DNA from: a virus
Virus record (IMG/VR): IMGVR_UViG_3300020183_000055
Location: 1 to 64,000 of that record
Reading direction: 5' to 3' (one strand)
DNA length: 64,000 nucleotides
A model generated the notes under the pieces. It made no database searches and had not been told where the DNA came from. It saw nothing but the letters and a program-made list of their open reading frames with translations. Made by a program: the position numbers and the translations under genes. This document shows positions 1 to 64,000 of the stretch, piece after piece. Each line of letters starts with the position of its first letter. The stretch's first letter is position 1.

Positions 1-31
1 AAAAAACCCGACCTGAATTGGGCCGGGTTTT
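1..31 (-). terminator. Rho-independent terminator
   Basis: Read on the minus strand, AAAACCCG (24-31) pairs with CGGGTTTT (3-10), extended by a G-T pair and two G-C pairs around a 7-nt loop, and is followed by a run of T. It sits just after the stop of the small lipoprotein gene at 46-204. Confidence 0.75.
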
Positions 32-45
32 AAGCTTGTCCGGAA

Positions 46-204
46 TTACTGGGCCGCAACGATTGAATCTACGGAGGTGGTGTCCGCCGATTCAACTACA
101 GTAGAATCCACTGTTGTCTCCTCGGAAGGAGCAGTTTCTTCTGCGGGGGTAGAACAAGAGCTCAGAATAAAAGCCGAGACAAGCAAGAAAAACAAAATTT
201 TCAT
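46..204 (-). CDS. Small putative lipoprotein
   Basis: This 52-residue protein begins MKILFFLLVSAFILSSC: a short basic start, a hydrophobic stretch and a lipobox (LSSC), so it should be lipidated on the Cys and anchored in a membrane. The mature part is only about 35 residues, rich in Glu, Thr, Ser and Val, without recognisable domains. The reading frame could begin 63 nt earlier, but then the signal sequence would not be N-terminal, so the ATG at 204 is preferred. An AATATATA element lies about 23 nt upstream and a hairpin terminator follows, making it probably monocistronic. The function is unknown; small lipoproteins in phages are sometimes superinfection-exclusion factors or lysis accessories, but nothing here shows that. 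Confidence 0.75.
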   Translation of the reverse strand: MKILFFLLVSAFILSSCSTPAEETAPSEETTVDSTVVESADTTSVDSIVAAQ

Positions 205-227
205 TTTTTTGGTTTTGAGTTTCAAAT

Positions 228-235
228 TATATATT
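228..235 (-). promoter_or_regulatory. Putative phage late promoter element (AATATATA)
   Basis: On the minus strand the element reads AATATATA, 23 nt before the ATG of the lipoprotein gene. It belongs to a recurring family, (G/A)ATATATA, found upstream of many genes here in the sense orientation. Confidence 0.4.
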
Positions 236-263
236 TGAATTGATGAAATGTTCCATGTGAAAT

Positions 264-1628
264 TCAATCTCCAAAATTTTCCAAGAAAAATTTTAAATCT
301 TCAGGAGTACCAAGTCCCCACATTTTTTGAATCTCGTAATTAATAATTTTTTTCCCATCTTTTATGGCCTGGTTGAAAACAGGGCAAACATAAAATTCCC
401 CATTGACTCTAATTTCCTTTTGTATCATAGATTCTGCATATTTAACAAAATCTGAACCTTTTTTCCAAAAATAAAATCCTACAGTAGCTACGTTAGAAAT
501 TGGGTTTTTTTCTGCTACTTCTGTTACCAATCCACTAGAATCTAATTTAGCAAAAGACCACTTGGGATGTGTGGCTTCAAAGGTGACCATTCCGCCATCA
601 GCCTGTGTTTCGTTCATTTTGTACATGAACTCTATGGAATCCCATTCCACAAATTGATCAGAGTTGGCAAAAAAGAGAGGTTGGTCGTTATCAATAAAAG
701 ATTTGGCCAGTAGAGCGGTACAAGCTGCTCCCTCCGTAATTCCTCCCGTTTCAACAATATCACATCCCGGTGCAATCAATTTTAACAATGAATCCAAATT
801 GTAAGTTTCCCTGTGTGATTTTTGAACAACAAAAATGTAATGTGCATCCAAATTTAAATTTTCGACAACCACCTGAATCATCGGTTTCCCATTTACCTCA
901 ATCAGAGGCTTTGGGAAAGTGTAACCAGCTTGTTGGAATCTACTTCCCGCTCCAGCCATGGGAATCAAAACATTTAACTTTTCTTCCTTCCACTTATGGA
1001 TGATTTTGTTTTTTGATTTATTTATTTTTTCTATGTTAGATTGTATATTTTTTAAAGTTACTTCTTCTGGTCCGGAAACTCGAAGAACATTGGAATTGCT
1101 ACGTGAAGCTGCCAATAACCCATACGGCGAATCTTCAACGATTAAAGTTTCTTCTGGGGTAAAACCGAAGGAAGAAATAGCGGACCAATAAATTTCTGGA
1201 TGGGGCTTGCTATTTCTAACATCCTCGTTAGATAAAATTAAATCAAGAAATTCTATAATTCCCAACTTTGACGTGGTGATCAAAACCGTTTTTCGAATTG
1301 AGTTGGAACAAACCGCTATCTTATAATCGGAATTTGAAAGAGATTGGAAAAGATGAATTAATTTATGATCTTGATTTAGGTTCTTTAAGTACTGTGCTGT
1401 CAATTTTTGTTTTTTCTCCCAAATTGATTTATGTTCAGAAGGATTTAAATTCTTTTCCCGCGTTAGAATATCTAATTTTTGATTTGTTTTCAAACCATCA
1501 AATTTTGCAAGATGTTCTTCCCATGAAATTAAGAATTGAGGACCCAAGGCCTCGTTCAAAGTATCGAAGTGCAACTTTTTAGAATTTAAAAGAACACCGT
1601 CAAGATCGAAAATAATTAATTTTATCAT
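264..1628 (-). CDS. HAD hydrolase fused to sugar nucleotidyltransferase
   Basis: This 454-residue protein has two domains. Residues 1-215 are a HAD-superfamily phosphatase: the nucleophile motif DLDGVLLNS is at the N-terminus, a CSNS motif II follows, then a conserved Lys in NSKPHPE and the acidic motif VEDSPYG. Residues 219-454 are a GT-A-fold nucleotidyltransferase with the signature GAGSRF and PKPLIEVNGKPMI, as in enzymes that make NDP-sugars or activate capsule precursors. Such a protein could dephosphorylate or isomerise a sugar phosphate and then activate it, feeding the nearby glycan genes; the substrate cannot be read from sequence. In the second domain the usual G-D is replaced by NSDQ. 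It opens a cluster with an FkbM methyltransferase, a cupin and a glycosyltransferase-like gene. Confidence 0.85.
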   Translation of the reverse strand: MIKLIIFDLDGVLLNSKKLHFDTLNEALGPQFLISWEEHLAKFDGLKTNQKLDILTREKNLNPSEHKSIWEKKQKLTAQYLKNLNQDHKLIHLFQSLSNSDYKIAVCSNSIRKTVLITTSKLGIIEFLDLILSNEDVRNSKPHPEIYWSAISSFGFTPEETLIVEDSPYGLLAASRSNSNVLRVSGPEEVTLKNIQSNIEKINKSKNKIIHKWKEEKLNVLIPMAGAGSRFQQAGYTFPKPLIEVNGKPMIQVVVENLNLDAHYIFVVQKSHRETYNLDSLLKLIAPGCDIVETGGITEGAACTALLAKSFIDNDQPLFFANSDQFVEWDSIEFMYKMNETQADGGMVTFEATHPKWSFAKLDSSGLVTEVAEKNPISNVATVGFYFWKKGSDFVKYAESMIQKEIRVNGEFYVCPVFNQAIKDGKKIINYEIQKMWGLGTPEDLKFFLENFGD

Positions 1629-1640
1629 TCTGAATTTTAA

Positions 1641-1886
1641 TTAGGTGGAAGAAGATCCATATTCCATTTCAAGATAAGACATTTCAATTTCTGCTTTTTT
1701 CTGGTCATATCCAAATTCACTACGAATCAAATTAACTCCATATTGTCTCCACTCGGAAAGTAATTCTCCTTTTAATGGAAAATTCAAATTCCAATAAGGA
1801 TCTCTACTTAAAACTTCTTGTTTTAGATCAAGATAAATTCTGTGTCTCTCTTTGAGAGCTGTAAAAATTTTGGATTTGTTTGACAT
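1641..1886 (-). CDS. Hypothetical protein (81 aa)
   Basis: An 81-residue, charged, probably helical protein with no motif I recognise; the C-terminal half (FGYDQKKAEIEMSYLEMEYG) is rich in Glu, Lys and Tyr. It lies 12 nt upstream of the HAD-nucleotidyltransferase gene on the same strand and is probably co-transcribed with it. Its ATG is preceded by an A/T-rich leader, as usual in this genome. It could be a small accessory protein of the sugar cluster; there is no direct evidence for any role. Confidence 0.6.
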   Translation of the reverse strand: MSNKSKIFTALKERHRIYLDLKQEVLSRDPYWNLNFPLKGELLSEWRQYGVNLIRSEFGYDQKKAEIEMSYLEMEYGSSST

Positions 1887-1950
1887 AGAAATATGAATTA
1901 TAATTTTATTGTAATTTTAGTGATTTGTGATTCTGTTTTTTCTTTTGTTT

Positions 1951-1990
1951 AAATTTTCCAATCTTTTTCAGTTATTTTATTTGTATTTAT
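1951..1990 (-). pseudogene. Remnant duplicate of the start of the FkbM gene
   Basis: These 40 bases match the first 40 bases of the neighbouring FkbM gene (2631-2670) at 35 of 40 positions. In the corresponding frame the remnant would read NTNKITEKDWKI followed by a stop, against NTNKMTGKDWKL in the gene. The original ATG has become ATA, and the FkbM stop codon lies inside the copy. It looks like the scar of a tandem gene duplication whose second copy was deleted. Confidence 0.6.
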
Positions 1991-2670
1991 TGTTGATTTA
2001 CGAAATAAAACATCGTCTGATATTCCCCATTATTATTTACGTCCCAATAAAAAGAATGTCTAACTTTTCCTGGTATAAAGAAATTTTCATTACGGGCAGG
2101 GTCGTGCATCTCCACTGCTATTTTGTTGATTTTATTTAGGATTGATTCATCCAAATTTAAAAGTAAATCATATTCACCTCCTTCTATGTCACACTTTAAA
2201 AAATCAATTTTTTCCAAATTGAAAATTTTGAAAACATCCTCAATCTGCAAATAAAGAGGATTGTGTTTTGGCGACCATACATTTGTGGGTTCTAAAGATT
2301 TTCCCAAAATAGAAGCATTTAAATATTTTACATTGTCGTGTTCTTTTGTATTTTCAACAAGACAAGAAAAAATTTCATAACCTCCCTCTATTGCTATTAC
2401 TTCTTTACATTTTTTTGCAGCTAGGTGGGTGAAAAAACCTACATTTGCTCCCAAATCAACCACCACGTCACCCGAATCTAGTTTGCAACCCCACATTTCA
2501 TAAATGCAGTTAGTTTCGGAATATTCCCATCCATAAATTTCTTTAAAGAAAAATTCATAATGAATAAAATGGTTGGAACTTAAAACAAAATCAAGATTTT
2601 GATTCCAATAGTAATTGGATTTATCCGAATAAAGTTTCCAATCTTTTCCCGTCATTTTATTTGTATTCAT
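1987..2670 (-). CDS. FkbM-family methyltransferase
   Basis: A 227-residue class I SAM-dependent methyltransferase. The glycine-rich SAM loop is VVDLGANVGFFTHLA, followed by the acidic strand end VIAIEGG, and later KIDFLKCDIEGGEYDLL, the IDxxKxDIEGxE-like block typical of FkbM proteins, which O-methylate sugars or other small molecules. A TTG 21 nt upstream is in frame, but the ATG at 2670 is chosen because it forms an ATGA overlap with the stop of the cupin gene, giving translational coupling. With the cupin and the nucleotidyltransferase it suggests a short pathway for a modified sugar on the virion, the host surface or DNA; the target is unknown. Confidence 0.85.
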   Translation of the reverse strand: MNTNKMTGKDWKLYSDKSNYYWNQNLDFVLSSNHFIHYEFFFKEIYGWEYSETNCIYEMWGCKLDSGDVVVDLGANVGFFTHLAAKKCKEVIAIEGGYEIFSCLVENTKEHDNVKYLNASILGKSLEPTNVWSPKHNPLYLQIEDVFKIFNLEKIDFLKCDIEGGEYDLLLNLDESILNKINKIAVEMHDPARNENFFIPGKVRHSFYWDVNNNGEYQTMFYFVNQQ

Positions 2671-3092
2671 TTTTGGCTGTCCCCTTTCCAAACCCGATAT
2701 GAATCCTCGTCAAAGTGTTGAGTAGAAACCTCGAAAATTATTCCATCTGTTATTGCCTCCAATTGATGTGGCTGGCCGGGCATTTGCCGAACTGAATCAC
2801 CTTTTTCTAATCTTGTTTCACCAACTTCGGCATTTCTGGTGTCGATATATCTATATAAAAAAGTTCCCTCTTGTACATACCAAGTTTCATCTTTGATCAA
2901 ATGATAGTGCATTGAAAATTTGGCTTCAGCCTTAAAACAAAGAAGTTTTCCACAATAAAGTTCGTTGTTTTCAAAGACGACCTCATATCCCCATCCTTTA
3001 GGAACGTTACAGCTAGGACATTCGATCACATTGAAAATATGAGGAGGTCGCATTTCAACAGGACCGACTGGTGGATTTGGAAGTCTAGCCAT
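2667..3092 (-). CDS. Cupin-fold protein (sugar isomerase/epimerase-like)
   Basis: A 141-residue single-domain cupin. Motif 1 is visible as KFSMHYHLIKDETWYVQEG (HxH with a downstream Glu) and motif 2 as MPGQPHQLEA. The KGWGYEVVF entry resembles the KPWGxE block of type II phosphomannose isomerases and related sugar cupins, so a metal-dependent sugar isomerase, or a sensor of sugar phosphates, is the best guess. Two N-terminal Cys (ECPSC) could bind metal. The gene overlaps the FkbM methyltransferase by 4 nt (ATGA) and is first of the short operon running leftwards to the HAD-nucleotidyltransferase. Confidence 0.8.
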   Translation of the reverse strand: MARLPNPPVGPVEMRPPHIFNVIECPSCNVPKGWGYEVVFENNELYCGKLLCFKAEAKFSMHYHLIKDETWYVQEGTFLYRYIDTRNAEVGETRLEKGDSVRQMPGQPHQLEAITDGIIFEVSTQHFDEDSYRVWKGDSQK

Positions 3093-3108
3093 TGTGATTT
3101 CAAAATTT

Positions 3109-3116
3109 GATATATA
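3109..3116 (-). promoter_or_regulatory. Possible promoter element (ATATAT core)
   Basis: On the minus strand AATTATATATCAAA lies 16 nt before the cupin ATG. The core is the same ATATAT, but the flanks fit the (G/A)ATATATA consensus less well in this orientation, and the plus strand also reads GATATATA here toward the gene at 3184. Confidence 0.3.
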
Positions 3117-3183
3117 ATTTTATGTACTTTATGGAAAAGTTTTCGGAGTTTGGGTTATATTTGTGTAAATAATTTTCAAATCT

Positions 3184-3390
3184 GTGGAATTATCTAAATA
3201 CATAAATCAGTTAAAATCTTTAATTTTATCTTTGGAATTATCTAACTCCGAGGAAGAAAAAAGTCAAATTTTGAAAAATATGAAAGATCTGTGCGAAAAA
3301 ATTTCTGATGAAATAGAAAAAAATCAAGCAACTACAGATTTGATTATTTCTCAACTTAAACAAGAAAATTCGAGATTAAACAGGATTTAG
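3184..3390 (+). CDS. Small coiled-coil protein, plus strand
   Basis: A 68-residue protein predicted to be almost entirely helical: Leu, Ile, Glu and Lys in heptad-like spacing over its whole length (ending in SQLKQENSRLNRI), so probably a coiled coil. It starts with GTG and has no Shine-Dalgarno sequence. It is isolated on the plus strand between two minus-strand genes and ends 2 nt before the convergent stop of the gene at 3392. The exact fit between neighbours and the non-random composition argue for a real gene, but the GTG start and lack of family leave doubt. Its function is unknown. Confidence 0.5.
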   Translation: MELSKYINQLKSLILSLELSNSEEEKSQILKNMKDLCEKISDEIEKNQATTDLIISQLKQENSRLNRI

Positions 3391-3391
3391 A

Positions 3392-4360
3392 TTACCTCCA
3401 TTCTATTTTAGTAGATCCAACCCAAAAATCATACATTTCTTTATTCGATAAATCTATTTCTTCTATTTTTTCCTCGTATTCAATTTTAATTTTTTCTGGA
3501 TTACCAATTTTTCTCAAAATCCAGGTTTGGGAATTTATTTCAATTTCTTCTCTAATAGAGTCTAATGTCAAGTTCAATTTTATGCAATTTGGGCTAACGT
3601 TGTAACAAAAAAAATCCAAATTCTCTGGACCTTCCTGATAGAAACAGATTTCTAAACTCTTATTCAATTTATCGCGAGAAATTCTGTTTTCAAGTCCCAA
3701 ATTTTCCTTTTCTATACGATGTATTTTTTCCGGTTGAAAAAATGTTTCCGTAACTCTTTCCCCGCAAAAATCATAAGACCGGATCAGATCAAATAAATCT
3801 TCGGTTTGTAAAAAAAGAATTTTATTCTTTAATGAACTGATTCTGAAAGAAAAGAAATTTCCAAGCAAATGATTAATTGGATCTTTTTTTTGCCAAAAAC
3901 AAACTAAATCTGTATCTAAATCTTTTGTTAATATTTCATAAAATTGGTTGGAGACTTCATTTTTCCAATTATAATCATATTCAATATAATGAAGAATATC
4001 ATACCCAAAAGATTTTGCCATCAAAGTCCCTCTCTGTAACAATTTCAAACAGGCTATTCCATAATTATCAGTATTTCCCCACAAAAAATTAGAAGATGAA
4101 ATTTTAAAATTACCAAAATTCCAAAAGTAAAAATTTCTATGACCATATCCTTCCGTATGAATTTTATATTTAGGAATTAAATAGTTATCTGAATCATAAA
4201 CATAGAATTTAGATTCTTTGGTCAGAAATTCAGGGATTGGAGAATGGCTAACAATCGCAAATTCCTTTTTTTCCTTTCTTAAATTTCCTATGAGCTCACT
4301 GATAAAAGAAAGCTGGATTTCATCAGAAATGTGTGCGGCAACAAGAAAAATTTCTTTCAT
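3392..4360 (-). CDS. Putative glycosyltransferase-like protein
   Basis: A 322-residue soluble protein. The start, MKEIFLVAAHISDEIQLSFI, then a segment about returning to 'SHSPIP' and 'YDSDNYLIP', resembles N-termini of GT-A-like glycosyltransferases found in T4-like and algal viruses, and YDILHYIEYDYNWK would supply the acidic (DxD-like) metal site around residues 120-140. There is no membrane segment. It ends convergently with the small coiled-coil gene and lies immediately downstream of two tRNA genes. With the carbamoyltransferase, FkbM methyltransferase and nucleotidyltransferase it makes a glycan or base-modification island. The acceptor is unknown, and the assignment rests on pattern, not on a clear signature. 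Confidence 0.5.
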   Translation of the reverse strand: MKEIFLVAAHISDEIQLSFISELIGNLRKEKKEFAIVSHSPIPEFLTKESKFYVYDSDNYLIPKYKIHTEGYGHRNFYFWNFGNFKISSSNFLWGNTDNYGIACLKLLQRGTLMAKSFGYDILHYIEYDYNWKNEVSNQFYEILTKDLDTDLVCFWQKKDPINHLLGNFFSFRISSLKNKILFLQTEDLFDLIRSYDFCGERVTETFFQPEKIHRIEKENLGLENRISRDKLNKSLEICFYQEGPENLDFFCYNVSPNCIKLNLTLDSIREEIEINSQTWILRKIGNPEKIKIEYEEKIEEIDLSNKEMYDFWVGSTKIEWR

Positions 4361-4374
4361 CTAATTAAGATTAG

Positions 4375-4447
4375 AGCGGGAGACGAGGTTCGAACCCGCG
4401 ACCTACAGCTTGGAAGGCTGTCGCTCTACCAACTGAGCTACTCCCGC
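4375..4447 (-). tRNA. tRNA-Gly (anticodon TCC)
   Basis: A 73-nt cloverleaf on the minus strand: acceptor GCGGGAG/CTCCCGC with 7 perfect pairs, D arm AGCTCAGTTGGTAGAGC, anticodon loop CTTCCAA with TCC (reads GGA), and T loop TTCGAAC. The discriminator base is T, and no CCA is encoded. GGA is a common Gly codon in this AT-rich genome. Confidence 0.93.
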
Positions 4448-4453
4448 TTGGTG

Positions 4454-4540
4454 CGGGGGCTCAGGGATTCGAACCCCGGTTACGGTTCCCCGTAAAACAG
4501 TTTTCAAGACTGTCGCATTCGACCGCTCTGCCAAACCTCC
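4454..4540 (-). tRNA. tRNA-Ser (anticodon TGA)
   Basis: An 87-nt class II tRNA on the minus strand: acceptor GGAGGTT, D arm starting TGGCAGAGCGGTCGAA, anticodon loop CTTGAAA with TGA (reads TCA), a long variable arm (ACGGGGAACCGT) and T loop TTCGAAT. The discriminator is G, as expected for Ser. Pairing GGAGGTT with AGCCCCC leaves an A-C mismatch at the third pair and a T-G wobble at the sixth, so the acceptor stem is weak. It lies 6 nt upstream of the tRNA-Gly and is probably co-transcribed. Confidence 0.88.
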
Positions 4541-4581
4541 GTTTTTGTTTTTATGTGTATTCAAGTAAAAGTTTCTTTTAT

Positions 4582-6195
4582 TCAATCTAATTTTGAAAAA
4601 ATTAAATTTCCTATGACCAACTCATCAACAATTCCCGTTTCAAGATGTGCAAAAGCTTCCGATGGTTTACAAACAATTGGCTCTTCGTGTACATTGAATG
4701 ATGTGTTCAAAAGTAAAGGAATTCCGGTCAACAAATAAAATTCATTGATAATCTCGTGAAATTTTGGATTGTTTTCAAATTTAACAATTTGTGCTCTGGC
4801 GGTTTTATCAATCGGATGAACCACCGCTGGGATCCTATCTATCCAATCCGGTTTAGTGTTATAAAGCATAGTCATAAATTCTCCGGTATAATTAGATTTG
4901 GAGCATTCGAAAATTTCTTGTGCTTTTTCGAATAAAACCGATGGAGCAAAAGGCATGAAATCATTCCTTTGAAGTCTATCATTAACCTTCTTGTAAGTCG
5001 AATTCAAACCAGGATGCGCCAAAATACTTCTATTACCTAATGCTCTAGGACCATGTTCATATCCATCTTGAAAAAAACCAATAATCTTTCCCTCGGATAA
5101 GGACTTTGCAACATCCGAAACCACATATTTCTTGGCCCCAAATTTCCGATTATCCCATTGGGAAATTACCTCATCAGACGAAAAAGAACTTCCCCAAAAT
5201 ACATTTTGTATTTTTCTCGGCCTGAAGTCAGAATTTATTTTTCTGTATGCACCAATACAAGATCCCACAGAAATACCTTCGTCTGACATTGGTGGCATGA
5301 CAAAAACCTCATCCACCCAATCCAGATCATTCAGTCTTTTATTTACTTTGATGTTTGCAAAAACACCGCCGGATAAAACCAATTTTCTAGCAAAGGGAAA
5401 TTCAGAATGCAAACTTTCAACAATCTCCACTATTCTATTTTCGAAAGCCAATTGTGCGTTGTATGCCAAATCTTGTTTTTCATTTTTCCAAAATCTACCT
5501 CCAATCAAATTGTAAAAATTTTGATTCAAAGTTTTGACCATCTGGTCCAAAGAAATAAATCTTGTGTGATAACCTTCTCCCCTAATTAGGTCATAAAAAA
5601 GGTCATAATAATTCTGGTTAAATTTGCCATGTGATGACATGCCAACTACTTTACCCTCATCCTTAACCCTTTTGAATTCTAAAAAATCGGTGACTATAGA
5701 ATAAAATAATCCTAAAGAAGCCATAGATCCCTCTTCGCCTACCCCCGAAATTTCAGAAATTAATAATAATTCGCCATTTTTACCCAAATAATATTTTCCT
5801 GATGCTCCAAAACCAGCCCCATCCAAAACTATATTCAAACAATCTTCTTCGAATCCGCTGAAATAATATGCTCCCAAAGCATGACACTCGTGATGGTCAA
5901 ATTTAAAAAATTTGTTTGGATCTTGAAAGGAAATACCTACACAAGACAAAACATATTGTATTTCTTCAAATGAATTATGGGATGATACTAGGTCAATATC
6001 TTCCCATTTTATTCCAATCCTGCCAAACAATTCATTTAAGGACATCTGTGGAAATCTGAACCAATTATTATAAAAGTCAACATACGGTTTAACTCTAGAA
6101 TGTCTTTCCTCCTCCAAGCAGAAAACGACTTTTCCGTTTTCCAGCAAGCTTATTGAACTAGAATGAGCTCCATAAGAAATTCCTAAAATTTTCAC
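4582..6195 (-). CDS. Carbamoyltransferase, NodU/TobZ family
   Basis: A 537-residue enzyme that by family would move a carbamoyl group from carbamoyl phosphate, with ATP, onto a hydroxyl of a sugar or nucleoside. The N-terminal Kae1-like ASKHA domain starts MKILGISYGAHSSSISLLE; the metal-binding HHECHALGAY block and the LDGAGFGASG block follow. The C-terminal part has FGPRALG-type sequence (EHGPRALGNRSILA) and the conserved DFMPFAPSV and LLLNTSFNVHEEPIV blocks, so all family hallmarks are present and the length is normal. It precedes the two tRNAs. Relatives in phages are linked to DNA base hypermodification or to glycan decoration; neighbouring sugar genes fit either, but no base hydroxylase is visible in the window. 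Confidence 0.9.
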   Translation of the reverse strand: MKILGISYGAHSSSISLLENGKVVFCLEEERHSRVKPYVDFYNNWFRFPQMSLNELFGRIGIKWEDIDLVSSHNSFEEIQYVLSCVGISFQDPNKFFKFDHHECHALGAYYFSGFEEDCLNIVLDGAGFGASGKYYLGKNGELLLISEISGVGEEGSMASLGLFYSIVTDFLEFKRVKDEGKVVGMSSHGKFNQNYYDLFYDLIRGEGYHTRFISLDQMVKTLNQNFYNLIGGRFWKNEKQDLAYNAQLAFENRIVEIVESLHSEFPFARKLVLSGGVFANIKVNKRLNDLDWVDEVFVMPPMSDEGISVGSCIGAYRKINSDFRPRKIQNVFWGSSFSSDEVISQWDNRKFGAKKYVVSDVAKSLSEGKIIGFFQDGYEHGPRALGNRSILAHPGLNSTYKKVNDRLQRNDFMPFAPSVLFEKAQEIFECSKSNYTGEFMTMLYNTKPDWIDRIPAVVHPIDKTARAQIVKFENNPKFHEIINEFYLLTGIPLLLNTSFNVHEEPIVCKPSEAFAHLETGIVDELVIGNLIFSKLD

Positions 6196-6210
6196 GATAT
6201 AAGTTTAAAT

Positions 6211-6226
6211 CAAGGCGTAGTTCTGC
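6211..6226. repeat. Left copy of a 16-nt inverted repeat flanking the gene at 6231
   Basis: CAAGGCGTAGTTCTGC here is the exact reverse complement of 6645-6660. An 8-nt arm, GATATAAG at 6196-6203, is also repeated inverted at 6665-6672, with a spacer of 7 nt here and 4 nt there. The two copies bracket the small gene 6231-6623. Confidence 0.8.
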
Positions 6227-6230
6227 GATT

Positions 6231-6623
6231 TTATCCCCCTGTCTGGGAATTTTTTTTGTTTGAAATTTCGTTGAGCCTCATTTGGCTCAACTCGTAATTT
6301 GCATTCACCTGAGCCCAGAGCTTATCGCATCTGGAATCCAACTGCTTTTGTAAGGATTCGAATTGTTCTCTTCCCGATCTGATTCCGATTTCTTCTCGTT
6401 TATTGATTTCGTCGAGAACTTCATCGATCCGATTGTGGATGTAAGAATCATCGGAGTGTAAATTGTTCCTTGTAATTTCAATCTCTTTCATGACCGATTC
6501 GATGTGGCCGGAGATTTTGATTGTGATTTTTCGGTCTAAATCCGAATTCATCTTAAACACACCCGCCACGGTGACCAAGACCACCACGGTAAGCGCACCT
6601 AAAAGAAAATAAAATATTGCCAT
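6231..6623 (-). CDS. Membrane-anchored coiled-coil protein
   Basis: A 130-residue protein with one N-terminal transmembrane segment (about residues 3-23, AIFYFLLGALTVVVLVTVAG) followed by a charged, helical, probably coiled-coil domain of about 100 residues and a polar tail. The topology suggests a single-pass inner-membrane protein with a long helical arm, as in phage spanin components or holin-associated proteins, but it sits far from an endolysin and I cannot assign it. It is bracketed by a 16-nt perfect inverted repeat, one copy upstream of its start and the other just past its stop, and is divergent from the ClpC-like gene. Confidence 0.7.
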   Translation of the reverse strand: MAIFYFLLGALTVVVLVTVAGVFKMNSDLDRKITIKISGHIESVMKEIEITRNNLHSDDSYIHNRIDEVLDEINKREEIGIRSGREQFESLQKQLDSRCDKLWAQVNANYELSQMRLNEISNKKNSQTGG

Positions 6624-6644
6624 AATTTTTAAATTTTTTTTGAA

Positions 6645-6660
6645 GCAGAACTACGCCTTG
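6645..6660. repeat. Right copy of the 16-nt inverted repeat
   Basis: GCAGAACTACGCCTTG is the exact reverse complement of 6211-6226. On the minus strand it lies 22 nt upstream of the 6623 start codon, just after a GATATAAG element at 6665-6672 that may be a promoter for that gene. Confidence 0.8.
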
Positions 6661-6715
6661 TTTTCTTATATCCCATAATTAAATTATGTTTCTTAGTACT
6701 TTCGAATCTTTTGAA

Positions 6716-6723
6716 GATATATA
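6716..6723 (+). promoter_or_regulatory. Putative phage late promoter element (GATATATA)
   Basis: The sequence GAAGATATATAAG lies 19 nt before the ATG of the ClpC-like gene on the plus strand. It is one of the best matches to the recurring element, in a plus-strand context. Confidence 0.5.
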
Positions 6724-6742
6724 AGAAATAAAAAAAAATTCG

Positions 6743-9175
6743 ATGAAAAGATTAAGCAAATTATATTCAAAACGTTTGAGTGAAGCAAACGATGAATTCG
6801 AAAATGAGGATGGTAATGAGAATCGTCCCGAAGGCCAAGGCGGAGTAGGAGGAGGTACGGTTTGGAAAAGTTTTGGTGTTGATTTAACTGAAGAGGCAAG
6901 AGAGGGAAGAATAGATCCGGTGATAGGAAGAGAAAAAGAACTGGACCAAGTTTTACTCATTTTGGCTAGAAAAACAAAAGATAATCCAGTTTTGATTGGA
7001 GAGCCTGGGGTTGGAAAAACTGCCGTAGTAGAAAAACTAGCTTTACTCATGGCTAGTCCTCAATGTCCAAATTTCTTGAAAGGAACATCTTTATTAATGT
7101 TGAATTTAAATCAAGCCATGTCATCTCCTGCCTGGGGTCAGCTTCTGGAAGAGATAGAGTCAGAACCATTAATTTTGTTTATGGACGAAATTCATTCCTT
7201 AAGCGAAAAACTTTATGATCCTTTGAAACCTCTTCTTGCAAGAAGACAACTTCATTTAATTGGTGCTTCTACTTTGGGGGAATATAGAAATTCTATAGAA
7301 AAGGATGGAGCGATGGAAAGAAGATTCCAGAAGGTTATGGTAAATGAACCTTCTTACGAAGAATGTATGGAAATTTTGAGGGGAATTCAAAATAAATACG
7401 AGCAATTTCACAACGTAAAGTACACAGAAGAAGCTCTAGAATCATTTTATAAACTTTCACAAAGATACATCACCGACAGATTTTTGCCGGATAAAGCAAT
7501 CGATTTGATGGATGAAACGGGAGCAAAAATTCGAATGTCTGCCGGGGGAAACCCCAAAGCATTATCGCTGGAAGAAACCCGTCAAGATCTAATTAAACGT
7601 ATAGAATCTGAATCTAAAAAAGGAAACTATGATCTAGCAGCACAATTAGACGATGATAAAAGAGAAATCGAATCACAGCTAACACAAATGTCAAAAAATG
7701 GAGAAATGGGGGAGAGAGTAGATATTACCAGGGATATGGCTGAGGAATTGGTGGCTAAAAAGACAGGAATACCTGTTCAAACTATGAAGAAATCAGATAA
7801 AGCCTCTTTGAAAGAGCTTGCGAGGAATTTGAAGGCAAAAGTAATAGGACAGGACGATGCAGTTGATACTGTAGTGAAAACAGTTAGAAGAAATAGTGTT
7901 GGTTTGAAAGATCCAAACCGACCAGGGGGGGTTTTTTTATTTGTTGGACCCACCGGAACTGGTAAAACATACTTGGTCAAAAAATTAGCAGAGGAAATTT
8001 TTGGTTCCGAAAAAGCGATAATTCGTTTTGATATGGCTGAATTTGCAGCGGAACACGAAGGATCGAAATTAATAGGAGCCCCTCCTGGATTTGTTGGTTA
8101 TGGCCAGGGAGGCCAACTCACCGAAAAGGTAAGAAGACAACCATATTCTTTGATTTTACTTGATGAGATAGAAAAAGCTTCTAAAACAGTTTTGCAATCT
8201 CTTTTGGGCGTATTTGAAGATGGAAGAATGACGGATGGGGAAGGTAGAACTGTAGATTTTAAGAATACGGTTATTATAATGACATCAAACGCCGGTATGA
8301 AGCCTCAAGAAGATCCCAAATCGGCGGAAAGAACCAAAATCGGGGGATTTACTTCATCAAATTCAGAAAAATCTGGGGGAGGAGAAACGAAAGAACAGAT
8401 GAGGGAAAGGATCCTACAGGCATTGAAAACAGAAAAAAAATTCTCTCCAGAATTTTTAAATAGAATTGATGATATTGTGATCTTTCAACCAATATCAGAA
8501 GAAGCAATTAAAGGAATAGCAACAGCAGAATTGCAAAAAGTATCAGAAAGATTAAAAGACACTCAAAAGATTGAACTTGTTTGGGGTAATTCAGTTTATA
8601 AATTACTTGTTAAATATGGATTTGACCCAAGTATGGGAGCAAGACCTATGAAAAGAGCAATTAGAAGATATATCGAAGATCCAATTGCTTCTTATTTGAT
8701 TGAGGATGATGTGGAAGAAGGGACAAAGATCAAAGTTGATTATGACGTTGTTAAAGACGAACTAGTAATCAATGGGAAGCATCTTTCGGAAATTGTTCAG
8801 GAATCAAATACAAGATTCGTACAAAAGAAATTTTCTCTGTTTGAATCTAATTCATTCAGAAGAGTCACTAGTTTCTCGGAATTTAAATCTTCGAGAATTA
8901 ACGAGGCAGAACCAGCAAGACAACCAGAAAAAGAAGAGGAGAAGGAAACCCCTTACAAACCACAAGTTCCTACAAGACCGAAAAGAGATCCAAAGCCCCT
9001 ACCTCCTCCAGACCCTGGTCCGAAGCCAGAGCCAAAGCCTAACCCAAGACCAAGTCATATTCCATTAATTACACCTCCAGGACAGCGACAAGGGCCAGTG
9101 GCAAAAACAAAAAAACCAAACGAAATGGATGTGGTAAAAAGATATCTGAGAGAACTTAGAATGAGAAAAAAATAA
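6743..9175 (+). CDS. ClpC-like AAA+ unfoldase with head-targeting-like N-terminus
   Basis: An 810-residue HSP100 ATPase with two AAA+ modules: D1 Walker A GEPGVGKT (86-93) and Walker B LILFMDE (143-149); D2 Walker A GPTGTGKT (402-409), pore-loop GYGQGG (452-457) and Walker B LILLDE (470-475). A UVR-like middle segment (about 288-316) and an IGGF tripeptide-like loop (533-536), where ClpA and ClpC bind ClpP, point to ClpC rather than ClpB. The usual N-terminal substrate domain is missing; instead the protein starts MKRLSKLYSKRLSEAND. After D2 comes a second motif (TSFSEFKSSRINEAE, 709-723) and a Pro/Lys-rich tail of about 85 residues. It may unfold host proteins for the host ClpP or act in head assembly. 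It leads the plus-strand block. Confidence 0.92.
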   Translation: MKRLSKLYSKRLSEANDEFENEDGNENRPEGQGGVGGGTVWKSFGVDLTEEAREGRIDPVIGREKELDQVLLILARKTKDNPVLIGEPGVGKTAVVEKLALLMASPQCPNFLKGTSLLMLNLNQAMSSPAWGQLLEEIESEPLILFMDEIHSLSEKLYDPLKPLLARRQLHLIGASTLGEYRNSIEKDGAMERRFQKVMVNEPSYEECMEILRGIQNKYEQFHNVKYTEEALESFYKLSQRYITDRFLPDKAIDLMDETGAKIRMSAGGNPKALSLEETRQDLIKRIESESKKGNYDLAAQLDDDKREIESQLTQMSKNGEMGERVDITRDMAEELVAKKTGIPVQTMKKSDKASLKELARNLKAKVIGQDDAVDTVVKTVRRNSVGLKDPNRPGGVFLFVGPTGTGKTYLVKKLAEEIFGSEKAIIRFDMAEFAAEHEGSKLIGAPPGFVGYGQGGQLTEKVRRQPYSLILLDEIEKASKTVLQSLLGVFEDGRMTDGEGRTVDFKNTVIIMTSNAGMKPQEDPKSAERTKIGGFTSSNSEKSGGGETKEQMRERILQALKTEKKFSPEFLNRIDDIVIFQPISEEAIKGIATAELQKVSERLKDTQKIELVWGNSVYKLLVKYGFDPSMGARPMKRAIRRYIEDPIASYLIEDDVEEGTKIKVDYDVVKDELVINGKHLSEIVQESNTRFVQKKFSLFESNSFRRVTSFSEFKSSRINEAEPARQPEKEEEKETPYKPQVPTRPKRDPKPLPPPDPGPKPEPKPNPRPSHIPLITPPGQRQGPVAKTKKPNEMDVVKRYLRELRMRKK

Positions 9176-9182
9176 AAAACAG

Positions 9183-10208
9183 ATGTCAAAAACAAATAGA
9201 ATTTATTCTTTCTTGTCATTTAACGAAGCAGTTAGGGTAAAGGACATGACTTCAATTCCTAAGGGTTACTTGGATTCAATTACTCAGAGGGCCAAGACGA
9301 GATTGAATATAGCCAATCAGCCAGAGGGTGGATACGGAGCAGGACAAGCAGGTTCGGAAATGATGTCTAATTTTTCTAGATCTGCGCAACTTTCTCGGGG
9401 TCACGAAAAGGAATTGGAAGATTTAGCCACACGAGTAATTACCAAGTTATATAAACCCATTTTGGATTTTTATGACATAAAGTTGGACATAAAAATGTCA
9501 ACAGGTCCAGAAATGAGAAGATTTATCGATTCGGGCTTCAGGAAGACAGATGCCAACGAAGGTCCACCTCCAGGGAAAACAAGAGCTGTTATTAGGGCAA
9601 GAGGAGCGGATTTTTCAATGTTGATCCACGAAACTGTGAAGGGAATTTGGAGGGCTTTGTCACAGAATGCTGAGTCTGGGGACAGAGAACTCGATGCAGC
9701 AGTCGAATCACAATTTAGGCTTTCTGATGAACCTGATGAATGGAGATATGGACCTGAAGTAGCAAAAGATCTGAAAGATTTTATTTTTGTAAACCCCAAA
9801 GTTGAAATTTACGACAACCTCGCTGAAGAACTTTGGAGATACATGATCAATCCACAAGTTCTACCCTCAGAAGAGTTTTTAAATTTGATGTCTGGTATTT
9901 TGGATAAAACTCCAACCGCCAGAAAACAAATTGATGAACTAATCGATGTTGTAATTGAAAGAGTAGGAGAAAGAGATTTATGGTTAAAACAAGAATATGA
10001 ATATCAAGCACAGGAAGAAGAGTATAGAAAGAAACAGGAGGCTTATGATGAATATCTTGCTGCCGAAAAAGGGGAAGAAATCCCAAGAAATTTCTCTACA
10101 ATGAATCGAGAACAATTGAAAGAAATTGTAAGAAAAGCTAAAGAAGAAAATGATTTTGCAACTTTGAAACAAGTACTAGATTTCTTGAAAAATAACCCGA
10201 TGACATGA
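9183..10208 (+). CDS. Hypothetical protein with head-targeting-like N-terminus
   Basis: A 341-residue protein of no family I recognise. It begins MSKTNRIYSFLSFNEAVRVK, fitting the shared (F-x-x-F)-(x-N-E-A) motif that could be cut after Glu. The middle is globular (about 60-240) and contains MLIHETVKGIWRAL, a HExxxG string reminiscent of, but not equal to, a zincin HExxH. The C-terminal third is highly charged and helical. It follows the ClpC-like gene by 7 nt and ends in an ATGA overlap with the next gene, so the genes from 6743 to 11100 form an operon. It might be a substrate adaptor or partner of the unfoldase. Confidence 0.8.
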   Translation: MSKTNRIYSFLSFNEAVRVKDMTSIPKGYLDSITQRAKTRLNIANQPEGGYGAGQAGSEMMSNFSRSAQLSRGHEKELEDLATRVITKLYKPILDFYDIKLDIKMSTGPEMRRFIDSGFRKTDANEGPPPGKTRAVIRARGADFSMLIHETVKGIWRALSQNAESGDRELDAAVESQFRLSDEPDEWRYGPEVAKDLKDFIFVNPKVEIYDNLAEELWRYMINPQVLPSEEFLNLMSGILDKTPTARKQIDELIDVVIERVGERDLWLKQEYEYQAQEEEYRKKQEAYDEYLAAEKGEEIPRNFSTMNREQLKEIVRKAKEENDFATLKQVLDFLKNNPMT

Positions 10209-10483
10209 AAAAATTGATGACCGAGATTGAAAAAAGAAAAATGATTAATCTTATCCAACAAGGGGAGGCTAAAAACACCAAAAGAATTTTGGTCATGCCA
10301 GAAGTTAAACAAGAGCTGAATAGGATTCTCGGAGAAGAGAAAGGTAAAGAATTGGCCGATTGCCTACTAAATTTAGCAACAGCGGCTGACAAATTGGATT
10401 GGCTCATGCCAACAGAACAAAGAGGAGCACAAATGCAACATGGATCTGGATTTGCAGGAGCAGTAGATATAGACTGGGAATAA
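10205..10483 (+). CDS. Hypothetical protein (92 aa)
   Basis: A 92-residue, mostly helical protein with a basic N-terminal half and a Gly/Asp-rich C-terminus (GSGFAGAVDIDWE). Its ATG overlaps the stop of the preceding gene by 4 nt, so translation is probably coupled. It lies between a protein of unknown role and a metallopeptidase in the plus-strand operon. No motif is recognised. Confidence 0.75.
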   Translation: MKKLMTEIEKRKMINLIQQGEAKNTKRILVMPEVKQELNRILGEEKGKELADCLLNLATAADKLDWLMPTEQRGAQMQHGSGFAGAVDIDWE

Positions 10484-10494
10484 AATTTTCAAAC

Positions 10495-11100
10495 ATGAAA
10501 CACGTTAGAAATTACCTATCATTCAACAAAATCAACGAATCAAGTCAAGAATTTGAAATTCTTTCTTCATTACCACCTGCTATAGACATTTCGGAATTCA
10601 CAAGAAGAATAGGTTTAAATGAAAATGAGGGGGAAAGATACACAGAACTTTGGACACAGGAAAGACCAAATTTCAAAATCCATTTTTTCCCATTCGAAAC
10701 CCAATTTCCAATATTAGGAGTATTTTTTTACGGAGAAGACGTTTGTATAAATAGCAAAGCTTTAGGACCTCCTCATATAAAAGCATTCATAGCCTTACAC
10801 GAATCAAGACACTGTGATCAATATTCCGATGGAATATTTGAGCCTCAATATTTTCAAACAGTTGTGGATGGAAATGAACAACAATTTTTAACAAATTATA
10901 GAATTCTAGAAGAAGATGCAAACACATTTGCTTTAGAAACTCTCACTGATTATGGTTTCGGAAATTTTGTTAGGTTTGAAGAAAGAAGAATAAGGGGAAA
11001 TGAAAATATGGGTCCGAAAATTTATCAAATGATGTCACAAGATATAGAAAGAACTGGTTCAACCTCTATGGCTGAATTGTTAGCAAGTCAAATATTGTAA
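10495..11100 (+). CDS. Putative zinc metallopeptidase (HExxH)
   Basis: A 201-residue protein with the zincin motif HESRH at residues 102-106 (AFIALHESRHCDQYSDG) and a downstream acidic cluster EEDANTFA at 139-146 that could give the third zinc ligand, as in gluzincins. The N-terminus, MKHVRNYLSFNKINESSQEF, carries the shared head-targeting-like motif with a possible cut at INE/S, so the peptidase might be packaged and delivered with DNA. The frame is open further upstream, but the ATG at 10495 is used because it lies after the previous stop and starts with the shared motif. It is last in the plus-strand operon. No signal peptide is seen. Confidence 0.7.
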   Translation: MKHVRNYLSFNKINESSQEFEILSSLPPAIDISEFTRRIGLNENEGERYTELWTQERPNFKIHFFPFETQFPILGVFFYGEDVCINSKALGPPHIKAFIALHESRHCDQYSDGIFEPQYFQTVVDGNEQQFLTNYRILEEDANTFALETLTDYGFGNFVRFEERRIRGNENMGPKIYQMMSQDIERTGSTSMAELLASQIL

Positions 11101-11150
11101 ACTTATTCCTTTGGACAATTTATAAATCGTATTAATTACCTTTTTACCGT

Positions 11151-12809
11151 TTATAACCCCACCAATCTTGTAACGGAATCTTTCACTTCATCTTCATCCT
11201 TTGCCAAGGCTATAACTGCCTCCACTCTTTGTCTGGTTTCATCGCTTTCCCCTGTACTTTGTTTATTTTGTGAGGTTTCTCCAAATCTCTCTTTTGCTTT
11301 TTGTATTAGGGCAAAAACTTTATCTGTTGATTCCAATATTTCTAGCTTTTCATCTGGTGTTAATTTGGGCAAAATGAATTCTTTAAAAATAGATAAAGAT
11401 GCTAAACTGTGAACTCCGGATTTTAAATATACTTCTTTAAGAGAATTCAATAATTGTCCGTTCTCGGATTCGAGTACTTCAGTAACAACTCCTAAAATGC
11501 CGTTCCATTCTTCTTGTGAAATATTCCCACCCAAATTTTGCCCTGCAACATCCCATAGAGCTCTTCCCAATACATTGTTTTTATTGGCACTTTTTTTACC
11601 AATTGCTTTTATTTTCTCTAAAGTTTTTTTCGTCATGATTTCAATCGGAATTACGTACTCTAAAGTTTTACAAAGATCTTCTGGGTAACCTAAACCTTTA
11701 AAATGGTGGTATATGGATTTTTCTGAATTTTGATGCATAATTCTACGGTCATTTTTATCATGTGAAGCAGTAACTCTTCCATTATATTTGATAGTAGTTC
11801 CAGTGAGATAATAAACATCAGATACAGGCAAATCAAGATTGAAAATGTTGATTTGGAGTCCTGGATCACTTTGGTTTCCTGCATATGAACCCCAATAGCC
11901 TCTATTTATACACCAGTTGGCTATAGCACATAAATCTTTTTGTGCTTGTTCTGTTCTACAAGACAAAACCAAATAGGGGGGTTCGTCATATACAATTCCA
12001 ACCTGGGGTGAAAGAGATCTGATTTTTTCTATAATTTCTTGATAAGATGAATCATTGAGAGCTTTTAGAGTGTTTTCAGCTTTTAGAATGAAACCTTCAA
12101 TATCTACTTCTCGTTCATAGGCTTTGAGTTTTTGTAGGAAAACGTTTGATGGCAATTTATCTTTGTAGGTGCCAATTTTTGCGGCTTCCATATCGAATTT
12201 TCTGAAAGAATTTCCTAAGTCGTATAAAGCCTGTTGTTTTTCTGGGGAGAGCTGTTTGAATTGTTTTTTGTATTTTTCGGTTAATCTGTCTATAAAATAT
12301 TTTCCTTTTTGGTTCAATTCCACAGTTCTAATTGCATCTGCTAGTGATTCAAATCCAGTAATCTGACCTTGTTCTGTCGGTCTAGAAGCATACTGATCTA
12401 CTGACATAGGCAATCTTTCGATCAAAACTTTTCTAGTTTTTAGCCAACCAAGAAGTTGACTGATGCTACTTATTTCTCTTTGATTTTGCTCGTCATCTCC
12501 GAAAAATTTTTCTGAATCGAAATTGTTGATTTCATTCCGAAATCCGATGGGAATTTCCTGGTTGAAATGAAATTTAACCATGGGAAGTGCATAACCTGTC
12601 ATGTCTTTTGTCAGCTCCATAATTTCGAGAAACTGTTTGTTTTCCAGGGCCTTTTTTTTATCCTCTTCTGTTAAATCAGCTGGTGCTATTTCTTTCCCCC
12701 GGGCTAGTCTCTTCACCATGAAAGACTTTGCTGCATCTACATTTTCAACGAGATATCCCTCTGTTTTGTAATTTTTCCAATTCGAAAAGTTATGTATGTA
12801 AGTTAACAT
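11151..12809 (-). CDS. Hypothetical protein, tandem paralogue A
   Basis: A 552-residue protein, a close paralogue of the next gene. It begins MLTYIHNFSNWKNYKTEGYL, a variant of the shared N-terminal motif (possible cut after TE or VE). A central segment (about 290-400) holds ANWCINRGYWGSYAGN, then IFNLDLPVSDVYYLTGTT and a D-K-N-D block. This pattern resembles the (T/N)WC(T/I) domains found in many phage proteins, which have no established function. The remainder is helical and charged. It converges with the zincin gene, with 50 nt between stops and no clear terminator. The role is unknown; its size, duplication and N-terminus suggest packaged internal head proteins. Confidence 0.8.
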   Translation of the reverse strand: MLTYIHNFSNWKNYKTEGYLVENVDAAKSFMVKRLARGKEIAPADLTEEDKKKALENKQFLEIMELTKDMTGYALPMVKFHFNQEIPIGFRNEINNFDSEKFFGDDEQNQREISSISQLLGWLKTRKVLIERLPMSVDQYASRPTEQGQITGFESLADAIRTVELNQKGKYFIDRLTEKYKKQFKQLSPEKQQALYDLGNSFRKFDMEAAKIGTYKDKLPSNVFLQKLKAYEREVDIEGFILKAENTLKALNDSSYQEIIEKIRSLSPQVGIVYDEPPYLVLSCRTEQAQKDLCAIANWCINRGYWGSYAGNQSDPGLQINIFNLDLPVSDVYYLTGTTIKYNGRVTASHDKNDRRIMHQNSEKSIYHHFKGLGYPEDLCKTLEYVIPIEIMTKKTLEKIKAIGKKSANKNNVLGRALWDVAGQNLGGNISQEEWNGILGVVTEVLESENGQLLNSLKEVYLKSGVHSLASLSIFKEFILPKLTPDEKLEILESTDKVFALIQKAKERFGETSQNKQSTGESDETRQRVEAVIALAKDEDEVKDSVTRLVGL

Positions 12810-12830
12810 ATTTATATGTATTATTTTCTA

Positions 12831-14474
12831 TCACCCGATCAATATTTTCAGAGAATCTTTTACTTCTTTTTCATGATCTAACAATGCTAAAGTAGTTTCT
12901 AACTTAATTTGGATTTCATCTTGGGATTGATTAATCCCTGTATTTTTCCATATTCTTTGTAGGCCTTGGAACTGTTTAAAAATTTTATCAGTTGCTACCA
13001 AAACTTGTTGCTTTTCATCTTGTGTTAGTTTTGGAAAAATGAATTGTTCAAAAATAGATAAAGATGCTAAACTATGAACCCCAGCTTCTAAATATATTTT
13101 TTTAAGAGAATTAAATAATTGTCCGTCCTCTGATTGAAGTACTTCGGCAACAACGTCTAAAATTCCGTTCCATTCTTCTTGTAAAATCATCCTATCTAAT
13201 TTTTGCCCTGCAACATCCCATAGAGCTTTTCCCAGAGCATTGTTTTTATTGGCACTTTTTTTACCAATTGCTTTTATTTTCTCTAAAGTTTTTTTCGTCA
13301 TGATTTCAATCGGAATTACGTACTCTAAAGTTTTACAAAGATCTTCTGGGTAACCTAAACCTTTGAAATGGTCGTATATGGATTTTCTTGAATCTGCATG
13401 AAAGATATTATTATTGTTTTTATCAGAAGAATGAGTAACTCTTCCATCGTATGTAATAGTAGTTCCAGTTAAATAATGAACATCAGATACAGGCAAATCA
13501 AGATTGAAAATGTTGATTTGGATCCCCGGATTGTTTACGTTTCCTGCATATGAACCCCATCTACCATTATTTATACACCAGTTGGCTATAGAACATAAAT
13601 CTATCTGTGCTTGTTCTGTTCTACAAGACAAAACCAAATAGGGGGGTTCGTCATATACAATTCCAACCTGGGGTGAAAGAGATCTGATTTTTTCTATGAT
13701 ATCTTGATAAGATGCATTATTCAGAGATTTCAAATTAGCTTGAGCTTTTAGAATAAAACCTTCGATATCTACTACTTTTTCATATGCTTTGATTTTTGAA
13801 ATGAAAGAATTCGATGGAAATTCTTTTTTTTCCTTTCCAATTGCTGCTGCTTCCATATCGAATTTTCTGAAAGAATTTCCTATGTCGTATAAAGCCTGTT
13901 GTTTTTCTGGGGAGAGCTGTTTGAATTGTTTTTTGTATTTTTCGGTTAATCTGTCTATAAAATATTTTCCTTTTTGGTTCAATTCCACAGTTCTAATTGC
14001 ATCTGCTAGTGATTCAAATCCATTGATTTGACCTGGTTCTGTCGGTCGAGAAGCATACTGATCTACTGACATAGGCAATCTCTCGATCAAAACTTTTCTC
14101 GTTTTCAGCCAACCAAGAAGTTGGCTAATGTTACTTATTTCTCTTCGGTTTTGCTCGTCATCTCCGAAGAATTTTTCTGGATCGAAATTGTTAATTTCAT
14201 TCCGAAATCCAATAGGAATTTCTTGGTCGAAATGAAATTTAACCATGGGAAGTGCATAACCTGTCATGTCTTTTACTAAATCCATAATTTCGAGAAACTG
14301 TTTGTTTTCTAAGGCCTTTTTTTTATCCTCAGGTGACAAATCAGATGGTGCTATTTCTTTTTCCCTGGCTAGTTTCTTCACCATGAAAGACTTTGCTGCA
14401 TCTACATTTTCAACAAGATATCCTTCGGATTTGTAATTTTTCCAATTTGAAAAGTTATGTATGTAAGTTAACAT
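12831..14474 (-). CDS. Hypothetical protein, tandem paralogue B
   Basis: A 547-residue paralogue of the gene at 11151, nearly identical over long stretches (for example KQLSPEKQQALYDIGNSFRK and PPYLVLSCRTEQAQ) but divergent in the C-terminal 50 residues and around 225-260. The WC segment reads ANWCINNGRWGSYAGN. Strong similarity at DNA level shows a recent tandem duplication. It has a good GATATATA element 14 nt upstream; the gap to paralogue A is only 21 nt, so both may be read from one promoter. The function is unknown. Confidence 0.82.
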   Translation of the reverse strand: MLTYIHNFSNWKNYKSEGYLVENVDAAKSFMVKKLAREKEIAPSDLSPEDKKKALENKQFLEIMDLVKDMTGYALPMVKFHFDQEIPIGFRNEINNFDPEKFFGDDEQNRREISNISQLLGWLKTRKVLIERLPMSVDQYASRPTEPGQINGFESLADAIRTVELNQKGKYFIDRLTEKYKKQFKQLSPEKQQALYDIGNSFRKFDMEAAAIGKEKKEFPSNSFISKIKAYEKVVDIEGFILKAQANLKSLNNASYQDIIEKIRSLSPQVGIVYDEPPYLVLSCRTEQAQIDLCSIANWCINNGRWGSYAGNVNNPGIQINIFNLDLPVSDVHYLTGTTITYDGRVTHSSDKNNNNIFHADSRKSIYDHFKGLGYPEDLCKTLEYVIPIEIMTKKTLEKIKAIGKKSANKNNALGKALWDVAGQKLDRMILQEEWNGILDVVAEVLQSEDGQLFNSLKKIYLEAGVHSLASLSIFEQFIFPKLTQDEKQQVLVATDKIFKQFQGLQRIWKNTGINQSQDEIQIKLETTLALLDHEKEVKDSLKILIG

Positions 14475-14488
14475 TTTTTCAATTTTTT

Positions 14489-14496
14489 TATATATC
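14489..14496 (-). promoter_or_regulatory. Putative phage late promoter element (GATATATA)
   Basis: On the minus strand CTAAGATATATAAAAAA lies 14 nt before the ATG of paralogue B, a near match to the element before the ClpC-like gene. Confidence 0.5.
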
Positions 14497-14515
14497 TTAG
14501 AAATAATTCAAAATT

Positions 14516-15088
14516 TTATTTTTTGATTTTCCAACACTCAGATTTCTGTATCATCTCTAAAAGAGGTAAAGGAATAATAGGGATATCTTCTTTTGATGTA
14601 AACTCTTTTATACCTCCGTTCCACCATTCATATTTTTTGGATTTAAAGAAAGATGGAGAGGTAAAAACTCTATCTTTAGTCAGAACATCGAACCCTATCC
14701 CATCATATTGCAAAAAATGTTTGGTTTCTAATTTGGTTCCTGTATTTCTAAAGAAAATATGGAGTCCTCCATTCAGTGAATTTTCAATCAGAAATGTGTC
14801 TGGATTTAATCCCACTCTTTCCAAAAAGAAAAAGAAATTTTGGACAGAACCGGATGGGAGATGTTCTATATCCAAACAAATTAAATCAGAATTTTGAAGA
14901 AAAATTCCAAAGAAATTAACGTCGCTTGGAATATTTTCTTTAGAAAGTAACATTTCTGAATTCAACTTCACGAATTTTTTGGAAAGTTTCTTACTTCCCA
15001 ATTCGGCTTCTACCCTCATTACGAAAGAATCAATCCCAAAAGATTTCCATTTGAGAGCTTCATCGTACATCAATTCTACCTTTGACAT
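14516..15088 (-). CDS. Primase-polymerase (AEP)-like protein
   Basis: A 190-residue protein with an archaeo-eukaryotic primase pattern like the N-terminal domain of bifunctional Prim-Pol proteins: an acidic pair in LICLDIEHL (D73, E75), a conserved His in NSLNGGLHIFF (H110), and GFDVLTKDRVFTSPS (D134 and the SPS end). These match the hhhDh(D/E), sxH and hD motifs. There is no helicase or zinc domain. It might prime or fill in DNA during repair, besides the gp61-like primase elsewhere in the window. It overlaps the radical SAM gene upstream by one base (TGATG), so the two are translationally coupled. The second acid is Glu rather than Asp, so activity is not certain. Confidence 0.6.
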   Translation of the reverse strand: MSKVELMYDEALKWKSFGIDSFVMRVEAELGSKKLSKKFVKLNSEMLLSKENIPSDVNFFGIFLQNSDLICLDIEHLPSGSVQNFFFFLERVGLNPDTFLIENSLNGGLHIFFRNTGTKLETKHFLQYDGIGFDVLTKDRVFTSPSFFKSKKYEWWNGGIKEFTSKEDIPIIPLPLLEMIQKSECWKIKK

Positions 15089-15933
15089 CAGAAAATTTCT
15101 TCAACAACACAATTTCCAGGAAGATCTTCTCTTCTCTTACCTAAACCAATTAAAATTGAATCTCCCCAATAAACTGGGACATCCCCAATTTTATTCATGA
15201 CACTCGAAAAAAAGTTTTCCATTGCTTCCAAATTTATGTTCTTATTTCGGGTGGGGCCGTTCAGTAAACCGACCCTCATAAAATCTATATGTTCATGAGA
15301 TTTTGAAATCATATTCAAAGTTGAATTGAAATCGATAACAGGCTCGAAACTCGCAAAGGTTTTAAATCCTAATTTGTTTATTTTTATCAATGCCTGTATT
15401 CTTTCTTCATTGGAATCTGTTCCAATCTCAACCTGATCTTGACCAGTTAGAGAAAACCCGAACGCGAACAGATCCATCTTTGGCTGCTGTCCCCACACAG
15501 TTCCATGATTTTTGAATTCCTGAATAAATTTATCATCAACCCACTTTGTGCACTTCGTCAAAACCTTGAAAGGAATATCTAAGTCGTGACAAATTTTCAT
15601 AGCCCCGTATGTTAATTCTTTGGTTTCAGGTAACATGGCATCTGTTGTCAAAGAAAAAAAAAGTCTACCTCTAGAGCGGAGAGATTCTAAATTTTCTCTG
15701 ACCTCTCCTTCAAAAATTTTTAAAGCATGATCTTCGTTTTCGAAATGTCTAATCAAATTTACCTTAGTGTCCCAATTATGTTTCAAAATGTAAGAGCAGC
15801 AACAATAGGTACATCCATTAGAACAACCGATATAAAAATTACATGTCCAAGGACTTCTTCGACCAGCCTTTTCTCTATAAACCAAACATTTGAATTTTCT
15901 TTTGGTTGAAACAAGTTTTTCTTTTATTTCCAT
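15088..15933 (-). CDS. Radical SAM protein (spore photoproduct lyase-like)
   Basis: A 281-residue radical SAM enzyme with the cluster motif at GCSNGCTYCCC (C37, C41, C44; two more Cys follow). LTTDAMLPETKELT and FKVLTKCTKW match the conserved 'TDP...E' and 'TK' blocks of the SPL/Rv2578c-type subgroup. Members cleave SAM to a 5'-deoxyadenosyl radical; the best-known one repairs the spore thymine photoproduct, but most have unknown substrates. The last 25 residues, ending RREDLPGNCVVEEIF, are unlike the core. It is translationally coupled to the Prim-Pol-like gene, so a joint role in lesion repair or bypass is attractive but unproven. Confidence 0.82.
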   Translation of the reverse strand: MEIKEKLVSTKRKFKCLVYREKAGRRSPWTCNFYIGCSNGCTYCCCSYILKHNWDTKVNLIRHFENEDHALKIFEGEVRENLESLRSRGRLFFSLTTDAMLPETKELTYGAMKICHDLDIPFKVLTKCTKWVDDKFIQEFKNHGTVWGQQPKMDLFAFGFSLTGQDQVEIGTDSNEERIQALIKINKLGFKTFASFEPVIDFNSTLNMISKSHEHIDFMRVGLLNGPTRNKNINLEAMENFFSSVMNKIGDVPVYWGDSILIGLGKRREDLPGNCVVEEIF

Positions 15934-15961
15934 ATTCTGTTTTCTATTCTATAATTTCTGA

Positions 15962-16306
15962 TTATTTATCCAAAAGAAAGCCTACGACAGACAAATCATC
16001 TTCCCCAGTTCTATCCAGAACTTGTTGTTTTATTTCTGGAAAGTCGTTCAAATAATATAAGAGAGTAGGATCTTGTTTTATCTTATCATCTAATATTCCT
16101 TCTAAAGTTGTACCCTCTTTTTGAGCTTGTTTCTTTAATCCGTTTAAAAACCCTTCAGGGAATTTAGGGAAATTTGTGTAAAGATCTATTGCAACTCTTC
16201 CAGATTTTTTCATTTCTTCTAAAATTTTGGAAAAAGCTTCTTCTGGGATTTTATGGAATTCGTTTTCATTCAAGAAGGTTGTAAATTTTTTTAAATGTGT
16301 ATTCAT
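15962..16306 (-). CDS. Small hypothetical protein, head-targeting-like N-terminus
   Basis: A 114-residue acidic and helical protein starting MNTHLKKFTTFLNENEFHKI, one of the cleanest examples of the shared motif: a basic start, F-x-x-F-L and a possible cut at LNE/N. The rest has no known domain. A GATATATA element lies 15 nt upstream of the ATG, so late expression as an internal head protein fits. It is downstream of the LRR genes and upstream of the radical SAM gene on the same strand. Confidence 0.75.
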   Translation of the reverse strand: MNTHLKKFTTFLNENEFHKIPEEAFSKILEEMKKSGRVAIDLYTNFPKFPEGFLNGLKKQAQKEGTTLEGILDDKIKQDPTLLYYLNDFPEIKQQVLDRTGEDDLSVVGFLLDK

Positions 16307-16321
16307 TTTTTTTGTTTTTTT

Positions 16322-16329
16322 TATATATC
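16322..16329 (-). promoter_or_regulatory. Putative phage late promoter element (GATATATA)
   Basis: On the minus strand CGAAGATATATAAAAAAAAC lies 15 nt before the ATG at 16306 and ends only 9 nt downstream of the LRR gene stop. Confidence 0.5.
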
Positions 16330-16337
16330 TTCGTATT

Positions 16338-17351
16338 TCACATGATCCCGGATCTCACCAGTTCCAACAAGTTCTCAAAATCGTCCCTCAGATCTGAAGG
16401 AATTCGAATTGAATTTCTAAACTCATCTGGCAAATCGTCCCAAAATTCTGAAAGTTCAATAATTGTTGATTCGGGATTTTGGGAAATTTTGGAATTCCAG
16501 AAGTTTGAATCCAAATAGGGAAGTGTTATAATTAGTTTCTTTGCCTCTTCGGATCCATTTTCTAGAACTTCCAGCCATCCATCCATGTTCCATTCGCCCG
16601 GATCTAATTGGAATTCATCACACTGAAATTCACCACCAATTTCTTGTGGTGCTCCTGCCAGGGATTGGAGTTTGTTGCCGTAACAAAAAAAATCCCCACC
16701 AACTTTCAGTGGTGCTCCTTCTAGCGATTGGAGTTGGTTTTCATAACAACGAAAATACCCATCAACCTTCTGTGGTGCTCCTGCCAGGGATTGGAGTCCG
16801 TTGTCGGAACAATTAAAATCTCCAAAAACTTTCTGCGGGGCTCCTGCCAGGGATTGGAGTTGGTTGTAGGAACAATCAAAATCCCCATCAATTTTCCGTG
16901 GTGCTCCTTCCAGGGATTGGAGTTGGTTGAAGGAACAATTAAAATCCCCACCAACTTCCTGTGGTGCTCCTGCCAGGGATTGGAGTCCGTTGTCGGAACA
17001 ATTAAAATCTCCAAAAACTTTCTGCGGGGCTCCTGCCAGGGATTGGAGTCCGTTGTCGGAACATACAAAATTCCCATCAACTTTCTGTGGTGCTCCTTCA
17101 AGAGATTCGAGTTGAGTGTACAAACAATCAAAATCCTCAGTTACATTTCCAAATTTGACTCCAAAAAAACTTTTTGCTTCTTTGTTAATGTAGGTTCTAA
17201 AAAAGAATTTCCCCTGAATGTCAACAAGACCTGTTGTTGGATTCACGCTCCAGGTTCCTTGTGTGTAACGATTCAGAAAATCCTTCTGTTCTGAAGTCAA
17301 ACCAGAAGTATTTTTAGATTCGTAAACCCGAAAGGGAACGAGATGTCTCAT
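16338..17351 (-). CDS. Leucine-rich-repeat protein, tandem copy 1
   Basis: A 337-residue protein with nine or so 21-residue leucine-rich repeats of the type LQSLAGAPQKVGGDFNCSDN between about residues 80 and 260, flanked by unique N- and C-terminal regions. Such repeats form a curved binding surface and are common in bacterial surface and phage proteins. The N-terminus is MRHLVPFRVYESKNTSG, with a possible cut at VYE/S. The frame is open further upstream (to 17477), but the ATG at 17351 gives the same start as the paralogue. The repeats are nearly identical at DNA level, including a 91-bp exact direct repeat. It could be a cargo protein that binds a host target. Confidence 0.85.
   Translation of the reverse strand: MRHLVPFRVYESKNTSGLTSEQKDFLNRYTQGTWSVNPTTGLVDIQGKFFFRTYINKEAKSFFGVKFGNVTEDFDCLYTQLESLEGAPQKVDGNFVCSDNGLQSLAGAPQKVFGDFNCSDNGLQSLAGAPQEVGGDFNCSFNQLQSLEGAPRKIDGDFDCSYNQLQSLAGAPQKVFGDFNCSDNGLQSLAGAPQKVDGYFRCYENQLQSLEGAPLKVGGDFFCYGNKLQSLAGAPQEIGGEFQCDEFQLDPGEWNMDGWLEVLENGSEEAKKLIITLPYLDSNFWNSKISQNPESTIIELSEFWDDLPDEFRNSIRIPSDLRDDFENLLELVRSGIM
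16770..16860. repeat. 91-bp direct repeat inside the LRR gene, copy 1
   Basis: This 91-bp stretch is identical to 16959-17049. The offset of 189 bp equals three 63-bp (21-residue) repeat units, so it probably arose by recent unequal recombination inside the LRR gene. Confidence 0.85.
16959..17049. repeat. 91-bp direct repeat inside the LRR gene, copy 2
   Basis: Second copy of the 91-bp repeat (see 16770-16860); the match ends at a T/C difference just after each copy. Confidence 0.85.
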
Positions 17352-17355
17352 GCTG

Positions 17356-17363
17356 TATATATG
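17356..17363 (-). promoter_or_regulatory. ATATATA element directly before the start codon
   Basis: On the minus strand CATATATA lies only 4 nt before the ATG of LRR copy 1. If it is a -10 element, transcription would begin at or very near the start codon. The paralogue start at 18400 has GATACATATAG in the same place (18404-18414). Confidence 0.35.
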
Positions 17364-17371
17364 CTCACATT

Positions 17372-18400
17372 TCACATGATTCCTTTCCTCACCAGATCCA
17401 ACAAGTTCTCGAAATCGTCCTTTAAATTCGAAGGAATACGAATTGAATTTCTGACATTGTCTAGCATGTCGTCCCAAAATTCTGAAAGTTCAAGAATGGC
17501 TGATTCAGGATTTTCAGAAATTTTGGAATTCCAATAAGTGGAATTGAAAAATGGAAGTGTTAGAATTAGTTCCTTTGCCTTTTGGCTATGTTTTTCAGAT
17601 CCTAAGATTTTACCACATGCTTCCATGCTCCATTCACCCGGAACTAACTCGAATTTATCACAATAAAAACCACCATTTATCTGTTTTGGTACTCCTATCA
17701 GGGATTGGAGTTTGATGCCGTTTTTTTTGCCGGTACACCAAAAATCCCCATAAACTTTCTCTGGTGCTCCCTCCAGGGATTGGAGTTGGTTTCCGCCACA
17801 TTTAAAATTCCCATAAACTTCCCGTGGTGCTCCTTCCAGTGATTGGAGTTCGTTGTAGGAACAAATAAAATCCCCACCAACTTCCTGTGGTTTTCCTTTA
17901 AGGGATTGGATTTTGTTCTCGGAAAAATCGAAATCCCTACCAACTTCCCGTGGTGCTCCTGCCAGGGATTTGAGATCGTTGGAGGAACAATTGAAACTCC
18001 CACCAACTTCCCGTGGTGATCCTTTCAGGGTTTGAAGTTGATTATACCTACAATCAAAATCCCCAACAACTTCCTGTGGTGCTCCTTCCAGAGATTTGAG
18101 ATTGTTGCCTTTACAACAAAAAAACCCACCAACTTCCTGTGGTGCTCCTTCCAGGGATTGGAGTTGGTTTCCGGCACAATAAAAATTCCCAGTTACATTT
18201 CCAAATTTAATTCCTAAAAAATTTTTCAATCCATCATTATCTGGAAAGAAATCACCCTGGATGTCAACAAGACCTGTTGTTGGATTCACGCTCCAGTTTC
18301 CTCCTTTTCTTATGTAACGATTCAGGAAAGCCTCCTGTTCTGGGGTCAAACTAGGAGGGATTCTGGATTCATAAACCCGAAAAGAAATAAGGTGTTTCAT
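17372..18400 (-). CDS. Leucine-rich-repeat protein, tandem copy 2
   Basis: A 342-residue paralogue of the preceding LRR protein, 20 nt upstream of it. It has the same start (MKHLISFRVYESRIPP), the same N-terminal block (NPTTGLVDIQG), about nine 21-residue LRR units and the same C-terminal block with 'SxYWNSKISENPES' and 'GIM' end. Repeats here are more diverged from each other than in copy 1, so copy 1 has probably been homogenised more recently. Both end with a short helical domain (EFWDD...NSIRIPS). Role as for copy 1. Confidence 0.85.
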   Translation of the reverse strand: MKHLISFRVYESRIPPSLTPEQEAFLNRYIRKGGNWSVNPTTGLVDIQGDFFPDNDGLKNFLGIKFGNVTGNFYCAGNQLQSLEGAPQEVGGFFCCKGNNLKSLEGAPQEVVGDFDCRYNQLQTLKGSPREVGGSFNCSSNDLKSLAGAPREVGRDFDFSENKIQSLKGKPQEVGGDFICSYNELQSLEGAPREVYGNFKCGGNQLQSLEGAPEKVYGDFWCTGKKNGIKLQSLIGVPKQINGGFYCDKFELVPGEWSMEACGKILGSEKHSQKAKELILTLPFFNSTYWNSKISENPESAILELSEFWDDMLDNVRNSIRIPSNLKDDFENLLDLVRKGIM

Positions 18401-18412
18401 GTTCTATATGTA

Positions 18413-18679
18413 TCAAAATTTTTGAATCAGAACATCCAATTTTGTTTTACCTTTTAAAAGTCTGTGCCATTTTCCGGCAGGAATGAAAAATTCTCCTATG
18501 GCTGGAACTGGTAAAACATCGTCTTCCTGATACATCCAATCGGTGTTACCCAAAAAAATCACAATCCTATCTTCGGAGTCTTGATGCCACTTCAGTTCGA
18601 CACTTTCAGTTGAGGGATCAAATGTTCTTTTGTATATCCCGTCAGAAATTTTATCTTCTGTGAACGGAAGGGATTTCAC
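18413..18679 (-). CDS. Small cupin-like protein
   Basis: An 88-residue protein with a minimal cupin pattern: ELKWHQDSEDRIVIFL (motif 1 region with a His and an acidic residue) and GEFFIPAGKWHRLLKG (motif 2, PxGxxH). It may bind a metal and a small ligand, or serve only as a structural barrel. Its ATG overlaps the stop of the upstream gene by 4 nt (ATGA), so the pair is translationally coupled. Confidence 0.65.
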   Translation of the reverse strand: MKSLPFTEDKISDGIYKRTFDPSTESVELKWHQDSEDRIVIFLGNTDWMYQEDDVLPVPAIGEFFIPAGKWHRLLKGKTKLDVLIQKF

Positions 18680-19266
18680 CAGGGACTACTGGATTTAATG
18701 CCAAGAAGTTTGCGATATCTGGCAACATTACAGGACCAATATCTAGGTTTCCATTTTGGTCCAGGGTTATCGCATCCGTGTCTGGCTCTGAACGACTTTG
18801 CCCTTTTAGGGTCGTCGTTTCTCACCCTCATTCCTGGCTGTCCAAATCTAACTAAAACAACTTTTCCGGATTCATTTTTTGTGTAGACCCCAAATTTTCT
18901 AGGACCTCCGGAAGTTCTGAAAGGTCTATTGAGATTTACTTTTCTCCCTCTATATTCCGCCTCGTGTAGGTCTTCTTCTAGAAATGGAACGTCAAGCCAA
19001 ACTTCAACACCTTCGAAAAAATCTCTTTTACCTAGATCTGACTCCAGAAAAAATAGTTCATCCTCATTAAAATTCAAAACGTTGTTTTCCCAAAGTTCTC
19101 TGGCCTCATTGATCATCTGAAACCATGATTCTGAACCAATTCTGAAGACGCTCTCAGAAAGTGAAAGATTGTTATCTATGTGATAATTGAATCTTTCGAA
19201 ATTAACAATCTCGAAAACTTTTTGGTTGTGGATCTTTGACCACAATTCTGGATCGGGTATTTGCAT
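18676..19266 (-). CDS. Conserved T4-like phage protein with SFRARH...YWSC motif
   Basis: A 196-residue protein whose C-terminal half carries LNRPFRTSGGPRKFGVYTKN, a VRFGQPGMRVRNDDP block and SFRARHGCDNPGPKWKPRYW ending in SC. From memory this string recurs in cyanophage, other T4-like phages and some giant viruses (DUF5872-like), where it is often annotated only as conserved or prohead-related; its biochemical role is unknown to me. The N-terminal 70 residues are helical and acidic. The conserved Cys and His in HGCDNP and YWSC could bind metal. An AATATATA element lies 4 nt upstream of the ATG. It is coupled to the small cupin gene downstream. Confidence 0.75.
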   Translation of the reverse strand: MQIPDPELWSKIHNQKVFEIVNFERFNYHIDNNLSLSESVFRIGSESWFQMINEARELWENNVLNFNEDELFFLESDLGKRDFFEGVEVWLDVPFLEEDLHEAEYRGRKVNLNRPFRTSGGPRKFGVYTKNESGKVVLVRFGQPGMRVRNDDPKRAKSFRARHGCDNPGPKWKPRYWSCNVARYRKLLGIKSSSPW

Positions 19267-19270
19267 AACT

Positions 19271-19278
19271 TATATATT
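19271..19278 (-). promoter_or_regulatory. Putative late promoter element (AATATATA)
   Basis: On the minus strand GAAGAATATATAAG lies 4 nt before the ATG at 19266, with flanks close to the general consensus but unusually near the start codon. Confidence 0.4.
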
Positions 19279-19316
19279 CTTCTTTTCAACAAAAAAATTT
19301 CAAATAAGTGTTTTGT

Positions 19317-19748
19317 TTAATTCTTAAAAATATTTTTACCCTCAGATGTGAAATAAATGAAATTATGTGTACTTGTTTCTTTATAAAAATTATACTCACA
19401 TATTAAATTATTTTCTTTACTTAAAAATTTATTATCCCCCAAATCGTGATGAGATTTCATAATACTTTGGTACAACCTAACCGCAACATCGTCATCTTTT
19501 GTTGAGTGGCTGGCTAAAAAGTTTTTTGTCCCACCATATCTAAAGAAATAAAATGTGGTCATATCAAGGTAAGGGCTAGCAGTGTACATTACCCAATATT
19601 CATCCTGTCTAATCACATCCCATTCGGTTATTTTAAATTCAAGTCTATTTCGATGTTTGATTTCTTCTTGGGTAAAACCAACCATAGGTTTTTGGGCGAA
19701 TGACATTGAGCTAAGTAGAACAAGCAGGATTATAAGTAATTGTTTCAT
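19317..19748 (-). CDS. Secreted hypothetical protein
   Basis: A 143-residue protein with a classic signal peptide, MKQLLIILLVLLSSMSFA, cleaved before QKPMVG; Gln after the cut is typical of Bacteroidota exported proteins. The mature 125 residues have alternating strands rich in aromatic residues and one Cys (LICEYNFY), with no known motif. It is expected in the periplasm. It could change the host envelope after infection, or could be a cargo gene picked up from the host. It lies between the SFRARH protein and the thioesterase gene. Confidence 0.7.
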   Translation of the reverse strand: MKQLLIILLVLLSSMSFAQKPMVGFTQEEIKHRNRLEFKITEWDVIRQDEYWVMYTASPYLDMTTFYFFRYGGTKNFLASHSTKDDDVAVRLYQSIMKSHHDLGDNKFLSKENNLICEYNFYKETSTHNFIYFTSEGKNIFKN

Positions 19749-19778
19749 TTTAATTTTTTATTTTTAGATTTGTGAAAA

Positions 19779-20174
19779 TTATTTTATTTTTTCCGAAATA
19801 CGGGTTTTTGATCGTTCCGAGATAGGGATTGGGTTTCCTTCCTCGTCAATCCTCACAAATTTGATGTTTGTTCTAAGAATTACTTTCTGATCTCCAGTGT
19901 ACACGTTGTGTGCTCTTGCCTCGATATAAATTGTAACCGACGTTGTGCCGATTTCAGCCGGATTTCCATAAATTTTTAAAAGTTGACCTTCTTTTGCAGG
20001 CCTTTCGAAAAAGCATTTATCTATGGACACAGTTACCATTCTTGGAGAATCACACAGCTGCATGGCATATCCAGCAGCAGCAGCATCAATCCATTTCAGC
20101 AACTGACCGCCGAACAAATTTCCATGGAAGCCAAGATCTGACTTTTTAACAGGATACATCGAGAGCACTTCCAT
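19779..20174 (-). CDS. Acyl-CoA thioesterase, hotdog fold (YciA-like)
   Basis: A 131-residue single hotdog-domain enzyme. HGNLFGGQLLKWIDAAAAGY is the characteristic catalytic block of the acyl-CoA hydrolase (YciA/BFIT-like) group, with the acidic residue in KWIDAA as the likely catalytic base, and the later strands SIDKCFFERPA and VTIYIEARAHN fit the family. It would release fatty acids from acyl-CoA and act as a multimer. This is rare in phages; it may alter host membrane lipids or CoA supply. It lies 10 nt downstream of the glycosyltransferase gene, so the two are probably co-transcribed. Confidence 0.85.
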   Translation of the reverse strand: MEVLSMYPVKKSDLGFHGNLFGGQLLKWIDAAAAGYAMQLCDSPRMVTVSIDKCFFERPAKEGQLLKIYGNPAEIGTTSVTIYIEARAHNVYTGDQKVILRTNIKFVRIDEEGNPIPISERSKTRISEKIK

Positions 20175-20184
20175 CTTTTTTCTT

Positions 20185-21432
20185 TTATGCTGAAGCCGGT
20201 TGATTTTGTGAATTTAGCTTCATGGCTGCTGCCTTTTTGAAGTTTTCTAAATTTCTGAGGATTCTTTCTTTTTCCCCTGGATGAAATGATCCGAAAAAAG
20301 GCATTTCGGTAACTTGTTTCATTTTTTCGTAGGAAATTTCCGGATTTCCAGTGTGATAGGCAGCCAAAGAAAATTCGTCCAACAACCTCCATTGCCAAAT
20401 TTCTGGTTCGATAAATAGGATGTCTCCGGTTCCTGGATTCTTCATGGCCATCGTACCATAGGTGAAAGACAACACAAACCGATTTTGCTCCCTCAATTTT
20501 CTCATACAGTGAAATACCGCCTCAAGTCTTTCTGGTCTGAATTCCCAAGCTTTAGAATAGGCCTGAATGACCTCGTCCGGATGTCTCCCGAGTTTTTCTT
20601 TCAACCTTCCAATCATGTACAAAGAGTAGTAGATCTCTTCTGGCCATCCCCCAGCGTTGGCTCTTTTTTCATAGGCTTGTAGAGACTTTAGGTTTTGGTT
20701 TGAATCCCGATAACTTTGGGCGAGATAAAACATGTATCTGGTATTGGTGGGATCCTCCTTTAAAGCTTTCTCCAAAATTTCAGCGTCTTTAGAGTACTTT
20801 TCTTCCAAAGAAGAAGCTCTTTTTAACGGGGAGATATTGGCGTTCACCAAACATCTGTCGTTGGGGATTTGTGCCTGATATAAAGGTTGTTTTCCAGGCA
20901 AATCTAAATATTCGTGAAGAACCCCTTTGTAAACCCAATTTTGGTCAGACTTCACAATTTGAGCCCGGTAGTACTGCAAAGAATTCAACTTGTATTGAAT
21001 TTGAAAGCAGTCTACTCCGTCTGGTAAATCTGAAAAGGGATTTGTTCCTGGATTTAAATTTTCAAATAAATCATCGGCATCAATAATCCATCGATAATCA
21101 CACTTTCCATAGGATAATTCCAAACTTTCTGTTCGATTGACTTCGAAATTAACCCAAGGTCTTTCATGGAGTTCGCCCGGGATATTTAATTCTTCCATGG
21201 TACTCCTGATCTCAGAAATGGTATTGTCCCGAGAACCAGTATCACAGATTACCCAATAGGAAATATAAGGTGCAACTCTTTCAAGACATTTGCGAATTGT
21301 GTCACCTTCGTCTTTGACGATCATGACCAAACAAAAGGTGAACTTTTGTTTGTGGGGTAAACCCGTTAAAGAAGTTAGTGATTTAGATGGAGATTTTTTG
21401 GATTTTGGTTTATTCTTTGTGGATTTAGACAT
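20185..21432 (-). CDS. Family 2 glycosyltransferase with TPR region
   Basis: A 415-residue protein. After a basic 30-residue N-terminus (Lys/Ser-rich), the GT-A domain begins at FCLVMIVKDEGDTIRKCLE, with VICDTGSRDNT and the metal site YRWIIDADDLFE. From about residue 230 come helical TPR-like repeats (YMFYLAQSYRDSNQNLKSLQ, YYSLYMIGRLKEKLG). The same architecture is known in cyanophages and other large phages. It transfers a sugar from an NDP-donor to an unknown acceptor, possibly a tail or head protein or host glycan. A weak TTAGATATAAAAAG element lies upstream. Confidence 0.88.
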   Translation of the reverse strand: MSKSTKNKPKSKKSPSKSLTSLTGLPHKQKFTFCLVMIVKDEGDTIRKCLERVAPYISYWVICDTGSRDNTISEIRSTMEELNIPGELHERPWVNFEVNRTESLELSYGKCDYRWIIDADDLFENLNPGTNPFSDLPDGVDCFQIQYKLNSLQYYRAQIVKSDQNWVYKGVLHEYLDLPGKQPLYQAQIPNDRCLVNANISPLKRASSLEEKYSKDAEILEKALKEDPTNTRYMFYLAQSYRDSNQNLKSLQAYEKRANAGGWPEEIYYSLYMIGRLKEKLGRHPDEVIQAYSKAWEFRPERLEAVFHCMRKLREQNRFVLSFTYGTMAMKNPGTGDILFIEPEIWQWRLLDEFSLAAYHTGNPEISYEKMKQVTEMPFFGSFHPGEKERILRNLENFKKAAAMKLNSQNQPASA

Positions 21433-21472
21433 AAAAAAACTTTCTTTTTATATCTAATTTTTTGAAAAAATT

Positions 21473-22153
21473 TCAGATTTTCTGAATTTCTAAAATTTTC
21501 TCCAACGTGTAACCCAGAAGACTAGATTTGGTAAAGTTCGCCTTTATACGGATGGGATTTGATTTTGATTCGGAAACCAGTTCAAGGTCCAAGAAATCCG
21601 AACTATTTTCCTCTGGTATGTTTTGAGTATTTGCAAAGGATGATTTTTTTAAAGTTCGTCCAGTCCAAATCAACAAAGTTAAATTTGCCAATTTCGAATC
21701 CAAAATTTTCACAATTTGATTTGTTGTTAATATTTCCAACTTTATTCCGAGAAATCCATTAGAACTCGGCGAATAAATGGAAAATAAAGAATATCCAATC
21801 CCTTCCAAAAGTTCTGGGACCGTATCATTCTTTACAGTGAATAAAGGAAAGGATCCAGAATGAAGGTGCTGTTTGAATTTTATTCCACTTTCAACGAAGA
21901 ATCCAATTAGGGTTTCCGCCAGGAATGAATCAGAAAGCTTTCTTCGAAATTTGACATGTAAAGTTGGATTGGGTCCTGCCGCCAATTTTGTTGGCTTGAG
22001 ATCCATCCCAATTTTAAACAAATAATTTTCGAGCTGTATTCCTATTTTACCAACCTGGCTAAAATGTGACATTTCGATTTTATTCTTCAGATGAATTTCT
22101 TCTTCGAAGTTTTCTACAAATCCCGTCAGTAAATCTACCTTGTATTTTGACAT
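21473..22153 (-). CDS. Hypothetical protein (226 aa)
   Basis: A 226-residue soluble protein with no recognised motif. It has long stretches of alternating hydrophobic and polar residues (for example TLHVKFRRKLSDSF, FLGIKLEILTTNQIVKIL), suggesting an alpha/beta fold. It lies between adenylate kinase and the TPR glycosyltransferase on the same strand, 33 nt downstream of the kinase stop. Function unknown. Confidence 0.7.
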   Translation of the reverse strand: MSKYKVDLLTGFVENFEEEIHLKNKIEMSHFSQVGKIGIQLENYLFKIGMDLKPTKLAAGPNPTLHVKFRRKLSDSFLAETLIGFFVESGIKFKQHLHSGSFPLFTVKNDTVPELLEGIGYSLFSIYSPSSNGFLGIKLEILTTNQIVKILDSKLANLTLLIWTGRTLKKSSFANTQNIPEENSSDFLDLELVSESKSNPIRIKANFTKSSLLGYTLEKILEIQKI

Positions 22154-22186
22154 AAATTAAATGTGATTCAGGTTGACCTGTTTCTT

Positions 22187-22828
22187 TTAATTTGTTTTAG
22201 AATCGGTTTTTTTGAGATTCAGTTGGTTCACAATTTTTTTGTATAAACGATCTATTCCTACACCGGAGTCGAATTTTTTCAATTTTCTGCTTTTGGTGTA
22301 CAGATCGATCAGAGGAGCAGTTTTTTCCGTGTAGGTTTGGAATCTTTTTTTAATTACCTCTGGATCTTTGTCATCCTCACGATTTTCTTTTTCGGCTCTG
22401 GATAAAATCCTATCCGTAGCGGTTTTTTCGTCCAAATCCAAATAGATTGTGTGGCTTAGACCTAATCCCATTTTACCGAGCAAAGAGTCCAACATTCCAG
22501 CCTGTTTAACCGTTCTAGGAAATCCGTCGAGAATGATTCCCATTCCAGGATCTAACTTTTTAAGTTCTTTTCTGAGCATTGATACCATCGTTCCATCGTC
22601 AATATACTCGCCCTTTGCAATCTTCGCTTTTAATTCTGGGTCCTTCGATTTTCGAATCAAATCCCCAGTAGAAATATGATTGTAACCTTCTTTTTCAGAA
22701 AGTCTTTTTGAGAAGGTCCCTTTCCCGGATCCAGGAGGGCCCATGATTACTAAGATCTTGCCCTGAAAATCAGGAAGCTCTCTTTCGTGAAGGTGGACAA
22801 ATTCGTCGAATTTTTTAACTGTGCTCAT
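22187..22828 (-). CDS. Adenylate kinase with head-targeting-like N-terminus
   Basis: A 213-residue enzyme that interconverts ATP, AMP and ADP. The P-loop is GPPGSGKGT, followed by HISTGDLIR and GYIDDGT-like AMP-binding sequence, DGFPRTVKQ, and RAEKENREDDKDPEVIKKR, the LID segment (short type). A 15-residue leader precedes the kinase core: MSTVKKFDEFVHLHERELPD, the shared motif with possible cut at LHE/R. Reading frame is open a further 26 codons, but the ATG at 22828 leaves a 14-nt overlap with the upstream small gene and starts with the motif. It sits downstream of the ribonucleotide reductase genes and would help nucleotide supply. Confidence 0.9.
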   Translation of the reverse strand: MSTVKKFDEFVHLHERELPDFQGKILVIMGPPGSGKGTFSKRLSEKEGYNHISTGDLIRKSKDPELKAKIAKGEYIDDGTMVSMLRKELKKLDPGMGIILDGFPRTVKQAGMLDSLLGKMGLGLSHTIYLDLDEKTATDRILSRAEKENREDDKDPEVIKKRFQTYTEKTAPLIDLYTKSRKLKKFDSGVGIDRLYKKIVNQLNLKKTDSKTN

Positions 22829-23033
22829 ATTTAATAATCGTATTTTGAATTGGGAATCTGAAAAGGGGAACTCTTCTTGAATCTTGGCTTTCTTGATAAA
22901 CCTCATAAAAATTGTAATGGGCTTGAGAAAGTTGAATGGTCATGATTTCAGAGTACACTCCTCTTAGATGTCGTGATTCAGATTCTACCTGGAGGGTGTG
23001 TTTTTTGGTGTTAAAGATTAAAATATTTGTCAT
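22815..23033 (-). CDS. Hypothetical protein (72 aa)
   Basis: A 72-residue protein between the C-terminal nrdA gene and adenylate kinase, overlapping the kinase gene by 14 nt. It begins MTNILIFNTKKHTLQVESES and has a basic and aromatic-rich middle with no known motif. The close packing between two enzymes of nucleotide metabolism suggests a genuine, co-transcribed gene of unknown role. Confidence 0.6.
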   Translation of the reverse strand: MTNILIFNTKKHTLQVESESRHLRGVYSEIMTIQLSQAHYNFYEVYQESQDSRRVPLFRFPIQNTIIKYEHS

Positions 23034-23054
23034 GGTTTTTATTAAAATGTAAAA

Positions 23055-24851
23055 TTAAGATCCACAGGCGATACAATCATCTGGGTTGTCCAAACTACAA
23101 CTTAAATCTTCTAAAGTTTGGTTGGCCAGAACTTGTAATTCTTCATTTGGGGTTTCCAAAGTCTTTTTGAAAACTTTGGGCTCTTCTTTTTTTGGTATTG
23201 TCTGATATTTAGAAACGTCTATCCCAAGTCCAGTCATGGCGTCTACAGCGGACTTAGTGCGAAGATAATACATGCCAGTTTTCAAACCCAATTTCCAAGA
23301 ATGGAAATGGGCGGCAGTTAATTTGGCAGCGTTAACACCTTCAATGAAAAGGTTGAGAGATTGGGATTGACAAATGAATCTACCTCTTTCTGCAGACATC
23401 TCAATAAGATCTTTCTGTTTGATTTCCCAAACCGTTTTGTAAACCTCCTTGATGTCATCGGGGATGTTTGGAATGTTTTGAACAGATCCTTTGTGGATGA
23501 TAATCAAATTTTTAACATCTTCATTCCAAAGACCCAAATTGATTAGATCTTTCACAAGATATTTGTTGATGATGATAAATTCTCCCGACAGGGTTCTTCT
23601 TGTATAAATATTGGAGGTAAAAGGTTCAAATGCTTCATTGTTTCCCATAATTTGAGCTGTGCTCGCGGTTGGCATGGGTGCCAGAAGCAAAGAATTTCTG
23701 GATCCGTGTTTCATCACAGATTTTCTCAATTTATCCCAGTCCCATCTACCAGAAAGTTCGGAATCTGTAACGTCCCAGAGGTTAAATTGGAATTTGCCTT
23801 GGCAAAGAGGAGATCCAGGAAAACTCTCATAATGACCTTCTTTCTTAGCCAAATCCACAGAAGCAGACATAGAAGCGAAGTAAATGGTTTCAAAAATTTC
23901 AGAGTTGATTTTTCTTGCCTCTGGAGATGTAAATGGCAATCCCATAATGGCAAAAAGATCAGCTAAACCCTGAATTCCAATGCCAATTGGGCGGTGTCTG
24001 AAATTCGAATTTTTAGTTTCTGGGGTTGGATAAAAATTAACATCAATTACCTTGTTCAAATTTAATGTTGTTTGGTAGGCAACATTGTAAAGCAATTCGT
24101 GATCTACCTCGCATTTTTTTCTGGCAATCTTGGAGGTTCTTGCGTCTGTAGATTTCAGAAACTTATTCACCGCGATCGAAGCCAAGTTACAAACTGCAGT
24201 TTCGTCTTTACTGGCATATTCTATAATTTCTGTGCACAAATTAGAAGATTTGATTGTACCTAAATTTTGTTGGTTGGATTTCCTGTTGGCCGCATCCTTA
24301 TACAAAATATATGGGGTTCCGGTTTCAATTTGTGAATCCAAAATCTTGCCCCACAAATCCCGGGCCTTAATTGTTTTTCTGGCCTTCCCAGCCTCTTCTG
24401 CTTCCAAATAAGCGGCATTGAATTCCTTTCCAAATTTTTCATGTAAATTGGGAACTTCGGATGGAGAAAACAAAGACCAGGTAGAATCCTCGTGAACCCT
24501 CTCCATAAATAAATCGGGAATCCACAAAGCCAAAAACAAATCTCTGGCTCTTCTTTCTTCTTTACCTGTATTTTTTCTTAAGTCCAGAAAATCTTCAACA
24601 TCAGCATGCCAAGGTTCTAGATAAATGGCGAAGCTTCCCTTTCTCTTTCCACCCCCATTGTGAACAATTGATACATTCGTAGAGTAATTAGGAATCTCAG
24701 AAATTCGCAGATCGTAAACTTTTCCTTCCCTACCTGATATTTTTTCTACTTTTGTTACCTTATTGAATTTCAATTTAGAGACAGAAAGTACAGATGATTC
24801 CTCATGGAGCTCTCCATCCTGTAGAGGGTGATGTAAAAAGATGTTTGCCAT
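23055..24851 (-). CDS. nrdA: Ribonucleotide reductase large subunit, C-terminal part with split intein C-fragment
   Basis: This 598-residue protein begins with about 65 residues of the C-terminal part of an intein (VYDLRISEIPNYSTNVS and IVHN, blocks F and G) and continues directly into the RNR large subunit at GGGKRKGSFAIYLEPWH, then the catalytic core with NLCTEII (active-site Cys), the radical-transfer region, and the C-terminal redox pair CIACGS. The N-terminal part is encoded by the preceding gene (24884-26071), 32 nt upstream. Together they make a complete class I reductase of the eukaryote-like subtype. The residue after the intein Asn is Gly rather than Cys, Ser or Thr, so normal protein splicing is in doubt. 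Confidence 0.93.
   Translation of the reverse strand: MANIFLHHPLQDGELHEESSVLSVSKLKFNKVTKVEKISGREGKVYDLRISEIPNYSTNVSIVHNGGGKRKGSFAIYLEPWHADVEDFLDLRKNTGKEERRARDLFLALWIPDLFMERVHEDSTWSLFSPSEVPNLHEKFGKEFNAAYLEAEEAGKARKTIKARDLWGKILDSQIETGTPYILYKDAANRKSNQQNLGTIKSSNLCTEIIEYASKDETAVCNLASIAVNKFLKSTDARTSKIARKKCEVDHELLYNVAYQTTLNLNKVIDVNFYPTPETKNSNFRHRPIGIGIQGLADLFAIMGLPFTSPEARKINSEIFETIYFASMSASVDLAKKEGHYESFPGSPLCQGKFQFNLWDVTDSELSGRWDWDKLRKSVMKHGSRNSLLLAPMPTASTAQIMGNNEAFEPFTSNIYTRRTLSGEFIIINKYLVKDLINLGLWNEDVKNLIIIHKGSVQNIPNIPDDIKEVYKTVWEIKQKDLIEMSAERGRFICQSQSLNLFIEGVNAAKLTAAHFHSWKLGLKTGMYYLRTKSAVDAMTGLGIDVSKYQTIPKKEEPKVFKKTLETPNEELQVLANQTLEDLSCSLDNPDDCIACGS
24657..24851 (-). other. Split intein C-fragment (about 65 aa)
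   Basis: Residues 1-65 of the C-terminal nrdA gene: block F (KVYDLRISEIPNYSTN) and block G ending in His-Asn, then the extein GGGKRK. Codons at the junction are CAC AAT GGG. This is longer than the 35-45 residues usual for natural split-intein C-fragments. Confidence 0.85.
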
Positions 24852-24883
24852 TTTATGAATTTTATTTTTACTTTGAAATAATT

Positions 24884-26071
24884 TTACATTTTTAGTAAAA
24901 TATCGCTATCCGTTAATTTTTTTGCCTCAATCCACTCTGCTTCTACAATTCCCATAGATAACTTTTCTTCTAAATTGTCAATAGATGATCCGTTTCTAAC
25001 AACTAAAAAAAGATGATCTTCTGTTACTATGTTTTCTCCATCTTCCGTTTGAACTGATATTAAATTTTTATCTCCAATGGGGTAATCCAAATTTTGAATT
25101 ACCTCGTGTTTATTACCATCTGAAGAGATAACAAAATCCCCAGGATATATTTCATCAATTCTAGAGAATCCGCCTTCCATTTTAATCAAAGTTTCACCAA
25201 CAAAACATTGGTCAACATACCTAGCGGTTTCATTATAAACTCTAAGCATAGGTATAATCCCATTTGATTTACCATTTGTTCCTCTGATGTAAGAATCTGT
25301 TGCTCTAACATTGTGAATTGCCAAACCAATTCCCCCGGCATGCTGAGAAATCAAGGCAACGTCGGAAAGAGTTTTGTAAATTCCGGGGATAGAATCTTCC
25401 GACATGGTTAACAAGAAACAGGAAGACAATTGAGGCTTTTTCGTTCCGGCGTTAAAAAGTGTCGGAGTTGCGTGAGTCATCATGTGATTTGAAAGCAACT
25501 CGTAGGTCTTAATCGTGTTTTTGATGTCATCCCCCCAAATTCCAACCGCTACTCTCATGTACATGTGTTGAGGGGTTTCTGCCGGTTTGCCGAGCATCTT
25601 GAGAAGGTAACTTTTCTCGAGTGTTTTAAAACCAAAATATTCGAAATTAAAATCCCGATCGTGAATAATGGCTGAATCCAAAGTGTCTTTATGTTCCATC
25701 ACCACCCGATAGGTTTCTTCGGAGATCAAACCAGATTCCAATCCGGTTTCGGGATCGATGTAGGAAAACAAATCCTGGATAGTTTCCGAGAATTTTTTCT
25801 TTGTAGATTTGTGCAATCTTGAAACCGCTATTCTAGAAGCCAAGATGGAGTAGTCTGGATGTCGTGGAATCAAAGAAGCAGCTGTTTCTGCTGCTAAATT
25901 ATCCAGTTCCCAAGTTGAAATTCCATCATAAATACCGGCAATAACTTTTTGTGCTATCTCCATAGCATCTACGAAGTCAGAATTTAATCCATAGGTTACC
26001 TTTCGAATCCGATTTGAGATTTTATCAAATCTGACTGCTTCTTTCGAACCATCTCTCTTTTTTACAAACAT
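24884..26071 (-). CDS. nrdA: Ribonucleotide reductase large subunit, N-terminal part with split intein N-fragment
   Basis: A 395-residue protein. Residues 1-288 are RNR large subunit: ATP-cone-like N-terminus ([20 protein letters not shown]), then the core up to ETARYVDQ, including PQLSSCFLL, which holds the first redox Cys. From C289 ([14 protein letters not shown]) to the stop, 107 residues form the N-terminal part of an intein with block A and block B (TEDH). The protein ends SDILLKM. The next gene downstream carries the rest. The two genes are in the same operon with NrdB and dUTPase, so both halves should be made together and could join in trans. Confidence 0.94.
24887..25207 (-). other. 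Split intein N-fragment (107 aa)
   Basis: Residues 289-395 of the N-terminal nrdA gene: Cys1 in CFVGETLI, a block A signature, the FVISSDGN region, and block B with TxxH (VTEDHLFLV). The last residues before the stop are SDILLKM. No homing endonuclease lies between the halves; the whole intein totals about 172 residues. Confidence 0.88.
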
Positions 26072-26086
26072 TTTTATGAATTTTTT

Positions 26087-27070
26087 TTAGAAATCTACAT
26101 CCAAATCAAAAGCATCGGATGATGCATTGAGAACTCCCGCCTTCTGATATTCAGCCACTCTTTTTTCAAAGAAGTTGGTTTTACCCTGTAAAGAAATGTT
26201 GGTCATGAAGTCAAATGGATTTTCCGACCCATATACCTTCGAACATCCCAAAGAAACCAAAAGTCTATCTGTTACAAATTCCAGGTATTGACTCATAAGA
26301 TCAGAGTTCATTCCAATCAGTCTCACCGGAAGAGATTCTAAAATAAATTCTTTTTCGATGGCCAAGGCGCTGACAATAATTTCCTTGATTCTCTCTTCCG
26401 AAACTTTGTTTGAAAGATATTTATTGTGAAGAAGAACAGCGAAGTCACAGTGCAGTCCCTCGTCCCGTGAAATTAGTTCATTGGAAAAAGAAAGACCTGG
26501 CATCAGACCTCTTTTCTTCAACCAAAAGATTGAACAGAAAGATCCAGAAAAGAAAATTCCTTCTACTGCAGCAAAAGCAATCAATCTCTCTTGAAAATGC
26601 GGCGAGTTAATCCATTTCAGCGCCCAATCTGCTTTTTTCTTCACGGCAGGAATAGTTTCAATGGCGTGAAATAGACGGTGCTTTTCCTGGGGGTCAGAAA
26701 TATAGGTATCAATCAACAAAGAATAGGTTTCAGAGTGAATGTTTTCCATCATGATTTGAAACCCGTAGAAAAATTTTGCTTCCGTGTATTGAACTTCTCT
26801 GACAAAGTTCTCTGCCAAATTTTCATTCACGATTCCATCCGAAGCTGCGAAGAAGGCCAAAACGTGTTTGATGAAATGTTTTTCATCCTCGTTCAATTCG
26901 TTTCTCCAATGATCCAGATCTGAAGAAAGATCAATTTCTTCGGCAGTCCAAATGCATGCCATTTGATTCTTATACTGAGACCAAAGTTCATCGTGTTGAA
27001 TTGGGAAAATGACAAATCGATCTGGATTTTCTTGTAGGATCGGTTCTGGTAACGAATATTCTTCCATCAT
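26087..27070 (-). CDS. nrdB: Ribonucleotide reductase small subunit
   Basis: A 327-residue class I beta subunit that would house the di-metal site and tyrosyl radical and pass it to NrdA. Motifs: [13 protein letters not shown] (first Asp and Glu ligands), [15 protein letters not shown] (Glu, His ligands and the radical Tyr), and the second metal-ligand half in [10 protein letters not shown] and [11 protein letters not shown]. The C-terminus (AFDLDVDF) is the tail that docks in NrdA, with the aromatic end as in eukaryotic R2. It lies 15 nt upstream of the N-terminal nrdA gene, so the order is nrdB, nrdA-N, nrdA-C. Two adjacent Met codons are possible starts; the first is used. Confidence 0.95.
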
Positions 27071-27113
27071 AGGGTTTCTATTTATTTTTATGTTTTGAGT
27101 AAGATTTAGTAAA

Positions 27114-27602
27114 TTAATATCCGCCTGGTCTATTTTGTCTCTCTACGTTATGCTTATTCTTAGCAACATAGTAGTTAGTAATCATTTCAGGGGTTAATCC
27201 AATTGCAATGGCTTCATTCATTATGAAATGTAACTTGTCTATCCATTCATATCTAAGTTCTTTCAATTCCTCTTCAGTTAAATCCGAAAGGGATCTTGCC
27301 ATTGCTTCTTTGTGTTTTGATTTCCAAGGCTTCCAACAGGAAGGATAAGTGTGGATTCCGGTAAGAGCATTTTGCATTTCCCTGTCCTCGTCTCGGATTG
27401 CTTCCTCGTTCCAATCAATAAATTCTTTTAACTTTCCAATTGAAGACCGGATCTCTTCAAAGTTGTATCCATATACTTCTTCTTGGATCGATTTCTGCAT
27501 GTTATAGATTAGTTCTAAAGCATCATTTCCTTTTTCTCTTAAATCTTGATAGTCGTTATTGACATCAATCTGTGCACATTGTTGAAAATTCTTATTCTCC
27601 AT
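27114..27602 (-). CDS. dUTPase, dimeric all-alpha type
   Basis: A 162-residue protein of the all-alpha NTP pyrophosphatase superfamily (dUTPase_2-like). The visible hallmarks are acidic metal-binding helices ([10 protein letters not shown] and the [19 protein letters not shown] segment with E, D and N) and the C-terminal [18 protein letters not shown] motif found in dimeric dUTPases. It would hydrolyse dUTP to dUMP, keeping uracil out of phage DNA and feeding dTMP synthesis, consistent with its position directly upstream of nrdB. A GATATATA element lies about 115 nt upstream. Confidence 0.88.
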
Positions 27603-27716
27603 TTTTCTTTTAAATTTTTCTGTATTCGGTGTTATAATTACTTCTAATTTGATAGTACATCTTTCCCACTAGACAGGTTTGCAATCAAATAAATCATTCT
27701 TTTTCCCATTGGATTT

Positions 27717-27724
27717 TATATATC
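27717..27724 (-). promoter_or_regulatory. GATATATA element upstream of dUTPase
   Basis: On the minus strand CTTGATATATAAAATCC lies in the 160-nt gap between the polymerase fragment and dUTPase, 114 nt before the dUTPase ATG. It may serve the dUTPase-nrdB-nrdA operon; the distance is larger than for other copies. I see no gene in the rest of the gap. Confidence 0.35.
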
Positions 27725-27762
27725 AAGCCCGACCTAGAAACTTGGGGTCTGATGTGGAATTC

Positions 27763-29166
27763 TTACGTTAATTTTTTTAATTGTTTCTCCAACTGGTCGA
27801 TTTCTATTTGAAGTTTTAACATCTTATCCTTGGCCTGTCTTCTTTTGGCATACAGGTCCTTAATGATCGACTTCAAAATCGGATCTTCATCGTCTCCTCC
27901 AAACACAGCTCCGGAGGAAGTTTTGATCCAACTTTCTTTTGTGTCCAATAAATTTTTACCTTTATAAACCTCGGGCGAGATTCCCCACTGCACGATCGTG
28001 TTGGGGTACAGAGAAGCGAAGTCATAACATGCTACCCATTCGTGCAATCCAACAATTGGATCTTTGACATATGCACCAGCAAATTTGACGTGATTTTCAT
28101 CCTTTCTTGTTTGCACAAAAACCTGTTTTCGATCAAGAAATTTTCTCATCATCATCACCTCGGTAGACCAAACTGGGGACAAAGCCCTATTGATCTCAAC
28201 CCCGTTTAAATTCGCTATTTTAAAGAAGGTCAACATCGTCTTTAATTTCTTGTCGATGTAATGAACCAGTGCACAGTCAATTGCGTTGTAAAAAATGAAT
28301 TTGGTGAAATCCGATTGGTAAAGGGTTCGGAGTGTTCCCTCATAATGGATTTTTTTCAATCCGGTTGCTTTTTCTGCAACATAATCCAAACGATTGCTTT
28401 CTTTGATTTTTATTACCCTATCCCACTTCTTGTAAATTTCAAGATAGTCAACCATGAGAATGTGGGCTGGAAGTTGATTTTGACCAATCAAATAACCACT
28501 CGGAGAAATGATCTTAGGATCTATCCCAAGCCTCTTCGCCCGATTGATAAGATAAGGCCAGTCATAACCAAACCAGTTCCAACCTGTGATGACTGACATT
28601 TTGGATGCTATATCCTTGAAGAAGGTGTAAAGCATGTCGTATTCAGACTCAAACTTTTTGTACTTAAAGTCCCAGGTGTCTCCTGTTTGTTGTAAATACT
28701 CGTTGACCTGTTGGTAGATCAATCCTTGTTGTTCGGCGTCCAAATCATCCAGCCCCAGGACAATCAATTTGCATTTATCTGTGGCTATCCCGATGGACAA
28801 AATTTTATTTTTTGCCTTCTCTGTATCCAAAGAATCTTTCATCTCGTCGGTCATTTCGACCTCAATATCCACAAAGAATTTTTTGGGTGTTTGGAATTCC
28901 CAGAGAGGCTTGGTTAGTTCTGGATCTGCCTCTTCGAGCAATTGTAAAATTCGATATTTGTCGTACTTCGTATTTTTGTGCTTTTTGATTGAGGATCCTT
29001 CCCAATTTTTCCAAGTTTTATCCCGGTCCCTATCACTGTGCGAACAAATTTGCCATACAAATCTTTCCTCTGGTGGAATTGGAACGTTAATGAATTTGAT
29101 TCCACCTTCTTCTGTAAAGGTCGAAATTTTAAGTTCTTCACCTTTATTTTCAATATCTACTATCAT
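27763..29166 (-). CDS. DNA polymerase family B, N-terminal half (split gp43)
   Basis: A 467-residue protein equal to the front half of a T4-type DNA polymerase. The 3'-5' exonuclease motifs are present: ExoI FFVDIEVE, ExoII GWNWFGYDWPYLI, ExoIII FYNAIDCALVHY. The palm motif A, DFASLYPNTIVQWGI, follows near residue 390. The protein ends within the fingers, in the coiled helix LQIEIDQLEKQLKKLT and a clean TAA. Motifs B (KxxxNSxYG) and C (YxDTD) are absent from it and from the rest of the window. Split gp43 genes occur in some T4-like phages, where both halves assemble; the partner must lie outside this window. No intein sequence is visible at the end. Confidence 0.92.
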   Translation of the reverse strand: MIVDIENKGEELKISTFTEEGGIKFINVPIPPEERFVWQICSHSDRDRDKTWKNWEGSSIKKHKNTKYDKYRILQLLEEADPELTKPLWEFQTPKKFFVDIEVEMTDEMKDSLDTEKAKNKILSIGIATDKCKLIVLGLDDLDAEQQGLIYQQVNEYLQQTGDTWDFKYKKFESEYDMLYTFFKDIASKMSVITGWNWFGYDWPYLINRAKRLGIDPKIISPSGYLIGQNQLPAHILMVDYLEIYKKWDRVIKIKESNRLDYVAEKATGLKKIHYEGTLRTLYQSDFTKFIFYNAIDCALVHYIDKKLKTMLTFFKIANLNGVEINRALSPVWSTEVMMMRKFLDRKQVFVQTRKDENHVKFAGAYVKDPIVGLHEWVACYDFASLYPNTIVQWGISPEVYKGKNLLDTKESWIKTSSGAVFGGDDEDPILKSIIKDLYAKRRQAKDKMLKLQIEIDQLEKQLKKLT

Positions 29167-29183
29167 AAATGAAATCCTGAATG

Positions 29184-29191
29184 GATATATA
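29184..29191 (+). promoter_or_regulatory. GATATATA element between divergent genes
   Basis: GGATATATACACTTATG on the plus strand places the element 5 nt before the ATG of the small plus gene. It lies between divergent genes, 17 nt from the polymerase start on the other strand. Confidence 0.4.
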
Positions 29192-29196
29192 CACTT

Positions 29197-29523
29197 ATGT
29201 TGGACAATCTTAAAAGTTTCGGAAATTTCGTTTCAGAAAACTGGAGCGCCTTCGCTCCAGGTAGCGTGGCAGTACCCGGGGAATGGTACAAAGACAATGT
29301 AAATTCTAGAAATTACCGCCCCGCCTACACACAAATGCCCAGGGTTGTAGACGATCTTTACAACACCACTGATTTATACTCTTACCTTGATGAATTGGCG
29401 GAGGAAGAAGAATTCCAAAAGGTACTCGCCAAAGATCACAAGAATTCGAAGAAAATTTTAAAGTACGTCAAACAGAGAATTCACGAGACACTTTCAGGGA
29501 ACGCCAAAACGGAATCCAAATAG
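29197..29523 (+). CDS. Small hypothetical protein, head-targeting-like N-terminus
   Basis: A 108-residue protein starting MLDNLKSFGNFVSENWSAFA, a good match to the shared motif with a possible cut at VSE/N. The central region is rich in Asn, Tyr and Pro (NYRPAYTQMPRVVDDLYN), then acidic and basic helices. It is a lone plus-strand gene, divergent from the polymerase half-gene and convergent with the glycosylase gene, with which it overlaps by 43 nt at the 3' end. Function unknown; possibly an internal head protein. Confidence 0.65.
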   Translation: MLDNLKSFGNFVSENWSAFAPGSVAVPGEWYKDNVNSRNYRPAYTQMPRVVDDLYNTTDLYSYLDELAEEEEFQKVLAKDHKNSKKILKYVKQRIHETLSGNAKTESK

Positions 29524-29882
29524 GCCTGAAGCTTTTTGTCTGTCACCTGGATGCTGAGATTTTTATCAACAAAAATTTTCCAAGAATCTGACGCATATCT
29601 GCCAACACCAGGAAGTTCCAAAACCGAATCAAATCCTTCCACCCATTTTTTACTCATGTTCACGATCCTCTGACTTTTAACAGAAGAAAATCCGGTGCTT
29701 AGAATAATTTCTGAGATTTTCTCTGGCTCCATTTGTGAAGCAGAAATGGGATCGGGTATTAAAATAAATAAAGGATCTAAAATTTTTCTTACCTGCTGGT
29801 TGGTTGTTTGATTTAGAAGAATACAACAAACCATCATTTTCCACGGATTATAAAGATAATCTTCTTGGATCAGTCTTTCCAT
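29481..29882 (-). CDS. HhH-GPD DNA glycosylase, MBD4-like
   Basis: A 133-residue base-excision repair enzyme. It shows the helix-hairpin-helix LPGVGRYASDSWKIF and a downstream catalytic Asp in QVTDKKLQAYL, as in MBD4-type thymine/uracil glycosylases, and the N-terminal block NPWKMMVCCILLNQTTNQQV matches the same family. It is short because the N-terminal helices of larger relatives are missing. It would remove U or T from mispairs, matching the dUTPase in the same region. The last 43 nt overlap, on the opposite strand, the small gene at 29197. Confidence 0.82.
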   Translation of the reverse strand: MERLIQEDYLYNPWKMMVCCILLNQTTNQQVRKILDPLFILIPDPISASQMEPEKISEIILSTGFSSVKSQRIVNMSKKWVEGFDSVLELPGVGRYASDSWKIFVDKNLSIQVTDKKLQAYLDSVLAFPESVS

Positions 29883-29888
29883 TTGCCT

Positions 29889-29926
29889 AAAAATAAAAAA
29901 GCCCGTTCAAATTCGAACGAGCTTTT
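29889..29926 (-). terminator. Rho-independent terminator after hsp20
   Basis: AAAAGC and GCTTTT (29897-29902, 29921-29926) pair, with CGTTC/GAACG above them, one mismatch between and a 6-nt loop; the minus strand then has a T-rich run. It follows the Hsp20 stop at 29950. Confidence 0.75.
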
Positions 29927-29949
29927 GTGAAATTGCCGAATATTTAGGG

Positions 29950-30306
29950 TTAGAGGACCGCGATTTTCTTTGAGATAGCCTGCTTTTTCTTCGGGATTCT
30001 TAGAGAAAGAATGCCGTTTTCTAATTTGGCCTCCATTTTAGACCCATCCACATTCTCCGGCAATTTGTATTTTTTAGAAAATCCGTTGGACCATTTATTG
30101 GTTTCGGATTTCGCCTCCACCAGAAGTACGTTATCAGTTACTTCCAATGAGATTTCTTTTTGGGCGAATCCTGGAACTTTAAATTCGGCTTCCAAAGAAT
30201 TTTCTTGTTCGTTGACCTGGTAATCTACAGAATCAACTAAACCGAGATCGTTGGATAAGATTCTATCCATCATCTCAAGAGGGTGATAAAAACGGTATTT
30301 GTTCAT
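29950..30306 (-). CDS. Small heat-shock protein, Hsp20 family
   Basis: A 118-residue alpha-crystallin-domain chaperone: a short N-terminal region (YHPLEMMDRIL), then the beta-sandwich with SLEVTDNVLLVEAKSE and the conserved LPENVDGSKMEAKLENGILS block, ending in the I-x-V-like tail KKIAVL. These oligomerise and hold unfolding proteins. T4-like cyanophages carry similar genes. A terminator lies immediately downstream. The upstream 230 nt (30307-30537) contain no gene; only the next terminator and A/T-rich sequence are seen. Confidence 0.92.
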   Translation of the reverse strand: MNKYRFYHPLEMMDRILSNDLGLVDSVDYQVNEQENSLEAEFKVPGFAQKEISLEVTDNVLLVEAKSETNKWSNGFSKKYKLPENVDGSKMEAKLENGILSLRIPKKKQAISKKIAVL

Positions 30307-30483
30307 AAATGTTATTTTTTAACATTTAATAATCGAATTTTGTTCCAAAATTTATTCCACATTAATTTTCGACAATTTGTCTTATTTTTTAAAAAAAAGG
30401 TGACAATTTGTCAAGACATTAATAAAAGGGAATTCTATGCAGGACAGATAAATTCAACAATTTTGTCGAAGTCTTAGTACCAA

Positions 30484-30516
30484 CAAAAAAAACCAGACCT
30501 AACGATCTGGTTTTTG
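30484..30516 (-). terminator. Rho-independent terminator
   Basis: AACCAGA (30491-30497) pairs with TCTGGTT (30506-30512) around an 8-nt loop, and both flanks are A- or T-rich, so it could act in both directions. It directly follows the stop of the gene at 30538-31923. Confidence 0.75.
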
Positions 30517-30537
30517 AAATAAGTGAAAGTTTGATTT

Positions 30538-31923
30538 TTACAATCTCCAATCCAAGTCATCAGATAATAAAGAAAACTCAAGTTCTCCAAATTCTATTAA
30601 ATGACGATTTTCGTTTAAGAATTCTGAACCATAGACTTCATACATAGTAGATTCAAAGAATTTCTTTCCTTTTTCATACATAGATGATAGCCAGCTAACA
30701 GCCCCGCTGTAAGCTCTTTCTGTTGCTGCAACAACGCTTTTTCCAAAATTCTTAACCCCTTGAATAGCCCCTTGCAAAGCTTTCTTTGTAACATCAACAG
30801 CATATTGAAAACCTGCTTTTAGTGTCTCCTTCACCTTTGTGATTCCATCACCAATTGCTTTAACTGCGTTTACTACAAAAGTTTTTACTTCTTTTGCAGC
30901 TGAGATTACACCTTTGACGGCTGCATCAAACGTGTTAGCTGCTGCTTGGAAAATTGTTAATGCAACACCAGCGAGTGTATAAGCAACGGCTTGGGCTCCT
31001 TGTATAAAGCCATATACAATTTTGAGAGATGCTTTACCAAGAAGTGTAACAGCATCACATACACCTTTCCAAATTTCTGTAGATGCATCTTTGAGGCCCT
31101 CCCAAGCTTTTTCTCCCACGCTAGCAATCCATTTTCCGAATTCCATAAGTCCCTGAACTGCTACACCTGCAACATAAGCAGCTCCACCCAATACCATTTT
31201 AGAAATAGCAGTGATTCCGGATATCATAGCATTAGCTGTTTCTAAAGTAACTAGAACAATAGCGGCTCCAGTCCAAATAATTGCCTTGCCAGCATATTTA
31301 ACCCCCTCAAGTAACAATTTTAATCCTTCTGCCATACCACTTTCTCTTGCTGCTTGTACTTTTTCTTGAGCACCTTTTTTTGGTATTAAAATTATTTTTT
31401 TATTATTTCCGGATTTATCCGTATTAACGATGTAAACTTCGTAAAGAGCTAACAATTCCGGAGGCATTTTTGCCCTTAAATCTTCTAACAATTTATTTAT
31501 TTCACTTTGTTTTTCAGTGGGAACTTTCAAAACATCAACCATTTTTTGCAAAGTTTGGACACCAACTTTTCCATCTACAGTGAGTTTATTATTTTTTTGA
31601 AAATCTTTAACGGCTTTTATTGTTTTTGGCCCAAAATCCCCATCTACATCTTTACCTTCAAATCCAAGTATTCCTTGAAGCCATTTAACCCTGTCTCCTT
31701 TTTCTCCCGGTTTAATTGAACCGTATGCACTAATACCTGTCCCACTTTCTTTAATTGCTTTAGGATCGAGCTCTGCCATTACATCAGCTATTTGTTCAGA
31801 ACTAACCGCTAGATCATCAAGCCCTATGTCTATTTTACTTCCAGAAGATTCAGATTCTTTAATATAAAATTCAGATTCATATATCGAAGAAAATTGGTCG
31901 AAGTTTAAAATTTTGTTTTTCAT
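30538..31923 (-). CDS. Peptidoglycan-binding protein with hydrophobic helices and head-targeting-like N-terminus
   Basis: A 461-residue protein in four parts: an N-terminal motif MKNKILNFDQFSSIYESEF (possible cut IYE/S); a peptidoglycan-binding_1 domain at about 71-131 (GEKGDRVKWLQGILGF, VDGDFGPKTIKAVKDFQ, VDGKVGVQTL); a long run (about 200-410) of Ala/Gly/Val-rich amphipathic or membrane-like helices; and an acidic C-terminus. The combination suits a head-packaged pilot protein that crosses or permeabilises the cell envelope during DNA entry, but a tail or lysis role is possible. No catalytic residues are visible. GATATATA lies 15 nt upstream and a hairpin terminator downstream. Confidence 0.8.
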   Translation of the reverse strand: MKNKILNFDQFSSIYESEFYIKESESSGSKIDIGLDDLAVSSEQIADVMAELDPKAIKESGTGISAYGSIKPGEKGDRVKWLQGILGFEGKDVDGDFGPKTIKAVKDFQKNNKLTVDGKVGVQTLQKMVDVLKVPTEKQSEINKLLEDLRAKMPPELLALYEVYIVNTDKSGNNKKIILIPKKGAQEKVQAARESGMAEGLKLLLEGVKYAGKAIIWTGAAIVLVTLETANAMISGITAISKMVLGGAAYVAGVAVQGLMEFGKWIASVGEKAWEGLKDASTEIWKGVCDAVTLLGKASLKIVYGFIQGAQAVAYTLAGVALTIFQAAANTFDAAVKGVISAAKEVKTFVVNAVKAIGDGITKVKETLKAGFQYAVDVTKKALQGAIQGVKNFGKSVVAATERAYSGAVSWLSSMYEKGKKFFESTMYEVYGSEFLNENRHLIEFGELEFSLLSDDLDWRL

Positions 31924-31938
31924 CTGTGGGTTTTTTTA

Positions 31939-31946
31939 TATATATC
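31939..31946 (-). promoter_or_regulatory. Putative phage late promoter element (GATATATA)
   Basis: On the minus strand AAAAGATATATATAAAAAAA lies 15 nt before the ATG at 31923, close to the best matches. Confidence 0.5.
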
Positions 31947-31950
31947 TTTT

Positions 31951-32409
31951 TTAATTTTGAAATTTCTTAGTTGTTTCCAAAAAGTCAGAAAATGATTGAA
32001 TAATTCTTTTTCTTGGTTTTTTTCCTTTAGATTTTATTGTTGAAGAATTTGTTCCTACCGTTAAAGTGTCAAATTTATCTCCAGATCCTTGCTTGGAGGC
32101 ATCGTAAAAATTTACATTTGTTCCTGGACCTGTTGGTGGTGTCACCGGTCCCATCCCCGGGGTTGAGTTCAAACTAGCCATTCCCCCTTCGCTCTCCTCC
32201 ATCTTGTATTTCGGATAACCACATTCACGAACGTAATTTTCTACCTGCCAATTTTCGGTACAATATGAATTTTCAACCATCCACTCACAGAGAGATTCTA
32301 AAATTTCTTCCGGAGAATTGTTTTTAGATTCATGATAAGGAAGGTCGTCACAGCAACATAAACAAACTACTGTGTGTCCTTGTGTGGTTTTGCCGGTTGG
32401 AAAAAACAT
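31951..32409 (-). CDS. Hypothetical phage protein with Cys cluster and head-motif-like C-terminus
   Basis: A 152-residue protein. The N-terminal half has CLCCCDDLPYH and further Cys (NSYCTENW, RECGYPKYK), suggesting a small metal-binding domain. The central block LNSTPGMGPVTPPTGPG and GSGDKFDTL is a pattern I recall from other T4-like phage proteins, without known function. The very end, SFSDFLETTKKFQN, resembles the shared N-terminal motif but at the C-terminus. It is upstream of the peptidoglycan-binding gene on the same strand. Confidence 0.65.
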   Translation of the reverse strand: MFFPTGKTTQGHTVVCLCCCDDLPYHESKNNSPEEILESLCEWMVENSYCTENWQVENYVRECGYPKYKMEESEGGMASLNSTPGMGPVTPPTGPGTNVNFYDASKQGSGDKFDTLTVGTNSSTIKSKGKKPRKRIIQSFSDFLETTKKFQN

Positions 32410-32423
32410 AATTTCAATTTTTT

Positions 32424-32660
32424 TTAAAGAACTTCTGACACATCTTTTGCGAAAATGCGAATAACCTTTCCTTCTTGGTTATTGGTTATATATCCTATAA
32501 TATCACCATTTATGTCTCTAATCGGCGAAGAGATGGTTAAAATCTTTCCGGTAGAATGTCTGATATTTTTTCCGGTTAATTCATCATGAATTATTTCATG
32601 GTTCGAAGAAACCATTTGTGCTCCTTGTTCGTGATTCATTTGATTACAGCCGCAGCCCAT
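32424..32660 (-). CDS. Small hypothetical protein, paralogue of next gene
   Basis: A 78-residue protein starting MGCGCNQ. The C-terminal half (GKNIRHSTGKILTISSPIRD, then GYITNNQEGKVIRIFAKDV) matches the next gene at the same spacing, so the two are paralogues. The CxC start could bind metal or be membrane-modified. It is likely a small beta-rich domain of unknown role. GATATATA lies 23 nt upstream. Confidence 0.7.
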   Translation of the reverse strand: MGCGCNQMNHEQGAQMVSSNHEIIHDELTGKNIRHSTGKILTISSPIRDINGDIIGYITNNQEGKVIRIFAKDVSEVL

Positions 32661-32683
32661 ATTATGTTTGTTTAAAATTTATC

Positions 32684-32691
32684 TATATATC
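32684..32691 (-). promoter_or_regulatory. Putative phage late promoter element (GATATATA)
   Basis: On the minus strand ACGATATATAGATAAATTT lies 23 nt before the ATG at 32660. Confidence 0.45.
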
Positions 32692-32715
32692 GTTCACTCA
32701 AAATAAAATTTCAAA

Positions 32716-32955
32716 TTAAATTCTAACTACATCTTCGGCAAAAATTCTAAGTAATTTCCCCGATGAATTTCTGGTTGTGAACCCTATCAATCTTTTATCA
32801 TTTTGATTCAAAATTGGAGATATGATTTCCAATGCTGTACCATTACTATGTAAAATTCTTCTCCCGTTCAAAGAATTAGGATTATCATAATCCAATAAAG
32901 GATTGTGAACTGGTTGTCTCTCGAATGATTGGTTTTGATCGCAGCCGCAACTCAT
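32716..32955 (-). CDS. Small hypothetical protein, paralogue of previous gene
   Basis: A 79-residue paralogue of the protein at 32424-32660: MSCGCDQ start and GRRILHSNGTALEIISPILN followed by GFTTRNSSGKLLRIFAEDV. The N-terminal linker is unrelated. It is 10 nt downstream of the repeat-rich protein gene. Function unknown. Confidence 0.7.
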   Translation of the reverse strand: MSCGCDQNQSFERQPVHNPLLDYDNPNSLNGRRILHSNGTALEIISPILNQNDKRLIGFTTRNSSGKLLRIFAEDVVRI

Positions 32956-32965
32956 ATTTTTTAAT

Positions 32966-34735
32966 TTAAACTACTTTGAATTTAATTTCTATTCTAGGAT
33001 CCATTAATTTTAATGGTTGACCTTTTAAATTATATTTAGCAAATTTCAAAAAAAGATCAATTCTTTTTATATCATCCTTAGAAAAGATATTATACGCGGA
33101 TGGTTTTTTTGCACTTTCACTAGCAAGCAAAATCAAGTGGTTAATGTGTTCAGGTGTGAAGTTTTCCCAGCCATTCTCTAAAATATTTAAAGCATATTCC
33201 CCATCCATATTTTCGTTTTCGTCTGGGTTTTCACATATGGTTTTCGCTGTTCGAACCAATTCATTTTCATAATCTGCTGGAGAATATTTAGGATCTGCAG
33301 CAAATATCAATCCCTCTTTTTTATTGATGTACGGAAAATCCCCACCAAAAATTTCCTGACTTGCTTCCTTTGGGTCACAAGTAAACGGCTGGTCACTATC
33401 CCCAAGGAGTCTCTTTATCATTTCTTTTGTGGGATTTTTGTAGAATGTTACAAAATAAGTGTTAGCATGGGACAAAAACAAAGGGCTTCCATCTAGCGTT
33501 AATTTTGACCAATCCCCGGTTGCTGTTATAATTCTAATTTTTCCTGTGAAAGCAGCAGTTGGATCCAATCCTCTCGTGAGCATTCTTTGATATTTATTAT
33601 ATGCTTCTTTTTCTTTTTGAGTTGGTTCTAATCTTGGTTTAGCATTAACCTTCTTATTATATTCCTGATAGTTTCGGTATTCCTCTTCCGTGAATTCTTC
33701 TTCTTGTCCTTTAATAGAAGGAAGACCCGATAATCTCCGTATCCTATAATATTTATTATATGCTTCTCTTTCTTTTTGCGTTGGTTCTAATTTTGGTTTA
33801 GCGTTAATCTTCCTATTATATTCCTGATAGTTTCGGTAATCTTCTTCCGTAAATTCTTCTTCTTTTCTTCGAAAAGGAGCAATTGGATCCAATCCTTTCG
33901 TTCTGATCCTATTATATTTATTATATGCTTCTTTTTCTTTTTGCGTTGGTTCTAATCTTGGTTTAGCATTAATCTTCTTATTATATTCCTTAAAGTTTCG
34001 GTAATCTTCTTCCGTGAATTCTTCTTCTTGTTTTTTAAGAGGAGCAATTGGATTCGATATTTTTCGTTGCCTTTGATATTTATTATATGCTTCTCTTTCT
34101 TTTTGAGTTGGTTCTAATCTTGGTTTAGTGTTGATTCGGTTAGATTGATACTTCCTACTATATTCCCGATAGTTTCGGTAATCTTCTTCCGTAAATTCTT
34201 CTTCTTTTCTTCGAAAAGGAGCAATTGGATCCAATCCTTTCGTTCTGATCCTATTATATTTATTATATGCTTCTCTTTCTTTTTGCGTTGGTTCTAATTT
34301 TGGTTTAGCATAAATCTTCCTATTATATTCCTTAAAGTTTCGGTAATCTTCTTCCGTGAATTCTTCTTCTTGTCTTTTAAAAGGAGAATGACCCAATATT
34401 CTTTTTTGCCTACTATATTTATTATATGCTTCTCTTTCTTTTTGCGTTGGTTCTAATCTTGGTTTAGCATAAATCTTCTTAATATATTCCTGAAAGTTTC
34501 GGCGATCTTCTTCCGTGAATTCTTCTTTTTCCCCCTTCTTTTCTCGGAAAGGGTCAATTGGATCCAAACCTTTACGCTTCATTCTATGATATTTTCTCAT
34601 TGCTTCCATTTGTTCCTTTGTTGACGGAATCCCTTTCTTGCTATTATTTGTATATTGTTTAAAGTTCAAATAGTCCTCTTTAGTGAATTCTTCAGATTCG
34701 AAAAGAAAAATTGTAAAATTTTTGATATGTTTCAC
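32966..34735 (-). CDS. Repeat-rich protein with head-targeting-like N-terminus
   Basis: A 589-residue protein with a GTG start (MKHIKNFTIFLFESEEFTK; possible cut LFE/S). The first two thirds consist of seven repeats of roughly 50-55 residues built as EEFTEEDYRNYREY, then KPRLEPTQKEREAYNKY and a variable linker (GLDPIAPFRRK). These are highly charged and helical. The last 190 residues are unique and globular, starting KIRIITATGDWSKLTLDG. Such a long charged repeat could bind DNA or act as a scaffold or ruler; I recognise no family. It is downstream of two small genes and its repeats are nearly identical at DNA level. Confidence 0.8.
   Translation of the reverse strand: MKHIKNFTIFLFESEEFTKEDYLNFKQYTNNSKKGIPSTKEQMEAMRKYHRMKRKGLDPIDPFREKKGEKEEFTEEDRRNFQEYIKKIYAKPRLEPTQKEREAYNKYSRQKRILGHSPFKRQEEEFTEEDYRNFKEYNRKIYAKPKLEPTQKEREAYNKYNRIRTKGLDPIAPFRRKEEEFTEEDYRNYREYSRKYQSNRINTKPRLEPTQKEREAYNKYQRQRKISNPIAPLKKQEEEFTEEDYRNFKEYNKKINAKPRLEPTQKEKEAYNKYNRIRTKGLDPIAPFRRKEEEFTEEDYRNYQEYNRKINAKPKLEPTQKEREAYNKYYRIRRLSGLPSIKGQEEEFTEEEYRNYQEYNKKVNAKPRLEPTQKEKEAYNKYQRMLTRGLDPTAAFTGKIRIITATGDWSKLTLDGSPLFLSHANTYFVTFYKNPTKEMIKRLLGDSDQPFTCDPKEASQEIFGGDFPYINKKEGLIFAADPKYSPADYENELVRTAKTICENPDENENMDGEYALNILENGWENFTPEHINHLILLASESAKKPSAYNIFSKDDIKRIDLFLKFAKYNLKGQPLKLMDPRIEIKFKVV
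33590..34560. repeat. Tandem repeats of about 150-165 bp coding for 50-55 residue units
   Basis: At least six near-identical stretches, each with the same block of about 35 bp (encoding EPTQKEREAYNKY) and the same block encoding EEFTEEDYRNY, run along the minus-strand gene at about 160-bp spacing. Unit lengths differ slightly by linker insertion. They are coding repeats, not a CRISPR array. Confidence 0.85.
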
Positions 34736-34774
34736 TGGCTATATTTTTTAATTTTATAGGTATGAACGATTGAT

Positions 34775-34782
34775 TATATATT
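34775..34782 (-). promoter_or_regulatory. Putative late promoter element (AATATATA)
   Basis: On the minus strand CAAAATATATAATCAATC lies 39 nt before the GTG start at 34735, in the 57-nt gap to the upstream gene. Confidence 0.3.
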
Positions 34783-34792
34783 TTGAAGTATT

Positions 34793-35212
34793 CTATCTGT
34801 AATCGTTTCTCAATTCTTTTCTTCTGAGATAATTAAAAAGATATTGTAAAGCCCTGTTATAATCCTTCAAAGTTTTAAAGGGTCTAGGAAATCTTCGGAT
34901 GTCATTTCCCCCTCCTTCTGGAATTTCGTGTGATTTTTCTGGATTGTACCTTCTGACAATTCCACTTGGATGAACCGTATAAAAAACATCGCCGTGTCCC
35001 CTTTCTCTTTGTTTGTGTTTTATCCTAACAAATTTCAAGGTGTTATTCAATTCCTGTTGGTGAGAGTGTTCCTCTTCAAATCCTAAATCAATAATATTTC
35101 TATATGCTCCGGATTTTCTGATGTCATCCAAAGAAATATCTCTCCTGGTATCGGTTTTGTATTCTAACCTAGGATCGTATTTTTTGAATTCCAAAAGGTG
35201 ATGGAGCATCAA
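34793..35212 (-). CDS. Hypothetical protein (139 aa)
   Basis: A 139-residue basic protein beginning MMLHHLLEFKKYDPRLEYKT, a weak variant of the shared motif. There is a segment with several His/Glu (EEEHSHQQEL), a short VFYTVHPSGIVRRYNP beta block, then a basic helical end (RALQYLFNYLRRKELRNDYR). No known family. It directly abuts the upstream gene (stop of that gene and ATG are adjacent). Confidence 0.7.
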   Translation of the reverse strand: MMLHHLLEFKKYDPRLEYKTDTRRDISLDDIRKSGAYRNIIDLGFEEEHSHQQELNNTLKFVRIKHKQRERGHGDVFYTVHPSGIVRRYNPEKSHEIPEGGGNDIRRFPRPFKTLKDYNRALQYLFNYLRRKELRNDYR

Positions 35213-35905
35213 TTAAGATTTTTTGGTGGCAATATAATCTCGATAGTCTGCCAGATGTGACATTTTCTTTTTCCCCTTTGGTTTGGTCACGTCGGGGTTC
35301 AAATGTGGGGTAATTGGTTTGATCCCACCACCAACATTGAGACCGGGTGTGAAAGTTGGTATTTTCTTTGAACCAATTAAAGGAGATGTTGCCCCAGCTA
35401 CCGGGATTCCCTTTTCGTATAAAGATTCAGATTCTTGAACTTTACCAGTAAGCATTTCAATATCCTCGATACTCAATCCATAGTCATCGTTAAAATCGGT
35501 GAAATAAACGTGACCAACTACATTTTGTCCAACGTCTGTAATGGTAAGAACATCTCCTACTTTAACGTTCTCGAACCCCTTGGCAGGTGAATACCATTCT
35601 GGGTAAGTAACATTCAAAACACGAATTTTTTCACCTGGTTTGTAATATTGAGTTTTGGATTTGATTGAATCCTCATCCACTGCTTCATAGTCATCATATT
35701 CAAAAGTTTCTTTCACGTAATGCGGAAGTCTTTTTGTTTTTGTAGAGGCGAACTTTTCAAGTTCCCTATCCGACATTTCTCCATCGGCTATATCCTTAAC
35801 TATCTTCCTATATCTTGAATCTATATCTTTCAATTTGAGAGATCCAGATCTTAAGGCCCAGGCCTGGCCCATTATTGCTTGTTGTGCTTTTGAAACTGCT
35901 GGCAT
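35213..35905 (-). CDS. DUF3008-like protein with extra domains
   Basis: A 230-residue protein. The start MPAVSKAQQAIMGQAWALRS and the SDRELEKFASTKTKRLPHYV block match the short DUF3008-type proteins common in large phages (the 'SKAQQ' start and 'FA-TK-K-LP' end). The middle (about 85-150) carries YYKPGEKIRVLNV and VGDVLTITDVGQNVVGHVYF, a small beta-barrel that may bind nucleic acid. The C-terminal tail is Gly/Pro-rich with HLADYRDYIATKKS. Function unknown. Confidence 0.65.
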   Translation of the reverse strand: MPAVSKAQQAIMGQAWALRSGSLKLKDIDSRYRKIVKDIADGEMSDRELEKFASTKTKRLPHYVKETFEYDDYEAVDEDSIKSKTQYYKPGEKIRVLNVTYPEWYSPAKGFENVKVGDVLTITDVGQNVVGHVYFTDFNDDYGLSIEDIEMLTGKVQESESLYEKGIPVAGATSPLIGSKKIPTFTPGLNVGGGIKPITPHLNPDVTKPKGKKKMSHLADYRDYIATKKS

Positions 35906-35909
35906 TTTA

Positions 35910-36509
35910 TTATTCGATTTTTTTTAATTTAATGTAATAGTTCGGATCTTCAAATAGGTGATCCATTGCTATCTCTCTTGCTTTTTGTGGGGAATCCGTG
36001 TGTTCCATCTCAACAAAAACTCCATCGACCAATTGTCTGGTTAGGTAATCTACAACACCAGATAAATCGTGGTCAAGAGATCCGGTGTGTTTTTTTGCTA
36101 AATCTAAAATTGTGAGATTATCCCCAAGACCACCTTTGAGAATCTCTCTAGATGTATCCTCCTCTTTTAGATAAAGGTTTTTCATTTTCTTCTTCATCTC
36201 CGCCGGGGTCATAGGCTTTGCATTCAATCCCCAATTGGCATTCGGATTGATGATTTTAGAAGATTTCTTTTTCCACTCGGGAAAAGTCCAAAGCCACTTG
36301 TTGTATGCCTTTCCCACAATTTCGAATCCCTTGTCTCCGGGCTGGATAGCAATTGGGGATTGTGGTGGCATATAAGAACTCGTCTCCGCCTCATTGCTTT
36401 GTTTGAAAGCCTTATCCACAATCTTGAAACCCGTATCTCCCGAAGGAATTTTCTTGGCAGATTTTGGTGGTTTGTAGCTTGAGGTAAGAGACGGGTTCTT
36501 TCTTTTCAT
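35910..36509 (-). CDS. DUF5661-like protein with N-terminal repeats
   Basis: A 199-residue protein. The N-terminal part has two repeats (SSYKPPKSAKKIPSGDTGFK and SSYMPPQSPIAIQPGDKGFE, each followed by IV-KA). The C-terminal 70 residues match a domain recalled as DUF5661: LDLAKKHTGSLDHDLSGVVD, VEMEHTDSPQKAREIAMDHL and FEDPNYYIKL. This domain is found in bacteria, archaea and phages, with unknown function. It is upstream of the DUF3008-like gene and spaced 4 nt from it. Confidence 0.72.
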   Translation of the reverse strand: MKRKNPSLTSSYKPPKSAKKIPSGDTGFKIVDKAFKQSNEAETSSYMPPQSPIAIQPGDKGFEIVGKAYNKWLWTFPEWKKKSSKIINPNANWGLNAKPMTPAEMKKKMKNLYLKEEDTSREILKGGLGDNLTILDLAKKHTGSLDHDLSGVVDYLTRQLVDGVFVEMEHTDSPQKAREIAMDHLFEDPNYYIKLKKIE

Positions 36510-36523
36510 TCCATTGAATTATT

Positions 36524-36730
36524 TCACGAAATCACTGCTTCGACTTTGGATTTTGAAATTTGGATTGTTTCAAAAAATCCGGAAACACCCTCGAGGTGTT
36601 GGGCAACTTTGTGTTCAACTTCCAGAACGGATTCTGCCTCGACCAAAAATTCTCCTTTGGACATGACAGGATCTCCATTTTTCTTGGTTTCACCAGATTC
36701 GAATTGTACTCTTGCGATGTAGTATGGCAT
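36524..36730 (-). CDS. DUF4494-like small protein
   Basis: A 68-residue protein: MPYYIARVQFESGETKKNGD, then KGEFLVEAESVLEVEHKVAQ and a final strand IQISKSKVEAVIS. This pattern resembles DUF4494, a small family from Bacteroidota and their phages, with unknown function. It leads a run of four closely spaced genes ending at 34793. GATATATA lies about 74 nt upstream. Confidence 0.7.
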   Translation of the reverse strand: MPYYIARVQFESGETKKNGDPVMSKGEFLVEAESVLEVEHKVAQHLEGVSGFFETIQISKSKVEAVIS

Positions 36731-36803
36731 AAAAATTTATTTAGATGTTTTTTTTACTTTTCTTCTAATTTTTGTTTCTCCAAGAAATACAAATCTTTCG
36801 ATC

Positions 36804-36811
36804 TATATATC
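36804..36811 (-). promoter_or_regulatory. Putative phage late promoter element (GATATATA)
   Basis: On the minus strand AAAGATATATAGATCGAAAG sits right after the terminator of the histone-like gene and 74 nt before the ATG at 36730, so it probably starts the DUF4494-DUF5661-DUF3008 operon. Confidence 0.45.
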
Positions 36812-36832
36812 TTTTATAAAATCACAAAGCAC

Positions 36833-36862
36833 AAAAAAAGGCAACTCTTAAAGTTGCCTTTA
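36833..36862 (-). terminator. Rho-independent terminator
   Basis: AAAGGCAACT (36838-36847) pairs with AGTTGCCTTT (36852-36861) around a 4-nt loop; a run of A on the plus strand gives the T tail on the minus strand. It follows the histone-like gene stop at 36880. Confidence 0.85.
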
Positions 36863-36879
36863 TAATTAGTAGAAAGAAA

Positions 36880-37056
36880 TTACGCTTTGTTTTTTTCCTC
36901 TTGGATTTCAAGCCTAAGTTGCTGAGCCAGTTTTTTCAGTTCTTGCAAAGACTGTCTAACACGGGTGCCAGCAGACATATTGCCTTTAACTGAAAATTTC
37001 ACATAATCAGTTTCAACTGTTTCTACCAAAGATTTGATTGCTTCAAATGTTTGCAT
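36880..37056 (-). CDS. Histone H1-like (Hc1) DNA-binding protein
   Basis: A 58-residue basic protein, reading MQTFEAIKSLVETVETDYVK and, after a VKGNMSAGTRVRQSLQ stretch, ending in LKKLAQQLRLEIQEEKNKA-like helix. The 'FYxKGNxxAGTRxRKxxQELK' pattern is that of Hc1-type histone H1 proteins of Bacteroidota, which bind and condense DNA. Here it could pack DNA in the head or coat host DNA. It has its own terminator. It is short but well supported by the family pattern; the neighbouring genes are two small conserved phage genes and a capsid-motif protein. Confidence 0.82.
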   Translation of the reverse strand: MQTFEAIKSLVETVETDYVKFSVKGNMSAGTRVRQSLQELKKLAQQLRLEIQEEKNKA

Positions 37057-37133
37057 GATAATTGGTTTTTTGTTTTATTTTAGATCAAAAATTCTAAAAA
37101 GTTCCCATTTTTGGATGCATAAGTTCGATTTTT

Positions 37134-37667
37134 TTATCGATTCCAAAGGTAAATCTTTTTTGACGATCCATCTTGCATGTGCCAATCTTCTCCTAAAGCA
37201 AAAGAAAGCAGAGATTTAGAATATGCTCCATAGTTCTTGATATCCAAGTTAAAATTCATTTCGTCAACCATTCTGATGATTTTTGGATTTTTCTCCAGGT
37301 AGCTGGAAATACACTTTCCAATTTGTTCGAATAATCTTGAGAGTTCACCCCCGGATAATTTGAAAGAAACTTTGTTTTTTTCTGGCAAGCTTCCCTTGTT
37401 GATGGCTATGTCTTCAATAACTTCTGTTCCAATTTTGTTGATATTCAAAACAGCATATGAATTTTTAGGTCCATCCATCGACTCGTATTGTGAATACTTA
37501 CCAATCATAAGACAAAATCCCTCTGGGTCTTCTTTTTCTCTTTCCAATTGGAAAAAATAGTAATAAACATCACCTTCTTTTTTAAGCAAGAAGGGCATAG
37601 TTCCAAAGCCATCGGCCTCGTTCAAATTTTTGGATAGAAAATCTGTATAATTGAATAAATTTTTCAC
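37134..37667 (-). CDS. Hypothetical protein with head-targeting-like N-terminus
   Basis: A 177-residue protein with a GTG start, MKNLFNYTDFLSKNLNEADGF (possible cut at LNE/A). The body is a globular domain with strands around YYYFFQLEREK and SYAVLNINKIG and a helical C-terminal half with 'KLSGGELSRLFEQIGKC'. I do not recognise the family. GATATATA lies 17 nt upstream of the GTG and its first base is inside the stop codon of the upstream gene. It may be a packaged head protein. Confidence 0.72.
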   Translation of the reverse strand: MKNLFNYTDFLSKNLNEADGFGTMPFLLKKEGDVYYYFFQLEREKEDPEGFCLMIGKYSQYESMDGPKNSYAVLNINKIGTEVIEDIAINKGSLPEKNKVSFKLSGGELSRLFEQIGKCISSYLEKNPKIIRMVDEMNFNLDIKNYGAYSKSLLSFALGEDWHMQDGSSKKIYLWNR

Positions 37668-37684
37668 AGTGGATCTTTTTTGTG

Positions 37685-37692
37685 TATATATC
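37685..37692 (-). promoter_or_regulatory. Putative phage late promoter element (GATATATA)
   Basis: On the minus strand AATAGATATATACACAAAAA: the TAG is the stop codon of the ligase fusion gene and the element starts inside it, 17 nt before the GTG of the next gene. Confidence 0.5.
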
Positions 37693-39605
37693 TATTTTTT
37701 TTTCAGCTCTGAGACCAAACCCGAATATAAATTGAGAACCGATTTTGGAAGCATCTTTTTCAATGAGGAATAATCTTCTTCTTCCAATTTAGATCTCACC
37801 TCTGTGGCAGATGTGCTTCTTGGTGTTTCAACCAATTTGAATCCTTCCGGTAATTTATCAAACAACTCTGTTTTTTTGATGTATTCCATCTGTTTGGCAT
37901 AATCGTCCTGTCGATCTTCACCTGCACCAACAAGATGAGGTTCAAATCCCATCTCAACCAATTTATTCACCGCAGATCCCAACAAACCCCTTGGAACAAT
38001 CATGTAGTCTTTTAACACATCACCATGTTCTTTCACCACAGCATCCATGTACTGATTTATTGTTTGCTCGCCAAATGGGGATTTTCCGCTCTTATTGTGT
38101 CCCGGATAAACAACGATCACAAAAGAAGGTAATTTATTTTTCTCGTGTAATTTTTTAGCCATATTCAGATGACCCAAATGGAAAGGCTGAAAACGACCCA
38201 CAATAACGTTGATCTTTTTGTCTTCTTCCTTCTCAACCAACGGCTCTTCTCCTTTATTTGAGTGTTGGTCGATGCTTTCTAATTTTGAAATGAAATCATC
38301 GAATGAAAGTAAAGGATTCTCGTTCTTCTCTGAATCCTCGCTTTCTTCCAACACATATTGGACATTGGGCTTTGAATCCTTTTGAAAATCCAAAAAACTA
38401 ACAAATTCTGATTCGTTGACTGCTTTTTTAGGACGTTCGATATGATCTTTAATTTCTTGAATTAGCAAATTTAGCTGGGCCAGAGTTCCAGAGGTAACAA
38501 TGCCAGAAGCACGGGTTTTAAGTTTTCTGAATGAATTTAACATCAGCTTGTACAGTGACTCGTATGCCTCGTCTTCTTCGACAAATTTAGCAACCCTACG
38601 ATCCCTGATTAAATCCCGATTCAACCTGAACTCGGGCTTCTTCAAATAATCAGGTTCTTCAAAGTCTGTCCCTTTATATTTATCGGAATTTTCATCCAAA
38701 AATTTAGCAAAAACATCAGAAATGAAAGAAATATATCTTTCGTCTTCCCCCTGACCTTCAACCTCGAAAGAATCTACACCTTGTTGAAGGATAAAATTCA
38801 TGACGTCCAAAAGTGTGATCCCAAGAAAATCAGAAGGCTTTTTATCCTTCTTTTCTTGATATTTAGTTTTGGCTAAATCGGTGAACAGTGGATCTACCAT
38901 TTTGGCCAGCACAGTTTCGTTCTCCGAGTTTGGTTCTCCAAATCTGAATACCACTCCTTCGACGTCTTTATCTAAATCATCGTTCAGGGCGGATGATTTC
39001 AATTTTGGATTCAAAACAGAAATGATGAATCTAACAAAACTCTGTGTTTGAAAACGGGAAACCAACTGTGGAAATGGGGTTGCCAAAAATTCGGTCAGCT
39101 GCTCTTTTTGTGTTTCATTCAGATATCCTTGGAAAATGATTGGACTTCTTTCCACTCCGAGAAGATCTGCCCAGGTATCCAACTTGTCTTTTTGTTGAAT
39201 TGTTTTGGCAATCTTTCCGTGTAAATCCATTTTGTGGACAAAAGAAAGAATGAGGTGATTCTTGGGAATTCTATCGTAAACAATTTCAACCGGACTTGTG
39301 TTGGCAAAATATTCAAAACCGAATCTCCATCCTCTTGGAATTTTCTCTAAAATATCAGGAGGCAAGGATTCGATGTACTGGATTGGTTTTTCATAATACT
39401 TCATCAACGTCCTGTCGACCAATGTTATGGGATTTCTTTGATCTCTACGATAAAAATTAAATTTTCCAGTGTCCAGATCTCTTTCAAAACAAAAGGCAGA
39501 CCCATCCATCTTTTCGTTGATGGTAACAAATTGAGAAAAGAGAGATTGAGTAAACTCCGCTCCTTTCTTATTGTACATATCATATAGGTGATTAATTCCT
39601 GCCAT
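37692..39605 (-). CDS. RNA ligase-like domain fused to NMN adenylyltransferase-like domain
   Basis: A 637-residue fusion. The N-terminal half is a nucleotidyltransferase of the DNA/RNA ligase superfamily: motif I EKMDGSAF (K32), motif III-like RGWRFGFEYF (91-100), motif IV VEGVVFRF and motif V LAKMVD (K235). It would join or cap RNA ends. A 230-residue linker follows, holding LSFDDFISKLES (433-444), like the shared head motif. The C-terminal part is a NadM-type adenylyltransferase: GRFQPFHLGHLN (470-481), GAGEDRQDDY and the R-S-T-S-A-T-E-V-R motif. The fusion could make NAD and ligate or repair RNA (for example tRNA) during infection. A separate ligase-NMNAT fusion is unusual. Confidence 0.85.
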   Translation of the reverse strand: MAGINHLYDMYNKKGAEFTQSLFSQFVTINEKMDGSAFCFERDLDTGKFNFYRRDQRNPITLVDRTLMKYYEKPIQYIESLPPDILEKIPRGWRFGFEYFANTSPVEIVYDRIPKNHLILSFVHKMDLHGKIAKTIQQKDKLDTWADLLGVERSPIIFQGYLNETQKEQLTEFLATPFPQLVSRFQTQSFVRFIISVLNPKLKSSALNDDLDKDVEGVVFRFGEPNSENETVLAKMVDPLFTDLAKTKYQEKKDKKPSDFLGITLLDVMNFILQQGVDSFEVEGQGEDERYISFISDVFAKFLDENSDKYKGTDFEEPDYLKKPEFRLNRDLIRDRRVAKFVEEDEAYESLYKLMLNSFRKLKTRASGIVTSGTLAQLNLLIQEIKDHIERPKKAVNESEFVSFLDFQKDSKPNVQYVLEESEDSEKNENPLLSFDDFISKLESIDQHSNKGEEPLVEKEEDKKINVIVGRFQPFHLGHLNMAKKLHEKNKLPSFVIVVYPGHNKSGKSPFGEQTINQYMDAVVKEHGDVLKDYMIVPRGLLGSAVNKLVEMGFEPHLVGAGEDRQDDYAKQMEYIKKTELFDKLPEGFKLVETPRSTSATEVRSKLEEEDYSSLKKMLPKSVLNLYSGLVSELKKK

Positions 39606-39608
39606 AAT

Positions 39609-40037
39609 TTATTTATTTAATGGGAGATCCTTTACAAATGTAAATATCCCAAACGCCTTTTCCATTTCTTTGTTTAAATCTTCAACCAGATCCAAATGAA
39701 TAACCTGACTAATTCCTTCGATAATTTTTCTAACAAAGATCTTTGATTTTAACTGTAAAGGAGAATTCCAAGCCAAAATAAGTTTAGGAAGGTAAATCTG
39801 AATTCCTGGAGGATCAAAATTTTCGAAATCAATCAATTCGAAGACCTTTTTTTCCAAAGTGTAAATTACCTCGTTGTTCAACACGATTTTTCTGTCCCCG
39901 TGTTTTGTTTTGATAATTAAACCAGAAGAACCGTTTTCTGTTTTGAACAGCACCAACTTTCCATCTCTGACGACCGCCTGGGGGGAATCGCCATCAAGGA
40001 AAAAATCCAAGGCCGTGTACAAAGGATCAAACATCAT
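39609..40037 (-). CDS. Hypothetical protein (142 aa)
   Basis: A 142-residue protein after an ATG at 40037 (a second ATG at 40034 is as good), overlapping the upstream nucleotidyltransferase gene by 11 nt. It has mainly beta strands (GDSPQAVVRDGKLVLFKTEN, GLIIKTKHGDRKIVLNNEVI) and a helical C-terminal half. The earlier in-frame start is rejected because it lies deep inside the upstream gene. No motif is recognised; the arrangement suggests it works with the nucleotidyltransferase or with the ligase fusion that follows 3 nt after its stop. Confidence 0.65.
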   Translation of the reverse strand: MMFDPLYTALDFFLDGDSPQAVVRDGKLVLFKTENGSSGLIIKTKHGDRKIVLNNEVIYTLEKKVFELIDFENFDPPGIQIYLPKLILAWNSPLQLKSKIFVRKIIEGISQVIHLDLVEDLNKEMEKAFGIFTFVKDLPLNK

Positions 40038-40965
40038 CTGGCACCAAATTTTGTTTTGCCTGTACCTCGGAGGGAATTGGTAATTTAGCATTTTCTAGAT
40101 ATCTGACAAAGTCTTCCATGATTTCTGGAAATCTATCGTTATAAACATAATTGAGAGAAGTAACTTGGGACCAGGCATCTTCGAATGTTTTTACTTGATC
40201 GGGTCTAATTCCTGGCCCAAACATAAGTTCTACTGCCTCTTTTGGATCGTTGGTAATAAATTGGGCTGTTCCTTCTATGGTTTGTGGCCGGGAAAGTCTG
40301 GGTTTTTTGATTCCACGATATGATTTTTTTGATTTGAAAATTCCTTCGCTTAATCTCAAAACATAACCTTCGTAATCCATGATATTTCCATCATCGTCCA
40401 CACTTTCTACCTCTTTCAAAGAGGAAAGAATGGCCTGAAATAGCCAATTTCTATGGGCAGATTTGTAAACAGATTCGTCCAGACGATAGTCTGGAGAGTA
40501 ATAAATAAACCTTGCCCAATCCATATCGGATAGAGGAATAAGGTCGAGCTGAACAATACCTCTTTCAGGCTCTCCTCCAATAGGCCATCCGATAGAAAGT
40601 ACACCCAATCCCTTCATTAACTTCATTTCGGGTTCAAATCCAAGAAATTCTGGTAATTCTGATTTCAAATATTGTTCCAAATCTACCAGAACATTTTCGG
40701 GTGTAGAACCCATTTGATCCACAAGAAATTCCTTTGAAATACCTAAATCAACGTCTCCCGAGTCATCTTCCGGATTTTTCTTTTTTCCAATACTTCCGAT
40801 GAGCAAAAAATCTTCATCGAAATTACCACCACCTAAAAGGGGAAATAAAGTTGATTCGATGTGGTCCAGTGTGGACTGTGCTTCGTCCTCTCGAATTCTA
40901 CGTGAGGATTTGATGGCAGATCCGCCTTCGTTTAATCTCATAAATTGGTTAAAATTAGCAATCAT
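40027..40965 (-). CDS. Nucleotidyltransferase (Pol beta fold) with head-targeting-like N-terminus
   Basis: A 312-residue protein. The active-site strand is LLIGSIGKKKNPEDDSGDVD: GS, then DVDLG as the acidic pair, and IVQLDLIP as the third Asp, so the Pol-beta nucleotidyltransferase superfamily is clear. Residues 100-200 fit a helical second domain. The start is MIANFNQFMRLNEGGSAIKS with a possible cut LNE/G. Such proteins add nucleotides to RNA or modify proteins; the substrate is unknown. The gene ends next to an unknown gene and the ligase-NMNAT fusion, suggesting a shared RNA-related role. Confidence 0.75.
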   Translation of the reverse strand: MIANFNQFMRLNEGGSAIKSSRRIREDEAQSTLDHIESTLFPLLGGGNFDEDFLLIGSIGKKKNPEDDSGDVDLGISKEFLVDQMGSTPENVLVDLEQYLKSELPEFLGFEPEMKLMKGLGVLSIGWPIGGEPERGIVQLDLIPLSDMDWARFIYYSPDYRLDESVYKSAHRNWLFQAILSSLKEVESVDDDGNIMDYEGYVLRLSEGIFKSKKSYRGIKKPRLSRPQTIEGTAQFITNDPKEAVELMFGPGIRPDQVKTFEDAWSQVTSLNYVYNDRFPEIMEDFVRYLENAKLPIPSEVQAKQNLVPDDV

Positions 40966-41448
40966 TTAGTCTATGTCAAAATATGATCTTGATCTTCTAA
41001 GATAATCTCGGTATTTTCTCTGTTCTCTGGTTCTGGGTTTTTCAACATCAAAATCAGGACCGAAAGTTTCTTTGCCGGAGTAAATGGATTTGGTGTAAAA
41101 ATCTTCATAATCTTTTTGTTTGTTCTTACCGCTGGACTGGATATTTTCACCCCACCGGCTGAAAGCTTCCTCTTCGCCTTTTGAACCCGAATTAAATTTA
41201 TCTCCAATGGCACCAAAAATTGCTTTGCCAGCCTTTGAGAGACCAATTCCAATACCACCCAAAATTCTTCCTAGAGCTCCTTCCGGGTTGTCTATACTGG
41301 CATCCGTCCAGCTCGAGGATCCTCTCCAAGTTTCCCCACCTATTTCGGGAACTTTGGCTCTAATTCTAGCTTCCAAATCTTCCCATTTTTTCCGGGTTGA
41401 ATTTTCGTTTATGAAATTGAATTCATCGAATTTAAGTAATGGAGGCAT
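40966..41448 (-). CDS. Hypothetical head-motif protein with Gly-rich amphipathic helix
   Basis: A 160-residue protein, MPPLLKFDEFNFINENSTRK at the start (possible cut INE/N). A segment RILGGIGIGLSKAGKAIFGA followed by IGDKF (about residues 60-85) is Gly/Ile-rich and amphipathic, like membrane-active peptides. The C-terminal part is basic and rich in Tyr and Arg (YRDYLRRSRSYFDID). It could be an internal head protein that touches DNA or membranes. GATATATA lies 18 nt upstream of the ATG, and it shares one base junction with the nucleotidyltransferase. Confidence 0.7.
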   Translation of the reverse strand: MPPLLKFDEFNFINENSTRKKWEDLEARIRAKVPEIGGETWRGSSSWTDASIDNPEGALGRILGGIGIGLSKAGKAIFGAIGDKFNSGSKGEEEAFSRWGENIQSSGKNKQKDYEDFYTKSIYSGKETFGPDFDVEKPRTREQRKYRDYLRRSRSYFDID

Positions 41449-41466
41449 ACCAAATTTAATTTTACC

Positions 41467-41474
41467 TATATATC
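41467..41474 (-). promoter_or_regulatory. Putative phage late promoter element (GATATATA)
   Basis: On the minus strand AAGAAGATATATAGGTAAAA lies 18 nt before the ATG at 41448, just downstream of the UvsW stop. Confidence 0.5.
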
Positions 41475-41483
41475 TTCTTTCGA

Positions 41484-43007
41484 TTACAGCTTTACCTTGA
41501 AAATTTGGTACTTGAATTTTTCGTTTTTGTAAATTTCAATTCTTGCCTGCCCGTGTTTCATTAAATAATTTGTGTATTTTGGGGAGGAAAAATCATCCAC
41601 AAAATCGATGACATTCACCTTCTCCTTTCCCTCCATCAACCTCATACCTCTGCCGAGACTTTGCTTGATCAGAATCTCGCTCTTGTAGGATTCTACCAGA
41701 AAAATGTTGTGAAGGTTATTGATGGAAATACCGGTGGCAAAGGTTCCGAAAGTGGCAACAAGGATTTTATTTTCTCCATCCCCCATTCTGGATTTGTACT
41801 CTTCCCTCAATTTTTCATCCGTGTCGCCGTCCACATAGAAAACCTCTTTCGAGGAATCTAGTTCTCTCAGACGATTCCAAATTTGTTTTCCATATTCGTC
41901 CTTAACGGATTGAAAAAGAACCAAAGAATTTTTAGAAGTTTTGGCCACAAAATCCACGATGTAGGCAAGTCTCTTTTCGCTTTCCACCACCATCTTTCTT
42001 TCAATGTTGTAAATTTCTGTTCCTTCTAAATTTTGGGAGGTGAATTTAAGCTGGGCTAGTTTGTCCTTGATTTCAGAATCTAACCAGTCGAGCATCACAA
42101 CTTTGATTGCCACCGGAGTAGCGTGTTTGTTTTGGAACAAAAAGTCGGGGGATATCTCCACAATGACCGGACCTAAAAATTGCTGGATCGTAAGATGGTC
42201 TGCCGTTCCCCTCTTGGTAAGAGTCCCGGTTAGTCCAAAACGCCACCCGGTCCCCATACATTTCGACATGATTTTCTTGATGGACATAGAATTAGTGTGA
42301 TGGGCCTCATCCACAAAAACGGCGTCTATGCCCTCAAAGAAATCTTGTTCTTGTTTCACCAAAGACTGAAATGTTCCGATGATAATGTCACAGCCTTCTC
42401 TTATCTTGCTACCCCCACCTATCTGTTGTATCTTTACTCCAAGTTCCCCGATCCCATAATCCAAAAAGTCGTCGTTTCCTTGAAAAACAAGATTGGTGCT
42501 GGGAACCACCATCAGGAATTTTCGAATCAAATTCCTAGATTTTAGAAAAGTCAAAATCATGAAGGCAATGAGTGTTTTACCAGATGAAGTTGCTATCTCA
42601 GAAACCGAATAACGATATTTGACGATCTTCCAGGCGGCCTCAATCTGATAGTCCCTTGGTTTTATTTCTTTGTTTTCAAAAAATTCGTTCACCCAATTTT
42701 GGAATTCCTCCAAAGTCAGATCTGAAAGTAGCAATGAATCCAGGCCTTCTATCTGAACTTCATATCCGAATTCTTTTCCTATGTTAAAGATCTCCATCCA
42801 TAGACCTATCGGAACTCTCCAAACCAAACCTTTTTTTTCTACAAAACAAATGTTTCCATCCCAGATTTTTTTCTTGACCAGAGGATGGAAAAACCAATTG
42901 TGAACTTTTCTTGTTAGAGAAATCTCAATTTGTCTTTTTTCTACTTCCGTGACAAGATTGCTCATGATGAGCCACTGGCGATCTTCGGAAACTGTAAACT
43001 TCAACAT
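41484..43007 (-). CDS. uvsW: UvsW-like recombination helicase
   Basis: A 507-residue superfamily 2 helicase. Motifs: Q/Ia region RDYQIEAAWKIV, Walker A ATSSGKTLIAF, DEAH box VDEAHHTNS, motif III LTGTLTK, and motif VI IKQSLGRGMRLME. This is the T4 UvsW type, which unwinds branched DNA and R-loops and drives the switch to recombination-dependent replication. The N-terminal 100 residues form a small UvsW-like DNA-binding domain. It sits next to the UvsY-like gene, as in T4, and starts 12 nt after it. Confidence 0.9.
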   Translation of the reverse strand: MLKFTVSEDRQWLIMSNLVTEVEKRQIEISLTRKVHNWFFHPLVKKKIWDGNICFVEKKGLVWRVPIGLWMEIFNIGKEFGYEVQIEGLDSLLLSDLTLEEFQNWVNEFFENKEIKPRDYQIEAAWKIVKYRYSVSEIATSSGKTLIAFMILTFLKSRNLIRKFLMVVPSTNLVFQGNDDFLDYGIGELGVKIQQIGGGSKIREGCDIIIGTFQSLVKQEQDFFEGIDAVFVDEAHHTNSMSIKKIMSKCMGTGWRFGLTGTLTKRGTADHLTIQQFLGPVIVEISPDFLFQNKHATPVAIKVVMLDWLDSEIKDKLAQLKFTSQNLEGTEIYNIERKMVVESEKRLAYIVDFVAKTSKNSLVLFQSVKDEYGKQIWNRLRELDSSKEVFYVDGDTDEKLREEYKSRMGDGENKILVATFGTFATGISINNLHNIFLVESYKSEILIKQSLGRGMRLMEGKEKVNVIDFVDDFSSPKYTNYLMKHGQARIEIYKNEKFKYQIFKVKL

Positions 43008-43019
43008 GCTCAGGTGAAA

Positions 43020-43457
43020 TTATTTTATTGTGCTTCCTCTCAGATATTCTTCCAAAGAAACTCTTTGTTTTATCCCATATAGCATGTGGTCAACAGTTTG
43101 AACAGTCTGATCCATGAATTTACGGTGTCCTTCTACGAGTTCTATTTTTTGTGTTATCTCGGCAAGATCTCCTTCGATTAGAGTTTTGGTTTCATTGCTA
43201 CCATACCTGATATCTTTGTTTTCCTGGTATTCCTTCAACTTTTTTGCCCTTTCTTGTCTTTCTCTTGATGAAAGCTTGGAAATGATCGATGCCAGTTTGA
43301 AGCTGTACTCGATCAAAATTTGTCTGGTGCTAAAAAGTTCGATTTGTGCCTCTGCCACAGTTCTGATGTTCTTCAAACTTAAAGAAATAACCTGGATTTT
43401 TTCTCTCCATTCGGCTCTTTCCGATTCGAAAACTTTGTGAAAATCTGTATCTGCCAC
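43020..43457 (-). CDS. UvsY-like recombination mediator
   Basis: A 145-residue all-helical protein. The pattern ending 'SNETKTLIEGDLAEITQKIE' followed by a helix and MLYGIKQRVSLEEYLRG resembles the second half of T4 UvsY (acidic E-x-K-x-x-L, later IK-x-R), which loads the UvsX recombinase onto SSB-coated DNA. Identity by eye is limited, but its place between UvsW and the primase and its size (T4 UvsY is 137 residues) support it. UvsX itself is not in the window. Confidence 0.65.
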   Translation of the reverse strand: MADTDFHKVFESERAEWREKIQVISLSLKNIRTVAEAQIELFSTRQILIEYSFKLASIISKLSSRERQERAKKLKEYQENKDIRYGSNETKTLIEGDLAEITQKIELVEGHRKFMDQTVQTVDHMLYGIKQRVSLEEYLRGSTIK

Positions 43458-43459
43458 TT

Positions 43460-43669
43460 TTAGAATAATTGATTTCTGTTATTTTTTTTCTTTCTATTTA
43501 AATCTACTGGGATCGACTTCTTTTGTTTCAATTTAGGTTCTTCGTAAGATGCTAGATCTTCGATCACATTCAAAGAATGTAGTTCATCGACCTCATGGAG
43601 GGTGATAGGAAATTTCAGCCCATTTTGTTTTTTTGGTGGCTTCTCAGGATTATAATCGTGTAAGAACAT
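43460..43669 (-). CDS. Hypothetical basic protein (69 aa)
   Basis: A 69-residue, Lys/Asn-rich protein (KKQNGLKFPITLHEVDELHS; tail RKKKNNRNQLF). It sits 2 nt after the primase stop and 2 nt before the UvsY-like gene, so it is almost certainly expressed within the replication operon. No domain is recognised. Confidence 0.65.
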   Translation of the reverse strand: MFLHDYNPEKPPKKQNGLKFPITLHEVDELHSLNVIEDLASYEEPKLKQKKSIPVDLNRKKKNNRNQLF

Positions 43670-43671
43670 GT

Positions 43672-44736
43672 TTAAACCTCCATGAAGTATGTTAGATCTA
43701 AAGTTTCTTTTGTGAAATAATCTTCAAATCTTCTGATCTTCAATTTCTTCAAACGAAGATAATTCACCAGATCGTTTAAATCCCACTTTTTGTCCAGGGG
43801 TAGGTTGTGATCTTCTAAAAATTTTCTCCAGTTGAAAACCAAATTTCCTTTGGTGAGCATTTCCAAAGATTTTGTTCTTCCTGCTTTATCCCAATCGTAC
43901 CAAAATCTGATGTCTTCAAATTCAAATGGAAATTTGTTTTCTATCGAACAAAGACCAACCGAATTTTCCCAGAACCAAGAATCCATTGGGCCCTCAAAAA
44001 TTGTGATCGTACGATCGAATGAAATTCGACCTATTCCAAAAACATGGGAGATAGGATCTATCTTACCACATTCCATTAAAAATTCAGGGTTGGTCTCGCC
44101 CATCATTTTCTCCCAGATCCCGCTCAACTTGTAGGTGTAATATTTAGAAGCCCTGGTTGATTTGGACATGGATCTGACCTGAAGACCTAAAATTTCTTCA
44201 TCTTTGGTCAAATTGAAAAGGAAAAGTCTTTCCTCCGCCGGATCCCATGCGAACCTGTGGTCAAGAACTTGATTTCTTCTTTTTAAATATCCGGCGATTG
44301 AAGAACCCTCAACATTTTCCAAATTCAAACGTTGTATTAAAACATTTCTGGGGATAACACATTTTTTGAAGTCGATTTCAAACAACATTGAAATATCAAC
44401 ATCCCCATAATGTGTTTTTCTTTTTTCTTTACTTTCCTTGACGATCTTAAGGATTTCTCTTCTATCTTCAGGATTCAGCTCAGACAGAACTTCAAAATCT
44501 GTAAAGAAAGCATAGCCATCTTTAAAAATACCACATCCCCCATTATAACACTTATAACACAAAGTGGTCAGATAAAAGTTTCCTCTCTTTTTCCTTCCCG
44601 TTGAACTGTCTCCACAGTAAGGACAAGAAAAATTGATTCTGTTGCCGGCCAGGTAAATTTTTTGTCTGGCAGAATCTCCAGGAAAGGATTTTCTGAGAAC
44701 AGTTTCGACTAGATTTTCTATTTTGGCGAGTTCCAT
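43672..44736 (-). CDS. DNA primase, gp61/DnaG-like
   Basis: A 354-residue primase. The N-terminal zinc-binding domain shows NFSCPYCGDSSTG and, further on, TLCYKCYNGGCGIF, giving the Cys ligands. The Toprim-like core has TITIFEGPMDSWFW (acidic E and D in EGPMD) and IRFWYDWDKAGRTKSLEML (DWDKAG, the second acidic pair). It would lay down RNA primers on the lagging strand with a gp41-like helicase, not seen here. It is directly downstream of the gp32-like SSB (58 nt) and upstream of a small basic protein, so it is part of the replication cluster. Confidence 0.88.
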   Translation of the reverse strand: MELAKIENLVETVLRKSFPGDSARQKIYLAGNRINFSCPYCGDSSTGRKKRGNFYLTTLCYKCYNGGCGIFKDGYAFFTDFEVLSELNPEDRREILKIVKESKEKRKTHYGDVDISMLFEIDFKKCVIPRNVLIQRLNLENVEGSSIAGYLKRRNQVLDHRFAWDPAEERLFLFNLTKDEEILGLQVRSMSKSTRASKYYTYKLSGIWEKMMGETNPEFLMECGKIDPISHVFGIGRISFDRTITIFEGPMDSWFWENSVGLCSIENKFPFEFEDIRFWYDWDKAGRTKSLEMLTKGNLVFNWRKFLEDHNLPLDKKWDLNDLVNYLRLKKLKIRRFEDYFTKETLDLTYFMEV

Positions 44737-44744
44737 AGTTTGAC

Positions 44745-44770
44745 AAAAAAGGGGAGGTTTCCCTCCCCTT
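44745..44770 (-). terminator. Rho-independent terminator after SSB gene
   Basis: GGGGAGG (44751-44757) pairs with CCTCCCC (44762-44768) around a 4-nt loop, followed on the minus strand by a run of T. It separates the gp32-like gene from the primase gene and may let some transcripts read on. Confidence 0.88.
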
Positions 44771-44794
44771 GTGGTTTTAATTTAAGCATGCGAA

Positions 44795-45775
44795 TTAAAG
44801 ATCTGCGTATAGGTCATCCAAAGAAGAAGCATTTGTCGGTGCTGCTGGTCTTTTCAGACCTGCCTTTGATGCCTTTGCTGCCGGTTCTTCGTCCGGAACT
44901 GAACCTACTCTGGTTGAAGTTGCTTCTTCGTACAAAGAAGATGATTGGGCAGGGATCTCTGACCTAGAGGGGGAATGAGTAGATTTATTAACTCCTCCTA
45001 AAATTTCATTAACCAATCTTCCGTCTGGAACTGTGTTTCGAACAACCGCCATTACTTTTTCGGTCAAATCATCGTCCCAATCTTTGTACTCGAAGGCTGT
45101 GAGATTCGAAGGTCCAGATTCCAAATAGGCGGTGATTGCCCCCATGTCTTCCTGATTTTTCTTCATTTTCTTTCCGTCAATTTCAATGGCACATTTATCT
45201 CCGACGAAAGAACAGAGATCGTAGTTGTTCCATTCGCCAACTTTACGGGATTGGATAGAAAAAAGTTTTCCGCTAAAAAGATCGAATGGATTACAAGGAT
45301 CTCCATATTCTGGTTTTAACTGGGCTTCCAACATTTCGTTGAGCTTCTTACCAAATTTGAAAATCATAATTTTGCCTTCCAAGTCAGGATTGTTTTTGTC
45401 CTGTACAATTTGAATCAAGGCATAGTAATCTTCCTTGCGGCCGAATCCTTTTGCCAATTCTTGATCTGCTGCCGAATGAGAATTCTTCAATTTCCAAAAG
45501 ATGTCTTTTAAAATTGATTTTTTTCCCACCGTTGATGGGCAGTCGACCGAAAATCCATCACCTGTGGAGGGATCGGTCAGATACACGTAGTACTTGTGGA
45601 TTTTGGATTTAGCAGGATCCGAGATATTCGGAACGAATCTCACCAGTGCCTTGTAAACTCCATCTTTTCCATTTTCGGGGTAGGGCTTGTAGAATTCAGA
45701 TTCCTTACCTCCTTTCTCATTTGTTTTTGTTACAAAATTTTCCAAATCTAAATTGAAGATGTCCAAGTTGCTCAT
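44795..45775 (-). CDS. Single-stranded DNA-binding protein, gp32-like
   Basis: A 326-residue protein of the T4 gp32 type: N-terminal basic/helical segment (MSNLDIFNLDLENFVTKTNE), OB-fold core with VRFVPNISDPAKSKIHKYYV, DCPSTVGKKSILKDIFWKL and FRFGKKLNEMLEAQLKPEYG-like blocks, then a Ser/Ala/Pro-rich linker and an acidic tail ending SSLDDLYADL. It coats ssDNA and recruits primase, polymerase and UvsY through the tail. It is 25 residues longer than T4 gp32. Followed by a strong terminator; a GATATATA element is 69 nt upstream. Confidence 0.9.
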   Translation of the reverse strand: MSNLDIFNLDLENFVTKTNEKGGKESEFYKPYPENGKDGVYKALVRFVPNISDPAKSKIHKYYVYLTDPSTGDGFSVDCPSTVGKKSILKDIFWKLKNSHSAADQELAKGFGRKEDYYALIQIVQDKNNPDLEGKIMIFKFGKKLNEMLEAQLKPEYGDPCNPFDLFSGKLFSIQSRKVGEWNNYDLCSFVGDKCAIEIDGKKMKKNQEDMGAITAYLESGPSNLTAFEYKDWDDDLTEKVMAVVRNTVPDGRLVNEILGGVNKSTHSPSRSEIPAQSSSLYEEATSTRVGSVPDEEPAAKASKAGLKRPAAPTNASSLDDLYADL

Positions 45776-45843
45776 AATTTTTTAAGTTTTTTTTTATTTG
45801 TGTGTTTAATTGCGTTCAAAATGAAAAGTTTCCTTTAATTTTC

Positions 45844-46308
45844 TTATATATCCTTATTTTTTTCTTTTTTTAATTTGTATTCGGCTATAAGATCCGAACA
45901 TATTCCATGACATGAATCGATTGGATCGTGATGAACCTCCGGCAAAACTGCGATTGAGCCGGGGATGGGCTGTCTTCCTGGATAAACCCAAACAAACCCA
46001 CGGCTGGTCAAGGTTGCCAGATCGGATTCGTGACAGAAATAGTGCAAGTCCGTTTTCATCATTTGAATCAAGGCGTCCTCGTTTTTAACGTGAATCCACA
46101 ATCCTTTTTCTCTTTGAATCAGCCAGCCCAAATCAACCGAATGTTTTCCCTCATCATGGCCCAAGAAAAATTTATTATCATAGGACCATAGATCTACCTC
46201 GACATCAAATCCAAGATCCAAAGCATTGTCAATATAATCTGGTCTATTTTCGAATTCTGGCATCGGTCCTGCCAAATTTCCCCGATGAGAAATGAATTTA
46301 AATTTCAT
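45844..46308 (-). CDS. Glycerophosphodiester phosphodiesterase-like protein
   Basis: A 154-residue protein beginning MKFKFISHRGNLAGPMPEFE and then ALDLGFDVEVDLWSYDN: the HRG and E-x-D pattern of GDPD TIM barrels, with a downstream His (FFLGHDEGKHSVDL) as in the active site. The barrel is short (about 150 residues against the usual 230-250), so it may be truncated or a minimal relative. It would hydrolyse glycerophosphodiesters or act on a related phosphodiester. It overlaps the resolvase gene upstream by 11 nt. Confidence 0.72.
   Translation of the reverse strand: MKFKFISHRGNLAGPMPEFENRPDYIDNALDLGFDVEVDLWSYDNKFFLGHDEGKHSVDLGWLIQREKGLWIHVKNEDALIQMMKTDLHYFCHESDLATLTSRGFVWVYPGRQPIPGSIAVLPEVHHDPIDSCHGICSDLIAEYKLKKEKNKDI
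45845..45852 (-). promoter_or_regulatory. Putative late promoter element for the SSB gene
   Basis: On the minus strand AAGGATATATAAGAAAATTA overlaps the last codons of the phosphodiesterase gene and lies 69 nt before the SSB ATG. Confidence 0.35.
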
Positions 46309-46978
46309 CGTTTGATTTTACTGATTTCATGTCCTGAAATAACTTCAGACAAATCCAGGTGGCGTCAACCAGATCATCCACTGGTTTATTTACACTTTTA
46401 GCCGGGGTTATCCATTGGGATTGATACATTCGAAGGGTTTTAGTGAATTCGTTCAAATTTGTTTCTGGAAGTTCATGCCCACACAATGAAAGATAAAGTT
46501 CATCCTTCTTGGCGTTTCCTTTGAATGCAAATTTTTTAACAGCAGTTGGAGAAAAAACGTGGAAATTATCACTTCCAATATTTTTCACAATTCTTTCTCT
46601 CATCAAGGAGGTTGCCATTGAAATATCAATCAAGGCATTACCATTGGACGCGAAACTTAATCCCTCCATTGCAATTTTTGTTTGGCCGGATTCAACGTGA
46701 TTTTTTATTTTTTCCCAGAAAAAATCAACAAGTTCTAAAAAATAATCAATTTTAACTCTTTCCTTTTCGGAATAATCATCTGGCATTACCCTTTTTTCCA
46801 AAACATCTAATTCGAAATTTTCAAATTTCGATAAAACTGCATAGGGTTTATCTGCAGATTTTGACAAGGATTTTAAATTTTTATCAGATCGGGTAACGCT
46901 AACCCAAAAAAATTTATTTTGATTCAAAACACAACAAGATGGAGAATTTAGGGAAAAATCTATCCCAAGATAAGTCAT
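46298..46978 (-). CDS. RuvC-like Holliday junction resolvase
   Basis: A 226-residue RNase H-fold endonuclease. The N-terminal strand carries LGIDFSLNSPS (first Asp), then AMEGLSFASNG (Glu), FSPTAVKKFAFKGNAKKDEL (the RuvC-like basic block) and VDDLVDATWI (DDxxD). These match the RuvC group of phage and mitochondrial resolvases. It would cut Holliday junctions and branched DNA before packaging. It lies upstream of the phosphodiesterase-like gene, and an AATATATA element is 20 nt before its ATG. Confidence 0.82.
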   Translation of the reverse strand: MTYLGIDFSLNSPSCCVLNQNKFFWVSVTRSDKNLKSLSKSADKPYAVLSKFENFELDVLEKRVMPDDYSEKERVKIDYFLELVDFFWEKIKNHVESGQTKIAMEGLSFASNGNALIDISMATSLMRERIVKNIGSDNFHVFSPTAVKKFAFKGNAKKDELYLSLCGHELPETNLNEFTKTLRMYQSQWITPAKSVNKPVDDLVDATWICLKLFQDMKSVKSNDEI

Positions 46979-46998
46979 AAATTTGAATTTTTAGAATT

Positions 46999-47006
46999 TA
47001 TATATT
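46999..47006 (-). promoter_or_regulatory. Putative late promoter element (AATATATA)
   Basis: On the minus strand TCGAATATATAAATTC lies 20 nt before the RuvC-like ATG. Confidence 0.45.
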
Positions 47007-47011
47007 CGAAT

Positions 47012-47341
47012 TTAAAATGAAACCATATTTCCGATCGATAATCCAACCTCATCATCGGAAGTAAAATCTAAAATTGCTTCCGGTTTTTTTGGGTCCGTGA
47101 AAATCCCCGACAAAGATTGTAAAATTTGAAAATATAAATTGTAACCTTGATTCATTTTCGTGAATTGTACGTATGTACCGTAATATTTAAAATCTGGGTC
47201 CAATACTTCCAACGAGAAAATCGTATTAAAATACAAAATACAATTATCCCGGGCAGCAAAACATTGGGTTAAATCGTTCGAAGAAAAAATTAACTTTCGG
47301 GCGGTTTGTGCCGCCGTGTAACAAATAATAATTTTTTTCAC
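47012..47341 (-). CDS. Hypothetical tail-region protein, GTG start
   Basis: A 109-residue protein. Its GTG start overlaps the stop of the upstream gene (GTGA), so translation is probably coupled. It begins VKKIIICYTAAQTARKLIFSS and has a beta-rich pattern (FNTIFSLEVLDPDFKYYGTY) with two central Cys. A longer open frame extends upstream to 47443, but that part overlaps the neighbouring gene and would not be coupled. It lies at the right-hand end of the tail fibre gene block and could be a small fibre or baseplate component. No family is recognised. Confidence 0.6.
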   Translation of the reverse strand: MKKIIICYTAAQTARKLIFSSNDLTQCFAARDNCILYFNTIFSLEVLDPDFKYYGTYVQFTKMNQGYNLYFQILQSLSGIFTDPKKPEAILDFTSDDEVGLSIGNMVSF

Positions 47342-47667
47342 GGAGAAAAAACAATTGTTTGTTCGAATGTACACCCCTGAGAGGAAAAATTTAATTTCAC
47401 AATCTGAGGTTCTACAATCAAAGAATTTGTTGCAGAAATCCACTCGTTCTCCATCGACTGTGCGACATTCGAATTGGGGGAATTAAAAAAAATTTTGGTG
47501 GAATAATTTTTATCATTTAGTGAAATATTGGTATTCACCGCGTTCAGAAAAATGTAAAATCCAGTAGGACCCGTATAAACCGATCCCACATGTTTTGGAT
47601 TTAAAGCAAAAGACAAGGGATTGCCGGAGGGATCAAATCCATATTGGATATCAATCAAACCCAACAT
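47338..47667 (-). CDS. Hypothetical tail-region protein
   Basis: A 109-residue protein starting MLGLIDIQYGFDPSGNPLSF; the ATG at 47667 is taken, as earlier in-frame codons are TTG or non-starts. Middle and end are Asn/Ser-rich with strands, resembling small tail-fibre chaperone or fibre adaptor proteins, but I see no signature. The stop overlaps the next gene (GTGA). It starts 13 nt after the CTS-like small gene at 47681. Confidence 0.6.
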   Translation of the reverse strand: MLGLIDIQYGFDPSGNPLSFALNPKHVGSVYTGPTGFYIFLNAVNTNISLNDKNYSTKIFFNSPNSNVAQSMENEWISATNSLIVEPQIVKLNFSSQGCTFEQTIVFSP

Positions 47668-47680
47668 CCTTCGACAAAAA

Positions 47681-47926
47681 TTAGACAGTAGGAGGTACTG
47701 CCTCTCCAACTTTTCCCGTGTAATTATAAACCTTGAGAAGTTTGGAGTAGCACTTTTCCATCTGTTCGTCTGTTAAACAATCGACAATATCATTTAAAAC
47801 CCGCTGATCGTTGCCAGAGGCAGCAACCAGCAAATTTTTACGATGTTGTTTGAAGTCGTTTTCACCGTACATGGGCTGTCCATACTTCATTTCGTTTATC
47901 TTTGTCAGTTCTGAGAATTTTTTCAT
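47681..47926 (-). CDS. Small protein, head-targeting-like N-terminus
   Basis: An 81-residue protein starting MKKFSELTKINEMKYGQPMY (possible cut INE/M). The rest is helical, with 'NDFKQHRKNLLVAASGND' and a region rich in Cys and Lys. Its open frame extends far upstream inside the large fibre gene, but the ATG at 47926 lies 10 nt after that gene's stop and starts with the motif. Function unknown. Confidence 0.65.
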   Translation of the reverse strand: MKKFSELTKINEMKYGQPMYGENDFKQHRKNLLVAASGNDQRVLNDIVDCLTDEQMEKCYSKLLKVYNYTGKVGEAVPPTV

Positions 47927-47936
47927 GATATTTTTT

Positions 47937-50900
47937 TTATATTTTAACACATCTACAAGTGCCTCCGTAACCTGGACCAGCGGCAAAATAATAGATGTTG
48001 TTGTCGTCATGCCATCCCGCAAAAACAGCTCTATCTTGATTGTTGTTTGGATATTCCCCGTCGAAGGTCCAATGGTAATCACTCCAAAAAGGCCCGAATA
48101 TTGTACCGTTTTGGGTGATAGCTCCTGTAACCTGAGAAGAAAAATCTGTATTTCCACAGGTGAATATGTTACCTGATTGTTGCGCGGTTCCGTACCCATC
48201 AACATAATCCCATAGCCCAGCACAAGTCGACTGGGGACTAGGCCTAAAATTTTGATATCCAAACGTAGCTTGTATAAGGGGGTTGTTAGTCGTAAACGTG
48301 ACACCGGGAGCATTTGTATAAGCATATCTCTCAGCCTGAGGGATACTTGCACTACCGGTTCCGCCATTCCCGAAATAAGCAAACATGGTGTTGAAATCTG
48401 ACAGTGTAGCAACTCTCCAACCGGATGGACATATACTTTGACCGGGGGTTTGCCCAGAAGGCCCGGTAAGAGCATACCAATTGTAAAAATTCCCTTCTCT
48501 CTCTGTTCCACCAGTACCGCTCGCTGATGTGTACTGAGGGGTAATGGTGGTTATATTCCAGGATGCTGGAGCAACATATGCGATAGGTGTTCCGTTATTG
48601 TATCTAGAAGTTCTAAGATTTGATTTCATCCAACAAGCAGACCCTAGAAGAACGGTTTGGTACACATTGCCATCTATATCAGAAACAGTAGAAGTACCAC
48701 AGGTGAACACGAAAGATTGAGATGGTGTTGGGGTTGGAGTTCCAGTTGGAGTTCCAGTTGGAGTTCCAGTTGGAGTTCCAGTTGGAGTTCCAGTTGGAGT
48801 TTGGGTAGGAGTTACTGTCGGGGTTTGGGTAGGAGTCGGCGTATTAGTACTGGTTTGAGTAGGCGTAGGAGTTGGTGTGGGTGTTTCTGTAGGTGTTGAT
48901 GATTGTGGCACAAATTCGGTGCTGGTCGGGGTACATGTTGGTGTATTTGTCGGGGTTAAAGAAATTGTGGGGGTGTTAGATGGGGTTGGAGCTGGAGGTC
49001 TACAGTCTCCATTGTTTAAACAACAATTGGAACAGGTTTGACTAAAACTAACACCGGTTATTGTGGGAGGTGTCCAAGATCCATTAGCGCAGATCATCGT
49101 CGGATATCTTCGGGCATTCAAATTTATGGTTTGACCAGTTATACAATCCATGTATTGTATTCTAACATCTGTACCAGGAGTAACATCAACCTTCCAACAA
49201 TTACAAGTTCTATCAAGCGGGGTAAGAGTTGGTGTAGGCGTTACTCTTATAGGAGTTGGAGAAGGCTCAAAGCTTGATTGACAAACTGTATCCCAGTAGG
49301 GAACTCCTGCAGGAAGAAGAGTAACAGTAGTTTCCGGGACAATTCCTGCTACTGGGCCAAACTGATACTGAGTAAAATATTCGGTGACTTGAGTAGAAGG
49401 ATTTCGTGGAGGTGTGTCACGCCAAATTCTCAATAATTGGTAATTATAATCTCCTCCACTTTCCCATCTTAGCCAGATATAATCTCTAAGTTGAAATTGA
49501 CTTTGTATGGCATCTCCTTCGTCTGTAGTTTGGGGGTTAATCCAAATTTGCGGTGTCAATCTGTCAAAAACGTTCCATGATCCTCCTGAAAAAGAAGTAA
49601 TATATCCTGGATCAACGTTTGAATTTGGTTCATCCCAAGTTAAAAAATCCCATCCAGTTAAATTTCCAAGGTTTGTGGTTAATCCAGATGTTATTGTTAT
49701 TCCCGCAACATTTCTTGATGATTGTTGGGCTTCAGATGAAGACATAAAATCAACCCCAAACGTGTATTTGGTAGATACACCTCCTACTGAGTCTGACGAT
49801 ATTGATGTAACCTTGAAATTATACCAAACATCTAGACCTTGGTAATCATTTCCTGTTCCAATAAGAACCCAAATTGCATTCCCAACAGTTTGGCCTGTAC
49901 AAAAACCTCCCAAAGTTCCAGGAGTTGCTGTTGAGAATTGTATCTCAATTCGATTTGTGTTCGAACTAACTGTTGTTGGGAAAGAACCATTTACGCTGAA
50001 TCTAATTTGGAAGTCGATCATCCCTCCAGTTGCAGCCAGGGTTGAAGCAGAAATACTGTAAATGTTCGACGGGGAAACTGGATATGAGGCATAATACTCT
50101 TCATTACACGGTGAAGCATTTATGTTGAATCCCTGGGCTCCACTTCCACCTGCGGGGAAAGTGGGATTGGTATTAACTGCATTGGTGAAAGCATATTCGA
50201 ATGGGACTGGTGCTCCTCCCCCATCTGGTTGTTCCATCCGAAGCAAGGCATAGGAACAAATTGATCCTTGAGTATCTTTATCGATTACCTGAGAATACAA
50301 TGTGGTGTCTTCGTTGTTACATGACGTATAATAGACTATGAAGGGGGCAGATGCTCCCATCACTGGTCCTGTTGATGTGGTATCCCACTTATAACAATTA
50401 CAATTCAGACCACATTGTGTCGTTGCAAAGTTTGAGCATCGAAGAATATTTCCCTGCGACCAAGAAGGAGTTGCGGAATTTCCGGGATAAATATAAAGGT
50501 CACTGGAATAAACGAGATAAGAATAACAAATTTGACGTACTTGTCCCGGCTGTATATTAATATTAAAAGTTTGAACCCCGGTTCCGGAGGTATAGTAAAG
50601 TCTTCCCTGTCTTCCCTGATCTGGTCTAGTCCAAATCCACGCACATAATCTGTTATCAGCATTTTCTGGAAAATATCCAAAATTATTAGCTGGGGTTGTG
50701 CTGGTATTTTCTCCATAAGTTCCCGACGAAAAAGTTGGCTGAAAAGGAGAATAAAAAGTAACCGTGTCGGCCTCGTCTATTTCAATATTTTCGATCGTTT
50801 GCGAACAATCACATCCAACAACACTTACAGTTGCATTACTCACGTTAGAGTAAGTCCAGGCAAAACAGGTGGTTGGATTAGAACAAGTTGTTGGTGTTGG

Positions 50901-52868
50901 TGTAGGAGTTGCATAGGGAGTGGGTGTCTGTGAAACTAAAATAGGAGAAGCATAAGGAAGACCCGCGGGAGGTGTTGGAGCTGCATCTGTGGTTGCGTTT
51001 AATGCATCAACCGTGTACACAATTTGCTCGTTGGAAGTTATAGATAGAACGGATAAAGTACCGGCATTTGATAAATTCCCAGCGGTAGCCCCATCCCAGT
51101 TGGCTTCATATCTGATCGATGCACTAGTTTGTCCGGCATACAAAATCAAAGTGGATGTAATCTCGAGAGGATTTCCACTTAAAGTCATTTGGTGTTTGAA
51201 GTTTACCTCTATGTTGGCTTTCTGCGGAACAATATCCTGCAAAGTATAGGTGAAAATTATAGACCCAGAATCAACATACGAGGAAAGAACCAAATTAGAA
51301 AAACGAATTGTGTTGGCATTGAAGTTTTCCAAAACAGCTTCTGGCGTCAAAGCCCTACCATAAATTCTAGTCAAAGCGATTTTTCCATTCAAATAATTTG
51401 CAGGGTCTGCAGATGATTGGGAAGCGTCAGAACCTATATTAACTTTAGTTTCAAACAGGGAAAATTCCGTTTCATTTGGAACAACATTAACATTCTGTTG
51501 AACTCCATCTACAAAAAGTCTGAGAGTGAATCCATCAAATGTTCCAACCACATGATACCACCTTCCAGTTTCGGGAGTAAAATTGGACGCGGAGGTATAC
51601 CACACATTTTCCACTCTTATACCTACATCTAACGTTCCAGTATGTTCACCAGGGTGATTTACACAAGTTCCCAGCTGGAAAGGCACATCATCACCAAGTT
51701 CCCATGATGTTATTAATGAAGTATTCTTTCCTTGCAAATCGGTTTCCAGATAAAACCAAGATTCCAAACTCCATCCCTCAGTAGATTCAATTGTGGAATT
51801 TAAAAAGGCTTTTTGATTAGATGAATCAGTGAATCTAAATTGCCCTCCATTTTCAGAAGACCAAGATGGAGAATTAACTAAACTTGCCGAAGGAATCCCC
51901 TGTTGGTCAGCAACCAAATTAAACCAGGTTGAACCGGCTTGGGGATAAGAAGAGTAATTGGCAGCATCCAATGAAACAATTAAATTTTCTTGTTGTGCTG
52001 GATTATATGTGGACCACAAATTGTTGGAATTCATGTACAGAACGGCTGCGTCACCATTGTCTCCGAAAACTTGACCGGTTGATCTCTCGAGCAGGGATAT
52101 GAATTCAGAATAAGTGGATGCCTGGTTGAATCCAACCCCCGCTAACACAGATAAGCCAAATGTTGGTGCTGCAATTCTAATTGTGAAATCGCATTCGTCG
52201 AATGCAGGCAAGGAAATCGAAATTTCCCCTCTGATTGCATTTGTTGAAACTCCGGTGAGCTGCCTAATAACATAATATTCTACAGGTTGTTGTAGGTTTG
52301 AATTTGAAACTTTGTTCGCAAGTGATTGGGAGGATGGTCCTTCTGTAGCATTGCTCATCTCTTGGAGCTCAACAAAAACACTATTATTCAAAGGAAGAGT
52401 TCCGGATTGCAAAGATAAAGTGGCCGTAAGGGTCCATTTCTGTCCAGAAGAAGCAGAAACCGGAGAAGGATTGGTGGCAAGAACAATTTTTGCCTGCCCA
52501 TCTCCAGCCGAAGATCCCGTAATTCGCACGTCATAATAAATAAATCCATCCGCAGTCTGACCTGGACCCGTAATCTCTCCTGTTATTCCCTCGGGATAAG
52601 TAGTATTGTCTGTATCGATAGACCAACCTTTAGGATTTATTTTAGGGCCCAACACCACAATGGTAGGCTGAGTTTCTGAAGGAACAGGGTTGGCTAATAT
52701 CCAACCTAATTCCTCGTCCGGCCCGTTCCACCATTTCAAACCACCTGGGGATTGATAAGTGTATGCGTCTGCCGTACCACCAACGGACAAAGTTCCTATT
52801 TGTAAAGTTCCTGGAATCCTATTTCCTGTTCCACCGGCATTATAGGCAAATGGTCTCGATGTTGACAT
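47937..52868 (-). CDS. Giant tail fibre or adhesin with LamG-like and FISUMP domains
   Basis: A 1643-residue protein. After an N-terminal virion-attachment-like stretch ([13 protein letters not shown]), a LamG/ConA-like domain lies near residues 360-510 ([37 protein letters not shown]). Next come beta-rich modules and a short Pro-Thr linker (about 650), further modules and a long Thr/Pro/Gly-rich linker (about 1300-1385). The last 255 residues are a FISUMP domain ([37 protein letters not shown], ending [10 protein letters not shown]), typical of Bacteroidota/Fibrobacter surface proteins. It is likely the receptor-binding fibre. A GATATATA element lies 15 nt before the ATG. Confidence 0.85.
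48734..48800. repeat. 12-bp tandem repeat coding for Thr-Pro-Thr-Gly
   Basis: About five and a half copies of TTGGAGTTCCAG lie back to back; on the minus strand they code TPTGTPTG. The copies are nearly perfect, which suggests recent slippage in the fibre linker. Confidence 0.85.
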
Positions 52869-52883
52869 TCGATGTTTTTTTTC

Positions 52884-52891
52884 TATATATC
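52884..52891 (-). promoter_or_regulatory. Putative phage late promoter element (GATATATA)
   Basis: On the minus strand CTAGATAGATATATAGAAAA lies 15 nt before the giant fibre ATG, between its start and the stop of the upstream gene. Confidence 0.5.
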
Positions 52892-52894
52892 TAT

Positions 52895-53452
52895 CTAGGT
52901 TCTAGAAACCTCGTAATCAAAACTCAAATAATTACATTTAAATCCAACCGTAAAAGTGTTAACAGAAGGGGAGTTATTCGTGTAATTTAGGTTTATTGTT
53001 CCAACCCCGGTTAGAGTAACCTCTTTGAAAAGAACAGAAACAACAATTCCCCCCTCATTATTTAAAATTCTTAATGGTAAAACAGGGGTGAAAATGTTAT
53101 CATTTTGAAATGCTAATTTATCGAGAACTGTTTCCAACATGATAAAATAATTCGAAAATCCCTCACCAATTCTAAATGTGACATCAAAATCCCTAGAGAA
53201 AAGATCCTGAACGGGAGTGGCACTTTGATAATTGATTTCCTTTCCTAGATTTTTTGTTTGTGAAACTAGTCCGGCAGTCAAAGTAGGAAATCCCACCGAT
53301 TGTATGCTGCTGTTCATGTAAGAAGTGATTGTGTCGTAAGGAGTTGGTTGTTTTTTCAAATAATCTATCCATCTATTTTCCACGGAAAGTGGAAAAAAAC
53401 CCTTCGGAAAATTGAAATAAAAAGAATTGGATCTTGCGTTTAAAATTGCCAT
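52895..53452 (-). CDS. Possible tail tube-like or baseplate protein
   Basis: A 185-residue protein rich in beta strands: [20 protein letters not shown], then [20 protein letters not shown] and [20 protein letters not shown]. The repeated 'F-x-V-x-F-K' strands and size fit a tail tube or baseplate tube initiator (T4 gp19 or gp54-like), and its place upstream of the giant fibre gene supports a tail role. This is an inference from size and context; no signature is recognised. Confidence 0.5.
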
Positions 53453-53471
53453 TCAATCAAAATCATTTTTA

Positions 53472-55994
53472 TCAATTTCCTCTTGGTCTATATCCACCAG
53501 AAGGTGGTCTTGTGTTTGTGCTACCTCCACCAGAAGGAAAAGTTGGACGATTTGGACTTCCCGAATCAGATCCGCTTTGATTTGCATTGCTTCCTCCTTG
53601 AGCGGCAGGACCTCCGGTGTCCAAACCGCCTTGGGTGTTTCCATATGCAGCTAATTCATCCATGAATAGCTGACCAGATACTCCGTAAGATCCAAAAAGT
53701 CCAGATACGGCATCTGTAAATATTTGTTTCGTAATTCCGGAATACAATTTAAATCCTACGGAAGAAGGATTTAGAAAATAATCGATAATTTGGGAAGATG
53801 CCCATCCAGAATCAACCTTTCCCTGAACATCGGAAGCTATAGCCGCTTTGAATGCTGCTATACCCATAATATCCAGGGCTCTTGCAGGCTGTACCCCGCC
53901 AGATGAAATACCAGAGATTCCGGTCGCTCCCGCCTGAGAACTTTGAAACTGTTGCCAATAACTTTGTATTGGTGTCAATTTACTTCCTGAGGTTTGGAAA
54001 GAAGATGGAGATGGTACGATAGGAGTAGAAGACCCTGAAGTATCAAAGGAAGAAAATAAAGCAGGGATAGGCTCGTTATCCTTCAACCAATTTCCATAAT
54101 ATAGAACAGAAGAGGAAGACCCGGAAATTCTTGCTGTTCCTTGCGAGTTATCTTTTGTTGAACCTCGACCAGCCAATTGAATGTCTTGTATAGAATCAGA
54201 GGCAGAAAGGGATTTCTTGGCAAATCTTTCCTTCACAGATGACAGTTTAGAAAAAAGAGGAGTTTGACTTTCTTTACTACTTTGGGCAACCACTGGCTGG
54301 TTAGAAACATAAAATCTTCGGTTGGTGAAGGTTAAAATTTGATTTGCCAAACTTTCATCTACCTTGAATGCTAGTTCACCCTTTGCAGCATTTGCCAAAT
54401 TATTTCCAACTATTGAAGGGGCAAATAATTTATTGTTCTTGTTGTCGATGAAAACCAACTTGAAGGTTCCAGAGGAAGTGAGATCTAACAAATCCATAGT
54501 TCCGTTTGCATTTCTTTTGTAAAAAGTGAACTTGTAGAAATTATCAAACGGAGAAATACGAATGTAAGCCTGTCCTAGCCCATAGGATATTGTTTGAGTA
54601 ACCCCCCCGTCTGCCTGGTCGATTGTGAATCCTTTCACGGATAAATTGGACATAGTCAAATTCACCGTGTTATTTTCAACAAAAACATTTTGATATTTGA
54701 TAGTTTCTCTTGGAACAAGAGTGTTGGCGGGAACCGAAATTGAGGACTGATTTGCTAGTTTATTGTAAATTTTTTGGGTTTGAGGAAAAACTGAAAGTTG
54801 AAGTGGTGCAATTTCTGGTCCATATCTACCAGTATCCAAAGAAGTGAAAGAGGCATTTCTTACCAGTCGTGACTGATCAACCGAATTAACCAAGGTCATT
54901 GTGTAACTCAAGGTAAATCCTGATGCAACGGATGGGTATCTAACAATGGGTCTATACAGAAGGGGAACATCAAATGCAGTAGTTTGTATGGTTGAAAAAT
55001 TGTTGGTAACAATAAAAGATGCACCAATTTGTTCCAAAGTTTCAACTTTATGATCGATATAATATTGGTTACCGATAGAATTTTGAAAAAGAATGAAATT
55101 TTCGATGAATCCACCCGAATCAGTGGCGAAGTATTCGAAATAATCGCCGTTCCGGGCAGAACCTATGTAAGCCCCAACGTTGAAAAATGGATCCTCCGAT
55201 TCCAAAGATAAAGTTGCATATAAAGTGGATCCATATTGATCATATCCATTGACTTGTGTTGTATCATCTATTTGCCACACCGAAATTCTCATGGGTGAAC
55301 CGGTAACATAGCCCCTTCCACTTCTCGATGTTTTTCCAGCTAGTGTGTTCGGTTTATTTGGATAAGAGGCTGCTGCATATTGGTTGTTCATGTCAACCAA
55401 AGATGGAACTAAAATTTGAAAATATTTGTCGTAAATATTTGAACCTATTGTTAAAGGGTTGGGATCTAAGGTGTAATTTTGTGCTGTACCCGAGCTTATC
55501 TCAATTTGCGAGAAAGTAACATAGGATAAATCCTGATCCAAATAGGATATGGATATGATTAGACCATCTATGTTTTCCAAATTATATCCTTGCAAAATGT
55601 GATATCTCACCGTGTCGTATACAACTGAAATATTATCTGGAAAAGAAATTTCCAGGTTGGCGGTAGGTGTCAGCTTGGGATTAAAATCGTTGTAAGGAAC
55701 AATCAAATTAGGATTTAGAGGTATAAAAGAATTTTCCGAAGTTTTTACCACATTGTTCAGGGCGGTGTTTTGTGTTGTGACATAATTTTGGTTCAAATTG
55801 AAAATTTGAACTTCGTTGGTCGGTGATCCTTTGTATTCTAAAATCCCATTAATCAACTTGTTGAATCCCACTGTCGGATTTCCTCCCCCGGTGTTAACAT
55901 TGTAAGTTTGTGGATTTGGTTGAGCAGCATACATGTATTCCAACACCAGATAAGGAGTTAGCTGTATGTATTTAGAAGTTGTGGTGTATGCCAT
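53472..55994 (-). CDS. Large tail or baseplate structural protein
   Basis: An 840-residue Asn/Ser/Gln-rich protein with many beta strands and no membrane part. The N-terminal 300 residues include repeated strand pairs (KYIQLTPYLVLEYMYA, NISVVYDTVRYHIL). The C-terminal 250 residues are low-complexity, ending GGSTNTRPPSGGYRPRGN, with repeats of SGSS and GG. The composition is that of a wedge or long fibre. The neighbouring genes are the tube-like protein and a spanin-like membrane protein. I cannot name the protein. Confidence 0.7.
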   Translation of the reverse strand: MAYTTTSKYIQLTPYLVLEYMYAAQPNPQTYNVNTGGGNPTVGFNKLINGILEYKGSPTNEVQIFNLNQNYVTTQNTALNNVVKTSENSFIPLNPNLIVPYNDFNPKLTPTANLEISFPDNISVVYDTVRYHILQGYNLENIDGLIISISYLDQDLSYVTFSQIEISSGTAQNYTLDPNPLTIGSNIYDKYFQILVPSLVDMNNQYAAASYPNKPNTLAGKTSRSGRGYVTGSPMRISVWQIDDTTQVNGYDQYGSTLYATLSLESEDPFFNVGAYIGSARNGDYFEYFATDSGGFIENFILFQNSIGNQYYIDHKVETLEQIGASFIVTNNFSTIQTTAFDVPLLYRPIVRYPSVASGFTLSYTMTLVNSVDQSRLVRNASFTSLDTGRYGPEIAPLQLSVFPQTQKIYNKLANQSSISVPANTLVPRETIKYQNVFVENNTVNLTMSNLSVKGFTIDQADGGVTQTISYGLGQAYIRISPFDNFYKFTFYKRNANGTMDLLDLTSSGTFKLVFIDNKNNKLFAPSIVGNNLANAAKGELAFKVDESLANQILTFTNRRFYVSNQPVVAQSSKESQTPLFSKLSSVKERFAKKSLSASDSIQDIQLAGRGSTKDNSQGTARISGSSSSVLYYGNWLKDNEPIPALFSSFDTSGSSTPIVPSPSSFQTSGSKLTPIQSYWQQFQSSQAGATGISGISSGGVQPARALDIMGIAAFKAAIASDVQGKVDSGWASSQIIDYFLNPSSVGFKLYSGITKQIFTDAVSGLFGSYGVSGQLFMDELAAYGNTQGGLDTGGPAAQGGSNANQSGSDSGSPNRPTFPSGGGSTNTRPPSGGYRPRGN

Positions 55995-56003
55995 TTTGTA
56001 ATT

Positions 56004-56837
56004 TTATTTGCCGAATTGAAGAAATTTAGGGGAATAAGTGACCCCAATCACAACATTAGGACCCATTCCTACAAAACCCCCAGGTCCAGATGTCAAACCT
56101 AATCCAAGGCCAAACCCTATCCCGAAAGGTTTTCTTGAATTCCTCAAAGCCCTCTTGGATTCCCCGTCGTCTAATAAATTAATCGAATTTAATTCCGCAA
56201 AAGAAATCCCCGGGAAATCAGTAGAGGCTCTAACATAAAGTTTACCAGATTTAGGATCTCTAACCAATCCTGTTATGAGGTCAATTTTTTGATTTATTTT
56301 CAGATGTGCAGATTCTGTGTTAATTTTGGGAATTATTCTCCAGCCCAATCGAAGAGAATCCATCAAAATCTTCGAGGTGTCGTATGTAATAGAATAAGGT
56401 AAAATTCCTTCTATGGACAAATAATTTTTTCCCTTCAAAGTAGGTTTATACGAAAAATACAATTCGGGGGTTTTTTGGTTGAACCTGGATATCACCGGGA
56501 CGTAGATTGAAGAATCCCGATATTCAACAACAGTTTGGATGACCACTTTGGTTTTTTTTCTTTTTTCAACATCCAATTTTTGAATTAAATCCAAATTTTC
56601 CGATCTTAACTCTTCATAGTAAAATTCCAAAGAAAGTCTTTGTGCCAACAAAGTTTCATTTTCGGAGGAAATTATCACCACAGAATCTTGAATAGCGGCG
56701 TAATTTCTTTTGTGTCTATCTGCCTCTTCTTTGGATTCTTTTAATTCCTTTAGATTCCAAATTAATGCTAAAATAAAAATCAAAATTGTGGCGGATAAAC
56801 CAACAATTATTCGCAATTTGTAATCAATATTTTTCAT
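56004..56837 (-). CDS. Single-pass membrane protein with coiled coil (spanin-like?)
   Basis: A 277-residue protein with an N-terminal transmembrane helix (about residues 10-28, IVGLSATILIFILALIW), a long coiled-coil segment (to about 100), a globular beta part, and a Gly-rich end (GFGLGLGLTSGPGGFVGMG). An N-terminal anchor and coiled coil fit an i-spanin or a DUF6808-like membrane protein common in Bacteroidota phages. It overlaps the upstream small coiled-coil gene by 14 nt. Lysis role is possible, but no endolysin is near. Confidence 0.6.
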   Translation of the reverse strand: MKNIDYKLRIIVGLSATILIFILALIWNLKELKESKEEADRHKRNYAAIQDSVVIISSENETLLAQRLSLEFYYEELRSENLDLIQKLDVEKRKKTKVVIQTVVEYRDSSIYVPVISRFNQKTPELYFSYKPTLKGKNYLSIEGILPYSITYDTSKILMDSLRLGWRIIPKINTESAHLKINQKIDLITGLVRDPKSGKLYVRASTDFPGISFAELNSINLLDDGESKRALRNSRKPFGIGFGLGLGLTSGPGGFVGMGPNVVIGVTYSPKFLQFGK

Positions 56838-57060
56838 AATTGAGGGTGAGTGGGTTTAATTTTCCTGGTCCATATTTTTTTTTAAGACTCTCTACAAAAT
56901 TTTGTTCTTGAGATCTAAGATCTTCCAGATGATTAATCAACGATTCTGCTTTTTGGTTTAAACTTGACATTTGTTCTTCCGCAAGATGGATTTGGTCTTT
57001 GATTTGGCCAAATTCTTGTATTAATTTTTTTGCTTCTTGGATTTCGTTTTCGTTTAACAT
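56824..57060 (-). CDS. Small coiled-coil protein
   Basis: A 78-residue protein dominated by a heptad-rich helix (EEQMSSLNQKAESLINHLED). It is similar in design to the next gene (both with 'E-x-x-L-x-x-x-L-E-x-L-R' pattern), so the two may be distant paralogues. It overlaps the membrane protein gene by 14 nt. Confidence 0.6.
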   Translation of the reverse strand: MLNENEIQEAKKLIQEFGQIKDQIHLAEEQMSSLNQKAESLINHLEDLRSQEQNFVESLKKKYGPGKLNPLTLNYEKY

Positions 57061-57071
57061 GATTTGGTTTT

Positions 57072-57329
57072 TTATAAAATAAAGACAGGTACAGTGTTTA
57101 AATCTTTCGTCAAATAATAATTAATGAATCCACTTCTGGGATTATAATTTGTAAAATCTTTTTCTGAATTTCTTAAATTTTCAAGTTTGGTCAGGAGATG
57201 TTCAGCCTCCGTTTCAAGATTCTTGGTTTTACCATTCACAATAGACATGTCTTCTAACACTCTAAAGAATTTTATTTTTAGATCTTTTGTCGAGATCATT
57301 TCATCTTGGGTAACAGGCGGGGTTTGCAT
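57072..57329 (-). CDS. Small coiled-coil protein
   Basis: An 85-residue protein: a polar start MQTPPVTQDEMISTKDLKIK, then a helix (KNLETEAEHLLTKLENLRNS) like that of the neighbour, and a short tail with YNPRSGF. It is the first gene after an AATATATA element, 20 nt upstream. Function unknown. Confidence 0.6.
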   Translation of the reverse strand: MQTPPVTQDEMISTKDLKIKFFRVLEDMSIVNGKTKNLETEAEHLLTKLENLRNSEKDFTNYNPRSGFINYYLTKDLNTVPVFIL

Positions 57330-57349
57330 AAAAAAATTTAAATCCTATG

Positions 57350-57357
57350 TATATATT
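57350..57357 (-). promoter_or_regulatory. Putative late promoter element (AATATATA)
   Basis: On the minus strand GTGAATATATACATAGG lies 20 nt before the ATG at 57329. Confidence 0.45.
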
Positions 57358-57384
57358 CACTCCAGAAAAAAACGAACTACGGGA

Positions 57385-58098
57385 TCAGTAATTCTGGATC
57401 TGAATAAATTCTAGTTCGGTCTGACTTAAAAAATCAGAAACTGTCAGAAAATTGATCAAAGGATTTTTTTCAGAATTTGCTATCCTTTTAATGATTTTAT
57501 CATGTAAATCAACTTCAGAAAAATCGATCATAACCAAATGCTCACCAAATAAGAGGGAAGTTTTTTGTGCAGTTCGTGGGGAATCCCTATAATCAAAAAC
57601 TTGAATCGTGTCTCCTATCTTTTTTTCCATTCTGCTTATTTTTACATATTTATGGGAATATTTTCCCTGCAGGGGCGGACTAATTCTGGGAAATTTCCAT
57701 TCAGAAGCTGGGGTGTTTTGATTATTTTCAACTAGATCGGATTTGGTTGGTAAAAGACAGGCAACATTGAGATGTGAAACAGTGATATCCACGAGAAGAC
57801 AGTGTCTATTTAGAGCCAGATTGTAAAGCTTGTGGAGATCTGAAGAAATTCGTGACCAATCCGCGATATCAAAATCACAGGCCAAACCCAAATCAAGATC
57901 CCACGTCTGAAAATTTTTCCACAGAAAATGTCCGTAAATATAGACGTTTTGATATTTAGAAAAAATTTGCTGACAATCAGGATCCAATAAAAATTCTTTG
58001 ACGGACGCGTAAGTTAGCATGGGCCAGGGCCGCGTGGTGCTTACCTCCCCTATCTGATATCTGAATTCCTTTCCTTCTTCATAGAAAAAATTTTCCAC
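57385..58098 (-). CDS. Putative nucleotidyltransferase-fold protein
   Basis: A 237-residue protein. The block VYIYGHFLWKNFQTWDLDLG (GH in place of the usual GS, then WDLDL), followed by CLLVDITVSH as a third acidic residue, is compatible with a Pol-beta-like nucleotidyltransferase. The rest is mixed alpha/beta, ending in a helix. It lies downstream of a collagen-like fibre gene and upstream of the small coiled-coil genes, so it may be an accessory of the fibre region, for instance an enzyme that modifies a protein or RNA. The assignment is tentative. Confidence 0.5.
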   Translation of the reverse strand: MENFFYEEGKEFRYQIGEVSTTRPWPMLTYASVKEFLLDPDCQQIFSKYQNVYIYGHFLWKNFQTWDLDLGLACDFDIADWSRISSDLHKLYNLALNRHCLLVDITVSHLNVACLLPTKSDLVENNQNTPASEWKFPRISPPLQGKYSHKYVKISRMEKKIGDTIQVFDYRDSPRTAQKTSLLFGEHLVMIDFSEVDLHDKIIKRIANSEKNPLINFLTVSDFLSQTELEFIQIQNY

Positions 58099-58107
58099 AA
58101 CAAAAAA

Positions 58108-60174
58108 TTAACTACCAATTCCGCCACCTCCTAAAACTGGGTTGCTGTTTCTTACCACCAGTTGTGTTTGTCTATATGGTATAAATCCAGATGTTGTTGC
58201 AGAAGAGACACAGCCAGTTTGAGGAATGAAATCTCCTTTCCAAACATTTAATCCAGTTTGTGAAAATTGGCCACCAGTTGCACCTAATCTTTGATAAGAA
58301 AGAATATTTGAAGAAGTTTGATAAGCTTGAAGACTTACTGCTCCTGTACCCCCTGAACAATTTTCATAAGAAAAATTAAGGTTACCGGGTCCTGGATTAT
58401 AAACATTCCAGCAAATACAAACTTGGTTGAATGCCTCCCAAAAAATTTGACTATCGTTGATAAAAGTCAGCCTTAATTTTCTACATCCTTTGACTCCTTC
58501 TGCTTTAGCCTGATCTCCCGAATCCCAAATTGGAACAGTAGATATTCCCCCAGCATATACAGTTTGTATTCCACCAAAACTGAAATCTTCGTTTAAAAGT
58601 AAAACCGTAAAAGTCCGGGTAGAAGAAGGTTCCCAAATTCCAGAAAAATCAGTCAAACGTAGATATACCCTTTTTCTTCTAGAATCCGCGATGGGAGTCC
58701 AAGTATTACGATTAGAACTATTATAAGCCACACTTGGTGATCCATCTATACAAATCGTATCGGGGGAAGAGGAATTCAAATCAAGTAACATGTAGTTGTT
58801 GTTTTGTAATTGATTACCAAGAGGATAAGTGTTAGAAAAAGTTGTGTTCCATGGTACATTACTTATAAAACCAACCTTATTTACCCATAAACCTTTACCT
58901 TGGAATCCGGATCCTGAGGTTCCTTGTCCTTTCATTACCCCGCCTGCCACATTGAATCCAACACCTCTTGATTCAAATATTTTCAATGGGATAGAAGCCA
59001 ACCCGCAAGAATTCAATTGTACGGGTGCAATACCTACAGCTCCTGAAATTCTATATGGTGTTGTTATAGAACAGACTACAACGTAAGTATTAGCACCAAC
59101 AAAAATGGTTTGTGGTGTATTATCACAATCAGTATATCCGTATATTGTGGAACCTATACCCGTATTATCAAGTAAGAACTCATAACAAGTGATAGTTTCT
59201 TCAGAGATAAGTGAAGCAATTTTAGTTCCAGAAGTAGCACCAGTTCCGTCAATCTGTACTTTGAATCCAGGTCCAGATGAATTATTACAAGAAAAGCCTG
59301 ACCCAGTTCCACCGATTGTCGTTTTATAAAAACCAGAAAATTTAGAACCGTCCCATTTCAAGTTGGGCGAATTAATTTGAAATAATGGTGAATTTATTTC
59401 AAGACTCCCATTTGTAATTTGAATGTTGTTTGCTGTACTTAGAGTTATTCGATTCGAACTAACAGATCCACCGGATGCTCCTGCTGTCAAACCTAATCCT
59501 TTTGAAGAAATTTGTAGATTCTGTGGGGATTCAAATTTCAAATTGTAGTTCGTTGGTGAATTGTCTTCCCAAGAAAATTGGGGCAAAGAATTGGATAGTG
59601 AAGATGTTTTTCCAAAAGACAACAAAGGTCTGGTTCCATCTGTTCCGATCAAAAATTTAGAACCAGTGGGATTGGCCCTCTGTTTCTGGAGTTGTAAGGA
59701 AATATTGCTAAAATTATAATCGGAGAAAACAAAAGTATTCCCCGATGGTCCTGTTGCAAATCCAATAGCTGTTTTATCTTCGATCCCACCAGGACCAGAA
59801 ACTCCTATAACATAATTCCAAACTGAATTTTGTAACAAATCAAATCCAGAATCCACCCAGAATGGGGAAGAATTTTGGAATTCGAAAATAGAAAAACCAG
59901 ATGTTGGCCCAGTATTAACCCAGTAATCTCCAGGCTTTGAATTCCCAGTAACTGGTGGTAAAAAGGAAAAATTCCATTTGGATGCGGACAATCCCAATTC
60001 TCCAATAGTTCCATCATTTCCAACTTGCCCTATTATTCCTGTGGGTCCTATGAGACCAACCGGACCATTTGAACCAACCCCCGAGAAAAAAACTTGTTCA
60101 AAGTTAAAATTTGTTTTGAAGATTATTTCTTGTGCATCATCTCCAGGTAAAATATACTTAGTGTTGAATGTCAT
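58108..60174 (-). CDS. Collagen-like tail fibre protein
   Basis: A 688-residue protein. Residues 35-60 carry Gly-x-y triplets (GPVGLIGPTGIIGQVGNDGT), a short trimerising collagen-like stretch. The body is Ser/Thr/Asn/Gly-rich with beta-strand-like segments, typical of trimeric tail fibres. The N-terminus, MTFNTKYILPGDDAQEIIFK, is the same style as that of the next gene (MPSLNILTLNQGDTQENIRN: a 'LxxGD-x-Q-E-x-I' block), which is a shared virion-attachment head. It is probably a neck, whisker or side fibre. Confidence 0.8.
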   Translation of the reverse strand: MTFNTKYILPGDDAQEIIFKTNFNFEQVFFSGVGSNGPVGLIGPTGIIGQVGNDGTIGELGLSASKWNFSFLPPVTGNSKPGDYWVNTGPTSGFSIFEFQNSSPFWVDSGFDLLQNSVWNYVIGVSGPGGIEDKTAIGFATGPSGNTFVFSDYNFSNISLQLQKQRANPTGSKFLIGTDGTRPLLSFGKTSSLSNSLPQFSWEDNSPTNYNLKFESPQNLQISSKGLGLTAGASGGSVSSNRITLSTANNIQITNGSLEINSPLFQINSPNLKWDGSKFSGFYKTTIGGTGSGFSCNNSSGPGFKVQIDGTGATSGTKIASLISEETITCYEFLLDNTGIGSTIYGYTDCDNTPQTIFVGANTYVVVCSITTPYRISGAVGIAPVQLNSCGLASIPLKIFESRGVGFNVAGGVMKGQGTSGSGFQGKGLWVNKVGFISNVPWNTTFSNTYPLGNQLQNNNYMLLDLNSSSPDTICIDGSPSVAYNSSNRNTWTPIADSRRKRVYLRLTDFSGIWEPSSTRTFTVLLLNEDFSFGGIQTVYAGGISTVPIWDSGDQAKAEGVKGCRKLRLTFINDSQIFWEAFNQVCICWNVYNPGPGNLNFSYENCSGGTGAVSLQAYQTSSNILSYQRLGATGGQFSQTGLNVWKGDFIPQTGCVSSATTSGFIPYRQTQLVVRNSNPVLGGGGIGS

Positions 60175-60195
60175 GTTTATTGAAAAATAAATTCC

Positions 60196-61659
60196 TTAAG
60201 TGATTTCACCAGAGACTCCATTTGCGGTGTAATACATTTTAGTCACAGCTGATAATCTTATAATTGTAACCTGAAAATTTTTGATTGTGTTAGAAGATGT
60301 AAAATCCACCTTTGTTCCGGGGGTACTTCCATTTATTCGAACCAGATATTGAATCCCAGGAACACAAATGAATCTGAATTCTATTGATTCATTCTCTTCA
60401 AGAAAATCAACCCACGATCCCGTGTCTCCGGTTCCTCCTTGAAATTGAAATCCAAGATTAGCAGAGTAAGCCCCAGAAGGATTGAAATATATTGTATTTC
60501 CAGTTGGAATTGTCGAACTTGATATTTCCCAATAATTTTCAGGAAAAGAAAATCTATTTGAATTGTAAGTTATTTCTCTAACTGCATTTCCAAATTTAGA
60601 CAAAGTCACTTTACCATCGGATCTTGCTTTGAAAACAGACAAATTGTTTGCTCCAAATTCGGCGACAGTTTGTGAAGAGGTTGAATTTCCAACAGTTACA
60701 GAAATTCCATTCCCATTTGGATTTTGATTTGTTATAATTGCTGCAAAATCCGTAGATGTGTTAGATTCTATTGAAAATCTTCCTGTCAAATTTATAGTAG
60801 AGGCAGTCGAATCCACATTGAGATTTTGGGAATTTATATCTATGTTATTTGTAGAATTTATGGAAACAGAATTGGAAGAAATCAGTTGAGTAGATGCGGA
60901 TGAAGAAATCAACAAATCATCATTGGAACTAATGCTGACAACTCCAGAACTTTGTAAATTCAAAAATTTGGAAGATAAAGTTAGAGTATCCTGCGGAACT
61001 GTAAAAAGTAAATTGTAATCATTCGCTAATGCAGTCATCCATCTAAATTGGGGATGCCTTGTATAATCTGCAGGTAAACCTATATCATTTGCGTTTGTTT
61101 TAGCAAATTCTAAAAGAGGAGCATCATTGGTGGTTGAATTAGTAGCAATCAAAACTTTGGAATAGGTTGGATTTGCTGTTGGTGGGTCAAGAACTGCATC
61201 CGAAATTACCAAGGTTTGGAGTTCCGGGATCGGGGAATTTAGGAGAATTGCATTCTGAGCAGTAGACCCATTCGGACCAGAAACCCCGGTCAATGTGTAA
61301 AAAATTTCTTGATTTATCAACGTATCTCCAACCTGAAACCATCCAGAAGGTCCAAATTCATAAATAAGATTATCTCCGCTTGTTGAATCCAACCAATAAT
61401 CACCCACTAAAATTGGATCTCCAGTTCCTCCGGTTGGAGCATTTTCCTGAACAAACCATTTTGTTCCTCTAACCCCCTGTTGACCAGGATCTCCTTTTGG
61501 ACCGACTGGACCTACTGGCCCCTGCTTACCTTGGGCTCCCTGCAATCCCTGAGGCCCACCACCATTGGCAACTAAAGAATCAAAATTGGAATTTATTTTG
61601 TTTCTTATATTTTCCTGGGTATCCCCCTGATTTAAAGTCAAAATATTTAGAGAAGGCAT
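60196..61659 (-). CDS. Collagen-like tail fibre protein
   Basis: A 487-residue protein with a longer collagen-like run at about residues 35-65 (GPQGLQGAQGKQGPVGPVGP, then KGDPGQQGVRG). Then Ser/Asn/Thr-rich beta-helix-like sequence with many 'SINSTNNIDINSQ'-type strands. The N-terminal attachment block matches the neighbour. It may pair with it as a hetero- or homotrimeric fibre. An AATATATA element lies 18 nt before the ATG. Confidence 0.82.
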   Translation of the reverse strand: MPSLNILTLNQGDTQENIRNKINSNFDSLVANGGGPQGLQGAQGKQGPVGPVGPKGDPGQQGVRGTKWFVQENAPTGGTGDPILVGDYWLDSTSGDNLIYEFGPSGWFQVGDTLINQEIFYTLTGVSGPNGSTAQNAILLNSPIPELQTLVISDAVLDPPTANPTYSKVLIATNSTTNDAPLLEFAKTNANDIGLPADYTRHPQFRWMTALANDYNLLFTVPQDTLTLSSKFLNLQSSGVVSISSNDDLLISSSASTQLISSNSVSINSTNNIDINSQNLNVDSTASTINLTGRFSIESNTSTDFAAIITNQNPNGNGISVTVGNSTSSQTVAEFGANNLSVFKARSDGKVTLSKFGNAVREITYNSNRFSFPENYWEISSSTIPTGNTIYFNPSGAYSANLGFQFQGGTGDTGSWVDFLEENESIEFRFICVPGIQYLVRINGSTPGTKVDFTSSNTIKNFQVTIIRLSAVTKMYYTANGVSGEIT

Positions 61660-61677
61660 GTTCTTGAGTTCTTTTTG

Positions 61678-61685
61678 TATATATT
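61678..61685 (-). promoter_or_regulatory. Putative late promoter element (AATATATA)
   Basis: On the minus strand TAGAATATATACAAAAAG lies 18 nt before the ATG of the collagen-like gene. Confidence 0.45.
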
Positions 61686-61700
61686 CTAAATTTCAGAATC

Positions 61701-64000
61701 TCAAATTTTTTGTATCCTAAATGAAAAAGTCATGGAATAATTTTGAGAGTTAGACAAATCGTATTCGAAGGAGTAAATCAAATCCGTTTGTTTAGTCAGT
61801 TGAAAATTTGTCTGGGCATAATAAGCGTACCTTACTCTATCTGGATTAATTAAATCCCCTCTAACCAGAATTTCGGTAGATGTCAAATTTTGTCCGGTTT
61901 TTTTTACAAAAAGATTGAAAGAAATTCCCTCATAAATGGGGGTAATGTTATTTTCGATGTAAGTGTCTATGTCATCATTTATGTTGTTAGGATTACCGAC
62001 TCCAAAATCAGAAACCATATTATTTACAAAGACGGTGGAAATTCCAGAGTTAAGAAGATATCTCCTCAAGATTCTATCCAATCTGATTATTCCGCTTACT
62101 GTGTTAGTAACTGGATTTTTCTGCCAGAAAACTTCAACTTGTGGAAAAATGTTTTGGTTTAACACGGGTAAATCAACTGTACTTAAATAAGTTCCAAGCT
62201 GTCCAATACCCGTATTAGAAGTTTCGGGGTTTATATTTTGGATCAAAGGTACTGCCGTGTTAGCAGCCTCGTTGATATTAGGAACTATTGTAGTTCCGGT
62301 TTCTCTAGAAATTTCTAATGTAATAAATGTGTAAATTGTTATTGTATATGGGGTTTGCATCATTTTTGATCCCAAAAAAGATTTTAATTCCAACATTGAT
62401 CTGGTACCAGCCACAGGGTTTTGATTTCTTGCGTTAGAAAAAACATTATAATAACCAGGATCCCATGAGGATAAAAAAACAGAAAAATCTTTGTAAGAAA
62501 TTGGCGTCTGACCAACCAGCGGATATCTTGGTCCCTGGGGTAAATTTTGGGATGCTTCTAAAATATTTTGCCCCAAAGAAACCTTCGAAAATCCCAAATT
62601 TATTATTTTTCCAAAATTAGATTGTTCAGGAGCGAAAGTACAGTTTCTAAAACTCAGATCAACATAAGTATTTCTGGCTAATGTGTCGTTTTTATCCCCC
62701 TTGAATTTGAAAATCTTTTTGAAGAGAGGTTCATATGGCCCATTATATCTTAGAATATCGGATGCATATTGAGATCCTCCTTCTACGATTTCAAACCCGG
62801 TAGGTTTATTTCTACTCAAAGTTTGGGGACCGTCGTAGCTTTTTTCTGGATAAACCCCCTCAGATTTAAATATTGCTGTTGGCTGTACCAAAGAAATTTG
62901 AAACTCATTTTGAGTAACGATCTCTGAATTGGTGGCAGTATCCCAGGAGTAAGTCGTGTATTTGATGTAAGGGCTCTCCACGTTTACTCTTTCGAAAATT
63001 TGAGATAGGGAAATTCTCTTCATGATAAAATCGAAGTAATTTCCTCCCCCCTCTACCTGAAAAACTGGATATCCGGCATATGCCGATCTCGGGCCAACAG
63101 GTATTGTAACTGGGTTAGAAATCGAAAATGGAATTTGGAATACATAATCTGGAGAATCGATGGCCTGAAAATTAACCAGATTTTGTGATCTTCCAATCGG
63201 CCAAGGGTAAAGATAACTTTGGCTAGGAACAACAAAACTACCTGCTCCAGTTCCTCCTACACTTCCAGTAGATCCTATTGGATAAAAAAGATTAATTTCT
63301 TCTCTCAAATCGGTATCATAGTTTGGATTGGATATGATGTAAACATTATTGTTGTTGTTCAAAGTTGTTACTGAAGATAAAGATGTTATCGATAAATCTA
63401 AAGCCGAAGACAATTTGGTGTCCGATATTTTGTAAAGCAAGGAACCAGTAGGACCAGGATCTCCGGTCAATCCTATCCCCGAATTCTGCTTTTTATCCAC
63501 CAAACTGTACATTAAAAGATAATCCAAATAAGGATCACCAGTTCCCCCGGTATTTACCAGGGGCAAAGCTCTATAATCTTTCATTACCACGGTGGTTACA
63601 AAAAGAACGAATTTTTGTTGGGTGTTTTCTATGATTTCATATGTTACCGGGGATTGGATTGTGGTAGAGTCCTCCTGAATAACCCTTAAAATTGAGGAAA
63701 AATTATATCCTTCAAACCCCCTATAATTCAAAATGTATTTGTCCAAATCTGAGGCTGGGTTTGGGTTACTACTTCTTCTTTTCAAAGAAATTTTAACTCC
63801 TCTGAAAACTGAATCATAAAATCCAGTTGCAGGGTTGTAAAAGAAAGGGGTAAAAAATTCTTTTGTTGTGTTTTTAGGATCTACATATGGGGACGGATAA
63901 TCTGTAGGTTCAACAGTTAAAAAGGATGTTGTATACAAAGAAGCACTAGGGTTGGCATTTCTGACCTGGCCCAAATCAATTTTACCGGGTAGATAGTTTT
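61701..64000 (-). CDS. Large tail or baseplate protein, 5' end outside the window
   Basis: At least 765 residues. The frame is open to the right edge: upstream of the TTG at 63974 it continues NYLPGKIDLGQVRNAN with no stop, so the true start lies beyond 64000. The protein is rich in beta strands, Asn, Thr and aromatic residues (SLYTTSFLTVEPTDYPSPYV and QNYSMTFSFRIQKI at the end). It resembles large baseplate or tail structural proteins by composition and by its neighbours, the collagen-like fibres. No domain is recognised. Confidence 0.7.
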   Translation of the reverse strand, partial: NYLPGKIDLGQVRNANPSASLYTTSFLTVEPTDYPSPYVDPKNTTKEFFTPFFYNPATGFYDSVFRGVKISLKRRSSNPNPASDLDKYILNYRGFEGYNFSSILRVIQEDSTTIQSPVTYEIIENTQQKFVLFVTTVVMKDYRALPLVNTGGTGDPYLDYLLMYSLVDKKQNSGIGLTGDPGPTGSLLYKISDTKLSSALDLSITSLSSVTTLNNNNNVYIISNPNYDTDLREEINLFYPIGSTGSVGGTGAGSFVVPSQSYLYPWPIGRSQNLVNFQAIDSPDYVFQIPFSISNPVTIPVGPRSAYAGYPVFQVEGGGNYFDFIMKRISLSQIFERVNVESPYIKYTTYSWDTATNSEIVTQNEFQISLVQPTAIFKSEGVYPEKSYDGPQTLSRNKPTGFEIVEGGSQYASDILRYNGPYEPLFKKIFKFKGDKNDTLARNTYVDLSFRNCTFAPEQSNFGKIINLGFSKVSLGQNILEASQNLPQGPRYPLVGQTPISYKDFSVFLSSWDPGYYNVFSNARNQNPVAGTRSMLELKSFLGSKMMQTPYTITIYTFITLEISRETGTTIVPNINEAANTAVPLIQNINPETSNTGIGQLGTYLSTVDLPVLNQNIFPQVEVFWQKNPVTNTVSGIIRLDRILRRYLLNSGISTVFVNNMVSDFGVGNPNNINDDIDTYIENNITPIYEGISFNLFVKKTGQNLTSTEILVRGDLINPDRVRYAYYAQTNFQLTKQTDLIYSFEYDLSNSQNYSMTFSFRIQKI

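Follow-up and report, generated by a model that had tools for sequence, protein, structure and literature searches.

To our knowledge, spore photoproduct lyase (SPL) is almost the sole enzyme known to repair DNA directly by radical chemistry. Synthesis next to a processed site has its own precedent in mycobacteria, where the stand-alone Prim-Pol known as Prim-PolC works with lesion-processing enzymes (PMC5663958) and closes short gaps during excision repair (PMC5663958, PMC7442782). Two further Prim-Pols, pRN1 ORF904 and the polymerase of phage NrS-1, carry a helix bundle that is needed for priming and dispensable for primer extension, according to PMC8718748 and PMC7102993. No account of a radical SAM enzyme paired with a Prim-Pol was found in the literature searched, although an earlier mention elsewhere is possible. 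PMC3765255 deals with SplB-like enzymes accompanying SOS genes, which is another context, and PMC10853773, PMC6807378, and PMC4158269 likewise treat contexts other than this pair. Here we describe such a pair in T4-like phages. The partnership of the two genes is well supported for two phages; their chemistry is what we infer.

Genomic Setting of the Two Genes

The window, that is, the whole stretch of 64,000 nucleotides that was analyzed, belongs to a T4-like phage whose IMG/VR virus record is 74.5 kb long; the host group of the carrier phages is probably Bacteroidota. A sequence-only reading of this DNA had claimed two genes sharing a single base, and both ORFs are indeed present at that place on the minus strand (table 1). 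The gene of the radical SAM protein (hereafter rSAM) lies upstream, its stop codon TGA occupying positions 15090-15088, and the start codon ATG of the Prim-Pol gene occupies 15088-15086. This overlap suggests translational coupling of the two genes. A scan for promoters and terminators gave the same counts as in shuffled sequences.

Table 1. Position of the Paired Genes, Their Overlap, and Two Further Genes of the Window.
Feature	Position	Strand	Remarks
Radical SAM gene (rSAM)	15088..15933	minus	281 aa; SPL-like; cluster site C37/C41/C44
Minimal Prim-Pol gene (AEP superfamily)	14516..15088	minus	190 aa; catalytic core, without PriCT or zinc finger
TGATG stop/start overlap of rSAM and Prim-Pol	15086..15090	minus	base 15088 common to both genes
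114-aa protein upstream of the pair	15962..16306	minus	T4 capsid-targeting-like N-terminus; neighbor, outside the pair
T4 gp61-type DNA primase	43672..44736	minus	phrog_47, E 6.7e-25; outside the pair

PHROGs matches in the window include a gp43-type polymerase, a gp41-type helicase, a gp61-type primase, a gp32-type single-strand binding protein (SSB), and a ribonucleotide reductase, the gp names being those that we presume to fit the PHROG functions. The T4-type primase mentioned in the sequence-only reading is thus present, and is taken as the replicative primase of the window phage. With gp41-, gp61-, gp43-, and gp32-like genes all in the window, the view that the pair is dispensable for replication also holds.

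The same pair, in the same order, occurs in a diverged phage on a 348-kb contig (L003), where the Prim-Pol start codon lies three bases past the upstream stop codon. The rSAM proteins of the two phages are 65% identical, the Prim-Pols approximately 45%, and the helicases 73-74%. Between these phages, pN and pS are 0.22 and 0.86 for rSAM and 0.38 and 0.74 for Prim-Pol, with synonymous sites saturated or nearly so in each case, and by this comparison purifying selection seems to act on both genes. In the L003 phage, the genes of the region that the two phages share lie scattered from 68 to 156 kb, over approximately 87 kb (100 of the 348 kb compared). There, adjacency has been kept by rSAM and Prim-Pol and by two close pairs (window 9183/10205 and 18413/18676), but not by the other testable neighbors. 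A partial homolog of the 114-aa protein lies approximately 10 kb from the pair in the L003 phage.

Affinities of the Radical SAM Protein

A radical SAM center had been read from the sequence, and the family data bear it out: Pfam PF04055 matches the window protein at 29.8 bits, just above the cut-off of 29.5, and the L003 ortholog at 34.8 bits, while the CX3CX2C motif is invariant in all 35 aligned family rows. We take the protein to be of the COG1533 type. Relatives were found at 55 viral loci and at 60 loci in bacterial or archaeal genomes, 48 of these 60 belonging to Bacteroidota according to record titles.

When a 33-row profile of this family was compared with PDB, SPL chains alone fell below E 0.1 (best E 0.002; five distinct SPL sequences), in an alignment that is weak (21 bits) and covers profile positions 19-186 only. 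A profile of this depth was needed, given that two-row and five-row profiles returned chance matches only, as did single-protein phmmer searches of PDB with rSAM and with Prim-Pol. The AlphaFold model of rSAM (pLDDT 80.6, pTM 0.83) has low confidence around the cluster loop. Compared by VIA-align, it retrieved six SPL entries first (Z 14.9-15.3 over 228-230 residues) and PFL-activating enzyme as the next family (Z 14.0), a margin of 1.3 Z where the tie limit is 1; Foldseek placed the peptide-modifying enzyme SuiB first and SPL third. The proposed kinship with SPL is therefore retained, SPL being alone in PDB in matching the family profile and heading the VIA-align list, and we consider rSAM to be SPL-like by a modest margin, on profile and model evidence. 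Viperin-like chemistry was set aside, since viperin appears in the fold lists below SPL and without sequence support.

The best VIA-align match, SPL of Geobacillus thermodenitrificans (PDB 4fhc; Z 15.3, rmsd 4.3, 230 residues, 14% identity), resembles rSAM in its partial-barrel radical SAM fold and CX3CXYC motif. However, its chain has 368 residues against 281, and the C-terminal part is unaligned by sequence. The Rv2578c / PA0069 family (NCBIfam NF038135 and NF033668) gives weak profile matches to rSAM of 20.8 and 14.6 bits, far lower than the cut-offs of 430 and 360 bits. A phage member of the same family, gp34 of Parabacteroides phage PDS1, recorded as a "radical SAM enzyme" (MN929097), is 35% identical over 91% of the query, but lacks an adjoining small Prim-Pol and is flanked by a single-strand binding protein on one side and an ASC-1-homology-domain gene on the other.

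Departures from SPL concern both overall score and individual residues. The NCBIfam model of the SPL family, TIGR03886, scores 11.7 bits with rSAM, its cut-off being 437.55. The H-atom donor of Geobacillus SPL is C140 (C141 in Bs), as given in PMC5368176. On the weak alignment this position corresponds to L95 of rSAM, and holds F in 33 of the 35 family rows. In the Clostridium enzyme the alternative donor is C74, which we take from a mutant name to be S76 in Gt; this position falls at A23 when counted on the weak alignment. From the SPL tyrosine pair (Y96/Y98 in Gt, Y97/Y99 in Bs), Y96 is kept as Y43, and the Y98 position is C45 in the window and L003 proteins, with Y in 32 of the 35 rows. Literal photoproduct lyase chemistry is not supported, given the Leu and Cys at the C140 and Y98 positions; with the donor cysteine and one tyrosine replaced, rSAM is, as aligned here, not SPL proper. 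The SPL-like TDP block from the sequence-only reading is there as a block but not as spelled, since rSAM and its L003 ortholog read TTDA, Pro occupying that position in 32 of the 35 rows. Among the 35 aligned family members, six positions (E25R, Y26R, Y45C, F95L, P99A, K220R) show a change that is confined, or nearly confined, to the window protein and its L003 ortholog, the exceptions being one T at 220, one F at 45, and one V at 99. These two proteins are also the only rows with a small Prim-Pol partner.

A Minimal Prim-Pol

The window Prim-Pol scores 19.2 bits with PF09250, below the cut-off of 22.8, and its L003 ortholog 28.4 bits, above it. With a model of pLDDT 76.7, the best six Foldseek matches are to NrS-1 Prim-Pol (E 2e-4), and the first VIA-align match is pRN1 ORF904 (Z 9.4, rmsd 4.0, 158 residues). 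The AEP motifs ascribed to the second gene are in place, in keeping with the Prim-Pol fold of the model: motif I (DxD/E) as D73/E75 and motif II (GGxH) as G108/H110 in both window and L003 proteins, with D73, G108, H110, P145, S146, and Y153 invariant when compared with five other phage or plasmid Prim-Pols. The Asp of motif III, D134 in both proteins, stands two residues downstream of the Asp column of the other Prim-Pols. A match to DUF6906 (19.8 bits, below cut-off) was judged to be due to chance. Plasmid searches gave no rSAM relative at 1e-5 and, for Prim-Pol, weak lactobacillar replication matches only.

The label "primase" fares less well. A PriCT_1 domain follows the catalytic core in all four comparison Prim-Pols scanned, and a Pfam scan found none in the window and L003 proteins, which both end before it. 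Additionally, the whole protein has only two cysteines in 190 aa and hence no zinc finger. Because the PriCT/helix bundle is absent, Prim-Pol is predicted to extend primers and to be unable alone to start chains, and a gap-filling polymerase is more likely than a primase, judging from its domain content. Thus, although it has the Prim-Pol fold and catalytic motifs of pRN1 ORF904 and the NrS-1 polymerase, it differs from them in lacking helix bundle, helicase, and zinc finger, and in having a separate primase and a separate polymerase beside it in the window phage. Mycobacterial Prim-PolC is alike in being a stand-alone, non-replicative Prim-Pol, with a low fold match (Z 5.7, rmsd 4.4, 177 residues), but it is partnered by ligase C and base-excision enzymes, in contrast to the radical SAM enzyme found here.

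Distribution of the Pair

A helicase scan yielded 68 loci, and 67 records were searched for both genes, the longer record of the window phage itself (L192/G001) being excluded. Both genes were found in one of these, the L003 phage, and one gene alone in none. Many of the 67 records are fragments, with ten of at least 200 kb; both genes are absent from nine of the ten, and five of these nine large non-carriers contain both tested flank genes, several of the five being near copies. In a helicase tree of 25 sequences (the window and 24 records of at least 100 kb) the carriers occupy separate, well-supported branches, each beside non-carriers, so that two changes are needed. Two absences are not independent, because G037 and G038 have the window phage's helicase at 100% and are read as its fragments. 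The 138-kb non-carrier L167, whose helicase is identical to that of the L003 phage, may on this ground be an incomplete assembly of that phage. G039, a sister phage in which most replication-region proteins are 80-97% identical, has the flanks at 175.8 kb and 192.9 kb; no match was found there to any tested window gene from 6743 to 16306.

The branching pattern, together with the presence of both genes or neither in the 67 records, leads us to regard the pair as an accessory cassette. The evidence for this is good, although it comes from two carriers only and so from two events at most. Apparently the two genes come and go as a unit. A real partnership, as supposed from the window, is supported by the one-base overlap, by the L003 pair, by joint presence or absence in the 67 records, by the two separate places in the helicase tree, and by the retained adjacency.

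Scans of the viral collection with the Prim-Pols or rSAMs of the paired clade returned the same two phages only. More broadly, a small Prim-Pol lies near rSAM at 2 distinct loci out of 119 (116 with a recognizable rSAM ORF). PF09250 was searched against 41 records, a part of the rSAM-bearing set, and matched two of them, that of the L003 phage and another encoding a large replicative Prim-Pol; this search missed the window Prim-Pol itself, and divergent small Prim-Pols could escape likewise. Large replicative Prim-Pols near rSAM in L016, L095, and L068 (from the record of L044) were put aside as ordinary replication genes, distinct from the pairing described here. By reading of the sequences, and from the PDS1 annotation, the neighbors of the wider rSAM family include ASCH, C5 methyltransferase, ParB/methylase, SSB, and MazG genes. 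Evidently rSAM works elsewhere without a small Prim-Pol, usually among phage DNA-metabolism genes. That the pair might be found apart in relatives, a prospect raised at the outset, is thus true of the wider family but untrue of the paired subclade, which gave no singleton in the 67 records.

Possible Roles of the Pair

The pair suggests two-enzyme handling of damaged or altered DNA bases. In the reading we prefer, to which we give a probability of roughly 0.36, the two genes are an accessory cassette in T4-like phages, and their products would act jointly on one DNA substrate, with lesion processing followed by short synthesis. rSAM would make a 5'-deoxyadenosyl radical and apply it to an altered nucleobase in DNA, through chemistry akin to that of SPL but not the same. 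Prim-Pol would then synthesize a short stretch through the processed site or beside it, comparable with mycobacterial Prim-PolC in excision repair. DNA is suggested as the rSAM substrate because of the SPL kinship and the DNA-metabolism surroundings, and the sequence of lesion processing and synthesis because of the pairing and the Prim-PolC precedent. Because of its place in a variable region, the cassette would answer a conditional threat (damage or host defense) and not routine replication. Repair and fill, already proposed from the window, is accordingly worded here as what we infer. A more specific version, which we hold tentatively and with some doubt, has an rSAM with altered active-site surroundings acting on a DNA nucleobase and passing the site to its own priming-incompetent Prim-Pol, the whole being a mobile repair or anti-defense cassette.

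The same features could be read as DNA base hypermodification, in which rSAM would install or mature a modified base, in DNA or as a nucleotide, with Prim-Pol adapted to it and anti-restriction as the outcome. The variable accessory region is of the kind often holding anti-host genes, the wider rSAM family sits among phage DNA-metabolism genes, and the six residues peculiar to the paired rSAMs look as if the substrate had changed; in cyanophage S-2L, with its 2-aminoadenine genome, a PrimPol serves as polymerase (PMC8065100). Nevertheless, the window phage keeps a gp43-like polymerase, so that a non-replicative Prim-Pol of 190 aa would probably not be the enzyme copying a fully modified genome, and no modified-nucleotide synthesis gene was recognized among the window ORFs scanned, which leaves this explanation unlikely in our judgment. 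A little harder to credit is counter-defense, with the pair as a conditional anti-defense cassette that repairs or rewrites host-immune damage (e.g., nicks, modified or depleted nucleotides). It would suit a variable region that also encodes proteins looking capsid-targeted, and a pair that two types of phage possess in a lineage with close relatives lacking it. However, no defense target is known, and no PADLOC model matched the four proteins at E <= 1, PADLOC covering defense and not counter-defense genes.

Hitchhiking needs no common pathway at all: two unrelated cargo genes would have been captured together once and would travel as one segment. There are only two carriers, adjacent genes recombine together, and rSAM relatives elsewhere are without Prim-Pol. 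Yet both genes have stayed intact, adjacent, and ordered through approximately 35% and 55% protein divergence while the other shared genes of the region dispersed, and they overlap by one base in the window; we consider such chance company improbable. A role for Prim-Pol as a second primase restarting stalled forks, with rSAM a separate stress gene, we regard as very unlikely. Repriming enzymes that confer damage tolerance, such as human PrimPol, do belong to the AEP superfamily, but here Prim-Pol lacks the PriCT/helix bundle and zinc finger, and the window phage already has a gp61-type primase. If lesion processing followed by short synthesis is the true role, radical chemistry on DNA and follow-up synthesis would be testable together in a two-component phage system, and part of a widespread phage radical SAM family would acquire a function.

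Neighboring Genes

Many window and L003 proteins begin with T4 capsid-targeting-like sequences (e.g., MKHLISFRVYES, MNTHLKKFTTFLNE). In the window these include the products of 9183-10208, 10495-11100, 15962-16306, 16338-17351, 17372-18400, 29197-29523, 30538-31923, and 40966-41448. A loose pattern picks out 23 of the 128 ORFs in the window and 11 of the 29 in L003, some of them by chance. Judging from these starts, both phages may have many packaged and injected proteins. For the pair itself, delivery in the capsid was discounted, neither protein having a clear targeting N-terminus, and the loose-pattern flag on the Prim-Pol start being attributed to chance. Window 16338-17477 and 17372-18400 combine a targeting-like start with leucine-rich-like repeats (type GGDFxCSxNQLxSLEGAP) and are multi-copy in related phages.

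Window 11151-12809 and 12831-14474 are adjacent paralogs of 552 and 547 aa; the latter has no Pfam or PHROG match, and there is one 29% identical relative in the compared part of the L003 phage. A carbamoyltransferase (4582-6195; PF16861/PF02543) near the variable region was not found in the relatives compared. The large subunit of ribonucleotide reductase is split into two ORFs (23055-24851 and 24884-26071), and a two-piece match is also seen in G037, G039, and G040. The DNA polymerase match at 27763-29166 has 467 aa only and is possibly one piece of a split polymerase. Finally, 37692-39605 encodes a 637-aa protein that joins an RNA-ligase-like to a cytidylyltransferase-like domain.
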